Shown here: in pieces, positions 1-64,000 of the stretch
Layout: each line of letters starts with the position of its first letter
Position numbering within the stretch: position 1 is the first letter of the stretch
NCBI RefSeq assembly: GCF_964019385.1
Contig: NC_088653.1
Span: forward strand, 11,750,173 to 11,814,172
Direction: 5' to 3'
Length of the DNA stretch: 64,000 nucleotides
Origin: Sycon ciliatum
Taxonomy: Eukaryota > Porifera > Calcarea > Leucosolenida > Sycettidae
The notes under the pieces: model-generated
What the model was told of the DNA's origin: nothing
Database searches by the model: none
The model's input: only the letters and a program-made list of their open reading frames with translations
Translations under genes and position numbers: made by a program

Positions 1-639
1 AGCGAGAGTTTGCCGATCGGCGTCGTCCTCGCTATAGCGATGAAAATACTAGTTACTGCGCACCTGGCAGATATCAGAACACGTCGGAGTGTCCAGGAGC
101 AAAGGAATCTTGGGTTTTCACTGGAATCTAGTTCCTCCAGCATCGTGTAGCCCACCGTCGGTGAATGGCGGTCCAGAAAGGTCGAACCTGGTCTTCTGCA
201 GCATCTCGCAGTCCTGTGAGGCACACTGAATACGCCTGTCATGTATTCTACAAATATAAATCACGAAGTAGTGGACTTTACAGTGATGAGTGTATCCTGT
301 ATGCTGCAAAAGACGCAGGAAATGTGACTGGTGTCTGTACACTCAGTGACTGGACGCCAACACCCCAGTCTTCTCCTGCATGATCTGTTTGACATTGACA
401 TTATGCAGTAGGTCGGCATCATGACCTGGTTTGGCAGCTATCGGCGTAATAGTATCTGCCTGGTTGGATGTAGCAGGTTGGTGTTTGCTCGTCGTCCAGT
501 CCGGAATTTTCTTGTAACTCACGGTGGAGTACGCGCAGGGTTTGTGATCATCCCTGTTCACTTCAATATTATCAAACACAACGTTCCCTTTGTCACTCAT
601 CTTATCCTGAGTACTGAATTTGCTGACAATATTGCACCA

Positions 640-1135
640 CACTTGTCACAACCTACCACCACTGCTGGCGGTGGCGACTGGTTCGTCAATGGCGGTGACC
701 AGGCTGACTGACTAGCTTCGAGACAGCGGCCTCGTTGTCAACCCCGCGGCAGCCTTAAGGTTGATTTTATCGATCCAGCCTCAGCGCCATGTTGACGATG
801 CCCTAGTGACTGTGTGTCATGGATTGCCTTGCCATCAGCGGTCATTGCCGTCCACCTTGGTGCAGCCCTCAACAACTGGCTCAGCCCATGGGAGTCTCAA
901 GTGGACAAAGTTGTTGCCAAAGTAGCTCAGAAGATTGGTGCATCGTGGTGTAGGTGAGCACATAACTAGGACTTCCCAGCGCCTATTTGTCCAGGCTGCG
1001 ATACTATGTGACATGCTGTACTGCACATTCTTTTCAGCACTGCAAGGCCGGCAGCTGGACCGACTGCAGGGGCCGCGCACATGCAGGCCGCCTATTGCCA
1101 GTGCAGCATTCTGGAACGTCCCTTCCTTCTGAGAT
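640..1135 (+). pseudogene. LINE reverse transcriptase C-terminal relic
   Basis: Translation in shifting plus-strand frames gives the thumb/connector signature of APE-type LINEs. A WESQVDKVVAKVAQKIGASW-like stretch at about 890-945 is followed by a frame containing LFVQAAILCDMLYC and GRQLDRLQ (about 985-1065), then an AFWN-like terminal motif. These match in order the segment VAKKIGALWRARRSL...VYVKAVIMPDLLYG...GQLKRLQ of the LINE at 36306-38740. Stops and frame changes show it is dead. It is carried inside the composite element and is present again in copy B. Confidence 0.5.
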
Positions 1136-1314
1136 CCGTGGAATAATACCTTTCTTTGCTTCAAAGCAAGTTGCTTACCTTTCTGTTGTGCTCCCAGTGT
1201 CCTTACAACAATAACCTACAGCAATGTTTTATTTTCCTTTCCATTCCCCAACCAATGAATACTACGATGTCGATTCTATTTCTGAATACTTTATTGTGTG
1301 CCCGCGCACGCACG

Positions 1315-1610
1315 TGTTTGTGTGTGTGTGTGTATACCTCACTCTCCACTCGAAGTTCTGTTCCCCATCACTGGAACACTGCCTGTTCTTTCAGGACCTG
1401 CCATCATCTGCGGATGGGCATTCAATGATTGTATTGTGTGTGTGTTTCATTCAGAATCAGATCCGCTACCGTTGCTATAAGAGAAAATCTGTGGGTTCAC
1501 ATCCAGTGCATTTGTAGATTTGCGTGCTTTTCTTGCCACGGGCGCATACATGGGACATTGTGTGTGCGTGTGTGTGTGTGTGTGTGTGCGTCTGTGTGTA
1601 TGGGGATATT
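1315..1610. repeat. TG-rich microsatellite tracts
   Basis: Short (TG)n runs occur near 1318-1333, 1436-1445 and 1560-1595. The same tracts in copy B (about 19630-19655 and 19755-19770) differ in length. Cys/Val-rich open frames across them are by-products of the repeat. Confidence 0.8.
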
Positions 1611-3385
1611 GTCTGTATCGGCTTTTGGTACTAATGTTCAGGCCTGTGCTTGCATGTGTGAACATGACATTGTTCGGTTCTGTGCATGCTATTGCTATGT
1701 TGTATATTATTGTATGTATGTGTGCATTTCCACGAACAGTGTAGATGAGCGTGGAGAGTGCATTGATCCCTCATCAGCCACTTCCCCTTGCGCTTACGAG
1801 AGTTTTTTCTGCGTACCTCTCATTTTTATTTGTTTCTCTCTGATACTGTATTGATGCCGGTACCTGTACCTCGATGTGTTCCTCTATATTATTCTGCAGT
1901 CACCTTTAACCTTCGGTCAAGTTAACGTTTATTGTGCTCTATTTATCGTGCGAATCAAAATAAACAATAATAACACAAGTCGTGCTAGAGTGACGACATG
2001 TGCGTGTAGTAGGGTTGATGCGATGGGACATTATAATTAGGTGGAACAGAACACAAATTGGGCAGATTGATTGGGCATCATTGATTGTGCTCAGTCCGAA
2101 CAGTGAACATAATATTTATCTCCAGTGACAGACTGTAGCGGCTAGCCTCCAATAGGTAGCTGGCACTAGTCGCTACTGCTTGTTTGACAGGTGCCGCCAG
2201 AACCCCTGTTGTGTCATGCTATAGATGCACATGCCCTATTCTGGGGCATACTGAGGTACTTTGATTTTGTTGACTGCATGTAGACAGCATCCAATAGTAG
2301 TACTCGTAGACCTTGGCTCTTTGTAGGTCAACCACCATCGCATGGATCGATCGGTGACTATGCACTTGGAGGTTGGAATAGCCCGCGCTGAACAGATCTT
2401 GCCATGGCCCAGGGAGTGAACTCGCTTACTCGACTATCCCGGTTTTAGTTAACCAGCATGAGTGGTGCAATTTGTCCATACCATGTTGCGAGCTCACAGT
2501 TGTTTGGGCAGGTTTTGAGCTGCACCACGAAACAAAGCGAAATAACGGCGTGACTGTCGAGCAAGGAAGCGGCGAGACGGCACTTCCAGGACGAGACAGG
2601 CAGTAGAGATGTGTTCACAGCACGAGCAACCTCTCAAACCCTGCCGGTACTCCACAGTTACAAGAAAATGTCGGACTGGACTACGCGCCAATGCAAACCT
2701 GCTACATCTACCCAGGCAGATAGCTGCCAACCCAGGCCAATGTCGACCCACTGCATACCGGTATGTCAATGTCAAACAGATCCTGCAGGAGAAGACTGAG
2801 ATGATATTGGCGTCCAGTGTACGGACACCAGTCACATTTCCTGTGTCTTTTGCAGCATACAGGATAGACTCATCACTGTAAAGTCCACTACTTCGTGATT
2901 TTTATTTGTAGAATACATGACAGGCGTATTCAGTGTGCCTCGCAGGACTGCGAGATGCTGCAGAAGACCAGGTTCGACCTTTCTGGACCGCCATTCACCA
3001 ACGGTGGGCTACACGATGCTGGATGAACTAGATTCCAGTGAAAACCCAAGATTCCTTTGCTCCTGGACGCTCCGACGTGTTGTGATATCTGCCAGGTGCG
3101 CAGTAACTAGTATTTTCATCGCTATAGCGAGGACGACGCCGATCGGCAAACTCTCGCTCACAGCCATCACCAGCCTCTCAAAACCATCACTTGGTATCCC
3201 CCAGAGGTATAGGAGAAAGCCAAAACAGCTCTCAACAAACAAAAGCTAAGGACGATGGAAAGAGAGCATGTCAAAAAGAAGACGAACAGTATGAAGTTCA
3301 AATGGTTTTGAACACTCGTACCACCAACTATACCACTTTCAATAAATCGTGACGCCATTTTGTTTTAACACGCATACGGTCCATT

Positions 3386-3930
3386 CCTGGCCGAGACTGG
3401 CAACTTTCTGTCTGGCAAGAAGAAAAATAATGAACAGCACTCTGCGCCAGCACGCTTTTCCAGCGGCCGCGGTGCCCTCGCACCCATCGGTGACCACGTG
3501 CAAAAATCTACAAAGAACATTATTTCTCGTTTATTTCGCTGCGTTCAGCCAACGAGAAATGAACACTGAAGATAATAGTAAACTTTTTCTGGTCTGCCTT
3601 TTCCTCTCCAGAGCCATCTTCTATGAAGGTAACCGTGGTGCTGCCAAGTCACCAAGTCGCGATCGTTATCAGCAGCCCTGAAGTGGAAAAATCGATTTTC
3701 CAACGATCTGGTTGGACATCAGCCACTAAAGTACTTCTGATTTGCCTGTAGTGACAACAGCAGCCTTCCTTGGACACCTTGCAAAGACAGGAAAAGCCAC
3801 TGCATGTTCAGAGTGAACTATTTTATAGTATATTTAATGTGAGACGGGCTGTTTACGCCCAAGATGAAGATAGTTTTTTCCGTTTCTATACCTTCCTAAT
3901 AAAATACATTGTTACAGAGCTTTCGGTCAT
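3386..3930. other. No recognisable feature
   Basis: Unique sequence right of composite copy A. Open frames on both strands are short, and none matches a family I recognise. Confidence 0.5.
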
Positions 3931-5230
3931 ACTCCGCTGTACTACATCCTCAACCCGCCACCACCATGCGCTCTTGGCCGAACTAATGCACGAAGCATAC
4001 ACACACCAGCACAGCAAGGACACTTCCGTTGACAGATATTGTTACCGCCTCTAGACAGCTGTTTCGTTTCTTCGAGCTCATCGTTAGAGGAGGATAGTAG
4101 CTGGATACTAATGATGATATAATATAAGATGATAGACGGTTTATGGTCCGATATTGATGATTGGAGATCTAAGAAAGCAATGACAGTGATTGCGAAATGG
4201 ATAATATTATCATGATTATATGCCAGTCTGGTAATGCGTTGTATTGGTGGACAGTATATTGAAATCATCACTGCATTCGATGCAAATATTGCTATACCTT
4301 CAGTATTGGAAAAAAGATTAAGAGAACCTGGTTGATTTGGTTGCATCTGCGACTGGCTACTGGGTGTTGTGATCAGCAATGTTACCATGGGAGAAAATAA
4401 GAGCGCAAGGATCTGTTGGGTCTTGTTGTGCCGTGCCGGTGCGAGAACCCTAAGTGCATGGCAAAATAGAACTGTTTCATCCACAATGCAGAATGTCTTG
4501 CGGTACATGGCATTGATGACTGAACATCTCGCCAGCTCGCCCAAACGGAGGAACAAGACATCTTTCCAGCTCAGCTAGCCATATACCGTGAAACGGATGA
4601 TTAACTTGTGCCACGCATGCCAGCTTCTGTTCCATTCGGCCCAGGCTTAGACACATCAATGCCAATAGCAGCTGATCCTCCATTACATGCTCATTGGCGA
4701 TTTACGGCCACCTCCAACTGCATTCGCCGTCCCTCAGCTTCCGTCTTCGCAGATCTGGCGCGGCGCAGTACATTTTCTCAGCTTCCGTCTTCGCAGATCT
4801 GGCGCGGCGCAGTACATTTTCTCGGCTAGGCTCAAAGAAGTCCCACAGAGCGGTCCAAACACCTGAAGGCAAACCAGTCAGAAACTGGAGCGGCTCAGAG
4901 TCTTTCTTTATGTTATTGTACGTAAGCTGTTTTTCGGCTTTCTTCACCCCAGTCCTCACATCGTCCAACTGCTCCACGAGACTGTACACGAGCTCTACTT
5001 GCTGCCAGCTCCTGATGCAGATGCTGCACTTCCATTACAGGACCAAACTGCACTAAGCCAGGTTCCTTTCCAACTCAAAGTACCGTTGCCTCTCAGCAAA
5101 ATACTGGTTTGGGAGCATGGGGAGCTCGTGATGCAGACGCTGCACTTCCATGACCGAACTGCACTAGGCTCAGCAAATACTGTTTTGCGAGCATGGGGAG
5201 CAGGGCGTCCAGACTCCACTCTCTTGCGAA
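3930..5230 (-). pseudogene. Decayed DDE_Tnp_4 (Harbinger/ISL2EU-like) transposase
   Basis: On the minus strand, 4989 to about 4702 encodes a coiled-coil-like N-terminal helix followed by LQFLTGLPSGVWTALWDFF, resembling the F-TGLP-F-alF-f segment that opens the DDE_Tnp_4 domain in metazoan transposases. Further on, around 4450-4556, alternate frames give a helix-turn-helix-like LGELARCSVINAMYR and CIVDETVLF, which resembles the catalytic IIDCTE block. Several frameshifts and stops separate the pieces. The upstream part, 5000-5200, carries two diverged copies of a heptad-like MEVQxLHxEL stretch. The family call is by pattern only. Confidence 0.42.
4734..4822. repeat. 44-bp tandem duplication
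   Basis: A 44-bp unit beginning CAGCTTCCGTCTTCGCAGAT at 4735 is repeated at 4779 with essentially no change. It lies in the transposase relic, and 44 is not divisible by 3, so it shifts the frame. Confidence 0.85.
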
Positions 5231-5239
5231 AAGCAAACC

Positions 5240-6880
5240 TGGTACCGTAGGACAGCTGTTTGGGTTCCTGGACTCATCCTGCCCTTGTAGAGCTGGGCAA
5301 AACGATTTCGATTTCGGGATCGAAATGATCGCTGCAACTCAAATATTCAGAGTGACCCTAAAACTACGTCCTAAGTCCTTCGTCACGGGGCATAGCCTGG
5401 ATCCGCTTGCTCCAGGCCGCTGTGGCTCCACACGAGGAAAGGAGTGAAATGACTTGTTTGCTTCGTCCTCCTGTTCTGACAGTGAGGAACGCAGCAATGA
5501 TCCTGAGAAGGCATCCTGAAGTCGTAAAAAGGAAGACGTCTAAACAAAAACAAAACAGCTCAAATCAAAAGTCCTTGTGACATTTTTTGTAGACAGGCTT
5601 GCACTGCATTTAGATTTCGCGTGCTCTGCACTTCGCATGCGAGAAGTCGCGCACAGCCGAGGTGAGGTTGGTCGCGTGTGTGCAGCATGCATGATCCCAC
5701 GCGACTGCGGAGTTGCCCCCTTGCTCGAACCCAGAAGCGTTCGATACAGTCTGGCATCGATGCCTACTTGCTAAGCTTGAGTCCATTTTTCTAGTACTAG
5801 TCCGTGAGCCAAATCTCAGAATCGGCTGTTTTAGCATCGACCGTTGCACCCAGAGAGGGACAAATCGTCCTTCAGCACACCGCTTCAGGATGGTATCCTG
5901 AAGCGATTTCCACTTGTTGGACAATTCGAAACTGATCCAGGGAGGTCACAGAAGACGCCAAACATCCAACTTACTTTGCTCTCTGACAGCAGCGGCCATT
6001 TTCGCCTTCTTCACTTGATTTTTTGCGCTTGTTCACGGATTCTCATTTTTTGAAGCCATGAGCAGATTCCACGAGTGCACATAACGCGGAAACCAGTGCA
6101 CAAAACTAGATTTGAATTTTTTTTACCGCTGAGAATTATCAATCCGGATCATGCATGCAAACTGCAGCAAAGTTACAATGCATTCGTTCAGAACTAAACT
6201 GACTTCAAAGAATGTCCTAAATACCTCTCGAGATATTTGTTCACCACTTCCTAGGCGTAGAAGACTGTAGTGAGTAACCTTCTGGAGCGAATGGCGGACT
6301 CTGCCCCGAGCATGAACTTCTTTTCATCCTGTTCAAGGTCAAATATTACTCAGTTTGCGTTGAAGAATAACAATTACATTCGTGAATGGCTGAACTGAGA
6401 ATACCCTAATGATTTCTCTTGGATTTCGTATCCCAAGTTCCTCTACTTGGCTGGATAAATCGCCTCTTGACTTCATCATACTGGAATTGGACTTGTAGAT
6501 AATAGCGAGCAATGAATTGGTGAGTGAAGTATATTTATAATAACCACTCCATTACTGAATACATGTACGTAGAATACTCCAGTATAGAATGATATGAACA
6601 CTGAAGCTAATGTGACATTACGGTAGTACAATAGGAAGTACGTCACCACTGTTGTAAATGCACGCGCTGATCCTATCCAACCTGACAGCCAATGCAAGAG
6701 GTTGGAATTGGCTATTGATTGCCTAACACACTCATACAGTACCAAAAACTATCTGTCATTGCTCATTTTCCACTCAACATAACACAGTTGGAAATCGCCA
6801 GCTAGGTGCACATCTTGGCACATAATGTGTGCTATCGCAGTCCACCGCAGTACACAGTAATACACAGATAACTACCGATA
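5240..6880. other. No recognisable gene
   Basis: About 1.6 kb with only short open frames on either strand, no detected similarity to other parts of the window and no clear repeats. It could hold host intergenic or intronic sequence. Confidence 0.45.
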
Positions 6881-6899
6881 TAAGATGATGCCACATACA

Positions 6900-6937
6900 C
6901 GCATACGCGTGCACCCACACCCACACGCGTGCGCATG

Positions 6938-6999
<62 letters not shown>

Positions 7000-7245
7000 A
7001 AGCAGCTGCCGAATCCGACTATGCAGTCTCCCAGACACGCGTGCACGGGCACACACACGAACCAGCTGCCGAATCCAACTATACATTCTCTCAGGCATGC
7101 GTGCACATCCACACACGCGCGCGCGTGTGCGCACATACACATGAACCAGCTGCCGAATCCGTTTATGCAGTCTCCCAGGCACGCGCGCACACACACACAC
7201 ACATGGACCAGCTGCCGAATCCGACTATGCAGTCTCCCAGGCACG
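6900..7245. repeat. (CA)n microsatellite and interspersed minisatellite
   Basis: A CA-dinucleotide tract at about 6940-6998 is followed by four diverged copies of a motif containing CAGCTGCCGAATCC and GCAGTCTCCCAGGCACGC, spaced by further CA and CG-CA runs. The overlapping long open frames on both strands are produced by the repeat. Confidence 0.85.
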
Positions 7246-9060
7246 CAACCCCAATGGCAATGGGAGAAGAACAGACTCCAGGAGGACGCCGGATCAGGAG
7301 GAGGACCCACCTCAGTGAGTGCAAAATGACCGATGCCCGTTGTCTGTTGTGGTCCTGCTGCCGTCAGTTATAAATTGATCTCTCTTCACAAGACGGACAG
7401 CGACCGAACGAAGGAAAAGCAGATGTCCCTGATGCCTGCCTGATCACCGAGGCAGAGTCCAGTAGCGGATGGGAGTGAAGGCAATCTAGGGATGCACGTG
7501 TGGTCGGCCAAAGCTCCTCTGCTGCGAAACCAGCAACAGCATGTCCCGCGGCCGGAACACACTTCCTGTCTTGTCCTGAACATTGCCGTTTCCGGTTACA
7601 TGTCCCCTCGTGTGAGGGGCCGACAGACATGGAGAGTTTGGCTGAGGCGCTGCTCGCATCAACGTCCTAGCGAGATCTAGACTTTTCTTGAATCCATTTG
7701 TTGCAGTTGTGCAGCTGGAACCCTCGGGTTGACTTGCAACATGATCGCTTTGGCTGCAGTGAGCTAAAACCCACCACTGACCTGAAACACGGATCACACT
7801 GACCACAGTGATTGTGGCAACACCGTGCCCCGACACCCACCATCCGGCCCGCAGTTGTAGCCTGGGGTGGTCTCACCAACAAAGGAAAGCGCCTAGCACG
7901 CACACACATGCACCCGCGCGCGCACACACAAACATGCACGCGCGCGCGCGCACACACACACATGTACGCACGAGCACACACACATGCACGCACGCGCGCA
8001 CACGCACGCGCACACACAGAAACGTGCACGCACACACGCATGCACACACTGGCACACATACACAGACAATGGTATAGTATGTTCCTCGTCAAGCAGCCAG
8101 GTGCTCTGGCTTGGACCTCCAGCAGCGCTGGTTTCGCCCTTGCTACTTGTCGTCTTGCCCTCTCCAGTGCTGCCTGCAACAAAACATTCCCTTCCGTAAA
8201 CTCTGGGTGGACCAGTTCTCGGTGTTGTGTTGACACCGTGCTCTGCTTTCATGGCATTCGTTGTTCGTATCAGCCACTAAGCTCCTGGTAGGTAGCCCCT
8301 TGTTGGCCTTAGGATGTGGCTCTGGGTTCACTACTACATGCACATCACTGTCAGTAAGTATAGATAAAGCAAAATCAGAGGCACTGGTCTTCTCCAGTGT
8401 TGCAAATGCTCAGGATCACATGCGTGCAATTGGTGTAGCACTTTCCATGATACCAGCCACACCATTTGCTCTTCCCTGAGCCCTTGTGCTGGCAAAGAAA
8501 ATCCCAGACATGGTCGTCCTTCTCTCGAACAGCGCTGACGATGCGACGCCAACTTGTAGTCTCGATATTACTCGCTGCAGGCTTCTCGTTTCCACTAAAT
8601 TGGGTGCTGTCACACAGACATAAATTCCAGCAATATTACTCCGCTGGGCTGTCATTTGCCACTTCGTTGCCGTCAGCTGCCCCATCTGGCACCTCGCTGC
8701 CACTAGAAACGTCTTCCTCCTCTTCCATTGTTGTCAAACAACATCAATGTACACGAAAGGAATAAACTTCAATAAAGTGATCACAAAACCCCAAATCCAT
8801 ATTGTCGTCAACGTCGTTATCTTCTAAAAAATAAATTATTTTTCCTCATTCCACCCGAAATCGTACTTTTGTGCTTACTCGTCCGATGCACACCTCACCA
8901 CTCGCGTAAAAATATTTGTTCTCACGGTGGAATTTGGTCGAGAAAAGAAGCCCTCCCGAAGGTCTCTGGATCGGTTCTGGAACGTCCAACAAGCGAAAAC
9001 GTATCCTTTGTGATGTCCTTGACCAACACTGTAAGCGGCGACTTGTCCCTCCGAGAGTGC
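7246..9060. other. Unrecognised segment with CA/CG microsatellite at 7898-8065
   Basis: A purine-pyrimidine alternating (CA/CG)n tract spans roughly 7898-8065. The flanks have open frames of up to ~190 codons on the minus strand, but the longest runs through the microsatellite. A short minus-strand stretch near 8130-8236 reads like ordinary protein and may be an exon fragment; I recognise no family. Confidence 0.4.
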
Positions 9061-9064
9061 AACG

Positions 9065-9248
9065 GCACTTGTGATTTTGAGTTTTGGCTCACGGACTATA
9101 CGTGGTACAGCTCTGCAGTGGCTGTCGTCATATTTGTCGTCCCGTCATCAAACTGTCCGTGTCTCTGCTTCCTTGTCCGATCCTTTAGTAGGCTTTACCT
9201 GTAGTGTCTGGTGTTCCACAGGGGTCCATACTGGGTCCACTCCTTTTC
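9065..9248 (+). pseudogene. LINE reverse transcriptase relic, part 1
   Basis: Plus-strand frames encode IRGTALQWLSSYLSSRHQTV followed, after one frame change, by VSGVPQGSILGPLLFL. This is the conserved finger/palm segment and the GVPQGS-LGP-LF motif of jockey/CR1-like LINEs. The reading is cut at 9249 by a TTAA-type element and resumes at 10118 with the expected next residues (Y-V-N-N-L-P). Confidence 0.7.
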
Positions 9249-9252
9249 TTAA

Positions 9253-10113
9253 AGGGGAAGTTAAGGCAAAAATTAAAATTTCACCAGTTGTAGTCTTCGG
9301 GGTGCTGAGTCGAATGGTTGTGGTCCGAGGAAGCTGAGACGCTCCCTTCCTACTTGAATCCCAATCGAACTCGCACACTTCCACCGAAACTGGGTGACTG
9401 CGCCCTACTAGATGGGGATTTGTATGCAAAATGTCACTAAAAGCGCCATTTCGTTCTTATAAAAGCACGGATGACCGCGATTGGCCCATATGTTGTAGTC
9501 TTTTGGACGCTGAGTCGACTGGTTTTGGTCCGAAAAGGCTGCGATGCGGCGTTCCTCCTTTATTCCCAATCGAACATGGTTGAAGAAGCGGTCACGTGCT
9601 CCTGCGTACTCCAGTCACCTGGTCACCGTGCCTGCAGGGTACAACTTACTAGCCTGTTTGCCTTTTTTTGGGTGCAGTCATGTCACTCGAGTTGAACTCG
9701 AGTTGAACCTTGGTGTGAAAGTTGTCACCTGCTGGCGTGGTGACCAGGTGATTTGGGCACCCAGGACCACGTGACCACTTCTTCAACCATGTTCGATTGG
9801 GAATAAAGGAGGAACGCTGCATCGCAGCCTTTTCGGACCAAAACCAGTCGACTCAGCGTCCAAAAGACTACAACATATGGGCCAATCGCGGTCATCTGTG
9901 CTTTTATAAGAACGAAATGGCGCTTTTAGTGACATTTTGCATACAAATCCCCATCTCGTAGGGCGCAGTCACCCAGTTTCGGTGGAAGTGCGCGAGTTCG
10001 ATTGGGATTCAAGTAGGAAGGGAGCGTCTCAGCTTCCTCGGACCAAGACCATTCGACTCAGCACCCGGAAGACCACAACTGGTGAAATTTTAATGTTTGC
10101 CTTAACTTCCCCT
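9253..10113. mobile_element. 861-bp palindromic TTAA-type (piggyBac-like) non-autonomous element, copy 1
   Basis: The ends are inverted: AGGGGAAGTTAAGGCAAAAA at the left and its complement at the right, with inverted similarity running over most of the length. Flanking TTAA occurs at 9249-9252 and 10114-10117. Removing the element and one TTAA restores the continuous LINE reading frame around it, so boundaries and target duplication are well supported. TTAA target duplication is characteristic of piggyBac elements. It has no transposase. A second copy of identical length lies at 50420-51280. Confidence 0.85.
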
Positions 10114-10117
10114 TTAA

Positions 10118-10950
10118 CTTATGTGAACAATCTGCCCTCTCTAGTTCCAGACGTCTCTAGTTCCAGACACTGCACTGTTGTGCTCTGACAGCTCGCCGTC
10201 CAACCTCGTTACCTCCATGCAGACCGGCATTAACTCCACCATGGCATGGGTGGAAGCTTGGAAGCTGAGGCCCAACATCGCGAAGACCGAAGCAATGTTC
10301 ATCAGCCCATCGCCGCCTACTCAGTCGTTGAACTTTCCAGGAGCCAATGCTAACGTTAAAATTGTTCATGAACACAAACACCTATTCGACAGCCATATGT
10401 CCTGGTCCCCACAGGTCCAGTCAGTATGCAAGCGAGCTAGCTCCTCCCTTGGCATGTTGCAACCTCACTGCCACCATTTAAATGACCATTGCCGAAAATT
10501 GTTCTTTACGTCGTATATTCTACCTATATTTGATTACTGTGACACAGCGTGGTGCGGTCTGTCTCAGGCCCTTGTTCAAACTCTGGAAATACACCAGCGT
10601 CTGCTTCTAAAAATCCTGTTTCGCAAAAATCAAACATTCTCCTCCCAATGTCTCTACAGTTTAGCTTCAGTATCTCCCCTCTTAGAGCGACACCAGCAAC
10701 ATCTTTGCATCCTTGTACACATGATCTTATTAGACCTGGCTCCCAAACACTTTGCTAAGTATAGCTGGTTTGTGTCCAGTGTCCACCAGATCAACACGTC
10801 ATTCCTTCTCATTACCCCGTGCCAATACCTCCCTGTTTCTGAAATCTCCTATCTTCTCTGCGTACACTCTCTGGTCTTCCCTGCCAACTAGCCTTAAAGC
10901 ATGCACAGACATTAAGGAGTTCAAGCTTCAGCTTCTTCGTCCTAAATAAT
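10118..10950 (+). pseudogene. LINE reverse transcriptase relic, part 2
   Basis: Continues the palm/thumb after the inserted element: a degenerate region near 10150-10200, then a frame from 10178 to 10891 containing MAWVEAWKLRPNIAKTEAMF and EHKHLFDSHMSWSPQVQ, equivalent to the N..KT..M and LG..D..L.W..H motifs. A frame change near 10750-10800 leads to the C-terminal signature WSSLPTSLKACTDIKEFKLQ. The usual F-x-D-D box is not readable. It is the same clade of LINE as the elements at 22.8 and 36.3 kb but clearly older. Confidence 0.7.
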
Positions 10951-11099
10951 CTCACTATTTTCGTCATGCCTCCCCTTGCAGTACTCTCTTTGTTTCTCTC
11001 CTTATTATTCAGTTCGCCGTGGTAGGCTACCACCCGACTTCTCATATATATTGGCAGTCTTCTGACGAGCCAGGAGATGTTGAATTAATAAATAAAAAA

Positions 11100-11500
11100 T
11101 AAATAAATAAAATTGATGTATAGTTGATGTTCGGTCATGTTGGAAGGAGAAGTGGAGCTACGAGAGTGATGACCTGATTATTCGCAGGGTGAGGGCGACA
11201 TCGGTTGGACGAGTATGATGGTTACGAAGACAGCTGAACATGATAATTTCCAAAGGTAACTCAAAGTAATTTGGCAATGAAATAATATTTTTTACTGAAG
11301 TACCAAAGAAATCAAGTAATGAACAGAAGAAGTAATGTTTTCTCTTTTCCATGTTTATCTCTAACATGCATGGACACCTTGGTATGGGATACTCATGTAT
11401 TTTGTTGTAATTATGGCCACTTGCAACTTGCAAGTACGGAAAAAGGCACAATTTTCCGAACTTTGAGGCTCCATAAGTACAACAAAGTGAATATATATCC
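11100..11500. repeat. Dispersed repeat, copy 1
   Basis: The stretch beginning TTGATGTATAGTTGATGTTC and running through ACATGCATGGACACCTTGG to CATAAGTACAACAAAGTGAA is found again at 26475-26789 plus 27065-27140, where a SINE splits it. An AAATAAATAAATAAA stretch precedes it. No coding capacity was recognised. Confidence 0.75.
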
Positions 11501-11504
11501 CCGG

Positions 11505-11605
11505 GTGCCAAAGCATAACGTTAATAATGAGGATTTTACGAGCATAATGGGAGAATCCATGAAAGCATAATTCCATGATTTCGCGAGCATAATCCGCCGG
11601 AGCCT
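11505..11605. repeat. AGCATAAT-motif block, copy 1
   Basis: Four spaced AGCATAA(T) words with connecting text such as GAATCCATGAAAGCATAATT. The same block appears at 29107-29190, and a looser version at 26025-26110 near the 5' end of a LINE. Confidence 0.6.
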
Positions 11606-11689
11606 AATCAACGAGCTCGAGACGAAATCAAATTTGCAATTATTTTACAGAATTCTGTTCTGTGGTAAATCTGTACACCAGCTCAGCTG

Positions 11690-11754
11690 TTGACCTTTGG
11701 CGATCACCTACGCTCCGTAGCCACCCGTGCACGCCAACGGCTTGGGGTCCTAAA
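11690..11754 (+). pseudogene. LINE reverse transcriptase relic, upstream piece of a split copy
   Basis: Encodes HLRSVATRARQRLGVLK in the plus strand, the connector of LINE reverse transcriptases just upstream of the segment that resumes at 14747. Its last 16 bp, GGCTTGGGGTCCTAAA (11739-11754), are duplicated at 14747-14762, marking the insertion that split it. Confidence 0.7.
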
Positions 11755-12020
11755 AAATTTTTTTTTAATGCAACCCAATTATTGTGGAAAGGTCACAACA
11801 AGAGACAAGATCAAAAGGAAAGCTTTACAATAATAATAATACGAAGTAGTGGTTGCGACTTCGGCGATGATTTGTAAGAAAGGTTTGCTCCCCACACCGG
11901 AGCTCGCGCTATTCCGCCGACTTTACTTGACACTTGACTGACTCACGACTGCCATCCAGAGCACACGAGAAGTCCATCGAACCTTCGACTCGGCAAACCT
12001 GCAAGAAAGCACCACTCCCT

Positions 12021-12066
12021 GCTCAATACACAGTGTTTCGGGGAATTCACCCCTCATCAGTTGAGC
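12021..12066 (-). ncRNA. Type I hammerhead ribozyme, H477 unit 1
   Basis: On the minus strand, in order: stem I strand GCUCAA, invariant CUGAUGA, stem II GGGG-loop-CCCC, invariant GAA followed by the A of the A15.1-U16.1 pair, stem III of three pairs with loop CUG, cleavage site GUA, and stem I strand UUGAGC (6 perfect pairs). All conserved core nucleotides are present. Predicted cleavage follows the A before UUGAGC, between 12027 and 12026. Confidence 0.9.
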
Positions 12067-12497
12067 TTGAGTAGGCTGAGGAAGATTGTGCCTGAATAGC
12101 ACCACTTATATAGTGCTCTCCAGGCACAAACATCACCAGGGATACAAACTTACAGAGACGCTCCGCTTCCAGCGCGACAAACACCTCGTGAACACCAGAT
12201 AGCAGCGTGAGTCAGTGTCGCTCCTGGACGGTGAGACAGACGTCGAGGACCCTCGGTCATTCGCAACGCTGTCACCTCCAAACCAACTAGTCGCAAGCCC
12301 GCGCTGGGCACAACAGTACGAAGTAGTGGTTGCGACTTCGGCGATGATTTGTAAGAAAGGTTTGCTCCCCACACCGGAGCTCGCGCTATTCCGCCGACTT
12401 TACTTGACACTTGACTGACTCACGACTGCCATCCAGAGCACACGAGAAGTCCATCGAATCTTCGACTCGGCAAACCTGCAAGAAAGCACCACTCCCT

Positions 12498-12543
12498 GCT
12501 CAATACACAGTGTTTCGGGGAATTCACCCCTCATCAGTTGAGC
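12498..12543 (-). ncRNA. Type I hammerhead ribozyme, H477 unit 2
   Basis: Identical core and helices to the copy at 12021-12066, displaced by exactly 477 bp. Confidence 0.9.
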
Positions 12544-12974
12544 TTGAGTAGGCTGAGGAAGATTGTGCCTGAATAGCACCACTTATATAGTGCTCTCCAG
12601 GCACAAACATCACCAGGGATACAAACTTACAGAGACGCTCCGCTTCCAGCGCGACAAACACCTCGTGAACACCAGATAGCAGCGTGAGTCAGTGTCGCTC
12701 CTGGACGGTGAGACAGACGTCGAGGACCCTCGGTCATTCGCAACGCTGTCACCTCCAAACCAACTAGTCGCAAGCCCGCGCTGGGCACAACAGTACGAAG
12801 TAGTGGTTGCGACTTCGGCGATGATTTGTAAGAAAGGTTTGCTCCCCACACCGGAGCTCGCGCTATTCCGCCGACTTTACTTGACACTTGACTGACTCAC
12901 GACTGCCATCCAGAGCACACGAGAAGTCCATCGAACCTTCGACTCGGCAAACCTGCAAGAAAGCACCACTCCCT

Positions 12975-13020
12975 GCTCAATACACAGTGTTTCGGGGAAT
13001 TCACCCCTCATCAGTTGAGC
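12975..13020 (-). ncRNA. Type I hammerhead ribozyme, H477 unit 3
   Basis: Identical core and helices, displaced by a further 477 bp. Confidence 0.9.
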
Positions 13021-13451
13021 TTGAGTAGGCTGAGGAAGATTGTGCCTGAATAGCACCACTTATATAGTGCTCTCCAGGCACAAACATCACCAGGGATACA
13101 AACTTACAGAGACGCTCCGCTTCCAGCGCGACAAACACCTCGTGAACACCAGATAGCAGCGTGAGTCAGTGTCGCTCCTGGACGGTGAGACAGACGTCGA
13201 GGACCCTCGGTCATTCGCAACGCTGTCACCTCCAAACCAACTAGTCGCAAGCCCGCGCTGGGCACAACAGTACGAAGTAGTGGTTGCGACTTCGGCGATG
13301 ATTTGTAAGAAAGGTTTGCTCCCCACACCGGAGCTCGCGCTATTCCGCCGACTTTACTTGACACTTGACTGACTCACGACTGCCATCCAGAGCACACGAG
13401 AAGTCCATCGAACCTTCGACTCGGCAAACCTGCAAGAAAGCACCACTCCCT

Positions 13452-13497
13452 GCTCAATACACAGTGTTTCGGGGAATTCACCCCTCATCAGTTGAGC
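13452..13497 (-). ncRNA. Type I hammerhead ribozyme, H477 unit 4
   Basis: Identical core and helices, displaced by a further 477 bp. This is the last minus-sense copy before the array inverts at 13693/13694. Confidence 0.9.
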
Positions 13498-13990
13498 TTG
13501 AGTAGGCTGAGGAAGATTGTGCCTGAATAGCACCACTTATATAGTGCTCTCCAGGCACAAACATCACCAGGGATACAAACTTACAGAGACGCTCCGCTTC
13601 CAGCGCGACAAACACCTCGTGAACACCAGATAGCAGCGTGAGTCAGTGTCGCTCCTGGACGGTGAGACAGACGTCGAGGACCCTCGGTCATTCAAGTGTC
13701 AAGTAAAGTCGGCGGAATAGCGCGAGCTCCGGTGTGGGGAGCAAACCTTTCTTACAAATCATCGCCGAAGTCGCAACCACTACTTCGTACTGTTCTGCCC
13801 AGCGCGGGCTTGCGACTAGTTGGTTTGGAGGTGACAGCGTTGCGAATGACCGAGGGTCCTCGACGTCTGTCTCACCGTCCAGGAGCGACACTGACTCACG
13901 CTGCTATCTGGTGTTCACGAGGTGTTTGTCGCGCTGGAAGCGGAGCGTCTCTGTAAGTTTGTATCCCTGGTGATGTTTGTGCCTGGAGAG

Positions 13991-14021
13991 CACTATATAA
14001 GTGGTGCTATTCAGGCACAAT
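13991..14021 (+). promoter_or_regulatory. Putative RNA polymerase II core promoter inside the H477 unit
   Basis: TATATAA at 13994-14000 lies about 27 bp before a TCAGGC initiator-like site near 14020 and ends about 40 bp before the ribozyme core. It sits in an imperfect inverted repeat (GCCTG...AGCAC...GTGCT...CAGGC). The same arrangement is present in every unit and in the copy at 45.5 kb. Promoter activity is inference. Confidence 0.5.
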
Positions 14022-14039
14022 CTTCCTCAGCCTACTCAA

Positions 14040-14085
14040 GCTCAACTGATGAGGGGTGAATTCCCCGAAACACTGTGTATTGAGC
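14040..14085 (+). ncRNA. Type I hammerhead ribozyme, H477 inverted unit
   Basis: Plus-strand copy: GCTCAA, CTGATGA, GGGG-TGAATT-CCCC, GAAA, stem III and loop, GTA, TTGAGC, all directly readable. Cleavage is predicted after the A at 14079. It shows that the ribozyme sequence is preserved in both orientations of the array. Confidence 0.9.
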
Positions 14086-14233
14086 AGGGAGTGGTGCTTT
14101 CTTGCAGGTTTGCCGAGTCGAAGGTTCGATGGACTTCTCGTGTGCTCTGGATGGCAGTCGTGAGTCAGTCAAGTGTCAAGTAAAGTCGGCGGAATAGCGC
14201 GAGCTCCGGTGTGGGGAGCAAACCTTTCTTACA

Positions 14234-14237
<4 letters not shown>

Positions 14238-14267
<30 letters not shown>

Positions 14268-14275
14268 CGTAGCCT
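14238..14275. repeat. (AAT)n microsatellite at the array edge
   Basis: About eleven AAT repeats follow the H477 unit directly; a shorter run (11829-11840) borders the other side. The array probably inserted into a trinucleotide tract in the 3' region of the truncated LINE, or the tract grew from its tail. Confidence 0.8.
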
Positions 14276-14746
14276 GTAAAATGTAAAAAGTCACTGAGTA
14301 CAGTTTAATTCAATATCCATGTCCAGTATTTATAATAAAAATAATCTGCTGCAATTTATAGATTCTCACATGCGAGCAACCTGGGCCTCAGCAACAACCA
14401 GCTCAGCAGACTCCGGATGCCGAACCGATCGCTCACGGAAAAGACCCCGTGAACCCCGCAAACACATGATGCATGATCGCAACAGGGCAAATGAGAGACG
14501 GCATCTGATGTAAGATATTACGTGGGAGTACTGCTCCTTCCTCCTTTCCGCTCTCAATAACGCGATTCGGCGATAGAGTGATGTCGCCGCTCTTACCATG
14601 CCACCACTTGCCGACAGCACAACAGGCATGAACGTCGCATGCTCCACCTCTCTCACTCTCTCTTCATAACATCGTCGCTTTTCTTTTTCATGACGCCGAT
14701 AGACAGTGGTGTGTGGTGCAGATCGATTTGAGCGTGCATGACATGG

Positions 14747-15690
14747 GCTTGGGGTCCTAAACAGAGCCGCCCACATCCTCACCCCCGCCGGCCGGACGAC
14801 AGTGTATAAGGCGTTCGTACGACCAGTCATGGAGTATGCGCCTCTTGTATGGATGGGAGCTGCGCAGAGTCACCTCCACCGTCTGAACAATGTTCAGCGC
14901 CGCGCACTCCATGCTATCGGCCCTGGGGCACACCTACCCAGCTTGGCCATCCGCCGCACTGTTGCCTCGCTTGCCTTGTACAAGCTGCACTATACTTGCC
15001 TGTCCACCGCAGCTGCTCTCTGTGTTGCCACCGTGCCACATCACCTCTGCCAACCCCAGAACCCGCAGCGAGCACGGTAGTGTCAGTGGCCATGACCACC
15101 AGCTCCAACACCAGCTGCCTGCATCTGCCCCGCTGGCACTGAAGCGCTCCTTCCCACACTGCAGCATCAGCGACTGGAACTCCCTCCCTGCCGCTCTCCT
15201 GTCCCAGCCTCCCCACAGCAAGAGAATGCAATCATTCAAAACGAACGTTTATCGCCATCTTCGCAGCACAAACTGGCTCTGGGCAGTCGATTCCCTATGA
15301 ATAGTATGATGCTATGATAGTTTCTCCCCACACTCACTCGTGTTAAGCCTTGGGTTTTGCGGATTTTTCGCATCTTTCTGACCTGTTCAGCTCTATCTTC
15401 TTTTTTTCCTTGTTTTGGTGCGTGTTTTTGGCCGTGACGCCGAGACCTCAGGTCGGCAGAGTAATCAATGCCCCACCATCACTGCTGCGTCTAGGCACAG
15501 CGCCTGCTCATTACTTGTCAGTTTGTCCTAGTCTCCGTACCATTGTCTTTCCTTATTCTTTTCGAGCTGGTTATGTGACCACCGTTAGGCGCTGCATCTG
15601 CCGCTAGGGTTTATCGGGTGTTAGCGGCCGTCGTGAGTTCCCTTCAGGAACGGATACGATAATTTACTTACTTTACTTATGTGAACATAG
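14747..15690 (+). pseudogene. LINE reverse transcriptase relic, downstream piece and 3' UTR
   Basis: Resumes the relic broken at 11754. About 14790-14900 encodes TVYKAFVRPVMEYAPLVWMG followed by VQRRAL; after frame changes, 15150-15240 gives a DWNSLPAAL...SFKTNVYRHL C-terminal signature. About 400 bp of non-coding sequence follows, ending near 15680 in TTTACTTACTTTACTTATG, which is probably the LINE 3' tail. Multiple frame changes show it is inactive. Confidence 0.72.
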
Positions 15691-15985
15691 TAAAAAAAAT
15701 TAAAAAAAGCTCAGTCACAGGGGCGCAGCACCCGCTACGACTGGTACGACCATATGGCCGTACCACTTTTCGAAAAGTGTGGTCCGTCCGGAAAGTGCAA
15801 AACCATAATAAAAAATCAGGATTCATCGATGCGTATGCGCATCAGACTTTGATGACCTTTTTCTAGACTCGTACTCGTTGATCTGTCATGCATCTGCAGT
15901 CGTACTACTGTACTTGACTCGACTGCACACTGCGCCAGATCAGAAGTGTGCATGAAGTTCCCCGAACGCAGGATTTTGTGTCTTT
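15690..15985. other. No recognisable feature
   Basis: Unique sequence between the LINE tail and a TIR-element fragment. Confidence 0.45.
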
Positions 15986-16312
15986 TTTTACAACATTTTC
16001 CCGGGGGACGTCCCCCGGACCCCCTCTTACGCCGCGGTCAAACATGAAAAGCTTGCACCGCTTTTGCGGAGGCGGAAAGCGGAACTACCGCAGCCGCTTT
16101 GGCGGACCACACGATGCAGCGGTCACACATACATGTCGACTACTGTGCTCCTCAGCGCTCCGCTTTGGCGGAGAGAATGCAAATGCAGCATGTCCTATGA
16201 AATTATTTTAGATGTTCTTGTCCGAGTTGAAGCGACCTTCGCTTGTACAAGTAGAGCTATCGTGGATCGCTGACAGGCTGCTGAATGTCTCCTGTCAAGT
16301 ACACTCGTACAC
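15986..16312. mobile_element. Fragment of the CCGCCAAAGCGG short TIR element family
   Basis: Near-identical in inverted orientation to about 48895-49175: shared words include AGCTTGCACCGCTTTTGCGG, the GCTTTGGCGGA blocks and GTTGAAGCGACCTTCGCTTG. No coding capacity. Confidence 0.7.
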
Positions 16313-16329
16313 TTGAATTAGTGCCTAAT

Positions 16330-17440
16330 AGTGGTGTGCACGGGTAGTCGGGTACCCGTGCTACCCGTGAGGACCTCGGGTAGTCGGGTACAGAATCGTA
16401 CCCGAAAACCTGAAGTCGCAGATGACATCATGTAGAAAGAGTAGACAGAGAGAGGTCTAGAGTACAGTGCACGTGTACATATAACTCACGCATGTCTACC
16501 CAGTGTGTAACATGTAAGTCCCTTAGGGTTGGTTCACATAAGCAAAATCGGCGCCGCAAGACATCGGCGGTGAGCCAGCTCCCGATCCGTTGCGCCTACG
16601 GCTCGAGTACCAAATCTACTACAAAGTAGTACAGAATGTGCCAAAATGCTACGACAGGTTTGCCAATTGAAGCTTGAATTTCTTTGTTTCTTCAGTAGTT
16701 CAAGGTCTTTCGGTGATGGCCACTCGGTGCTACCTTTTACTGGAGATCATGAAAATACTTCTACACATTTTATTGCAGTCTAGTAAGCGATTGTGTCGAA
16801 ATTATGCTTGCAAACGTTGATGAAGTCACAAGAACTTGCCAATGTATCCATTATAATTTTATATTTGTTTCAATTGTATTTGTCTCATAAGTTGCACAAT
16901 GGTCAAGCAGATCATCCGAGAAGGACGGGCTGGTATCCTGACATATTTGCCGCCTTGAAGCGACTACAAGAATGGCGAACGGATCTCCTCTCTAGCTTCA
17001 ATTTAGGAAAATTTAGGACAAGTATTGGTTTGATATTTTGACAAAGTCTGGCTCCCGGCAACCGGCGATCACCGGCGCGAACGGTTCACAAACCACTTTT
17101 GGTCAAAATCGTACGGGATCGGCGCCGGGGCAGATCGCAAGAGTTGGGCACTGTCCAACTTTGCCGGCGGTCCCTAGCGATATTTTACCGTATGATTTTG
17201 TTACGACTGCACTGGTTCACACAATCGCAATGCGCCGGGAGAGGTTGCAAGAAGCCCACCGCCGGTGACTCCCGGCGCGTACCGGCGATATGTGAACCAA
17301 CCCTTAGTGAAGGGGCCGGTACGCGGTGTGCATTGTGGTCTTACCATGGAAACATTACCCGATCGGGTACCTGTGCTACCCGTGGAAACCTACCCGGACC
17401 CGATACCCGAAGAAAATGCTACCCGACTCAGCCCTAATTA
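16330..17440. mobile_element. Putative hAT-like non-autonomous element with CGGGTA-rich ends
   Basis: Both ends carry inverted, multiply repeated CGGGTAGTCGGGTA / TACCCGACT words, and similar CCTAAT words flank them, suggesting an imperfect target duplication. No transposase is seen. A second element with clear TTA duplications lies inside (16526-17303). Confidence 0.5.
16526..17303. mobile_element. 778-bp TTA-type (PIF/Harbinger-like) non-autonomous element
   Basis: Terminal inverted repeats GGGTTGGTTCACATA and TATGTGAACCAACCC, flanked by TTA at 16523-16525 and 17304-17306. A TTA target duplication with short inverted ends fits the PIF/Harbinger superfamily. Internal CCGGCGCG and CGGCGCC words are also inverted. 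Confidence 0.78.
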
Positions 17441-17498
17441 ATCCGCGATATTCATGTTAAAACAAAATGGCGTCACGATTATTTTATTGAAAGTGGTA

Positions 17499-18140
17499 GA
17501 GGGGACGGTTTCAAATAGGACACCGGTTGCAAACCGGAACGGACTCAATATTCACTTTCTCTCTTGGTATTTTGATTAGAAAACATATGTCACAGTGAGA
17601 CTACGATGTGTTATACTCCGAGCCAAAATTTCATGGCTCTGCGATGACCAGAAGCGCCATATCAAGCAGGTGAGTTTTTGACGTGTTGCTTCGCACTGCG
17701 ACTTGAGTTTTACGACTTTCGAAAAATCAACTTCTTGTCGCAGGTAAACAGCGGCTCGCCTCTCGCCAATAAAGCACCGCATACCAATCAAAACTAATGG
17801 AAGCACACACAAGGCTTATTGTTACTCTGTACTGGCCGTCGTGGAGCGATAGCAATTACCTAATTTCAGACCCAGAGTGAATTTGACGTGCACTCTAAAA
17901 CGTGTCCGGTTTGGAGCCACCTCTGATTTGAACTTTTTTGAAGCGAAAAATTGGGCAACTTGGAGGCAATGGGTCAACACAAAGGAGTGGCTCAGTTCGA
18001 TTGACTCTGGCCCCAGAGCAAACTTCAACATGCCAGTTTCCTTCCACAAACATATTTCGAGTGAAAAATCAACGCTGATGATCGGTTTGGGTCTATACAA
18101 ATTTGGCTATCAAAACGTCCCGGTATCGAGCCGTCTCCTC
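17499..18140. mobile_element. 642-bp TA-type (Tc1/mariner-like) non-autonomous element
   Basis: Ends GAGGGGACGG and CCGTCTCCTC are imperfect inverted repeats flanked by TA at 17497-17498 and 18141-18142. Removing it rejoins AAAGTGGTA to CAGTTGGTGG, matching the uninterrupted opposite arm of the host element. TA target duplication fits Tc1/mariner-type elements. Confidence 0.72.
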
Positions 18141-18954
18141 TACAGTTGGTGGTACGAGTGTTCAAAACCATTTGAACTTCATACTGTTCGTCTTCTTTTT
18201 GACATGCTCTCTTTCCATCGTCCTTAGCTTTTGTTTGTTGTGAGCTGTTTTGGATTTCTCCTGTGCCTCTGGGGGATGCCAAGTGATGGTTTTGAGAGGC
18301 TGGTGGTGGCTGTGAGCGACAGTTTGCCGATCGGCGTCGTCCTCGCTGTAGCGATGAAAATACTAGTTACTGCGCACCTGGCAGATATCACAACACGTCG
18401 GAGCGTCCAGGAGCAAAGGAATCTTGGGTTTTCACTGGAATCTAGTTCCTCCAGCATCGTGTAGCCCACCGTCTGTGAATGGCGGTCCAGAAAGGTCGAA
18501 CCTGGTCTTCTGCAGCATCTCGCAGTCCTGCGAGGCACACCGTGTACGCCTGCCATGTATTGTACAAATAAAACTCATGCAGTAGTGGACTCTACAGTGA
18601 TGAGTTTCAGCCTGTATGCTTCAAAAGACACAGGAAATGTGACTGGTGTCTGTACACTCAGTGACTGGACGCCAACACCCCAGTCTTCTCCTGCAGGATC
18701 TGTTTGACATTGACATTATGCAGTAGGTCGGCATTGACCTGGTTTGGCAGCTATCGTAATAAAATCTGCCTGGTTGGATGCAGCAGGTTGGCGTTTGCTC
18801 GTCGTCTAGTCCGGAATTGTCTTGTAACTCACGGTGGAGTACGCGCAGGGTTTGTGATCATCCCTGTTCACTTCAATATAATTATCATCAAACACAACGT
18901 TCCCTTTGTCACTCATCTTATCCTGAGTACTGAATTTGCTGACAATATTGCACC

Positions 18955-19450
18955 ACACTTGTCACAACCTACCGCCACTGCTGGCGGTGGCGACTGGTTC
19001 GTCAATGGCGGTGACCAGGCTGACTGACTAGCTTCGAGACAGCGGCCTCGTTGTCAATCCCGTGGCAGCCTAAAGGTTGATTTTATCGATCCAGCCTCAG
19101 CGCCATGTTGCCGATGCCCTAGTGACTGTGTGTCATGGATTGCCTTGCCATCAGCGGTCATTGCCGTCCACCTTGGTGCAGCCCTCAACAACTGGCTCAG
19201 CCCATGGGAGTCTCAAGTGGACAAAGTTGTTGCCAAAGTAGCTCAGAAGATTGGTGCATCGTGGTGTAGGTGAGCACATAACTAGGACTTCCCAGCGCCT
19301 ATTTGTCCAGGCTGCGATACTATGTGACATGCTGTACTGCACATTCTTTTCAGCACTGCAAGGCCGGCAGCTGGACCGACTGCAGGGGCCGCGCACATGC
19401 AGGCCGCCTGTTGCCAGTGCAGCATTCTGGAACGTTCCTTCCTTCTGAGA
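18955..19450 (+). pseudogene. LINE reverse transcriptase C-terminal relic (copy B)
   Basis: Direct duplicate of the relic at 640-1135, with the same stops and frame changes, so the decay predates the duplication of the composite element. Confidence 0.5.
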
Positions 19451-21692
19451 TCCGTGGAATAATAACTTTCTTTGCTTCAAAGCAAGTTGCTTACCTTTCT
19501 GTTGTGCTCCCAGTGTCCTTACAACAATAACCTACAGCAATGTTTCATTTTCCTTTCCATTCCCCAACCAATGAATACAACAATGTCGATTCTATTTCTG
19601 AATACTTTAGTGTGTGCCCGCGCACGCACGTGTGTGTGTGTGTGTGTGTGTGTATACCTCACTCGCCACTCGAAGTTCTGTTCCCCATTACTGGAACACT
19701 GCCTGTTCTTTCAGGACCTGCCATCATCTGCGGATGGGCATTCAATGATTGTATTGTGTGTGTATGTGTTTCATTCAGAATGAGATCCGCTATCGTTGCT
19801 ATAAGAGAAAATCTGTGGGTTCACATCCAGTGCATTTGTAGATTTGCGTGCTTTTCTCGCCACGGGCGCATACATGGGACATTGTGTGTGTGTGCGTCTG
19901 TGTGTATGGGGATATTGTCTGTATCGGCTTTTGGTACTAATGTTCAGGTCTGTGCTTGCATGTGTGAACATGAAGTTGTTCGGTTCTGTGCATGCTATTG
20001 CTATGTTGTATATTATTGTATGTATGTGTGTATTTCCACGAACAGTGTGGATGAGCGTGGAGAGTGCATTCATCCCTCATCAACCACTTCCCCTTGGGCT
20101 TACGAGAGTTTTTTCTGCGTACTTCTCATTTTTGGTTGTTTCTCTCTGATACTGTATTGATGCCGGTACCTGTACCTCGATGTGTTCCTCTATCTGCAGT
20201 CGCCTTTATCCTTCGGTCAAGTTAACGTTTATTGTGCTCTATTTATCGTGCGAATCAAAATAAACAATAATAACACAAGTCATGCTAGAGTGACGACATG
20301 TGCGTGTAGTAGGGTTGATGCGATGGGACGTTATAATTAGGTGGAACAGAACACACATTGGGCAGATTGATTGGGCATCATTGATTGTGCTCAGTCTAAA
20401 CAGTGAACATAATTATCTCCAGTGACAGACTGTAGCGGCTAGCCTCCAATAGGTAGCTGGCACTAGTCGCTACTGCTTGTTTGACAGGTGCCGCCAGAAC
20501 CCCTGTTGTGTCATGCTATAGATGCACATGCCCTATTCTGGGGCATACTGAGGTACTTTGATTTTGTTGACTGCATGTAGACAGCATCCAATAGTAGTAC
20601 TCGTAGACCTTGGCTCTTTGTAGGTCAACCACCATCGCATGGATCGATCGGTGACTATGCACTTGGAGGTTGGAATAGCCCGCGCTGAACAGATCTTGCC
20701 ATGGCCCAGGGAGTGAACTCGCTTACTCGACTATCCAGGTTTTAGTTAACCAGCATGAGTCGTGCAATGAATTTGTCCATACCATGTTGCGAGCTCACAG
20801 TTGTTTGGGCAGGTTTTGAGGTGCACCACGAAACAAAGCGAAATAACGGCGTGACTGTAGAGCAAGGAAGCGGCGAGACGGCACTTCCAGGATGAGACAG
20901 GCAGTAGAGATGTGTTCACAGCACGAGCAACCTCTCAAACCCTGCCGGTACTCCACAGTTACAAGAAAATGTCGGACTGGACGACGCGCCAATGCAAACC
21001 TGCTACATGTACATTCACCCAGGCAGATAGCTGCCAAACCAGGCCAATGTCAACCCACTGCATACCGGTATGTCAATGTCAAACAGATCCTGCAGGAGAA
21101 GACTGGGATGATATTGGCGTCCAGTGTACGGACACCAGTGACATTTCCTGCGTCTTTTGCAGCATACAGGATAGACTCATCACTGTAAAGTCCACTACTT
21201 CGTGATTTTTATTTGTAGAATACATGACAGGCGTATTCAGTGTGCCTCGCAGGACTGCGAGATGCTGCAGAAGACCAGTTTCGACCTTTCTGGACCGCCA
21301 TTCACCGACGGTGGGCTACACGATGCTGGAGGAACTAGATTCCAGTGAAAACCCAAGATTCCTTTGCTCCTGGACGCTCCGACGTGTTGTGATATCTGCC
21401 AGGTGCGCGGTAACTAGTATTTTCATCGCTATAGCGAGGACGACGCCGATCGGCAAACTCTCGCTCACAGCCATCACCAGCCTCTCAAAACCATCACTTG
21501 GCATCCCCCAGAGGTATAGGAGAAAGCCAAAACAGCTCTCAACAAACAAAAGCTAAGGACGATGGAAAGAGAGCATGTCAAAAAGAAGACAAACAGTATG
21601 AAGTTCAAATGGGTTTGAACACTCGTTCCATCAACTATACCACTTTCAATAAATCGTGACGCCATTTTGTTTTAACACGCATACGGTCCATT

Positions 21693-22335
21693 ATTTGAAC
21701 ATTACTAGTTTGGTTTACATCAATATCAAATTCAAAATAGTTGTATAGCAGGGTGTCGTTGCCTCCTTCTTGTCCGAGTTGAAGCGACCTTCGCTTGTAC
21801 AAGTAGAGCTATCGTGGATCGCTGACAGGCTGCTGAATGTCTCCTGTCAAGTACACTCGTGGATTTGGGGCACATTCACTGCGGCCCAGCACGGGTGTAT
21901 TTGAATATTAGTTTAGTTTACATCAATATCAAATTCAAGATAGTTTTATAGCTGGGTGTCGTTGCCTCCTCCATGATCCATCATGGATCCAGCGACTGCG
22001 TGGATGCCTGCAGTTGCAGTGAGGGTGTGGCAGAGTACTCTACTACTCCCTGGTTGCAGTCCTAGTGTTGAATACTCTGGTGGACGTATTGCTTGGAGAG
22101 AGAAGGAGAGAGTTGGAGATCGTCCGCGATCGGGGCCAATGAGTTGGGAGGCGGATTCCCTCACCAATTATCCACTCATAACGATGCAGTATTGTTTGCG
22201 AGATCTCCAGAACGTACAGTTCATTGGCAACGAAGAACAATATGAAAACTGAATACCAAACGGCAACCAAACAACACCAGAACTCAGTGCAGAAGTAGCA
22301 CACCAAACTTCAAAGCCATCACCATGCAGGTAGTG
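21693..22335. mobile_element. Non-coding repeat, inverted homologue of the insert at 48290-48840
   Basis: Shares with the complement of 48290-48840 the words GATCCATCATGGATCCAGCG, GAGATCTCCAGAACGTACAG and AGCACACC.AACTTCAAAGCCATCACCATGCAGG, and the AT-rich TTTACATCAATATCAAATTC motif that occurs twice at its left end. No coding potential. Confidence 0.65.
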
Positions 22336-22815
22336 ACTACACCCAATTTTCAAAACTTGCTCCGATTGCTTCGATTTTGGTCTCATTCGATTCTCCCAGG
22401 CGTAGTACATAGGAAATCTGCAAGTATTATTCAAATCGGCCCAGCCATTCTTGAGTTACAGTGATTTGAAGTGCGCCAAGTATTATTAGTTGGACTTTTG
22501 CTGGAAACAGAAATGAATGGGAGTGATGGGAGAATCGAGAACGACCGCACAGTCAGTGCATACAGTACAGTGGTGTACAGTGCACACGCCTCGTCACTCG
22601 AACTGCGCGTACGAAATTGCATACTTTGGTATGCTGGAGCAGAACAAATTCGCTCGTAGAGGAAGACGAAAGCGTCTCACCGCCTTGTTATTTCTCATGG
22701 CCAGTAGTTTTTCGATGCTGAAGACGATGGAATAGTCCGCGACGCTGCGACCCGACCAGAACAACCCGAAATTCATACCCTGAAAAAGCGCTCAGAGCTC
22801 CTAAATTTCGTCGTA
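22336..22815. other. No recognisable feature
   Basis: About 480 bp between a repeat and the 3' tail of the LINE. Open frames up to 72 codons on the plus strand match nothing I know. Confidence 0.45.
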
Positions 22816-23212
22816 TGTTGTTGTTGTTGTTTATTTTACTTCGCAGATTCTAACGGGCAAGTTGCCCAATAACAAGAAAGCGAAGGCAAAGAAAATAATA
22901 ATACTAATAAGAGAAATAACCGGGGCAGCAGAAAATGAATAATAGCTTTAAGAACTCAGATGGTGAGCCAAGGAACAAATTTCCATGTTACAAATAATCG
23001 CTTTTAAAAGTAAAAAGAAAAGAGCGGGTGGTACAGCAGACCTCCTATTCTGAATTCCCTGAACGAAGCAGAGACATTAGCTGGGTACATGTCACTATTA
23101 TACAGTAGCAAGAGAGCTACCTCGGTCGACATCAGTGGACGTGGACTACGAGTGGATGCGACATACGAGTGGATGCGACAGCAACAGTGACTGGAATAAT
23201 GGGTGATACGTT

Positions 23213-25572
23213 TCATGGAGCGAGCGTATGTGGGATGACTGACATCTTGAAAACACTGCGTTGGGGGATGGTGCGGATGTCACTGGGTAGTGCGTTCCAC
23301 AGCTTGGGAGCGGCAACAGAGAACCTAGCCTGACCAGCGCGGCTTGCGGCGGGTGGTACGTGCGCTCCGATGTCCTTCTGCAAGCGGGTACGCCGATCTG
23401 GTGACCTTGAAATCAGTCCACAGAGCCGGTTTCCCGCAATGCCGTGGATGCATCGCCAGGTGAGCAATAGCGCCTTTTGCTTGTGCAGCTCTGAGATTCG
23501 GTAGAGCTCCACCCGTTGGAGCAGAGGTTGAGCAGAGTCGTATGGCCGAGTGCCAAAAACTGCGCGGACCGCTTTGTTCTCAAGCGTCTGGAGATCCGTT
23601 GCTTGCTGGGCAGTTAGACAGAACACGAAACAACTTGATGCGTAGGTCAGATCCGGCATCACCACGGACTTCAAGTAGGTGACTCGGGCCGCCAGGCTCA
23701 AGCATCTCCGAGTCCGCCAGAGGGCACCTACTTTGCGGGACACCTTCGCTGTAATGGCTTTCAGGTGTTGCTGAAAGTTCAGCCCCTCGTCAATGATGAC
23801 GCCAAGGTACTTGGCGCTGGTGACTGTCGGCAGAGCTTGGCTGCGACAGAGGACTGTGACCCGGGGTCCAGCGTCTCTACCAGGGAAGACTGTGAGAACT
23901 TGACTCTTCTTCTCATTCAGAATCAGTCCTCGCTCTTCCAGCCATTCAGCCCAGGAGGAGACTGCGGTGGAGAGCGTACTGGCAACAGCCTGAGTCGTGT
24001 CAGCGCTACAACATACTGCGACGTCATCGGCGAACTGGATCGTGGCTGCGGATTGGGCTACTTGAGGAACATCTCTTGTGTACACGTTAAAGAGCAACGC
24101 GCCGAGTACCGATCCCTGGGGTACACCCCAGCTGCAAGAGGTGATTGTGCTGCTGCTGGCCCCGAAACAAACTCGCTGTGTCCGCTCACTGAGGTAGCTG
24201 ATGAGCCAGCGAAGGGGTCTGCCTGTCACTCCTAAAGCAAACAGGTCCTGAATGAGACGCTCATGACTGACTTTGTCAAATGCCTTCGAGAGATCGAGAA
24301 AGCACACTCCCGATACCTGGCGTCGATCGCGGGCCTCCAGGAGCGTGTCCGTCAGGACAACCAATGCATCTTCTGTTGAGTAGCCATGCCGGTACGCAAA
24401 CTGCGTGTCAGGCAGCGCATGAACACGGGAAAGCTGACCTTGTAACTGGTTTTGTACAATCCGCTCGAGGATTTTCGAAATAATGGGTAGTAGAGATACT
24501 GGTCTATAATTCCCAGGTGAAGCAGGATCTCCCGATTGGAAGAGGGGGCGAACCTCTGCTAGCTTGAAGGCCCGAGGAACGATACCCGATTTCAGGGACA
24601 TGTTGAAAAGTTGGGTGAGGCTTGGTGCGATGATGTCGGCAGTGGCAAGCAGCAACGATCCTGGGACCCCGTCACTACCGGTTGCTTTTCTGGCGTCGAC
24701 TTTACGGAGCAGTTCGTAAACGGAACCTGCATCACTCCCTCGAAAATCCGAAAGGACTTCCCCTCTCAATGGCCCCTGAGGTTCTGCCAATATGGGAGGT
24801 CTATTGGCGTCGGTCACAACTTGATGGAACGTATTGCCGACCTCTTCAACGTCGCATGTAGGATCCGGTTGTGCTCGGGTACGACCTGTAAGGCTGTTGA
24901 TGAGCTGCCAGAGCTTACGAGGGTTTGCAGATGCACATTGACATGTCTGATGAGAATACGAGTTTCGTTTGCGCCGAATCGCGTTAGATGCCTGCGTCCG
25001 AGCCAGTTTGAATGCACGGTGAAGTGCCATATCTTCGGGGTTCCGGAGCCAGCGCGTGTGCAGCCTATTCCGTGCCCTGATGAGGTGATACGTCTCACGG
25101 TCGGACCATGGAGGTAGAGGCTTGCGGCGCGGTGGTACAGTCTTCATAGGAGCATACCTGTCCAGGACAGTCATAAAGCGCGAGTGCCAATCATGCCACG
25201 TATCATCCACGCTTGACGACTGTGGAAGGGAAGGGAAATGCTGAAGTTCTTGCTCCAGAGCGATTCTGAACTCAGGGATACTTATATTCCGAATCCGCCT
25301 GGCCTGCTTCGATTGAGTCTCTGCACGAGGAACTGAAATGTTCAGGTTGGCGAGCACAGCGCTGTGATCACTGATCAGACAAGGTATCACCCTGCAGCTG
25401 GATACCATCTTCCTGTCCGTGAGGACAAGGTCAATAAGGGTGCCTTTCGGCGTACTTGGAGTGATGCGCGTCACTGCATCCACGCAGTTGGTTAAGTCGA
25501 ACGTGCAGCACAGGCTCTGTAGATGGGTTCGCTGATGATTGTGGTGATTAGCGGACAAGTCCACATTGAAAT
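23213..25572 (-). CDS. LINE polyprotein: endonuclease C-terminal part and reverse transcriptase
   Basis: A 783-codon frame. It opens in the endonuclease C-terminal region (DLSANHHNH, then SDHSAV, the conserved SDH motif). The reverse transcriptase follows: DARKATGSDGVPGSLL, NYRPVSLLPIISKILERI, FLDLSKAFDKVSHERL, WGVPQGSVLGALLFNVYTRD, and the catalytic FADDVAV at about 24018-24035. The C-terminus has the typical ARFSVAAPKLWNALPSDIR motif. It reverse-transcribes its own RNA at the nicked target. The real start lies upstream in another frame, because one base is missing from a C/G homopolymer at 25573-25576. Otherwise the frame is intact. Confidence 0.85.
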
Positions 25573-26085
25573 CCCCAACACCGCTAAAGATGTGGCTGAA
25601 GAGCCAGCACTATGCATGGCACTTTCTAAATCAGTCCAAAACTCCACGGATGTGTCAGGGGGCCTGTAGGCGCAACCGACACGGTGATGCTGTCGATGTA
25701 TCTGTACGTCAACCCACACCAGCTCTAAGCCGCTTACGCTTAGATCTGGGCGCGGTTTGATTGGCAGGGTGGATTTGTAATAGATACACGTGCCGCCACC
25801 TCGCCTGCCGCTGCGATCGGTCCTTGTGAGGCTGTATCCAGGAATAGCTACTTCTCCGTCACCAATAGTGCTGTCCAGCCAGGTTTCGGCCAATCCAAAA
25901 ATATCAAAGTCCTGCACCCGGAGGAGTGCCGTTACTTCATCTACTTTGTAGCGCAAGCTACAGACATTAAAAAAACCTAGTCTAAGCGTTCGGGTATCCT
26001 GGGCGCTCACTAGGCACCAGCGGATTATGTCGGCATAATTATTGGCATAATTTGGTGGTTGAAAATTTGGAGCATAATTTGGCAT
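25565..26085 (-). CDS. LINE apurinic-type endonuclease N-terminal part
   Basis: Minus-strand frame with LRLGFFNVCSLRYKVDEV, the catalytic-site segment FGLAETWLD, RTDRSGRRGGGTCIYY, VWVDVQ and GCAYRPPDTS. This is the order of the exo/endonuclease/phosphatase fold of LINEs. It leaves the correct frame at 25573-25576, just before the expected GDFNVD motif, which appears in the next frame (reverse transcriptase entry). The first ~20 codons are low-complexity N/Y/A from AATTATGCC words and may not be coding. The break may be a real mutation or a homopolymer sequencing error. Confidence 0.75.
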
Positions 26086-26470
26086 CCTCTCGGAGGTAGG
26101 AGCATAACTACACGATTATACCACAGTTCTAGGATGTAGGCGTGTGCAATGCACCTGATCAGTGCTGGTGGTCTGCATGGTAAAGGGTTCAGAGGTCATG
26201 CAGATGCAACGCAGGGTAGAAATCATGGCAGTACATTATTGTATGCTCAAACTCGTCTTCTTCAAAGTCCTTTCTCACACTGATACAGTACATGTAGCAG
26301 AAGATGCGAGTGAATCAGCCTTTATCAGGTATCCTGTGCATGGGGCGGACGAGATAGTGACGGGTAGTCCGCAAAACTCCGCGTACATATGCCGTACATG
26401 TACATTATGATGCATGTTACGAAGTCATGGATTTGAGCAGCCATGACTGTGCAGGCTATGGATATTGCTC
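26086..26470. other. No recognisable gene
   Basis: Contains loose AGCATAAT words (26070-26110), then unique sequence with short open frames. Confidence 0.4.
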
Positions 26471-26789
26471 TAAATAAATTGAGGTACAGTTGATGTTCGG
26501 TCATGATGGAAGGAGAGGTGGAGTTACGGGAGAGATGAGCTGATTGTTCGCAGGGTGAGGATGACATCGGTTGGACGAATTACGAAGACAGTTGAACTGT
26601 TTCAACATGATCATTTTCAAAGGTAACTCAAACTAATTCGGCAATGAAAAAATCTCTTTACAAAAGAAGTCATCGAATGAATAGAAGAAGTAATGTTTTC
26701 TCTTTTCCATGTTGATCTCTAGGCTAGCATGCATGGACACCTTGGTATGGGGATACTCATGTAACATTTTGTTGTACTTATGGCCACTT
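26471..26789. repeat. Dispersed repeat, copy 2 (continues at 27065-27140)
   Basis: Matches 11110-11420 in direct orientation. The homology resumes at 27065 after a SINE insertion, giving the same TTTGAGGCTCCATAAGTACA end as copy 1. Confidence 0.75.
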
Positions 26790-27064
26790 TTTTCCAACCG
26801 TGCTGCGACCCACAGTTAATTGGGAACTCGTGGCCTGGCATGAGTAAAACATGGATGTGGCAAATGGGATTTAGGTCTTTAGCCTATGGTTGGTGGATCT
26901 GATCTATCCTCCTCCACCGTTTAGGAGCCGCATCTGACGCCTGATCATGGGGTGGTGGCGTCCCACGGAAGCGGATAGGTGGTTCTTGACCAGGGTCCTG
27001 AGGAAGTTGTACGACTCCTTGTTCTTGATCTGCCCTGTACGCGAACCCGTCGAATTTTTTTGAA
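26790..27064 (+). mobile_element. 5'-truncated SINE, copy 1
   Basis: Flanked by a 12-bp target duplication (TTATGGCCACTT at 26778-26789; TTATGACCACTT at 27065-27076, one mismatch) inside a dispersed repeat. It shares the body CCACAGTTAATTGGGAACTC, GTGGCCTGGCA and AGGAGC.GCATCTG, and the tail CGCGAACC.GTGAATTTTTTT, with the SINE at 54132-54450, but lacks the tRNA-like head. Small non-autonomous retroelement, no protein. Confidence 0.75.
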
Positions 27065-27140
27065 TTATGACCACTTGCAAGTACGAAAAAGGCACAATTT
27101 TCCAAACTTTGAGGCTCCATAAGTACAACAAAGTGAATAG

Positions 27141-28650
27141 TCCATCAGCCAGTGGTGCCAAAGTGAGTCCCCGGTTGCACTTACAAATCGAACACCTGGA
27201 ACTGACATCAATCGACAGCAAAAGCATCACTGAATCCGACCTGCCTACTTTTCCTGGCGAAACTCTTGCACTCCTTTTGCAGTGTGCCTTGGAAGTTCGA
27301 CAAATGTCTTCTTCTTCATCAGCCATTACGAGGTTTTCCATCCGTTTTATCAGGACATCCAATGCGCCTTCAGCAAAAACGTGGAGTTTTGTCAACGTTT
27401 GGTGTGGTTTTCCGTGGCGATCGACTTAAAATCGCGAAATAAATCGCCGTCGATTTGAGCAGAGGTGAGTTGGCTTGGAGCACGTACAGATTCAAAAAAT
27501 ATGTGTACATGCGCACCGGGAAGAAGATGAAGATGCTCACCATTTTCAAATAACTAATTCAAAAAACTACATGACTATTGTACTGCAATTGTTGTAGTTA
27601 CTTGTTTGCAACTACAATGGTATCAAGTAGATAATCAAGCGAGGTACAGAGGGATTGATGGCTGATCAAAGCCCAAGGGACCAGCCCGAGGGCTTTGATC
27701 AGTCATCAAGCCCGACTGTACCTCGCTTGAATATGCTTCAGACGATCCCCAACAATTTTTGTGATTTTGAATTCAATCGCTTTATTCTTTGGGTGATCTC
27801 GAGTGTGGTAGATAGTACTTCGAAGTAGTACAACTGTAACTGTACTACTACCTGGTTGCAACATGTTCAAAGCAGCCTTGCCTTTATTTCAACTGTTTGC
27901 TGTCAGCATCCAGAGCCATGGCGTTTGCTAGTTGGTCGTAATGGAGAAGAGAACTGCAGGGCATTCACTCGATGTACAACATGCATCGCCGCAGATTCCT
28001 TACTTTTAGCTCTCCACGTTCCTTATTTTTCCAGGGATCAGGACCTTCCCGGGGCGATTCCATTCAGGGTGGAAGCGTAGATCACTTTTGCCAAACAGTA
28101 AAAAACTACGCTTCAAACCTGCTTGACATGACTCGGGGTGCATACTTCGGAAACCCGAAGGTGGATGATATTCAATACTAGCTCATTGTAATCTTCCTGA
28201 AGGTACATGACTGTATTCGGATGCTCAATTAAATAGAACAGTGAAAGAGATATGTAATGGAACAACACTCTACAAGTAGGCGAACAACAATTTTATTGTA
28301 ATTTGAATCCAGGCACACGTGTAATACGGAAACTGCAATGGTTTACACTGCAAATCTTCTAGATTTGCAAGGTTTTTCCCGTAATTCACAAAAATCTGAA
28401 AGTTCATTCCTGAAACGCGCATGGCACTGGTTAGAGATTGGGTTTAGGTCACAACAATGGCTGTCGATGAAATGCCAAAAATGGTCACTTTGTCGGCTTC
28501 CCCCTGCAGAGCGTGCAAGTCGTTTACTCTTTTTATTTGCGGATTCGGTGTACAGGGTACCTAAACTCCCCAGTGAGGCCAAAATCAAGTATTCGATTTC
28601 TAAGTGCAACAGGGTGCTTGAATTTGACGACTTCTGAGCTCTTGGCTGAT
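27141..28650. other. Unrecognised segment with an imperfect 41-bp inverted repeat at 27634-27730
   Basis: Arms TCAAGCGAGGTACAG...GATCAAAGCCC and GGGCTTTGATC...CTGTACCTCGCTTGA surround a ~14-bp loop at about 27675-27688. Open frames (27856-28080, 28338-28637 on plus; 28343-28714 on minus) are not recognised. A TTATTATTATTATTATT microsatellite closes the segment near 28657-28674. Confidence 0.45.
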
Positions 28651-28675
28651 GGACTATTATTATTATTATTATTAT

Positions 28676-29190
28676 GAAATGACCCAAAGGCAATGTGCCT
28701 ATCGAGGGGTTCATTTGATTGAAAGAACAGTAGATGTAGATGTATGTACAAAGAGAAGTAGGGATTGATGAGGAGAGAAATGGGTAAAATCAACTGCAAG
28801 GTGGCGGAATTCCGTTGATTGCATAAGCATAGTCAGCTGTAAATTTCCTGAGGGCAGCTTTGAACTTATAGAGCGAGGCTTCCGATGTTAGACTGGGGGG
28901 TAAACAGTTCCATAGAATAGCAGTTCGGAACATGAAGAGAGACTTAGACAATGATTTAAATTTGGGAAGAATGATTTTATTTGGTCGTCGCTCACTATTC
29001 GTAATCTTGAAATGGAAATCAGCAAGGTAATCACGATGATGGAAAACATATCTGTGAAAAGTAGTGAGACTGATGATTTGACGACTATAATATGTATCCC
29101 CGGATGCCAAAGCATAATATGAGGATCTTGCGAGCATAATGCGAGAATCCATGAAAGCATAATTCCATGATTTCGCGAGCATAATCCGCC
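28676..29190 (-). pseudogene. LINE 3' end: reverse transcriptase C-terminal relic
   Basis: Minus-strand frame contains RRPNKIILPKF, FRTAILWNCLPPSLTSEASL and YKFKAALRKF, the R-N-x-LP / F-R-x-WN-LP / FK-x-L terminal signature of LINE reverse transcriptases. Upstream (plus 29100-29190) the sequence is an AGCATAAT-motif block instead of thumb-domain sequence, so the copy is 5' truncated or recombined. Confidence 0.65.
29107..29190. repeat. AGCATAAT-motif block, copy 2
   Basis: Five AGCATAAT-like words spaced by 16-24 bp; sequence nearly identical to 11510-11597 including GAATCCATGAAAGCATAATT. Confidence 0.6.
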
Positions 29191-29372
29191 GTATACGCGT
29201 AGTGAGTAGTGCTCACCGGAAAACTGATGGTGGCAGCTCGTGGAGAAAATACCTGAGCGCGTGGATTTAAAGACGATATACATGTAGCAGTGAAAAGTAG
29301 TAATTAGTAAGAAAAAGAACAATCATGACGAGGACTAGCATAGAATCGAGATTACAAGCAGAAGTTTACCGG

Positions 29373-30450
29373 TTATTGGCTTCCTCGCCGACTCCTCACA
29401 CGTTGGGCAAGGCGGTGCATCTCTTTTGCAGATGCCTCATTTGCCCATGCGACTTGGGGGTCGAATGCCAGGACTCTTGCGCTTAATGTGTGCTTGCCTG
29501 ATGCGCGGATGAATCCTTCGTCATCAGGTGAAGAGTGACACCCCTTCCCACGAGAGAGCGGAAATGCCGGCACTCCACGTGTAGCCTCTTCTGCTTGCAG
29601 GGTCGTTGGCGTGGCGACCGGTACAGAATAAGCTGCCTGCCGTACAGGTATCTTAGAGACCCTTGGTGGTCGCTTGTCGCAGTGCTGCTGCTGCTGTTGT
29701 TGTTGTTGGTTCGAGCCCTCTAGTGTGGTTGAACCTTTTGGTGGACATGGTTAGTTGCTATCTGTTGCTTCGCCTGCTATCGCAGCTCCTGGATTTGGTT
29801 CAGTGCCAGTGGGTTCTTGTCTAAGGAGTACATCCGGACTGTCATCCTCTCCGTACGGTCCGCAGCCTGGCCCTGTACGACAGTGGAGTACGAAGTGTGA
29901 TGCGTACGTGTACGTGTAGCATTTGGGCGTGCAGGACAGTCACGTGCTTGGTGGCCAGATACACCACAGCGAAAGCACGTCTATATCTGGTCGCGGTGAT
30001 GTGTACGGTACGACCTTTTCTGAATGCTTATCTTGCAGGGTACACCTTTCTTCAGGATCATTAGCACCCGTCGTACCCCCGTGAGAATTTTGAATTTCTC
30101 AACGTTGACAAATTCGCAATCAATATTGCCGACAATTTCGCCAAATTCCCCCAAATCCGACTCTATGTGGCCCCGATGCAATGCGGCCGGTTCGCAACCA
30201 TAGATGTAAACACGGGTAGCGGACACTGTGCCATCTCCCGGTAGCACGTCAATGCTCTTACCCTCCAACTGCAGATTTGCTGTGACGAGCTTGTCCCTGG
30301 TGGCGAAATCACGCAGGGTCAGAACACAAGACCCGGGCCGGCCGTGCAGGTCGATCTGGAGGACATCTCCAAGCGAGAGACTGCAGGCTTGAATTGCCTT
30401 TGCTACGTCCAGATGCTTCACAGTCTTTGGACACTGAAAATGGACAGCTG
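29373..30450 (-). pseudogene. Zinc-knuckle ORF1/gag-like protein fragment
   Basis: The frame 30421-29981 encodes an RNA-binding-like domain (KLVTANLQLEGKSIDVLPGD, RVYIYGCEPAALHRGHIESD, LTGVRRVLMILKKGVPCKI). One base out of frame at about 29945-29985 follows a CCHC zinc knuckle, CFRCGVSGHQARDC. This order resembles ORF1 proteins of Tx1/L1-type LINEs and ZCCHC3-like domesticated proteins. Further left (29573-29373) a frame with ASGKHTLSARVLAFDPQVAW and an Arg-rich end may be its C-terminal part. The frameshift before the knuckle suggests decay. No reverse transcriptase follows in the expected place. Confidence 0.5.
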
Positions 30451-30917
30451 GCCTGTCCTTGTCAGAGCGCTCAATTGCCTCGGTATTTTCGTATTATGGA
30501 AAAAGGACTTCGGGTCTCAAGGGCACGAACATCTCCTCTCTCAGATAAAGCAATTCACTCGATGCGATTTTCTACATATGGCCCAACTTCTGCGAAAACC
30601 AGGCTTAGGGTGAAAATCATTTTTTTGAGAAAAATGATGTTTTGTAAAAAGGTTGTGTCTCGTGGACGCTCGAGTGCAGTGAAGTGGAACCAAAGAGAAT
30701 CTCGCTTGTTTGAAGAAGTAGCAGTCATGGCAGGAAGGGTTTCAGCAGTCAGGGAAGTCAAAGGGCTTCCGGTAGAATATTCCCTGCTACTCCTCTAGTC
30801 ACAACGAAGAGTTGAGCTGATCGAACGGATTCCATCTCCTTCACTCAGGGATGGCGAAATTTCTGCGCTAGCTGCTGCTTGCGGAAAATGGTGAAGAAAT
30901 CGTCTCCAGTTAGAGTC

Positions 30918-31034
30918 ATGATGGCGATAGCGAGGAGAACCTGGACGACATCGATCCAGCCAATCGAAGAACGGAGATACTAGCTGTTTCTGGGCCTCCC
31001 GCAAAGGGAGCACGCGCAGCAGAGCTCATACATG
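30918..31034 (+). pseudogene. Unidentified open frame, left part (split by the gypsy element)
   Basis: An acceptor-like CAGTTAG precedes an open plus-strand frame (SHDGDSEENLDDIDPAN..., ending ARAAELIH). Removing the retrotransposon joins it in frame to the right part at 36024, giving about 130 uninterrupted codons rich in charged residues with LKSLGDEVLLNARRMSEQIE. I do not recognise the family. It may be a host exon or part of another element. Confidence 0.4.
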
Positions 31035-31479
31035 TGTAGGGTCCTAGCCCTAGCACAACTCTTAAAACGCACACAAATGGCGTAAATCGATAGTGTTGTA
31101 TTATTACTGTAATATTGACAAAGCAATGAAAGAGAGATAGAAAGGCAACTGCCTTCGATGAAACCAAACTATCTACTGGCCTAAAGCTCTAGGTTGAGAA
31201 TGTCTTGGCCAGTAAGGAAAAGGGTGTACATGTGTAGTAATGACATAGTACAGTGACAGTGTGTATATGTCCTATATACAGATACGCTACGGTATAAATG
31301 CCTGGCGAAATACTAGGATGCATGATGGGATATATGCGTACAATCTGGAATCTGAACCGGAAGTAGCGTACACATTATAATTCCGGGAAATGGCCATAAA
31401 AATCAAAGTCACCGCTTATGGAAAACCCAGGAGTGAAAACGGAAAAGTTACAGGTATGGGAACTGCTAAAGTCACCACA
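31035..31479 (-). repeat. 3' LTR of the gypsy element
   Basis: Begins TGTAGGGTCC and ends CACCACA on the plus strand (TG...CA on the coding strand). 445 bp; nearly identical to 35577-36023. Confidence 0.93.
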
Positions 31480-31482
31480 TTA

Positions 31483-31491
31483 CCCCCCTCC
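31483..31491 (-). other. Polypurine tract
   Basis: Plus-strand CCCCCCTCC (coding strand GGAGGGGGG) lies 3 bp from the 3' LTR, the position at which plus-strand DNA synthesis is primed in LTR elements. Confidence 0.8.
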
Positions 31492-31580
31492 TAGAGCACG
31501 ACTCCATAGTAAAAAAAGGAAGAAGAAAAAAATGTGGGTCGTGAGCGACCAGGAATGAGACTGTAGCAGGGACTGCAACA

Positions 31581-33535
31581 CTACTCCAAGACATGTGCCG
31601 GCTTGAGGCGGTCAATGGAGACGGTTACCGGCCGACCCTTTACATCCAGCACAAAATATTTGGCAGATCGACGGAGCACAGCAAATGGACCATCGTAAGG
31701 AGCCTGCAGAGGCCGCCGGACAGCGTCGTTGCGTAGGTATACCCGCGCGGCTGATGCTAAAGCGACTGGTAAATACCCACGTGCGTCGACGTCACGGGTC
31801 GGGATCGGCGTGACACTCTGCATCGCATCCTGCAGTCGGCAGAAGTAGTCCGCACCAGTGGATGGGAGGTCGGACACCGGGGCGGAGGCACCGAGGAGTT
31901 GGCCTGGGAGGGGCAAGGAGGAGCCGTAGACCATCTCGGCCGAACTCAACTGGGTGTCTACCCGGATGGCAGACCGAATGCCGAGCAGAATGACCGGCAG
32001 ATGGTCGACCCAGAAAGCCGGATCGGGTAGAGCGCGGAGCGAGGCCTTGAGCTGGCGATGAAACCGTTCCACCATACCATTGGCCTGAGGATGGTAGGCC
32101 GTGGTATGGAGGTGTTGGCAACCCAAGGCCTGCGAGAGGTGGCGGAACAGGATCGACTCGAACTGCGCACCTCGATCAGACGTGATGGTAGAGGGGATGC
32201 CAAAGCGAGCAATCCATACCGACAACAGGGCCTTGCATACTGATACGGCGGTAATGTCAGCGAGAGGCAGCACTTCAACCCAGCGGGTGCAACGATCAAT
32301 GCAGGTGAGCAGATATGTTGCCGATTGACACGTGGGCAGGGGACCGGCCAAATCAACGTGGATGTGGGCGAATCGATCACCCATAGGGATTGGACATACC
32401 GGAGCTTTGGTGTGGCGGTGGATCTTAGCACGCTGACAGTCAGAGCAGGCACGGGTCCAGTTGGCGACGTCTGCATTCATGCCAGGCCATACGAAGCGAT
32501 CCGCGACTAACTTGCGCGAAGCTTTTATTCCCGGATGAGCAAGCTGATGCAATGACTCAAAGGCGCACTGTCGGAAACCGGGCGGCAGGAACGGCCGGGG
32601 TTTGCCAGTGGACATGTCGCAAACTACTGGGAGGGTGGCGGAGGGAAGAGTCACCTCCCGGAACTGAAGACTGCAGTCAGGTTGGCCGCGCAGTTGGAGG
32701 AGTTCGGCATCCACGGCTTGTGCAGAAGCCAGCGCTGAGAAATCAACTGTCGGCGGTGCGGTGACTGCATGGACGCGCGATAAAGCGTCGGCAACAGGAT
32801 TGCTGGGACCGGACACATAGCGGACGTCAGTAGTGAACTCTGAAATGTATCCCAGCTGACGAGCCTCCCGCGGGGAATGCTTGGAGGACGGAGAACGAAT
32901 GGCATGGGTCAGTGATCGGTGATCGGTGAGTACATGGAAGGGACGGCCTTCCAGGTAGTGCTGGAAGTGCCTAATTGCCAAGTAAACAGCCAGCAGTTCA
33001 CGGCCAAACGTTGCGTAGCGACACTCAGGAGCGGTGAGTTTCTTACTGAAGAAAGCGAGCGGCTGCCATTCCTCATTCACGAACTGCTGCAAGACGGCAC
33101 CCACACAAGTGTCCGAGGCATCGCACATCAAATTTAGTGGTGCGGATGGAATGGGATGCGTGAGCATCACAGCTGATGCGATTGCCGACTTAGCAGCGGC
33201 GAAGGCAGACTCGGTAGCGTCAGTCCAGGGGAAAGCAGAGGAATACTTAGGTTTACCTGCTAGCATGTCGGTGAGTGGACGAACCAGCTGCGCTGCTTGG
33301 GGAATAAACCGCCGGTAGTAGTTTACCATGCCAAAGAAACGCCGGAGTTGCCTCAAACTTGTGGGCCGGGAGAACTCGTTAATGGCCGTGACACGATTAG
33401 GGGTTGGCTGGATGCCGTCAGCGGAAACAACATGGCTAAGAAACTCCAGTGAGTCGGCAGCAAACACGCACTTACTGGGGTTGATGACGAGACCGTGATC
33501 ATGCAACCGTTGTAGGACTTGTCGAACATGCGGTG
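31581..33535 (-). pseudogene. Gypsy Pol, downstream part: RT thumb, RNase H, integrase
   Basis: Open from the point of the RT frameshift to 31581. Visible: RT connection ([33 protein letters not shown]); RNase H with MCDASDTCVGAVL and LTDHRSL; integrase zinc domain H-H-C-C (HPGIKASRKL...CSDCQRAK) at about 32540-32430; catalytic core with VDLAGPLP (about 32365), TSDRGAQFES (about 32180) and NGMVERFHRQLK (about 32085), the D,D,E triad. The C-terminal tail, ending IDRLKPAHVLE, is typical of gypsy integrases. This part is intact by itself but separated from the upstream part by a one-base loss near 33530-33540. Confidence 0.88.
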
Positions 33536-34585
33536 TGTTTCCAGATCCGGACTGGCGATGAGCACATCATCGATGTACACGTAGCAAAATGGTAAATCGC
33601 GCAGGATTTGGTCGATGAACCGCTGGAAGGACTGGGCCGCGTTGCGGAGGCCGAACGGCATGCGGGTGAACTCAAATAGCCCAAACGGGGTGATGATTGC
33701 TGTCTTAGGAATATCCTCCTCGGCAACCGGGATCTGATGATACGCACGGATAAGGTCCAGTTTCGTGAAGAAGCGAGCCCCATTCAGATCTGCTGTGAAA
33801 TCCTGAATATGGGGAATCGGGTATCTATCTGGGACCGTCTTCTGATTCAGTGCACGGTAATCGCCACATGGACGCCAGTCGCCATTAGGTTTAGGTACCA
33901 TGTGCAGCGGACTGGCCCATGTGGACTGGGATGGCCGAACGATGCCCAAATTCATCATGTGCTGGAACTCATGCTTGGCGACATCAAGACGGTCCGGTGC
34001 GAGTCGGCGGGCTTTCGCAAATACTGGAGGTCCACTTGTCTCAATGTGGTGGCTGACGGTGTGCTTGACTGGCTGGTCATACCTGGGTGGCTGGGCGACC
34101 TCAGGGATATCCTCCAGTAATGAGGTGAACGCGGATGGTGCAGCAGGGGGTATAGTACTGATCGGTGGCTCGGGTGTGGCCACGCTGATCGAACCCAGAG
34201 CGTGCAAACTGGTCACTTCATCCCGCAACTCCTGGTGGGCGATGCTCACTTGCAGGTGAAAATGTCCAAGAAAGTCTGCTCCCAGAATGGGTTGCGTTAC
34301 GTCCGCCACAATGAATACCCATGTAAAATGCCGCCGGAGGCCAAAGTCCAAGGTCAGGGAACGTTGGCCATATGTCCGGATAGTGGTGCCATTGGCTGCA
34401 TGGAGGGGAGTAAACTGTGCTGACTGACGTATGTCCGCCCTGGTTGGCGGAACAACACTCACAGCAGCTCCTGTATCCACTAGGTATAGAGCACCAGCAA
34501 TCCGATCTCGGACATGTAGGCGGCTAGAGGTATTCGTACCAGACACTTGCGCCACTAATGTCTGGCTTGCGCGTTTCCCGGCCAA
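33530..34585 (-). pseudogene. Gypsy Pol, upstream part: protease and RT
   Basis: Protease active site LVDTGAAVS near 34465-34480 and an [10 protein letters not shown] flap region. Reverse transcriptase follows: [76 protein letters not shown] and the catalytic [11 protein letters not shown] (33566-33577). The correct frame is lost shortly after this motif (near 33530-33540). The protein overlaps the Gag zinc-finger frame by about 30 bp in a different phase, as expected for expression by ribosomal frameshifting. Neighbours: Gag upstream, integrase downstream. Confidence 0.88.
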
Positions 34586-34749
34586 TAGCTACAGGTATGG
34601 TCGCACTTAAGAGCCTTATCGCCAAACTTAGCATGGTAGCGGCAGAGGTGTGACTTGCGACTATCAGCACGTGCAGGTGAGGCCTGGCGTGAGCGCGCTG
34701 TGTACCGCACAGGCGAGCTGGGTCGGGAGCGCGCACGGGGCGCAGACAA
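34555..34749 (-). pseudogene. Gag C-terminal CHCC zinc motif, separated by an in-frame TAG
   Basis: In the same frame as the capsid part, but after a TAG at 34750-34752. Contains an Arg/Ser-rich linker and CRYHAKFGDKALKCDHTC, the C-x2-H-x9-C-x3-C pattern of CsRn1-type Gag. The stop may be a disabling mutation or, less likely, a readthrough site. Confidence 0.75.
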
Positions 34750-35472
34750 CTAATACTTGTCCACTGCAGCGGTCAGTGCGGCAACCTGCAGCTGGAGGGC
34801 GTCTAACCGTTCCATGTGTTCCTCAGCCACTACTACTGCGGCCACGGGCGGAGAAGCAGAGGAAACTTCCATCACTCTATCTGCCATGGAGGCCAGGCTG
34901 GCGAGGTCCATCGTGCTGCTGGCGGAGGCCAACACCATCCTTACTGAGGCAGGTAGACGCTGCAGGAACAGTTCCCGCAGGAAACTATTGTCCAGCGAAG
35001 CACCTCCTAAGAGCTGCTGGAGTTTTCGAAGGAACTGGGATGGCTTGCGATCTCCCAGTTCCTCGTCAGACAGGAGCTTGCGTAGCCTGGCTTGCTCGGA
35101 TATCTCGGTCCTTTTGATCAGCTGATCCTTTATCGTTGTGTACGGATTCAAGGCAGGAGGACGCAACACGAGATCTCTGATTTCCTGCACAAACTCAGGG
35201 GCCAAGGCGCTGACAACGTGGTCGAATTTAGTCCGCTCGGTCCGGATCTGCCGCGTATTGAACATCGCCTCAGCTTGGGCAAACCAAATGTGCGGGTCGT
35301 GGGGCCAGAACGGTGGCAGCTTGATGGCCACGGCATGACCGGCTGCTGGTTGCACTTGGTCTGTGTTCTGGCCAGGGCGCGGGCGCTGCTGTGCCGACAG
35401 AGACATAGAAAGTGCGTTAGCTCGGCCAAGGCCCGCACCTGTACCGCGTTGTGGGGTGACAGGATTCGACAT
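34750..35472 (-). CDS. Gypsy Gag, capsid part
   Basis: Start chosen at 35472 (MSNPVTPQRG...) because the longer frame begins in the LTR and runs through the primer site. Contains IKLPPFWPHDPHIWFAQAEA and FDHVVSALAPEFVQEIRDLV, typical of metazoan gypsy capsid, and then LRKLLSDEELGDRKPSQFLR and FLQRLPASVRMVLA. It forms the particle that encloses element RNA. Ends at the amber codon 34750-34752. Confidence 0.85.
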   Translation of the reverse strand: MSNPVTPQRGTGAGLGRANALSMSLSAQQRPRPGQNTDQVQPAAGHAVAIKLPPFWPHDPHIWFAQAEAMFNTRQIRTERTKFDHVVSALAPEFVQEIRDLVLRPPALNPYTTIKDQLIKRTEISEQARLRKLLSDEELGDRKPSQFLRKLQQLLGGASLDNSFLRELFLQRLPASVRMVLASASSTMDLASLASMADRVMEVSSASPPVAAVVVAEEHMERLDALQLQVAALTAAVDKY

Positions 35473-35564
35473 GTTCAGATGGTGCTGTGATATACACGAT
35501 GACAGACTCGATCGAGAACTACGAACGCGATCCGCGCACAAACGCAACACTGCAAAAAATAGAA

Positions 35565-35575
35565 CGGGGTCACCA
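35565..35575 (-). other. Primer binding site, tRNA-Trp type
   Basis: Coding-strand TGGTGACCCCG begins two bases after the 5' LTR and is complementary to the last 11 nt (including CCA) of eukaryotic tRNA-Trp. Beyond that the match is lost. Confidence 0.78.
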
Positions 35576-35576
35576 A

Positions 35577-36023
35577 TGTAGGGTCCTAGCCCTAGCACAA
35601 CTCTTAAAACGCACACAAATGGCGTAAATCGATAGAGTTGTATTATTACTGTAATATTGACAAAGCAATGAAAGAGAGATAGAAAGGCAACTGCCTTCGA
35701 TGAAACCAAACTATCTACTGGCCTAAAGCTCTAGGTTGAGAATGTCTTGACCAGTAAGGAAAAGGGTGTACATGTGTAGTAATGACATAGTACAGTGACA
35801 GTGTGTATATGTCCTATATACAGATACGCTACGGTATAAATGCCTGGCGAAATACTAGGATGCATGATGGGATAATTATGCGTACAATCTGGAATCTGAA
35901 CCGGAAGTAGCGTACACATTATAATTCCGGGAAATGGCCATAAAAATCAAAGTCACCGCTTATGGAAAACCCAGGAGTGAAAACGGAAAAGTTACAGGTA
36001 TGGGAACTGCTAAAGTCACCACA
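35577..36023 (-). repeat. 5' LTR of the gypsy element
   Basis: 447 bp; differs from the other LTR by about two substitutions and a 2-bp insertion (GGGATAATTATGCG against GGGATATATGCG). Acts as promoter in this class. Confidence 0.93.
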
Positions 36024-36305
36024 CATTTGCAGGAAGTTCACGAGGAAAAAGGCTTGAAGTGCAGTGTGAAAACTGTTTTGAAGTCCTTGGCGATGAAGTG
36101 CTACTGAATGCCAGGCGAATGAGCGAGCAGATCGAGAGGCCTCCACTCGAGACTTTCCTCGCTGGACAGCTAGCTGCTGTACGGCGTGTCGAGATAATCG
36201 CGAGATTTCACTTGCTGGTCAGCACCAAGCAGACACTGCAGCACGCCAGCACACTATGCGCATACTATGAACAGTGGAACAGTTTGAAAGGCCGTGTTCT
36301 TGCTT
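36024..36305 (+). pseudogene. Unidentified open frame, right part
   Basis: Continues the frame interrupted at 31034: LQEVHEEKGLKCSVKTVLKS, LLNARRMSEQIERPPLETFL and RVEIIARFHLLVSTKQTLQH. Mostly alpha-helical in appearance. It runs into the 3' tail of the next LINE at about 36308, so the gene or element was hit twice. No family is assigned. Confidence 0.4.
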
Positions 36306-36774
36306 GTTTTTGGTTGGTTGGTTGGTTTTTATTTCACTTCGCACATTCAAACGGGATGACGACCCAATAAAATGACGGCGAAGGCTTAGCCTAGAAGTGG
36401 CTATGGAAAAACATAGTAAAGGCTATGGAAGCACATAGTAAGAGAATAGGATACTAATAACTGCGGGTAAACGGGGGGAGAGAGAGAATACGATGTATCT
36501 GTGATACTACGTGCCAGCTAGTTCGGTTGGTAGGTACACTTATGCCTGATTGCGTTGGGTCTGTTGCCAACAGGCTCGGCTGCTTGAAGGTGTAATGTTG
36601 TACCTGCCACCTTTGTTGGTTCCAGGGTTCATATACTTACTATTTGAAGTATACATACCTGTCAACCATGGACTGCTTCTGGCTAGATTAACTCTTGTGT
36701 AATCAATGGTGCTAGTGAAGCTTTTATCAGATCCACTCTGATTTAGCCACTCACACTAGTAGCAAGTATTACCT

Positions 36775-37045
36775 TCACTGGGGGCAGGGGTAACTGCAGT
36801 TGGATCCCGGGACGGATACCCTGATGCCGTCAATCCTTTTTCTGCACCTTGTCCTCACCCACTTACTGAGGTGTGGTGAGCCCATAAGTGGGGTCATTTT
36901 CAAGTCCACCCAGAGTTTTGGGGATTTCAGGGGGTGTCGGTCGTTGGGCGGTTCAATAACCAATTGAGTCATCTTTCCAAAATTCCTTTTGAGTCTCTCT
37001 CCCCTCTCCCGGGGGGACTCACGTGACCAGTTTTGGTAGTGAGCA
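36775..37045. repeat. Repeat shared with 50336-51500
   Basis: CAGTTGGATCCCGGGACGGA, the GGGGATTTCAGGGGGTGTCG block and the C/T-rich CTCCCCTCTCC stretch recur at 50336-50415 and 51285-51480, where a TTAA element splits the copy. This copy is therefore the empty-site reference. Confidence 0.75.
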
Positions 37046-37122
37046 ACAAGTACAAGTACAAGTACGTGCGGGTTACTGAACTGCACGGGGAGGGAGAGCA
37101 GAGCGATCAGCAGCAACTCGAA

Positions 37123-38736
37123 CTACTCCCTACAGGCGTATGGTACACATGCATGTTTAAACTCAGGTAGCCGGGTAATTGTGCGGACCTCACCAGGGAG
37201 AGCGTTCCACAGCAGAGCACCAGCAACAGAAAATCTCCGCTGACCGCGGCGGCTACGGTTTGCCTGGCTTAGTAGGCCATTTGACTGCTGATGGCGGGTA
37301 GGGGTGCCTTGTGCCGGGGTCAGAAGCTGGGCGAGCACAGGGCTGGTGGGGGCGCCGCGTGGATGCACCGCCAGATGGTGATCAATATGTTCTGCCTGTA
37401 GAGCTCGCTGACACGGTACAGGGAGTGAGCAGTGAACAGCGGCTGCATGGCTGTCCGGGGCGGGTTGCCATCGATACAGCGGATGGCTCTGTTTTGCGTG
37501 GTTTGCAGTCGTTTCAGTTGACCCTCTCGCATTGCGGCTGAAAAACAGCAGGAGCCATAAAGCAGGTCGGGCATTATGACCGCCTTCACATACACCTGAC
37601 GAGAGCGTCTTGATAGGCTTCGGCGTGCCCGCCACAAGGCGCCAATTTTCTTGGCCACCTTGGTGACCACATAGTTTACATGGGTGTCCCAATCTAGGCT
37701 GAACGCCGAGGTAGCGCGCAGAAGACGCTGAGGGGAGGAGACAGTCGCCGCTTTTGACTGTTACTTCCTGTACATGCTGCTGGGGAGAGATAGTCAGAAC
37801 CTGGCTCTTGGTGGCGTTCAAGATGAGGCCTCGGGACTTCAGCCAACCGGCCAGAGCAGTTGCCGCTGTGGTGAGGGTTCTGGACGCTTCCGCCGCTGAG
37901 GCCTGGGAGTCGTACAGGGCTATGTCATCTGCAAATTGTACACTTGGCACAGGCGAGGAAACCAAAGGGACATCGCGTGTGTATATACTGAAGAGAACAG
38001 GGCCGAGAACAGAGCCTTGGGGCACTCCGCAGGTGCAAGCCAGCGCAGGGCTGGTTGAAGGCGAGATGAGGATCTGCTGCTTGCGGCCGGACAAGTAGTC
38101 GACGAACCAACTAAGGGCTTTTCCAGAAATTCCAACCGCAAGGAGGTCTTGAATTAGCTTGTCGTGGTGCACTTTATCAAAAGCCTTCGACATGTCTAGT
38201 AGGCACGGCCCTGTGGTCTTGCCACTGTCTCTCGCCTTCTGCAGATTATCAGTCAGCACACAGAGGGCGTCTTCCGTGGAACATTTCTTGCGGAAGGCAA
38301 ATTGTGTTTCGGGTAAAGCCTGGGTCAAGTCCAAATGACGAACTAACTGGTGTTGCACTACCCTCTCCAGCAACTTGGACACTATTGGGAGAAGGGATAC
38401 AGGTCTATAGTTGGTGGGGACTGATGGGTCACCGGCCTTGTACAGTGGCACGACAGACGCCAATTTAAATGCGGATGGAATGGCTCCAGTCCTCAGCGAG
38501 GTGCAGAACAGCACAGCAAGAGAATATGAAAGCAAGTCAGCACACTGCTGTAGCAAAAAGCCCGGTATGCCGTCACTACCTGTGGCTTTCCGCGCATCCA
38601 ACTTCTCAAGGAGACGTCGGACGTCTTTTTTGAATAGTTGTACTAGATTCACCCTTCGAAAGGTGCCTTCCCGTATGTCACATGACTGTCGCCTTGGAGT
38701 CGACCAATGACAGATCAAATTACGCGGGCTGGACAC
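37123..38736 (-). pseudogene. LINE reverse transcriptase (frameshifted)
   Basis: 537-codon frame carrying LDARKATGSDGIPGFLL, NYRPVSLLPIVSKLLERV, CLLDMSKAFDKVHHDKL, CGVPQGSVLGPVLFSIYTRD and the catalytic FADDIAL (about 37918-37938). After ARYLGV (near 37700) the true frame moves to the ORF at 37670-37320 (VVTKVAKKIGALWRARR...GQLKRLQTTQNRAI) and returns near 37330, ending RRFSVAGALLWNALP. Two compensating frame changes leave the palm intact but scramble the thumb. Inactive as read. Confidence 0.82.
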
Positions 38737-38782
38737 TGTGGACAGCGCGATCCTGCCTGCTGAATGGTGATGGAACTAGTTC

Positions 38783-38822
38783 CACTGCCCGTCGTCACTT
38801 CGTCACTTGACGACGGGCAGTG
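38783..38822. other. Perfect 15-bp stem-loop
   Basis: CACTGCCCGTCGTCA (38783-38797), a 10-nt loop, then the exact complement (38808-38822), 43 bp right of the LINE 5' edge. It is not followed by a T run. Function unknown. Confidence 0.8.
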
Positions 38823-38880
38823 AACAGAATCCACTCATGAGTCTACCATTTCAATGACAAGCTTCTGTGGTCTGAAAGTA

Positions 38881-39706
38881 CCGTAAAGTCCGGAGCAAAC
38901 GCCCACCCCATTTTTGCAAGATCTGCTGGCCTGTACACACTGACCCCATGCACTGTCACCCCTACTGTACGAAAGCACATCTCACACCGTAGCGGGAAGA
39001 GCACTTTGCTACGGTAAACTATGTCCACTTTCCTGGTTTCAAAACCTCTTTGGGCACTAGCCACGAGCTAGTTCGTAGTGATTTTATAATGATGGTTGTT
39101 TTATTTCGCAAATCCGAGCGGGTTTTCTTCCGAATAACAAGGTAGCGAAGAACAGAGTATTGAAGGAACCAAATACACTTCTGACGGTGTTTCAAGCCAT
39201 CATTTAGAGATCACACAACGCCCAAAGGCAAGTGTTTTTCTTGAGCACTTCGGAGTTTTCAACAAGTTAGCAGCGACTTTGTAGGTGTAGCTTCTGTGAC
39301 ATACCCTGTTCGACTTGCAACTGCCATATTGGGACCAGTCAAGTCGTTGACTGACGCTTCATCAGAACAATTACTGTTCCTGACAGCGCGACATCGTGGC
39401 ACTGCACACATTTCTACGGCATTACTCGTACCACATGGAGAACGAACTACCACAAAGAGGCCACCTTTATCGAATGAAAGGAAATCTCGACAGAAGTTAT
39501 TTCTTTGCAAGAAGATGATGACAATCGCTTTTGCACAGAGTCCTGGTAGGACATAGGCAGTTTGTAGGCATTACAGTCGTTCTCGTACGCATTCGACCTT
39601 CATGCCAGTTGTTTACAACTCTATTGACCTGAAAAAGACGAAAATAGTATGGACCCGCTGGGGTGGGCGTTTGCTACGAAGTGGGCGTTTGCTCCGGACT
39701 TTACGG
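38881..39706. mobile_element. 826-bp TA-type (Tc1/mariner-like) non-autonomous element
   Basis: Terminal inverted repeats CCGTAAAGTCCGGAGCAAAC...GCCCACCCC and the complement at the right (with one partial internal duplication at 39658-39680), flanked by TA at 38879-38880 and 39707-39708. No transposase. It contains a short LINE 3' tail fragment (about 39085-39160) like the 3' UTRs at 22.8 and 36.3 kb. Confidence 0.78.
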
Positions 39707-40581
39707 TACATGCAAAAGTCATGTACTGAGTCTGTAGTCCGTGTACGGTTGTCGATGTCACTCAGCTCAGCTCACAGCCTCATAGAGTCATACAGTATAC
39801 AGGACTCGAGTCACAGAATGGTTCATGTAAACTCAGAGATTTAGAAAAGCGATCCTGTCAGCTTTTCTATTATTGTGTTCACATGGCGCTACCTAACGAC
39901 ACCGCTATTCAGACACGTTGTCTACGTAGCTACGTAAGTTTCTACGCAAGATGCTCGGTACCTGGTCCTGGACCAGGGAGCTACTCATATGCCCATGGCT
40001 CCTACCATCGCGCGGCCGGCTGGCCGCATGCGTGTGCATTGCAGACTTTTTGTTGTTGCCTTTTCGGATGTGCATGCACGAGGAATTTCCTTCTTTGGAA
40101 CTGCTTCTTGCATGAGCTGTTTCGGATATTTCGTCTCCTGGCCTGGCTTATTTCGTTTCAGCGCTGCTGAGACCTCCTTTCGCGGAATATTACTCAATGA
40201 CAGGTGAGTTGACCAGTTCCCTTTGATTCATTTGCTTGTGTGGACTCTTTCATTTACGAAAAGTGTGCTGATTTTGGGCGGAATGCAATAAATAATGGAA
40301 AAGCTGACAGGATCTCTTTCTATATTAAATTTTTAGCTTTTCCGCTGCCGAGACCTGCTTTTACGGAATACTCAATGACAGGTGATCTCCGAGTTGACCA
40401 GTTTCCTTCGATTCATTTGTTTATGCTCACCCTTTCATTTACGGAAACGTGTGCTGATTTTATTCGGATTTAGATCCATTTTTATCTCTTTGCCCTTGCC
40501 TACAGTGTGCGAAGAACGCGAGTTCACCTTCTTGACGGTAAGGCTTATGTTAGATGTGTTGTCGAAATACTCATATTCATT

Positions 40582-42468
40582 TTTAGAAATGAAAAACGTA
40601 AAATGTTTGGCACCTATGAAGTCAGGGGATGGCCCACGCCTGGTAAAAAAACAATTAGGAGTTAAATACAAAGAAAACGAACTGAAAATACAAAAGTAAA
40701 TGAAACACCATTACCAAAGAAACTGTACTGTATCATGTACACCGTTTATGGCACCAGGGCACATTCAGCAGCTGCCAGCACAGCCGAACCAGACAGATGT
40801 CGAGACGGGTTCCGACGGTGACCACGTAGACTGGCAACCATTGCTCGAACAAGGCAAAAGGAGATCTTCGCCCGTACAAAAGCCATCATAACCGGGAAAG
40901 GTTCACGGCGCTTTTCACACAGCTTGCTGGCAATCCTGGCAAAGAGTGCCGAAGCAGCTTTCCCCTGGCCGCCAGTGGTTGCAAAAACCACGGGTACAAA
41001 CGAGGAATGCTCCACCTCCAGGACTCGCCGTTCATACTTACGCCTCTTCTCCTGCTCGTGCTTTCTGTAGACAGACGGGAGAGTAAGGTTTCGGTTGGAG
41101 GGGACAAAAGGGTTAAACACCCGAACATCAAACATTGGCCTCTCTAACCTACTCCCATACACTCCACGTGCTGCCACATCAAGACGAGCATGAGCCTCCG
41201 TGTTGGCCGACCGGAGAGGGAATGTTTCACCAGAGAGGGGTTCCAACTCTGGCTCCACGCTGACGTCATGCGCAACCTCACGCAACAGATTAGCGGTTAG
41301 ATCCCGGAGCTCGTTGTGGCGCATCCCAGTGAATCCTCCGATGGCACATGATAGGGCATGGGTGGTGTCGAAGGGCTTTCCACAGGTGTTGTGAGACGGC
41401 AACCGGGGAGGGGTCCAGCCGTAGCGCAGACATAGGGCATCCCGGAAGCCAGCCTTGTGGATGGTAAACTGGAACTGGCGAGATGGCCGACTAGTGAGCC
41501 AACTGGAGGCACCTTTCTCTGCGGCTAGATCCAGAATCCGCCTGTGGTCGTCACTCAGGGTATCCCTGAGGGAGGAGAGGGCCATTGCCTGATCTTGGCG
41601 ATTAGCTGTGCGTTGGGCCGCCTTGGCTGCCTTGGTGGCAGCAACAACTTCCTCGATGGATTCCTCCTGTCGAAGGAGCTGCTCGACTAGAGGTCTGGTG
41701 ACAGCCGTAGACGTGTCGTACTGCTGGGAAAGGGTCCCTGGGTTTAGAATTCCCAAGCCACCATGACGACACGGAAGCGCCAGGATGGCACGTTCTTCCT
41801 CGCCAGGGGCCTGGCGACCAGTCAGTGCAGGGAGGAAAACTTGCCTGATGGAGTTTTCCAGCGGTGTCAAGAGGTCCGCGATGGCTGGCATTGTCCTCGC
41901 AAGGAATGACCACTTATGGCGGAGACCATGGGTAAGGACAGCGTAAGCAGCCTGAGGTTGAGACGCCGCATGTTTGGCGAGGGTCTGCAGCTCTGTGCAC
42001 CATGTGTCAACCTTCTGCAACACGTAACCGTCGCAGAACAGGGCAGAGCCTAGGGCAGCACCAAGATGACGATAGCCGTCCGTCCGGATGTTGACCCCGG
42101 TTGTGGCAAACAATTCTGTTGCTAGCGCAAGATGTTGTGGCTTCACGAGGAGAACGGATTTTGACGGGTTGATGTCGTAACCATACCTGGTGCCTCGATC
42201 TACTAGGATGGACCACCAAGTGCGCATTCGTCGGAGAGCGCCGGCTGAAGTTGCGTCATCGGCATACCAGGACTGCATGGCCCCAGCTGCGGCGGCTTCC
42301 CGGATCAGTGGCACTGTGCCAAACGCATACATTGGCATAGCCAATGGGTCTCCTTGAGTGGTGCCCTCAGAAGACAGGATCACCTCTCCTCCAACATACA
42401 GGTGAGCTGGGGAGCGGTAGGTGTTGATAACAGCTGGCGCGAGCTCAGGACATAGCCGCTGAACATTG
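40582..42468 (-). mobile_element. 5'-truncated LINE of the GTTQGDP/RHN family
   Basis: Flanked by a perfect 12-bp target duplication CTCATATTCATT (40570-40581, 42469-42480). The uninterrupted site survives once in the inverted paralogue (60947-60958). The minus-strand 3' end has a short A-rich end and a 160-bp 3' UTR. A second copy, represented by its C-terminus, is at 11755-14746 with a 16-bp duplication. Random-looking targets with 12-16-bp duplications indicate target-primed insertion. Confidence 0.85.
40746..42466 (-). CDS. Reverse transcriptase with C-terminal zinc/RHN domain (partial)
   Basis: About 573 uninterrupted codons; the first codons of the open frame lie in flanking DNA. RT palm motifs: SSEGTTQGDPLAMPMYAFGT and the catalytic SWYADDATSAG (about 42250-42270); then YGYDINPSKSVLLVK, GYRHLGAALGSALFCDGYV and CRHGGLGILNP. 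The C-terminal third has CGKPFDTTHALSCAIGGFTG followed by RHNELRDL and, after ~50 residues, ARLDVAARG...FDVRVFNPF, an order reminiscent of the zinc-finger, RHN and PD-(D/E)xK parts of restriction-like endonucleases of R2/NeSL-type LINEs. One expected zinc cysteine before CGKPF is replaced. No frameshift in the retained part. Clade not assigned. Confidence 0.72.
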
Positions 42469-42916
42469 CTCATATTCATTGCACATTAGTACGTTACAAG
42501 TAAGGCACTGGTCAGTGGCATACTATCGTTGGCAGTTCCCAATCTAGAGAGAAAGGTTCAAGGACTCATTGACCGAGTTTGCCAAATAAATTCGCATATC
42601 AGGGAAAATCTCCATTGTGGAGAGGTTCAGTAACTTGCATACGAAACAAGCCAATGGGTGCAGTCTCGTCTCTTGAAAATCTCGTCCTTGTATGATTGGA
42701 TTTGTTTACTCGAGTCTGGGCTGTTTGATTTGTGAGTACCGCCGAGATTGCACTGCCCCAAATAAAGTTTCGTGCCGCCAAAGCAAGAATTACGATCTGC
42801 AATCTGTTTGTAGTACCTGTAGTACCTGCAAGAATGTGCAGTACATGTATCGTACTTTCTCTGTTGCTGTTTCAGTTGCCGTCATGTTGCTAAAGAAAGG
42901 TTCAGTAGAGAGGTCC

Positions 42917-45040
42917 GAAGACATTCACACCCACGAAATTGTGCCACTGTGGCATTAGCTCTCTCTCTCTCTCTCTTCATTGCCCGAAGGCATTCGCACC
43001 CTTCACACTTCTGAGCCGCACTGGGGCTCTCTTACACTTCACTGACAAGGGCAAAGTAAGAATAGGATACCAGATATACGGTAATCGGCTACACAACTAT
43101 TTCACACTTTCCGGTGTTTGTCTCCTTCATGCTCGTTATTCCTTATTCATGTTTCCGCAGGTACCCTTGTCTCATTCATGCTCGTTATTCCATATTCATG
43201 CTTTCGTAGGTACCCAACTATTTCACACTTTTTGGTGTTTGTCTCATTCATGCTCGTTATTCATTATTCATGCTTCCGCAGGTACCCTTGTCTCATTCAT
43301 GCTCGTTATTCCTTATTCATGCTTTCGTAGGTACCCATATACCTTATAATGGATTCTGTTTTTCATGTCCATGGATCATAGTGATGTTTCATCACTGGTT
43401 TAGCGGCAAAGCACCGAGAATTATGAGTAAATACATCCCTTGCACACAAATTGCATGACCCACCAGGCCCCTACATTATACTCATCCGCTTGTAAGAAGC
43501 TCGTTGCATGGCCTGACCACTCATTCAATGCAAAATGAATACCTTAAGCCCAAAACAGACATTGTTTATCATCATGTACACTTGCCTGATGGATAATTCA
43601 GCCCAGGTGGTATCTGAGGGGATTTATATGCCCTCGGCACAGGTGTGGCTGTAAAGCATCTCACTTGTCAGATTGCCGCTGTGGGCGATTCCAGCTTTTT
43701 CTTGGTGGCTGCCAAGAACTCGGCTAGCCTCCTCTGCTGCAATACCGCTACTGAGAATAGGAGGCGGCCACATCAAATCCATCCACTTCCGCGCCACTCA
43801 AATATTGCAGCATCTCTGCCATCATGGTTTGATCATTCTCCACGGCCTCCAGACTTAGATTGACGCCGGCTCTCACACTACGCCCGAACATCTTGCTGCT
43901 TGTGCAGAAGTTGCTTGCTGAGCGGTCGGGGTGTTGCCGCTACTTACTGGAACCCCGGATTTTTTTTTTTTTTTTTTGTGAAAATCTCTCCACTCATTCA
44001 CGCGGCCAAAGAGCCCATGCAGGGGCAGCACTGTGAGGTACGTCCATTATTACCGTGATGTGAGATAACTCGCTGGCTAGTTGCAGCTGGCAACATGCGC
44101 AACTGAATGCAGTACGCGACATACGGGTACCGACCGACCGACAAAGCTGGCATATACGGATGACCACCAGCAGGAAAATTAGTGGCTGACTGGCTGTGAA
44201 GGGCGAATATGGGTGCCCAGCAACATACTGCATTGCGAACAATGTACGAGTGATTACTTATACATGGTCGATGGTTTTACATGTTGACTGACAAACAGCA
44301 ACATTCACCAGGCCTGCAGCAGATGCCACAATGGTTGGCTGACCAGCTGCACTGGACGAATCATTTGGCAGATTCTCCGCAGATAATACTGTATGTGACG
44401 GACTAGAAGTAGTAGCAATGGCCAAATTTGGCATATTCGCAGCAGATGACACTGGATTTGGCTGATAAGACGCAGCAACAAAGTTGGCTGGACAGCATCA
44501 ATGGACAAACTTGGCAGCCCCGCTGTAGATCACACTATTATTTGGATGAACACTCGCAGCAGGCCGGCCGTACGTAACAATGACATGCTTGGCCGGCAGT
44601 TGACGTCCAGGGATCTAGCTGTTCAGCAGCAGAAGTAAAAACGGCCGAAGCTGAAAAACTAACCTGCCTACGCCCCGCCAGGGTGAATATTTGACTTGCC
44701 AACATAAAACAGCCAAGAAATCGTTCAATCACGTCTTCCCTCTGACCACCAGCATCGATTTTCTTTTCTGCTGTAAAGCTACAGTTGAAGCCCTGTTCTC
44801 GTCGAAAGAGCACTCTTCCATGATCATGTTAGACCCAAAATGTCATAGAACTCCAAAATACAAACTGCACCAACGAAAAGCCACTGCGAAGTGACAGGAA
44901 TGCGGTCCAGCACAACATTTTTGCGGACGCAAAAAGTTGTGGGGAAATCCCAAAATCGGTGCGATTTTGCATGAGCCCAAATGTTCAGGTTACCCACAAA
45001 GACACAAGCTTTCCAACTCTCTTTGGCCGTTGGAAAGCGT
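42917..45040. other. Copy-L-specific segment without recognised genes
   Basis: Absent from paralogue R, which has a different insert at the corresponding place. Holds a (CT)n run (42958-42980), ~49-bp minisatellite units (43122-43340), a poly-T tract (about 43961-43976) and a degenerate repeat with GCAGATGACACTGGATTTGG-like words (44300-44500). Its left edge TAGAGAGGT equals the edge of the R insert, so both may derive from the same kind of TIR element. Confidence 0.4.
43122..43340. repeat. Minisatellite, units of about 49 bp
   Basis: Four units of TTCATGCTCGTTATTCCTTA followed by TTCATGCTTTCGTAGGTACC variants; the intervening TATTTCACACTTT-GGTGTTT text occurs twice. Confidence 0.8.
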
Positions 45041-45169
45041 ACCCTCTTTTGTTTCATACGAGATGCGTCGGTGTGGCTTAGAATCTTTCGCTGTAGAAGA
45101 AACCTATTCGTATGTCTATTGGAGAAATAATTGTATTCACTGGTTATAAAATAGGTTAAGACAAACTCA

Positions 45170-45723
45170 GCAGTCGTGAGTCAGTCAAGTGTCAAGTAAA
45201 GTCGGCGGAATAGCGCGAGCTCCGGTGTGGGGAGCAAACCATTTCTTACAAATCATCGCCGAAGTCGCTACCACTACTTCGTACTGTTGTGCCCAGCGCG
45301 GGCTTGCGACTAGTTGGTTTGGAGGTGACAGCGTTGCGAATGACCGAGGGTCCTCGAAGTCTGTCTCACCGTCCAGGAGCGACACTGACTCACGCTGCTA
45401 TCTGGTGTTCACGAGGTGTTTGTCGCGCTTGAAACGGAGCGTCTCTGTAAGTTTGTATCCCTGGTGATGTTTGTGCCTGGAGAGCACTATATAAGTGGTG
45501 CTCTTCAGGCACAATCTTCCTCAGCCTACTCAAGCTCAACTGATGAGGCGTGAATTCCCCGAAACACTGTGTATTGAGCAGGGAGTGGTGCTTTCTTGCA
45601 GGTTTGCCGAGTCGAAGGTTCGATGGACTTCTCGTGTGCTCTGGATGGCAGTCGTGAGTCAGTCAAGTGTCAAGTAAAGTCGGCGGAATAGCGTGAGCTC
45701 CGGTGTGGGGAGCAAACCATTTC
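45170..45723 (+). mobile_element. Solo H477 element (1.16 units) with 14-bp target duplication
   Basis: Flanked by TTAAGACAAACTCA at 45156-45169 and 45724-45737. The paralogue R carries the uninterrupted site once (60105-60118, complement). The insert starts GCAGTCGTGAGTCAGTCAAG and, one 478-bp unit later, repeats its first ~76 bp, so it is a permuted monomer with direct terminal repeats. It contains the TATA box (45488-45494) and a hammerhead. No protein is encoded. The structure fits reverse transcription of a greater-than-unit-length or circular RNA followed by integration. Confidence 0.9.
45534..45579 (+). ncRNA. Type I hammerhead ribozyme in the solo H477 element
   Basis: Same core as at 14040-14085 with one change: stem II strand GGCG instead of GGGG, giving one mismatch opposite CCCC. 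Invariant CTGATGA and GAAA, stem I GCTCAA/TTGAGC and the GTA cleavage site are preserved. Confidence 0.85.
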
Positions 45724-46914
45724 TTAAGACAAACTCACATAATAAATACCATCGGTCCCTTGGTGATCGTCCTAAAGAGGTTCGACTGGATATCATTCAT
45801 ACTCACCAAAAGATGTGTAAGATTTTATTGTCATGGAGTGCCTTGTTTATCTCTCAGTATCAGTACCTCCAACCATAGCCTTGACCCTTTTATCCTCAGG
45901 ATCAGTGTAGTTGTTGGAACGAGGTGTCGGACTCAGCAATGTATTTGTTTACATTTTAATACATGTTTATTGTTCCTCCTTTGCTGTGTTGTTTTAGAAA
46001 ATCATTGGACTAACAGTTTGAAGTCATTGAACTACTTCCAAAAGTTGTGTCGACATCAACAGGATTACGATTTCAGTGCAATATGATGCTGGATGACCTT
46101 ATCACGATAACCCATGATTATAAACCATTATAAACACAGAATCAACAAAAACATCTGCGACACGCACCTGGCGCATGGCTACAATTCTCAAATAAATCTG
46201 ATCAAGGGTGGGGAAATCTGAAATATCTGAAAGGGAAGACAAATTTATGACAGAGTCATGAAATTCTGCAACAGCAACATGCACAGAAATGACCTCCGTA
46301 TAAAAAAAGTATCACCACCACTACTCGCGTGTTTCCCCGCAGAAGAACATGCATTATGCTAGTGCCATTTTCTGCAAGAAAAGGCTTGCACATCAATGCG
46401 TATAATACGGTATTGATATGATTAACTAAGAGTACATAAACCTCTTGATATGATGTGAAGGCCATCATTCTAGACCTTATTCGATAAACGTCACAATCAC
46501 GTGAACCGGGGTCCCGGGAACCAGGGAGTGGCAAAAGATCTGCGCTCAGTGCACAGTGGACTCTGTGTGCGAACATAGGAGTAGATAAATACCGTCTTTT
46601 ACTACTCTTTTGTACGAACTGGGCCTTTCTTGCCACTCGTTTCTCGTACGCGTGCCCTAGCTTATGACAAATCCCTGGAGGCGAGTCCAAAAATCAGGTT
46701 ATCGAATAAGGTCTATACATATAGGGCATTCCATTGATTGGTGACAGAAAAACAAAAGAAATTATAGCAATAAAAACTGCTTAATGGCAGTTTTCTAAAA
46801 AAAGTTATTGTGTTCTAGTCCATGGACCCCGTCTAAAAAGTAAGAAATTAACGAAATGTGATAGTTGAAAATTAAAATTTCACACAAAACCTCACAATAA
46901 TCACACACAGAATT

Positions 46915-48099
46915 ACACTTTTCGCCTCCGCAAAAGCGGTGGACACTTCTCATGTGTGACCATGGTGACCGCGGCCTAAGGGCCCGGTCCCACATGCACT
47001 TGAGAGTTGCGGATCCGCTGCAGCGCTAGCGGTGTCGCAACAGCGTGTATCACCATGGAAACTGCGAGTAGCGGAACTTCCGCCGTGGCGGAAAGTTCAA
47101 ATCCGCTACTCCAAAATATTTGGAGCGCATACTCTCCTGCGGAAGTTCCGCTCCTGCGACACTCCGACATAGTGAGCGATTTGTGTTGTTCGATTTTATT
47201 TTCGATCATGAAGTGGACAGTTTGACTTTAGTCAGAGCAGCTACGGCTATAGTAACTGTTGTACATGTATGTTGAAGTCAAGACTCGTTTGGCCAAGGGA
47301 TGAAGAGAGACACGGAGCGATAGGTGGATAGCCGAGAAGCTGAAACCGACGGCTGCGGCGTCGGCCAAAGACCAAATCCCGGACCTGTGAGCAGCCAAGC
47401 ATGGCCATAATGTAAAACCACGCAGGGGGACCACTGTGATGTAGGTCAAGCAAGAGCGATACATGTACCACTATTACCAGTATCTGTAGCAGTTATCATT
47501 GCCATTGGTTATCGTCGACGTGCTGCTCAACAAGTTCGTACTAGTATTCAGCAACAAAATGTCGCTGCGGTCTCCATTGCCTGTCGACAACGTCTCGCCA
47601 ATCGACCTCTAACTGTTACCCAACGGAAAATCCATTCTTTCAGATTACTAGTATAGTATACAGAACAAAGACTCAAAGTCAACAATACCGAACTCACGAC
47701 ATGTAACTAATGCTTGATACTCAACAAAAACAACGATTTGTCCAACACCTACATGTAGTATCTACATCAACAGTACATCAGATTCAGTGCTGCGTTGATG
47801 TGTCCACAAAGGACGAAACAGTTCTGTCCACGACACAGTACTGTGCTGACTGTACACCATCAGTAGATATACAGTCCGTGCACGCGTACTTCGAAGTGAA
47901 AGCATGCTTGAGTTGCAGGAGAGCTGCACTGAGCTTTTTTTGGAAGTCAGAGAGGCGCGCTCGCTTCGTTCGCCGTGCACGCGTGAACATGTGAGACCAC
48001 GCGATCGAGCATTTTGTCGCAGGAGAGGTGCGACACCACTCCCGCAAAACCTTGTCGCACCAGCGGATCCGCCACTGCACTGCATGTGGGACCGGGCCC
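46915..48099. mobile_element. Short TIR element with GGGCCCGGTCCCACATGCA ends
   Basis: Left end GGGCCCGGTCCCACATGCAC (46980) and right end complement (to 48099), with a second inner inverted word (GCGGATCCGC). A 60-bp fragment of a related element (CGCCTCCGCAAAAGCGG) precedes it. The interior has unrelated sequence and a degenerate hammerhead-like segment at 47790-47833. No transposase. Confidence 0.65.
47790..47833 (+). ncRNA. Degenerate hammerhead relic (H228-like)
   Basis: CTGCG, then TTGATGT in place of CTGATGA, a perfect stem II GTCC-ACAAA-GGAC, GAAA, CAGTTCTG and TC. The closing stem I strand is lost (CACG). Stem II and III match the variant unit at 62443-62486. Two core changes make cleavage unlikely. 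Confidence 0.6.
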
Positions 48100-49271
48100 T
48101 TAGGCCCCGGTCACACATGCACTTTTTTTGGCGGTTCCGCCAAAGCGTAACTTACGCTTCCGCCGTTGCCTCGGCAACGGCGGAGGCGTAAGTTAGTTAC
48201 GCTTTGGTGGAAAGTTTGGATTTCGCTACGCCAAAAAAATGCGAGCGGAGCCTCCGCTTTCGCGGATCCGCTTTGGCGGAACCTGCATGGTGATGGCTTT
48301 GGAGTTAGGTGTGCTACTTCTGCACTGAGTTCTGGTGTTGTTTGGTTGCTGTTTGGTATTCAGTTTTCATATTGTTCTTCTTTGCCAATGAACTGTACGT
48401 TCTGGAGATCTCGCAAACAATACTGCATCGTTATGAGTGGATAATTGATGAGGGAATCCGTCTCCCAATTGGCCCCGATCGCGGACGATCTCCAACTCTC
48501 TCCTTAGTAGAGTACTCTGCCACACCCTCACTGCAACTGCAGGCATCCACGCAGTCGCTGGTTCGATGATGGATCATGGAGGAGGCAACGACACCCTGCT
48601 ATAAAACTATTTGAATTTGATATTGATGTAAACTAAACTAATATTCAAATACACCCGTGCTGGGCCGCAGTGAATGTGCCCCAAATCCACGAGTGTACTT
48701 GACAGGAGACATTCAGCAGCCTGTCAGGGATCCACGATAGCTCTACTTGTACAAGCGAAGGTCGCTTCAACTCGGACAAGAAGGAGGCAACGACACCCTG
48801 CTATACAACTATTTTGAATTTGATATTGATGTAAACCAAACTATTATTCAAATACATGTACACCTGTACTGGGCCGCAGTGAATGCGCCCCAAATCGACG
48901 AGTGTACTTGACAGGAGACATTCAGCAGCCTGTCAGCGATCCACGATAGCTCTACTTGTACAAGCGAAGGTCGCTTCAACTCGGACAAGAACATCTAAAA
49001 TTTCATAGGACGTGCTGCATTTGCATTCTCTCCGCCAAAGCGGAGCGTTGAGGAGCACAGTAGTCTACATGTATGTGTGACCGTTGCATCGTGTGGTCCG
49101 CCAAAGCGGCTGCGGTAGTTCCGCTTTCCGCCTCCGCAAAAGCGGTGCAAGCTTTTCATGTGTGACCGCGGCCTAATGCAGGTTCCGCCAAAGCGGAGGC
49201 TCCGCTCGCATTTTTTGGCGTAGCGAAATCCAAACTTTCGGCCAAAAAAAGTGCATGTGTGACCGGGGCTA
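48100..49271. mobile_element. Short TIR element with CCCCGGTCACACATGCAC ends and nested insert
   Basis: Left CCCCGGTCACACATGCACTT and right complement (about 49250-49270). Inner palindromic GGCGGAACCTGCA / TGCAGGTTCCGCC at 48275-48290 and 49173-49185 once formed the centre and is split by an insert at 48290-49172. The insert holds two tandem ~195-bp units with GAGGCAACGACACCCTGCTA (48579 and 48784) and is homologous to 21693-22335 and 15986-16312. Confidence 0.62.
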
Positions 49272-49471
49272 AAAAACACAGCCTTTGGTCGTACCACTTC
49301 CAAAACCCCTCCTAGAGTCCTACGCCCCTATGACAGAGCAGTGGAGCTCGATCGCCACCAATTTATTTTGTCACCCTAGCTCGCTGCGGTGCTGAACGTG
49401 TGTGCTGTTGATTTCTAAGTTCTAGTTGGACCCCTGCGACAGGTCCTGTTCGTTTTGCTTAGCACTCTGGA

Positions 49472-50089
49472 ATGGATTGGTGCTGGTGGCGTGGGAAAAG
49501 CGAAACGCATTCCGTCCTGTGTGCAATCGCCATCCTGCTGTTGCCAGTTTGTTCGGCCGTTTCTCTGCCATTCTCCGAGCCAAGAGTACTCACTCGTGAT
49601 GGCTTAGGCGAACAAACACCGCTGTTCCCAGCAGCCGGGCAGCAGCAGTGGCAAAACGAGGAGCTGGAGCTGGATCGCCATGTGAGGCAGACTAGCACCG
49701 CGGTATGCAAGCCCCAGGTGACCGGGATCCGGTTCGTCCAACAGGGCGCCGTGCCGGCCATCTCGACAGAGGAGGATGGCGCGGTTACCGTGGCAACGTT
49801 CAAGGATTCGGAACCTCGCACGGGTGTGTTGCTGGAACTGTTTGGGCTGTGTCTGGACGACGTGTACTCCATTGTATTCCCGCGACCGGAGGGCGAGACG
49901 TGTGCGAACCGGTTTGGGCCCTACTACCTCGACCCTGCCCGGGACCAGAACTCGACGGTGCAGCGCACGTTTCGACTGGACCTGGTCGACGGGCGTGAAC
50001 CGGACTACAACGAGGTGTATCATCTTTGCACTGGCTACGAAGGTGACGACGCCGTGGATGGCTTGCTGCGCCAGGGAGATCTTGTTAAG
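49472..50089 (+). CDS. First exon of a secreted/membrane protein, CNNM-like extracellular region
   Basis: 206 codons ending at a strong donor (AAG|GTATGC, 50089/50090) in phase 0. Start ATG at 49472 precedes a hydrophobic segment VLCAIAILLLPVCSAV, a likely signal peptide (about residues 15-30). Then come a variable linker and a beta-rich region with GVLLELFGLCLDDVYSIVF, a Cys, TFRLDLVDG and a YHLC motif. This order (variable loop, L-x-L-F-G, ...V-F-x-x-P-x-x-x-x-C, ...Y-x-L-C) resembles the N-terminal extracellular part of CNNM metal-transport mediators; that call is tentative. A second, inverted copy lies at 52107-52585. It is the only convincing host gene in the window. Confidence 0.6.
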
Positions 50090-50335
50090 GTATGCCCCAT
50101 AGGCATTTAAGAACAAAGGACCATAGGTTTACAAGTTAACCGTAGTTGTCCAACACTGGCAATTATAAGCTTGACATTGATGAGGCATGACGTGCAACAG
50201 TCGACACAACAATAACCCTTTGGTCCTTTCTTCTTAATTTTATTCCTTGGTTCTCCACCCGAGTTTAATCCATAGGCATTTGGCGTTTCATTCACCCCTT
50301 GTCTCCTAGTATTTGATATGCAGCTGATAATTTAG
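50090..50335 (+). other. Presumed intron start of the CNNM-like gene
   Basis: Begins with the donor GTATGC at 50090; contains stops in all frames. The next exon is not visible before the gap. Confidence 0.45.
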
Positions 50336-51500
50336 TCAGGGGTAAATGCAGTTGGATCCCGGGACGGATACCCTCATGCCGTCAATGCCTTTTATGCATC
50401 TTGTTCTCGCGTACTTTAAAGGGGAAGTTAAGGCAAAAATCAAAATTTCACCAGTTGTAGTCTTCGGGGTGCTGAGTCGAATGGTCTTGGTCCGAGAAAG
50501 CTGAGACGCTCCCTTCCTACTTGAATCCCAATCGAACTCGCGCACTTCCACCGAAACTGGGTGACCGCGCCCTACGAGATGGGGATTTGTATGCAAAATG
50601 TCACTAAAAGCGCCATTTCGTTCTTATAAAAGCACGGATGACCGCGATTGGCCCATATGTTGTAGTCTTTTGGACGCTGAGTCGACTGGTTTTGGTCCGA
50701 AAAGGCTGCGATGCAGCGTTCCTCCTTTATTCCCAATCGAACATGGTTGAAGAAGCGGTCACGTGCTCCTGGGTGCCAAAATCACCTGGTCACCACGCCA
50801 GCAGGCGACAACTTTCACACCAAGGTTCAACTCGAGGTCAACTCGAGTGACAGGACTGCACCCAAAAAAGGTCAAAACAGGCTGTAAGTTGTACCCTGCA
50901 GGCACGGTGACCAGGTGACTGGCGTACGCAGGAGCACGTGACCGCTTGTTCTACCATGTTCGATTGGGAATTAGGGGCGAACGCTGCATCGCAGCCTTTT
51001 CGGACCAAAACCAGTCGACTCAGCGACCAAAAGACTATAACATATGGGCCAATCGCGGTGATCCGTGCTTTTATAAGAACGAAATGGCCCTTTTAGTGAC
51101 ATTTTGCATACAAATCCCCATCTAGTAGGGCGCAGTCACCCAGTTTCGGTGGAAGTGCGCGAGTTCGATTGGGATTCAAGTAGGAAGGGAGCGTCTCAGC
51201 TTTCTCGGACCAAGACCATTCGACTCAGCACCCTGAAGACTACAACTGGTGAAATTTTAATTTTTGCCTTAACTTCCCCTTTAATGCTGAGGTGAAGTGA
51301 GCCCATAAGCGTTGTCAAAACTTGTTATTTCAAAGTCCACCCAGAGTCTGGGGATTTCAGGGGGTGTCGGCCGTTGGGCGGTTCAATAGCCAATTGAGTC
51401 CTATTTCCAAGATTCTTTCGGGTCTCTCCCCTCTCCCCTCTCCCCCTCTCCTAGAGAGACCCACATGATTAGTTGTCATGGTTTTGGCAGTGAGCAAATA
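50336..51500. repeat. Second copy of the 36775-37045 repeat, split by a TTAA element
   Basis: 50336-50415 and 51285-51500 together match 36775-37045; the inserted element is 50420-51280. Confidence 0.75.
50420..51280. mobile_element. 861-bp TTAA-type (piggyBac-like) non-autonomous element, copy 2
   Basis: Same ends (AGGGGAAGTTAAGG) and length as copy 1 at 9253, flanked by TTAA at 50416-50419 and 51281-51284. The host repeat without the insert is present at 36.8 kb. Confidence 0.85.
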
Positions 51501-51533
51501 CAAGTGCAAGTGTGCGAGTGCACGTGTGTGAGA

Positions 51534-51534
<1 letters not shown>

Positions 51535-51574
<40 letters not shown>

Positions 51575-51607
51575 TGTATTTTTATTTTCGAATGAGTTCG
51601 CATTAAA

Positions 51608-51641
<34 letters not shown>

Positions 51642-51668
51642 CCTCCCTCCCTCCCTCCCTCCCTCCCT

Positions 51669-51724
<56 letters not shown>

Positions 51725-51735
51725 CTTTCTCTGTC
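51535..51735. repeat. (GA)n, (CT)n and (CCCT)n microsatellites
   Basis: AG run at about 51536-51571, then CT and CCCT runs 51610-51725. Open frames across them are artefacts. Confidence 0.9.
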
Positions 51736-51906
51736 TCTCTCTCCTTCCCCCCCGCACACCCTTATGGTTGTTTATATCCACTCTTGACATGCCTCTACAA
51801 GTAATTTGTCTTCTCCCATTCTCTGCACAACGCTCATCTAGGTGAAGTTCTTGGTCACCTCTAGCATTCTGCCCATATGGGCGTCCGGTCTGCTGGTTTT
51901 CTTATT

Positions 51907-52106
51907 NNNNNNNNNNNNNNNNNNNNNNNNNNNNNNNNNNNNNNNNNNNNNNNNNNNNNNNNNNNNNNNNNNNNNNNNNNNNNNNNNNNNNNNNNNNNNN
52001 NNNNNNNNNNNNNNNNNNNNNNNNNNNNNNNNNNNNNNNNNNNNNNNNNNNNNNNNNNNNNNNNNNNNNNNNNNNNNNNNNNNNNNNNNNNNNNNNNNNN
52101 NNNNNN
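51907..52106. other. Assembly gap of 200 N
   Basis: Exactly 200 undetermined bases, a conventional placeholder length, so true distance and order across it are uncertain. Confidence 0.95.
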
Positions 52107-52585
52107 TTCTGGTCCCGGGCAGGGTCGGGGTAGTAGGGCCCAAACCGGCTCGCACACGTCTTGCTCTCCGGTCGCGGGAATACAATGGAGTCCACGTCGT
52201 CCAGACACAGCCCAAACAGTTCCAGCAACACACCCGTGCGAGGTTCCGAGTCCTTGAACGTTGCCACGGTAACCGCGCCATCCTCCTCCGTCGAGATGGC
52301 CGGCACGCCGCCCTGTTGGACGAACCGGATCACGGTCACCTGGGGCTTGCATACCGCGGTGCTAGTCTGCCTCACATGGCGATCCAGCTCCAGCTCCTCG
52401 TTTTGCCCCTGCTGCTGCCCGGCTGCTGGGGACAGCGGTGTTTGTTCGCCTAAGCCATCACGAGTGAGTACTCCTGGCTCGGGTAATGCCATAGGAATGG
52501 CCGAACAAACTGCCAACAGCAGAATGGCGATTGCACACAGGACAGAAAGCATTTCGCTTTTCCCCCGCCACCAGCACAAATCCAT
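52107..52585 (-). CDS. Second copy of the CNNM-like first exon (truncated by the gap)
   Basis: Minus-strand frame from ATG at 52585, about 92% identical at protein level to the exon at 49472 (same signal-peptide region, GVLLELFGLCLDDVDSIVF, FGPYY), running into the gap. The 5' flank (52586-52757) also matches 49300-49471 in inverted orientation. The two copies face each other across the gap. This may be a real inverted duplication, two alleles, or a scaffold join error. Confidence 0.6.
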
Positions 52586-52998
52586 TCCAGAGTGCTAAGC
52601 AAAACGAACAGGACCTGTCGCAGGGGTCCAACTAGAACTTAGAAGTCAACAGCACACACGTTCAGCACCGCAGCGAGCTAGGGTGAAAAAATAAATTGGT
52701 GGAGATCGAGCTCCACTGCTCTGTCACAGGGGCGTAGGAGGGGTTTTGGAAGTGGTACGACCGAAGGTCGGCGCGGCCAAAGGCCGTCCTACGTGTAGGC
52801 TACCGTAGTCTACACGTAGGTCTACACGAAGATCTACATTGTACCATGTCGTCATGGTCCAGGCACTGCCACTACTTGGCACTAGCAATAGCATGCCTGT
52901 AGTACTGCCAGTACTGCACTAGGCAGTCTGGTTACACTTACAGTACTTCGCTTTATTTTACTTCACCAGAACTAAGCACAGGCAAAATCTGACTTCTC

Positions 52999-53350
52999 AT
53001 GCTCACTGGGCGTATTGCCGCAGTCTGTCTGCATGCTGTCAGTTCTGTGACGAGCTGTCTTTACTTCGCTGCCTCGGTCTCGCCTGTCAGTCTCCTGGAC
53101 TCGGTCTTGGTGACTCGGGTCCAGTCCTGGCAGCAACAGCGTACCGCCCTACCACTATGGAATTGCCTTCCACCCAAGATTACCGCTATAGATTTTGTTT
53201 CAGAATTTCGGACTCGCGTTCATTATAAACAGCATATATTTGCCTGCACAATTCGCTTCACTAGTATATAAATCAAGGATCATTTTCAAATTTAGGAGAT
53301 CCCCCCGATAGGCTATGCCTTTGGGAAATCCTTTAAATAAAAAATACAAT
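52999..53350 (+). pseudogene. Possible LINE 3' end relic
   Basis: LWNCLPPKITAIDFVSEFRTRV resembles the LINE C-terminal WN-LP-x-I...F-x-x-L motif. It is followed by AAATAAAAAATACAATACAA, a LINE-like tail. Short and without palm motifs. Confidence 0.35.
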
Positions 53351-53356
53351 ACAAAT

Positions 53357-53735
53357 ATAATAGCAATAAAGAGAACAAATTCTGCAGTCATCGCCACACT
53401 ACAACGAAGTCATGAAAGTTTACCAGAATTAAATTTCTTGTCACATTCATCAGTGGAAAGTCGTGACTGAAGAGTAACCATGCTGAACAATGATTAAATA
53501 TACATTCAATGATGTGTTACGAGAACAAAATACAGTGCCAAAATAGAATGAGGGAAGGTTTGTTCTCGTACCACATCATTGAATGTATATTTAATCATTG
53601 TTCTGCATGGTTACTCTTCAGTCACGACTTTCCACTGATGAATGTGACAAGAAAATTAATTCTGGTTAACTTTCATGACTTCGTTGTAGTGTGGCGATGA
53701 CTGCAGAATTTGTTCTCTTTATTGCTATTATAAAA
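53357..53735. mobile_element. Foldback element with ~170-bp arms
   Basis: ATAGCAATAAAGAGAACAAA... on the left and its complement on the right, with AACAATGATTAAATATACAT / ATGTATATTTAATCATTGTT close to the centre and a ~30-bp spacer (53533-53561). Arms are near-identical, differing by a few indels. Small non-coding foldback. Confidence 0.75.
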
Positions 53736-53737
53736 TT

Positions 53738-54120
53738 GTTGTCTCCACGTCGATTATTTACAATACAAATACCGGTACAATACCATGCCTACTCTACTGA
53801 CTGTGCTTCCCAAGTGGTTGTCTACATCGCAGTAGTGCATACAATACGTCATGTACATAATGGTGTGGAGCGTCCCCCAGACGATACGGCTGTCTGCTTT
53901 GGGAAAGGATAGCTGATCTGAGCTGGAATACTTGACGCGGTGTTTGAATGAAGCGCATTTTGTCTCCTGTGGCTGTGCTGGAGCGCTCCACGGCACCAAC
54001 AACTGCCACTAACTAGTTACTTGACGTGGCATGCGTCTAGGCCATGACATGGTTACATGCAAAATTAATGATAATAACCGCTTTAGTGTGTTTACACCTC
54101 TAGCTCTGCGATCTGCAGTG
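53738..54120. other. No recognisable feature
   Basis: Unique sequence between the foldback element and the SINE; the 82-codon minus frame (54002-53754) has no recognised motif. Confidence 0.4.
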
Positions 54121-54131
54121 TGCATTGTGAA

Positions 54132-54450
54132 AAAAAAATTCACGGTTCGCGTGAGACTCGGCCAAAGGCCCAGTTTTCCGCATCCGCAGGAACGCCACCA
54201 CCCTCTTGGATCAAGGCGCAGATGCAGCTCCTAAGCGGTGGGAGGTGAGTAGATCAGACCCACCACAAAGTGGTCAAAGACCGAAATCCCATTCACTGCA
54301 TCCATGTTTCCCTCGTGCCAGGCCACGAGTTCCCAATTAACTGTGGGTTGCAGCACGGCTGGAAAAAAATCCTTCCGCTTCCAAGCAGGACTTGAACCTG
54401 GTACCCTCTGTTTCTCAATCATGGTCTTAGACCATCCCACTATGCCTGCA
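54132..54450 (-). mobile_element. tRNA-derived SINE, copy 2 (full length)
   Basis: Flanked by an 11-bp target duplication TGCATTGTGAA (54121-54131, 54451-54461). The minus-strand head resembles a tRNA: A-box-like TAGTGGGATGGTC (54430-54442) and B box GGTTCAAGTCC (54388-54398). The body and the 3' tail CGCGAACCGTGAATTTTTTT are shared with 26790-27064. Transcription by RNA polymerase III is expected from the boxes; mobilisation would need a LINE. Confidence 0.82.
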
Positions 54451-54471
54451 TGCATTGTGAACATACATTAA

Positions 54472-55438
54472 AGGGGAAGTGCAGCGATTTTTCGAGTAGG
54501 GTCCAGAAGAAAGACAATTTGATATCGGTTCGAGTGGCATATCTCTCGCTTTCATACGATAAGCCAAACTTGCCAAATCGCCAATTGTATGCTCACGTTG
54601 CTATAGCGACCAGAGCAGTGATGACGTATGAAAGGCTTAGCTCCTCCACAGAGAAGGTCGATCACTGCATAAATTGGTCATTTTTCAATTGTCTTATTGT
54701 ATTCACGATGTGAAAGAAGTGCTGTGTTCAATGCTGTTAGTGCCGTGAACTATCGCCCTTCTCATGCATTTCCCTAGGCTGACTGTGCCTAGGAAATGGT
54801 TTCCTCCAGGACAAGATGCTTGGAATTCGCCATCTCTCCTGAGACATTTTCAGCAAACTTTCAAACCTACGACATTATTTCATTCGTCAATCTCCACCAC
54901 CCGTCGTCTCACCTGGCTTCAGAAGATGTTACGAGAGATAGGAGAGTCGCCAGGAAGCATCTCATTCATCTTCAGGAAGTGGAAAGAGCAAACGGCATGG
55001 TCCTTGGTTGGGGGAAATGCTGAACGTCTTATTTGTCCCAACCAAGATTTCAGCATTTTGTTCGTCACTATTTTCGCTTGTCTGCTGGTGTCTCCGGACT
55101 CCAGCTTTCTCCTGTCGGTGTCACGTCCCAGTGCACAACCGAGAGGACTACTAACAAACAGTTCACTGCACTAACAGCATTGAACACAGCCCTTCTTTCA
55201 CTTCGTGAATACAATAAACCAATTGAAAATGACCAAATTCTGCGGTGATCGACCTTCTCTGTGGTGGAGCTAAGCCTTTCGTACGTCATCACTGCGCTGG
55301 TTGCTATGGCAACGTGAGTATACAATTGGCGATTTGGCAAGTTTGGCTTATCGTATGAAAGCGAGAGATATGCCATTCGAACCGATATCAAATTGTCTTT
55401 CTTCTGGACCATACTCGAAAAATCGATGCACTTCCCCT
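54472..55438. mobile_element. 967-bp TTAA-type non-autonomous element, second family
   Basis: Ends AGGGGAAGTGCAGCGATTTT and complement, with about 270-bp inverted arms; flanked by TTAA at 54468-54471 and 55439-55442. It shares only AGGGGAAGT with the 861-bp family. Interior frames (54764-55174) are not recognised. Confidence 0.8.
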
Positions 55439-55585
55439 TTAAATTTTTTCGAGGAAGAAAAAGGACCAGTGAAGTACAAGTACGAATTAAGCGGGATTCA
55501 CAGAAGCTTTTCGCGATGCGACAGACGCGAAACCGGGAAAACCTCAAATCGCAGCCATGTCGCAGATTGAGTATATATACTCAAT

Positions 55586-55631
55586 CTGCGGACAGCATGC
55601 TGTTTCGTTCTTTTTGAACTCATCAGCGCAG
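55586..55631 (-). ncRNA. Type I hammerhead ribozyme, H228 array 1 unit 1
   Basis: Minus strand: CUGCG, CUGAUGA, stem II GUUC-AAAAA-GAAC, GAAA, stem III CAG-CAUG-CUG, UC cleavage site, CGCAG. Stem I CUGCG/CGCAG is perfect, stem III has four pairs including A15.1-U16.1. Cleavage is predicted after the C of GUC, between 55591 and 55590. Confidence 0.92.
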
Positions 55632-55652
55632 CACAGAGAAAATGAGGCCGAA

Positions 55653-55687
55653 CCTGATAGCAATGGAAATAAAAATTTCCAATCAGG
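55653..55687. other. Interrupted hairpin conserved in each H228 unit
   Basis: CCTGAT (55653-55658) pairs with ATCAGG (55682-55687) and TGGAAAT (55664-55670) with ATTTCCA (55675-55681), with a 5-nt bulge and AAAA loop. Present in every unit of both arrays, so it is probably an RNA structural element. Confidence 0.75.
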
Positions 55688-55813
55688 CCCGAACGTACCT
55701 TGCCAGAGTGCTCAAACTGACAAGTCAGTGAGCTCTGCATAACGCAAACAGCAAAGGCACTACCCCACGCAAGAGTGCTCAACTGCTACAAGAGCAGGAG
55801 CGAAATACTCAAT

Positions 55814-55859
55814 CTGCGGACAGCATGCTGTTTCGTTCTTTTTGAACTCATCAGCGCAG
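55814..55859 (-). ncRNA. Type I hammerhead ribozyme, H228 array 1 unit 2
   Basis: Identical to unit 1, displaced by 228 bp. Confidence 0.92.
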
Positions 55860-56041
55860 CACAGAGAAAATGAGGCCGAACCTGATAGCAATGGAAATAA
55901 AAATTTCCAATCAGGCCCGAACGTACCTTGCCAGAGTGCTCAAACTGACAAGTCAGTGAGCTCTGCATAACGCAAACAGCAAAGGCACTACCCCACGCAA
56001 GAGTGCTCAACTGCTACAAGAGCAGGAGCGAAATACTCAAT

Positions 56042-56087
56042 CTGCGGACAGCATGCTGTTTCGTTCTTTTTCAACTCATCAGCGCAG
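56042..56087 (-). ncRNA. Type I hammerhead ribozyme, H228 array 1 unit 3
   Basis: As unit 1 except for one base in stem II (GUUG against GAAC), which opens the loop-closing pair; the core is unchanged. Confidence 0.88.
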
Positions 56088-56269
56088 CACAGAGAAAATG
56101 AGGCCGAACCTGATAGCAATGGAAATAAAAATTTCCAATCAGGCCCGAACGTACCTTGCCAGAGTGCTCAAACTGACAAGTCAGTGAGCTCTGCATAACG
56201 CAAACAGCAAAGGCACTACCCCACGCAAGAGTGCTCAACTGCTACAAGAGCAGGAGCGAAATACTCAAT

Positions 56270-56315
56270 CTGCGGACAGCATGCTGTTTCGTTCTTTTTG
56301 AACTCATCAGCGCAG
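56270..56315 (-). ncRNA. Type I hammerhead ribozyme, H228 array 1 unit 4 (partial unit)
   Basis: Complete core in a unit that is cut off at about 56323, just beyond the ribozyme. Confidence 0.9.
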
Positions 56316-56342
56316 CACAGATATATATATTATATATTTAAA

Positions 56343-56836
56343 TAGAGAGGTAGGCGAACAAAATTTATATACACACAACAACAAGGTTGTCAGTTTCATA
56401 ATACCAAAAGCTTTTCACCCATTTTCATCAGTGGTTACATGGGAATGAGCAAGAACGAAAACGAAGCCAGAATTTATGCTGGGGGTAGAGAATCAGCAAG
56501 AATATTCTTACGCGCCTCAAGTTCACACTACACTACCATAAGAATGTATGGAGCAGTGGAAAAATGCGGGAAACAACACATGAGGGGAATGCAGTACCAG
56601 AACAAACACGTGATAAAGTTGTCAGTCCAGTTGCAGCTTGAACAGCCGTAGCACCTTGATGTGCTTCAGTGTAGTGTGAACTTGAGGCGCGTAAGAATAT
56701 TCTTGCTGATTCTCTACCCCCAGCATAAATTCTGGCTTCGTTTTCGTTCTTGCTCATTCCCATGTAACCACTGATGAAAATGGGTGAAAAGCTTTTGGTA
56801 TTATGAAACTGACAACCTTGTTGTTGTGTGTATATA
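56343..56836. mobile_element. Penelope-like 3'-end fragments, head-to-head junction 1
   Basis: Antisense PLE sequence (56343-56667) reverses direction at 56668: 56366-56534 and 56668-56836 are inverted copies of ~169 bp, with the spacer continuing the antisense element. The right arm runs into a (TA)n tract holding one CTCAATCTGC word. Confidence 0.78.
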
Positions 56837-56882
56837 TATATATATATATACTCAATCTGCATATATATATATATATATATAA
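56829..56882. repeat. (TA)n microsatellite split by CTCAATCTGC
   Basis: TA runs on both sides of CTCAATCTGC (56851-56860), the stem I flank of the H228 ribozyme. The same TA/CTCAATCTGC association occurs at both arrays. Confidence 0.8.
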
Positions 56883-57013
56883 ATAGAGAGGTAGGCGAAC
56901 AAAATTTATATACACACAACAACAAGGTTGTCAGTTTCATAATACTAAAAGCTTTTCACCCATTTTCATCAGTAGTTACATGGGAATGAGCAAGAACGAA
57001 AACGAAGCCAGAA

Positions 57014-57711
57014 TTTATACTGGGGGTAGAGAATCAGCAAGAATATTCTTACGCGCCTCAAGTTCACACTACACTACCATAAGAATGTATGGAGCAGTGG
57101 AAAAATGCGGGAAACAACACATGAGGGGAATGCAGTACCAGAACAAACACGTGATAAAGTTGTCAGTCCGGTTGCAGCTTGAACAGCCGCAGCACCTTGA
57201 TGTGCTTCTTTTGTCGACACAGCTCTGGCCTCAAACTGCGAATGTACAGCGCCTCCAGTGTGAATCTGTGCGCGCTGTTCCGGGCTGGTGTGATGACACT
57301 GAAGCTGCCGTTGCGTTCTTGTGGGATGCATTCAGGTTGCGCCTGCAAATGCTTTGTGATGGCGCTATCACTTGTTGCCACACGTTTGTCAGGCGGCTTC
57401 TTGTACAGCTTGTCTGGGATATGCTGCTTGATCCTTTCCGAGAATCGCTGACATGTCTCACCAACGTACGTTCGCTCACAGCGACACGCATACTTATAAA
57501 TAAAATTACTATTTTCAAGAGTTGGTGAAACATCCTTCGCGATAGACCTGAATGCGGGCCTGGTTGTATAAATTACAATGGGGGATACTGTAGGATAGCA
57601 GTTCAAAATTGCAGCTTTAATCTTTTTGCGGAAGGCAATGCAATTATGCCCTTTCCACGGCAATTTTGTGATAATACGCGTTGCAGGTTCAAGTTGTGCA
57701 GAAGCTGTATC
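57014..57711 (-). mobile_element. Penelope-like element, antisense 3' part (left arm of 698-bp inverted repeat)
   Basis: Minus-strand copy of the region encoding the GIY-YIG endonuclease and 3' UTR; exact inverted partner of 58149-58846. The antisense block continues left to about 56880. Confidence 0.88.
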
Positions 57712-58697
57712 ATCGCCTGTATCATTGGCCCCAATTCTATAGGCGTTATGTGGATGACACATTCGCAGCATTTCACAACCGGAAACTGGCATTGGAATTC
57801 TCTGAGCGTTTAAATAATCTTCACCCAGCTCTCCAGTTTACAATGGAGGAGGAGAATAATGGAGAATTGCCGTTTCTTGATGTATTGATTAAGCATTCTT
57901 CCACAGAATTGCTCACCACAGTATATAGAAAGCCGACGTTCACAGGTCTTTACACCCGCTGGGACTCGTTTTGTGACACTAGAAACAAAATCAATTTGAT
58001 CAGATCATTAACTTTCAGAGCTAAAACCATTTGCTCACCATCACTATTATCAGCTGAAATTGCTAAGCTAGAGGATATTCTGTGTTCTAACGGTTACCCA
58101 CTCGAAGTACTCAAGCGAGTCATGACAAGCGTTCTTGAACCTAGCCCAGATACAGCTTCTGCACAACTTGAACCTGCAACGCGTATTATCACAAAATTGC
58201 CGTGGAAAGGGCATAATTGCATTGCCTTCCGCAAAAAGATTAAAGCTGCAATTTTGAACTGCTATCCTACAGTATCCCCCATTGTAATTTATACAACCAG
58301 GCCCGCATTCAGGTCTATCGCGAAGGATGTTTCACCAACTCTTGAAAATAGTAATTTTATTTATAAGTATGCGTGTCGCTGTGAGCGAACGTACGTTGGT
58401 GAGACATGTCAGCGATTCTCGGAAAGGATCAAGCAGCATATCCCAGACAAGCTGTACAAGAAGCCGCCTGACAAACGTGTGGCAACAAGTGATAGCGCCA
58501 TCACAAAGCATTTGCAGGCGCAACCTGAATGCATCCCACAAGAACGCAACGGCAGCTTCAGTGTCATCACACCAGCCCGGAACAGCGCGCACAGATTCAC
58601 ACTGGAGGCGCTGTACATTCGCAGTTTGAGGCCAGAGCTGTGTCGACAAAAGAAGCACATCAAGGTGCTGCGGCTGTTCAAGCTGCAACCGGACTGA
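57712..58697 (+). CDS. Penelope-like reverse transcriptase/GIY-YIG endonuclease (N-terminally truncated)
   Basis: Open plus-strand frame. It reads PQFYRRYVDDTFAAF at its start, with the catalytic YVDD at 57747-57758, then GELPFLDVLIKHSSTELLTTVYRKPTFTGLYTRW-like PLE thumb sequence. At the C-terminus lies a GIY-YIG endonuclease: YKYACRCERTYVGETCQRF, SERIKQHIP and RFTLEALYIRSLRPELC. PLEs reverse-transcribe RNA and open target DNA with this nuclease. The RT fingers are missing; the first ~10 codons of the open frame come from the inverted arm. The rest is without frameshift. Neighbours: inverted 3' part on the left, H228 arrays on both sides. PLEs are known to be associated with hammerhead motifs. 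Confidence 0.87.
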
Positions 58698-58860
58698 CAA
58701 CTTTATCACGTGTTTGTTCTGGTACTGCATTCCCCTCATGTGTTGTTTCCCGCATTTTTCCACTGCTCCATACATTCTTATGGTAGTGTAGTGTGAACTT
58801 GAGGCGCGTAAGAATATTCTTGCTGATTCTCTACCCCCAGTATAAAAAAACATAATAATA
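58698..58860 (+). mobile_element. Penelope-like 3' UTR
   Basis: Shared by all PLE fragments here (GTTTGTTCTGGTACTGCATT, CCATACATTCTTATGGTAGT, GAGGCGCGTAAGAATATTCT). Ends at 58846 in AAAAAA and CATAATAATAATA, followed by a 46-bp antisense scrap of the same region (58862-58907). Confidence 0.75.
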
Positions 58861-58907
58861 ATAATATTCTTACGCGCCTCAAGTTCACACTACACTACCA
58901 TAAGAAT

Positions 58908-61678
58908 ATAGCAATAAAAACTGCTTTATGGCAGTTTTCTAAAAAAAGTTATTGTGTTCTAGTCCATGGACCCCGTCTAAAAAGTAAGAAATTACCGAAA
59001 TGTGATAGCTGAAAATTAAAATTTCACACAAAACCTCACAATAATCACAACACTTGAAATGCTGCTTTCAACTTTAACTTGTACTGCACCAACAATTGGC
59101 AACATGCATGCATAGGAGAAAGGATCACGAGGGGAAAAGGTCTTCTACATGTAGCTTTTAATTCTGTGTGTGATTATTGTGAGGTTTTGTGTGAAATTTT
59201 AATTTTCAGCTATCACATTTCGGTAATTTCTTACTTTTTAGACGGGGTCCATGGACTAGAACACAATAACTTTTTTTAGAAAACTGCCATAAAGCAGTTT
59301 TTATTGCTATAATTTCTTTTGTTTTTTCTGTCACCAATCAATGGAATGCCCTACATGTACAGTATATCAATATGTAAATGATGGCCTTCACATCATATCA
59401 AGAGGTTTATGTACTCTTGATCATATCAATACCGTATTATACGTATTGATATGCAAGCCTTTTCTTGCAGAAAATGGCACTAGCATGATAATGCATGTTC
59501 TTCTGTGGGGGAACATGTGAGTAGTGGTGGTTATACTTTTTTAGACGCAGGTCATTCTGTGCATGTTGCTGTTGCAGAATTTCATGACTCTGTCATAAAT
59601 TTGTCTTGCCTTTCAGATATTTCAGATTTCCCCACCCTCTATCAGATTTATTTGAGAAATGTAGCCATGCGCCAGGTGCGTGTCGCAGATGTTTTTGTTG
59701 ATTCTGTGTTTATAATGGTTTATAATCATGGGTTATCGTGATAAGGTCATCCAGCATCATATTGCACTGAAATCGTTATCCTGTTGATGTCAATACAACT
59801 TTTGGAAGTAGTTCAATGACTTCAAACTGTTAGTCCCCGATTTTCTGAAACAACACAGCAAAGGAGGAACAATAAACATGTATTAAAATGTAAACAAATA
59901 CATTGTTGAGTCCGACACCTCGTTCCACCAACTACACTGATCCTGAGGATAAAAGGGTCAAGGCTATGGTTGGAGGTACTGATACTGAGAGATAAACAAG
60001 GCACTCCATGATAATAAAAGCTTACACATCTTTTGGTGAGTATGAATGATATCCAGTTGAACCTCTTTAGGACGAACACCAAGGGACCAATGGTATTTAT
60101 GCTGTGAGTTTGTCTTAACTTATTTTATAACCAGTGAATACAATTATTTCTCCAATAGACACACGAATAGATTTCTTCTACAGCGAAAGATTCTAAGCCA
60201 CACCGACTCATTGACTCGTCTCGTATATGAAACAAAAGAGTCACTAGAGAGGTTCTGCAAAACGAAAATGCGTACAAACTTTCGCTCTACATCATGAAGT
60301 GCTAAACTTCGCACGAACTCTCTCAACTGTGGAAGCGAAACTTGCAGGGAACGCGAAATGAAATTTCGTGAGATCGGGTCATGGCGTACGTGCACTTGGC
60401 CCACACAAACTATGAAAATGTGCAGAACGCAAAGTTCATGCAAAAATTCGTACACACTTTCGCAAGGACTGTGGCGAAACTTCGTTCGAATTTTCGTTTT
60501 GCAGAACCTCTCTACTGAACCTTTCTTCAGCAACATGACGGCCACTGAAACAGCAACAGAGAAAGTACGATACATGTACTGCAAATTCTTGCAAGTACTA
60601 CAGGTACTAGAAACAGATTGCAGATCGTAATTCTTGCTTTGGCGGCACGAAACTTTATTTGGGGCAGTGCAATCTCGGCGGTACTCACAAATCAAACAGC
60701 CCAGACTCGAGTAAACAAATCCAATCCTACAAGTACGAGATTTTCATGAGACGAGACTGCACCCATTGGCTTGTTTCGTATGAAGCAAACAAGTTACTGA
60801 ACCTCTCCACAATGGAGATTTTCCCTGATATGCGAATTTATTTGGCAAACTCGGTCAATGAGTCCTTGAACCTTTCCCTCCAGATTGGGAACTGCCAACG
60901 ATAGTATGCCACTGACCAGTGCCTTACTTGTAACGTACTAATGTGCAATGAATATGAGTATTTCGACAACACATCTAACATAAGCCTTACCGTCAAGAAG
61001 GTGAACTCGCGTTCTTCGCACACTGTAGGCAAGGGCAAAGAGATAAAAATGGATCTAAATCCGAATAAAATCAGCACACGTTTCCGTAAATGAAAGGGTG
61101 AGCATAAGCAAATGAGTCGAAGGAAACTGGTCAACTCAGAGATCACCTGTCATTGAGTATTCCGTAAAAGGAGGCCTCGGCAGCGGAAAAGCTAAATTTA
61201 GAAAGGAGATCCTGTCAGCTTTTCCATTATTTATTGCATTCCGCCCAAAATCAGCACACTTTTCGTAAATGAAAGAGTCAACACAAGCAAATGAATCAAA
61301 GGGAACTGGTCAACTCACCTGTCATTGAGTGATATTCCGCGAAAGGAGGTCTCAGCAGCGCCGAAACGAAATAAGTCAGGCCAGGAGACGAAATATCCGA
61401 AACAGCTCATGCAAGAAGCAGTTCCAAAGAAGGAAGTTCCTCGTGCATGCACATCCGAAAAGGCAACAACAAAAAGTCTACAATGCACACGCATGCGGCC
61501 AGCCGGCCGCGCGATGGTACGAGGAGCCATGGAGTAGCTCCCTGGTCCAGGACCAGGTACCGAGCATCTTACGTAGAAACTTACGTAGCTACGTAGACAA
61601 CGTGTCTGAATAGCGGTGTCGTTAGGTAGCGCCATGTGAACACAATAATAGAAAAGCTGACAGGATCGCTTTTCTAAA
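58908..61678. repeat. Repeat copy R, inserted in Penelope-like sequence
   Basis: Interrupts PLE antisense sequence between ...CCATAAGAAT (to 58907) and GTATGGAGCAGTGG (61680 on), with AAT at both borders. 59165-61678 is the inverted homologue of copy L without its LINE and H477 inserts. Its left border carries an extra inverted repeat (58908-59055 against 59165-59312). No recognised protein. Probably a non-autonomous DNA element. Confidence 0.7.
60246..60514. mobile_element. ~270-bp TIR element inside copy R
   Basis: TAGAGAGGTTCTGCAAAACG at the left and its complement at the right (60495-60514), with internal inverted GCGAAAC / GTTTCGC words. No coding capacity. Confidence 0.7.
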
Positions 61679-62385
61679 TGTATGGAGCAGTGGAAAAATG
61701 CGGGAAACAACACATGAGGGGAATGCAGTACCAGAACAAACACGTGATAAAGTTGTCAGTCCGGTTGCAGCTTGAACAGCCGTAGCACCTTGATGTGCTT
61801 CTTTTGTCGACACAGTTCTGGCCTCAAACTGCGAATGTACAGCGCCTCCAGTGTGAATCGGTGCGCGCTGTTTCGGGCTGGTGTGATCACACTGAAGCTG
61901 TTGTTGCGTTCCTGTGGGATGCATTCAGGCTGCGCCTGCAAATGCTTTGTGATGGCGCTATCACTTGTTGCCACACGTTTGTCAGGCGGCTTCTTGTACA
62001 GCTTGTCTGGGATATGCTGCTTGATCCTTTCCGAGAATCGCTGACATGTCTCACCAACGTGTCGACAAAAGAAGCACATCAAGGTGCTACGGCTGTTCAA
62101 GCTGCAACCGGACTGACAACTTTATCACGTGTTTGTTCTGGTACTGCATTCCCCTCATGTGTTGTTTCCCGCATTTTTCCACTGCTCCATACATTCTTAT
62201 GGTAGTGTAGTGTGAACTTGAGGCGCGTAAGAATATTCTTGCTGATTCTCTACCCCCAGTATAAATTCTGGCTTCGTTTTCGTTCTTGCTCATTCCCATG
62301 TAACCACTGATGAAAATGGTTGAAAAGCTTTTGGTATTATGAAACTGACAACCTTGTTGTTGTGTGTATATAAATTTTGTTCGCC
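61679..62385. mobile_element. Penelope-like 3'-end fragments, head-to-head junction 3
   Basis: Antisense from 61679 to 62060 (through the start of the GIY-YIG motif), then sense from 62061. Arms 61680-61811 and 62061-62192 are inverted copies meeting at GTCGAC. The sense part continues through the 3' UTR to TTTTGTTCGCCTACCTCTC and a (TA)n tract. Confidence 0.8.
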
Positions 62386-62442
62386 TACCTCTCTCTCTAT
62401 ATATATATATATATATATGCAGATTGAGTATATATACTCAAT

Positions 62443-62486
62443 CTGCGGACAGAACTGTTTCGTCCTTTGTGGACTCGTCAGCGCAG
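62443..62486 (-). ncRNA. Type I hammerhead ribozyme, H228 array 2 unit 1 (variant)
   Basis: 44-nt variant: CUGCG, CUGACGA (position 7 is free to vary), stem II GUCC-ACAAA-GGAC, GAAA, CAGUUCUG, UC, CGCAG. Stem II has compensatory changes relative to GUUC/GAAC, supporting selection on pairing. Confidence 0.9.
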
Positions 62487-62668
62487 CACAGAGGAAATGA
62501 GGCCGAACCTGATAGCAATGGAAATAAAAATTTCCAATCAGGCCCGAACGTACCTTGCCAGAGTGCTCAAACTGACAAGTCAGTGAGCTCTGCATAACGC
62601 AAACAGCAAAGGCACTACCCCACGCAAGAGTGCTCAACTGCTACAAGAGCAGGAGCGAAATACTCAAT

Positions 62669-62714
62669 CTGCGGACAGCATGCTGTTTCGTTCTTTTTGA
62701 ACTCATCAGCGCAG
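62669..62714 (-). ncRNA. Type I hammerhead ribozyme, H228 array 2 unit 2
   Basis: Same 46-nt core as array 1 unit 1. Confidence 0.92.
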
Positions 62715-62896
62715 CACAGAGAAAATGAGGCCGAACCTGATAGCAATGGAAATAAAAATTTCCAATCAGGCCCGAAAGTACCTTGCCAGAGTGCTCAAAC
62801 TGACAAGTCAGTGAGCTCTGCATAACGCAAACAGCAAAGGCACTACCCCACGCAAGAGTGCTCAACTGCTACAAGAGCAGGAGCGAAATACTCAAT

Positions 62897-62942
62897 CTGC
62901 GGACAGCATGCTGTTTCGTTCTTTTTGAACTCATCAGCGCAG
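62897..62942 (-). ncRNA. Type I hammerhead ribozyme, H228 array 2 unit 3
   Basis: Same 46-nt core as array 1 unit 1. Confidence 0.92.
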
Positions 62943-63124
62943 CACAGAGAAAATGAGGCCGAACCTGATAGCAATGGAAATAAAAATTTCCAATCAGGCC
63001 CGAACGTACCTTGCCAGAGTGCTCAAACTGACAAGTCAGTGAGCTCTGCATAACGCAAACAGCAAAGGCACTACCCCACGCAAGAGTGCTCAACTGCTAC
63101 AAGAGCAGGAGCGAAATACTCAAT

Positions 63125-63170
63125 CTGCGGACAGCATGCTGTTTCGTTCTTTTTGAACTCATCAGCGCAG
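63125..63170 (-). ncRNA. Type I hammerhead ribozyme, H228 array 2 unit 4
   Basis: Same 46-nt core as array 1 unit 1. Confidence 0.92.
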
Positions 63171-63377
63171 CACAGAGAAAATGAGGCCGAACCTGATAGC
63201 AATGGAAATAAAAATTTCCAATCAGGCCCGAACGTACCTTGCCAGAGTGCTCAAACTGACAAGTCAGTGAGCTCTGCATAACGCAAACAGCAAAGGCACT
63301 ACCCCACGCAAGAGTGCTCAACTGCTACAAGAGCAGGAGCGAAATATATATTATATATATATATATATATACTCAAT

Positions 63378-63423
63378 CTGCGGACAGCATGCTGTTTCGT
63401 TCTTTGTGAACTCATCAGCGCAG
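63378..63423 (-). ncRNA. Type I hammerhead ribozyme, H228 array 2 unit 5
   Basis: Core unchanged; loop II is ACAAA instead of AAAAA. Confidence 0.92.
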
Positions 63424-63605
63424 CACAGAGAAAATGAGGCCGAACCTGATAGCAATGGAAATAAAAATTTCCAATCAGGCCCGAACGTACCTTGCCAGAG
63501 TGCTCAAACTGACAAGTCAGTGAGCTCTGCATAACGCAAACAGCAAAGGCACTACCCCACGCAAGAGTGCTCAACTGCTACAAGAGCAGGAGCGAAATAC
63601 TCAAT

Positions 63606-63651
63606 CTGCGGACAGCATGCTGTTTCGTTCTTTGTGAACTCATCAGCGCAG
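63606..63651 (-). ncRNA. Type I hammerhead ribozyme, H228 array 2 unit 6
   Basis: Core unchanged; loop II ACAAA. Confidence 0.92.
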
Positions 63652-63833
63652 CACAGAGAAAATGAGGCCGAACCTGATAGCAATGGAAATAAAAATTTCC
63701 AATCAGGCCCGAACGTACCTTGCCAGAGTGCTCAAACTGACAAGTCAGTGAGCTCTGCATAACGCAAACAGCAAAGGCACTACCCCACGCAAGAGTGCTC
63801 AACTGCTACAAGAGCAGGAGCGAAATACTCAAT

Positions 63834-63879
63834 CTGCGGACAGCATGCTGTTTCGTTCTTTGTGAACTCATCAGCGCAG
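63834..63879 (-). ncRNA. Type I hammerhead ribozyme, H228 array 2 unit 7
   Basis: Core unchanged; loop II ACAAA. The unit itself is cut by the window end. Confidence 0.92.
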
Positions 63880-64000
63880 CACAGAGAAAATGAGGCCGAA
63901 CTTGATAGCAATGGAAATAAAAATTTCCAATCAGGCCCGAACGTACCTTGCCAGAGTGCTCAAACTGACAAGTCAGTGAGCTCTGCATAACGCAAACAGC

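Follow-up and report, generated by a model that had tools for sequence, protein, structure and literature searches.

The locus at positions 45156–45737 raises the question of how a repeat that encodes no protein came to be inserted there, and by which enzyme. The repeat, H477, has a unit of 477 bp, numbered here from u1, the first base 3′ of its predicted hammerhead cleavage site, and coordinates refer to the window, the whole 64,000-nucleotide stretch of Sycon ciliatum contig NC_088653.1 that was analysed. The 14-mer TTAAGACAAACTCA is found at both borders of the insert, as a left copy (45156–45169, plus strand), recognised by sequence comparison with an empty site, and a right copy (45724–45737, plus strand), whose TTA also belongs to the H477 unit. 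Between them lies a single arm of H477 (45170–45723, plus strand), which runs from u75 to u149–152 and measures 554 bp, or 1.161 units of 477. Alignment of the insert ends gave a left terminal repeat (45170–45248, plus strand, u75–u152) and a right one (45648–45726, plus strand), the latter ending at the 3′ site referred to below as A, with one mismatch in 79 nt; the repeat is 76 nt if the TTA common to the right duplication is excluded. Since this TTA also forms the next bases of the H477 unit, the duplicated target is 11 to 14 bp long and not fixed at 14.

The empty site lies in a paralogous segment (60105–60118, minus strand), whose complement carries one copy of TTAAGACAAACTCA, and the flanks of the occupied and empty sites align with identities of 122/136 and 100/106. 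As a control, 63,246 window positions were examined for a direct repeat longer than 7 flanking a 554-bp spacing, and the solo site alone showed one (14). A second empty site was identified at locus L033, on contig C11, where the joined flanks of the solo align over 192 bases, ungapped and with 4 mismatches. L033 is an H477 insertion itself, within a third copy of the solo's flanking repeat, and the solo's site is empty there. Thus, the insertion that a sequence-only reading had deduced from the occupied and empty sites is borne out at both, and its values of 1.16 units and a 76-nt terminal repeat were recovered, as was its 14-bp duplication, though with the overlap at TTA. The two inverted paralogous segments that it described do align as an inverted pair, but they belong to a repeat present at least three times. 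H477 at 45156–45737 is confirmed as a real insertion with a target duplication.

The same paralogous segment holds a second insertion (40570–42480), in which an RT-coding piece (40582–42468) is flanked by the 12-bp duplication CTCATATTCATT; its empty site, with one CTCATATTCATT copy, is at 60947–60958, and RVT_1 was detected in this piece only at E 0.039.

The H477 unit has a GC content of 53.7% and 3 to 8 stops in each of the six frames of the circular unit, with no ORF. Folded as a circle it reaches −193.2 kcal/mol (z −4.5 against 60 shuffles), and the antisense circle also gives z −4.2, so the self-pairing is not strand-specific. In the solo, a type I hammerhead was recognised by motif at 45525–45588 (plus strand), with the core CUGAUGA at 45540 and predicted cleavage after 45573. 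In the drawn fold, the inner stem I has 6 bp and stem II 4 bp, stem III is short, and there is an internal loop. All 17 of its 17 pairs are standard in an array copy, whereas the solo carries one G-to-C change in stem II relative to the array copies, which leaves the third pair mismatched; the minimum-energy fold of the hammerhead 64-mer differs from the drawn hammerhead. In all, 37 loci yielded 113 hammerheads, of which 99 match that of the array exactly and 109 keep the core. Judged on this motif, H477 carries a type I hammerhead with an intact core and is predicted to self-cleave. The Rfam search of the window returned no matches at gathering scores, and H477 was unreported even at E up to 5, where the rows were mostly simple repeats. 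The H477 motif had no matches in a viral contig set or in a general genome contig set. A TATATAAG box at u392, within a hairpin and 52 bases upstream of the hammerhead core, is a possible promoter candidate; published retrozymes are said, in a passage of PMC7761336, to lack a promoter.

Three other identities were considered for H477 and rejected. It does not appear to be a SINE, as a tRNA gene search of the window found none and the 3′ ends of the listed loci enter the target directly, with no poly(A) or other simple tail. It is not a plant LTR retrozyme, as its duplications are 11–16 bp rather than 4 bp and its end repeats are overlaps of one unit. Nor is it a Penelope-like element (PLE) proper, as it has no ORF; the claim made here is only that it moved like one.

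A second H477 locus in the window has a different shape. It is an array whose left arm (11840–13693, minus strand, 3.9 units) has its outer 3′ end at a second site, B (u185–187), and whose right arm (13694–14239, plus strand, 1.1 units) meets the left one head to head and has its outer 3′ end at site A (u154–160), overlapping the AAT target. The flank sequence shows this (AAT)n target on the left (11828–11840) and on the right (14234–14265) of the array.

The source genome (538.4 Mb in 313 contigs) was searched with H477, and 135 matches were obtained from the 40 of 699 candidates that were scored. With 39 loci fetched and the 2 in the window, 41 loci were available, which were reduced to 37 by removing the duplicates L032, L044, L066 and L068; L059 and L061 were kept as separate loci, their flanks being common and their arms different. 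Leaving out 3 of 71 blocks that were shorter than 40 nt (27, 30 and 39 nt) gave 68 arms. In these 37 deduplicated loci, the RNA-sense 3′ ends of 65 of the 68 arms fall in window A (u145–161; 36 arms) or B (u181–190; 29 arms), which together make up 27 of the 477 unit positions. The 5′ ends are scattered, and none of the 68 lies in either window (3.8 expected). The three exceptions among the 3′ ends are at u448 (L041), u362 (L064) and u195 (L052), the last of which becomes B after the duplication is subtracted. Since the windows had been drawn after viewing this first set, the test was repeated with a differently permuted H477 query, which gave 215 matches from 40 of 760 candidates. Among the matches listed for loci outside the first set, 38 of 41 3′ ends were in A or B, a number that may count repeats of one locus as these loci were not mutually deduplicated (P about 3e-30 under a null of 21/158 positions, as the matches listed show only ends within u151–308). 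The permutation of the unit across copies, which the sequence-only reading had proposed to tabulate, is thus variable at the 5′ end but not free, the 3′ end being fixed at two sites.

Two head-to-head arms, as in the array, were found in 28 of the 37 loci, and the solo in the window is the atypical, rarer one-armed form (8/37). One locus is tail to tail (L060). In 25 loci both arms are at least 40 nt, always with the minus arm first and the plus arm second, making 26 pairs; in L036, L037 and L053 the second arm is a very short piece. The outer ends of a pair are one A and one B in 22 of the 24 scorable pairs of the first set, the other two being A/A (L038 and L056), and in 9 of 9 second-search loci for which both ends were among the matches listed. 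Combined, 31 of 33 pairs are A/B, against 49% expected from the observed proportions of A and B (P about 5e-8). By eye, L037 and L053 are further A/B cases, which were left out of these counts.

Of the 20 loci that do not abut (ATT)n, 14 have target duplications of 11–16 bp and 6 have none; that of L037 was read by eye, and L035 sits in (AAAT)n, which makes it weaker evidence. Thus, the outcome that the sequence-only reading had set against itself, that other copies would lack duplications of the target, did not come about. At 17 of 37 loci, an outer end has an (ATT)n run of at least 4 units no more than 60 bp away; in the window, 0.7% of positions are that close to such a run, half of the four runs concerned being the array's own flanks. 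Several H477 ends overlap the target by 1–5 nt. At L059 and L061, H477 copies whose arms differ sit at an identical 16-bp target, the flanks being paralogous; either a target hot spot or one old event common to both could account for them.

What was copied can be judged from the arms themselves. The hammerhead site is crossed by 59 of 68 arms, 126 times in total and up to 8 times in one arm. No 3′ end is at the cleavage site u477, and only 1 of 68 5′ ends is within 5 nt of it. As arms run through the site repeatedly, the cleaved monomer in linear form was not the template. The copies diverge by 0.57% within an arm, by 0.87% between the two arms at one locus (inflated by L058, which contains two elements) and by 1.60% from locus to locus. 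At L057, eight laps in two arms show no differences in 6,960 compared sites and carry two private variants; over all loci, 9 private variants at 6 loci are fixed in both arms. Out of 153 private variants, 133 were seen once, 15 are fixed and 5 are at intermediate frequency. A further 49 minority variants, of which only 9 are CpG transitions, are common to other loci and unfixed within their locus; some template heterogeneity, conversion or recurrent mutation may be behind them. Both ends of the solo have an additional A at u145, but this was dropped as proof of one template, since it is the majority state of the family. An RNA circle would be the simplest template, and a homogeneous multimer is also compatible. 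The earlier proposal that a protein-free ribozyme repeat moved as a unit through circular or multimeric RNA is supported and fits all these findings.

Taken together, the shape of the sister copies suggests that H477 may be copied from circular RNA by Penelope-type retrotransposon enzymes, and we consider it probable that H477 forms a retrozyme circle which a PLE-type enzyme reverse-transcribes, with both strands of the target serving as primers. Tandem H477 units would be transcribed, the hammerhead would cut the RNA and the monomer would be closed into a circle. A PLE-type RT-endonuclease would then cut the strands of an AT-rich target 11–16 nt apart, the distance seen in the duplications, and the exposed 3′ ends of the target would prime at two fixed RNA sites, located by the arm ends at about u149–157 (A) and u183–188 (B). 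Usually both strands would be extended, one from A and the other from B, as in the observed pairs. Each cDNA would run back along the RNA and past the cleavage site, often for several laps, which are seen in the arms, on a template presumed circular. The two cDNAs would stop at unfixed points and be joined head to head through the 0–5 nt of microhomology found at the joins. The solo in the window would have been primed at A through TTA, extended for one lap and 76 nt, and joined to the other end of the target. Evidence against this model comes from the two arms that end elsewhere, the two A/A pairs, the six loci with no duplication and L060.

Among the alternatives, the one that survives best, though we hold it unlikely, is that a multimeric transcript, linear and uncleaved, has its natural 3′ ends at A and B and could be copied from there by any RT, which would explain fixed 3′ ends and multi-unit arms with no need of a circle. 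This does not, however, lead one to expect an A end and a B end in each insertion, and a long transcript should be cut by hammerheads so well preserved (99 of 113 identical and 109 with the core), while ends at u477 are nearly absent (no 3′ end and 1 of 68 5′ ends). Moreover, if the multimer were heterogeneous, intermediate frequencies should be common among the variants within a locus, and only 5 of 153 private ones have them, the 49 shared unfixed ones aside.

Somewhat less plausible still is that a LINE-type enzyme moved H477 and that the two-armed copies are products of ordinary twin priming. The 11–16-bp duplications and the microhomology at the joins are compatible with LINE activity, and two LINE-like RT ORFs with RVT_1 are present in the window (23213–25609 and 37123–38775). 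In twin priming the second arm starts at an unfixed internal point, whereas here both outer ends are fixed and opposite in 31 of 33 pairs; in addition, neither poly(A) nor any other tail is present at the 3′ ends of the listed loci. Repeats of Nematostella that carry 15-bp duplications have been likened to LINE products in part of PMC4918200.

Of the same low plausibility is the view that the solo is a remnant of a longer array after unequal crossing-over, or a reinserted extrachromosomal DNA circle. Loss of whole units leaves both ends and the duplication intact, so the original number of laps is unconstrained, but such contraction leaves the conclusion of an insertion with duplication untouched, and a DNA circle predicts neither fixed 3′ ends, nor A/B arms, nor 1.16 units.

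The inner joins of the arms bear on how the two arms met. Microhomology there spans 0–5 nt, with a mean of 1.95 nt against a null of 0.66 (n = 21) and at least 2 nt in 12 of 21, and palindromes are not the rule. The inner ends of the 26 pairs are mostly distant in the unit, by up to about half a unit. The least likely origin of the head-to-head arms is PLE-type self-priming with an antisense template, which part of PMC3846280 puts forward for the PLEs of Adineta because their inverted junctions carry palindromes. Such snap-back should join the arms at or near the same unit position, and only 6 of 26 pairs, counted by hand, have inner ends at most 25 positions apart (about 3 expected).

The window contains pieces of an RT element at 55.5–62.4 kb, among them a head-to-head pair of terminal (pLTR) sequences (56321–56839) with the tail (as at B) on the left end and no tail (as at A) on the right, and an ORF fragment with part of the RT and the C-terminal region (57675–58697, plus strand), found by ORF and protein searches, whose role in H477 movement is putative. 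Relatives of this element contain RVT_1, with GIY-YIG in 6 of 120 among the matches listed. Pfam detected RVT_1 in the longer homologue P0001, and no GIY-YIG in P0001 or in the window fragment. We call the element a PLE, tentatively, from the domains of its relatives, from the terminal sequence repeated around the ORF start and from motifs known from PLEs.

In the source genome, 87 of 8,247 candidates for this PLE were scored, with 84–100% identity, and 9 of the 87 keep an 843-aa frame with no stop; it is a young family. A query with its terminal sequence gave 55 matches, 25 of which continue into the ORF. Of the other 30 ends, 28 are at two sites 29 nt apart (19 at q279–281 and 9 at q249–252). 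The initiation region of H477 showed no similarity to that of this PLE (score 19.5 against a shuffled mean of 20.5, reached by 302 of 500 shuffles). The resident PLE targets (TA)n in the examples seen and H477 targets (ATT)n; as these microsatellites differ, another PLE family may be the partner of H477.

Other repeats lie among these pieces. Two inverted PLE arms (57014–57711 and 58149–58846; 698 bp) are 100% identical and mark a very recent event. A second hammerhead tandem repeat, with a unit of 228 bp (55577–56321 and 62434–64000, minus strand), is joined to PLE terminal sequence; both of its arrays stop 14 nt past the predicted cleavage site, the same 13 bases are present on two PLE ends, and its motif had no matches in the viral contig set. 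A duplicated ORF (49463–50110 and 51902–52594), with one protein match in the database, adjoins a 200-base N gap (51907–52106).

By its sequence features, H477 appears closest to the metazoan non-LTR retrozymes. As described in part of PMC7229834, these share with it a type I hammerhead, short tandem repeats ranging from just over a monomer to multimers, the noncoding nature and lack of LTRs, target duplications longer than 4 bp, highly self-paired RNA and co-resident PLEs. Their units are 150–450 bp against 477 bp in H477, and their GC content is below 50% against 53.7%, a descriptive and non-defining trait. The portion of that account considered here makes no mention of fixed 3′ ends, two arms or A/B pairing. 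Excerpts of PMC7229834 and PMC7761336 name PLEs as the likely but unproven mobiliser of retrozymes, with no motif to decide.

H477 ends like a PLE without being one. PLE pLTRs are reported in part of PMC3846280 to have a 31-bp tail on one of two inverted copies, 8–10-bp duplications and AT-rich targets, and H477 is alike in its head-to-head terminal pieces, one-sided optional tail of about 30 nt, short duplications and AT-rich targets. PLEs and H477 also have in common a hammerhead within their terminal region and, on the model proposed here, two sites where RNA copying starts and extension of both strands (PMC3846280, PMC11167929, each in part). In the assay described in sections of PMC11167929, a PLE protein extends both target strands from two internal RNA sites, ATT is preferred and the RNA start site has no homology to the cut DNA; H477 differs in this last respect by the 1–5 nt overlap with the target at several ends. 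Unlike PLEs, H477 has no ORF, none is joined to it in 41 loci, and its arms are multimers of a short unit.

Plant LTR retrozymes are likewise protein-free hammerhead retroelements with a circular RNA route, which H477 would share, and differ in their type III hammerheads, LTRs and 4-bp duplications (PMC4918200, in part). The same source already holds an empty-site proof for citrus retrozymes and 15-bp duplications for Nematostella repeats. The schistosome W elements and SMα are also repetitive and hammerhead-bearing, with possible target duplications; according to part of PMC8490949 they are transcribed and include SINE-like or tRNA-linked members, whereas the H477 window has no tRNA gene. Within the open-access literature, which leaves most subscription papers outside its reach, we found no paper on two-armed or tailed retrozymes, and the anatomy of H477, a protein-free hammerhead repeat with two arms and 3′ ends fixed at two sites, looks new.

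The question of which enzyme moves animal retrozymes is here addressed by the scars of 37 insertions and many more ends. As a template, H477 encodes no protein and has ends that are readable at single-base resolution, and its RNA is a ready, short substrate for an in vitro PLE assay. The A/B rule makes a sharp and testable claim on the way in which a PLE enzyme handles the two strands of a target and two start sites on the RNA. We put at even chances the further proposal that a dimeric PLE protein holds one circle, with its subunits starting at A and at B on one target strand each, and that animal retrozymes are parasites of PLEs. If this is true, a single insertion would write two head-to-head concatemers from the same circle, and the inverted ends of PLEs would come from two-ended target priming and not from self-priming.
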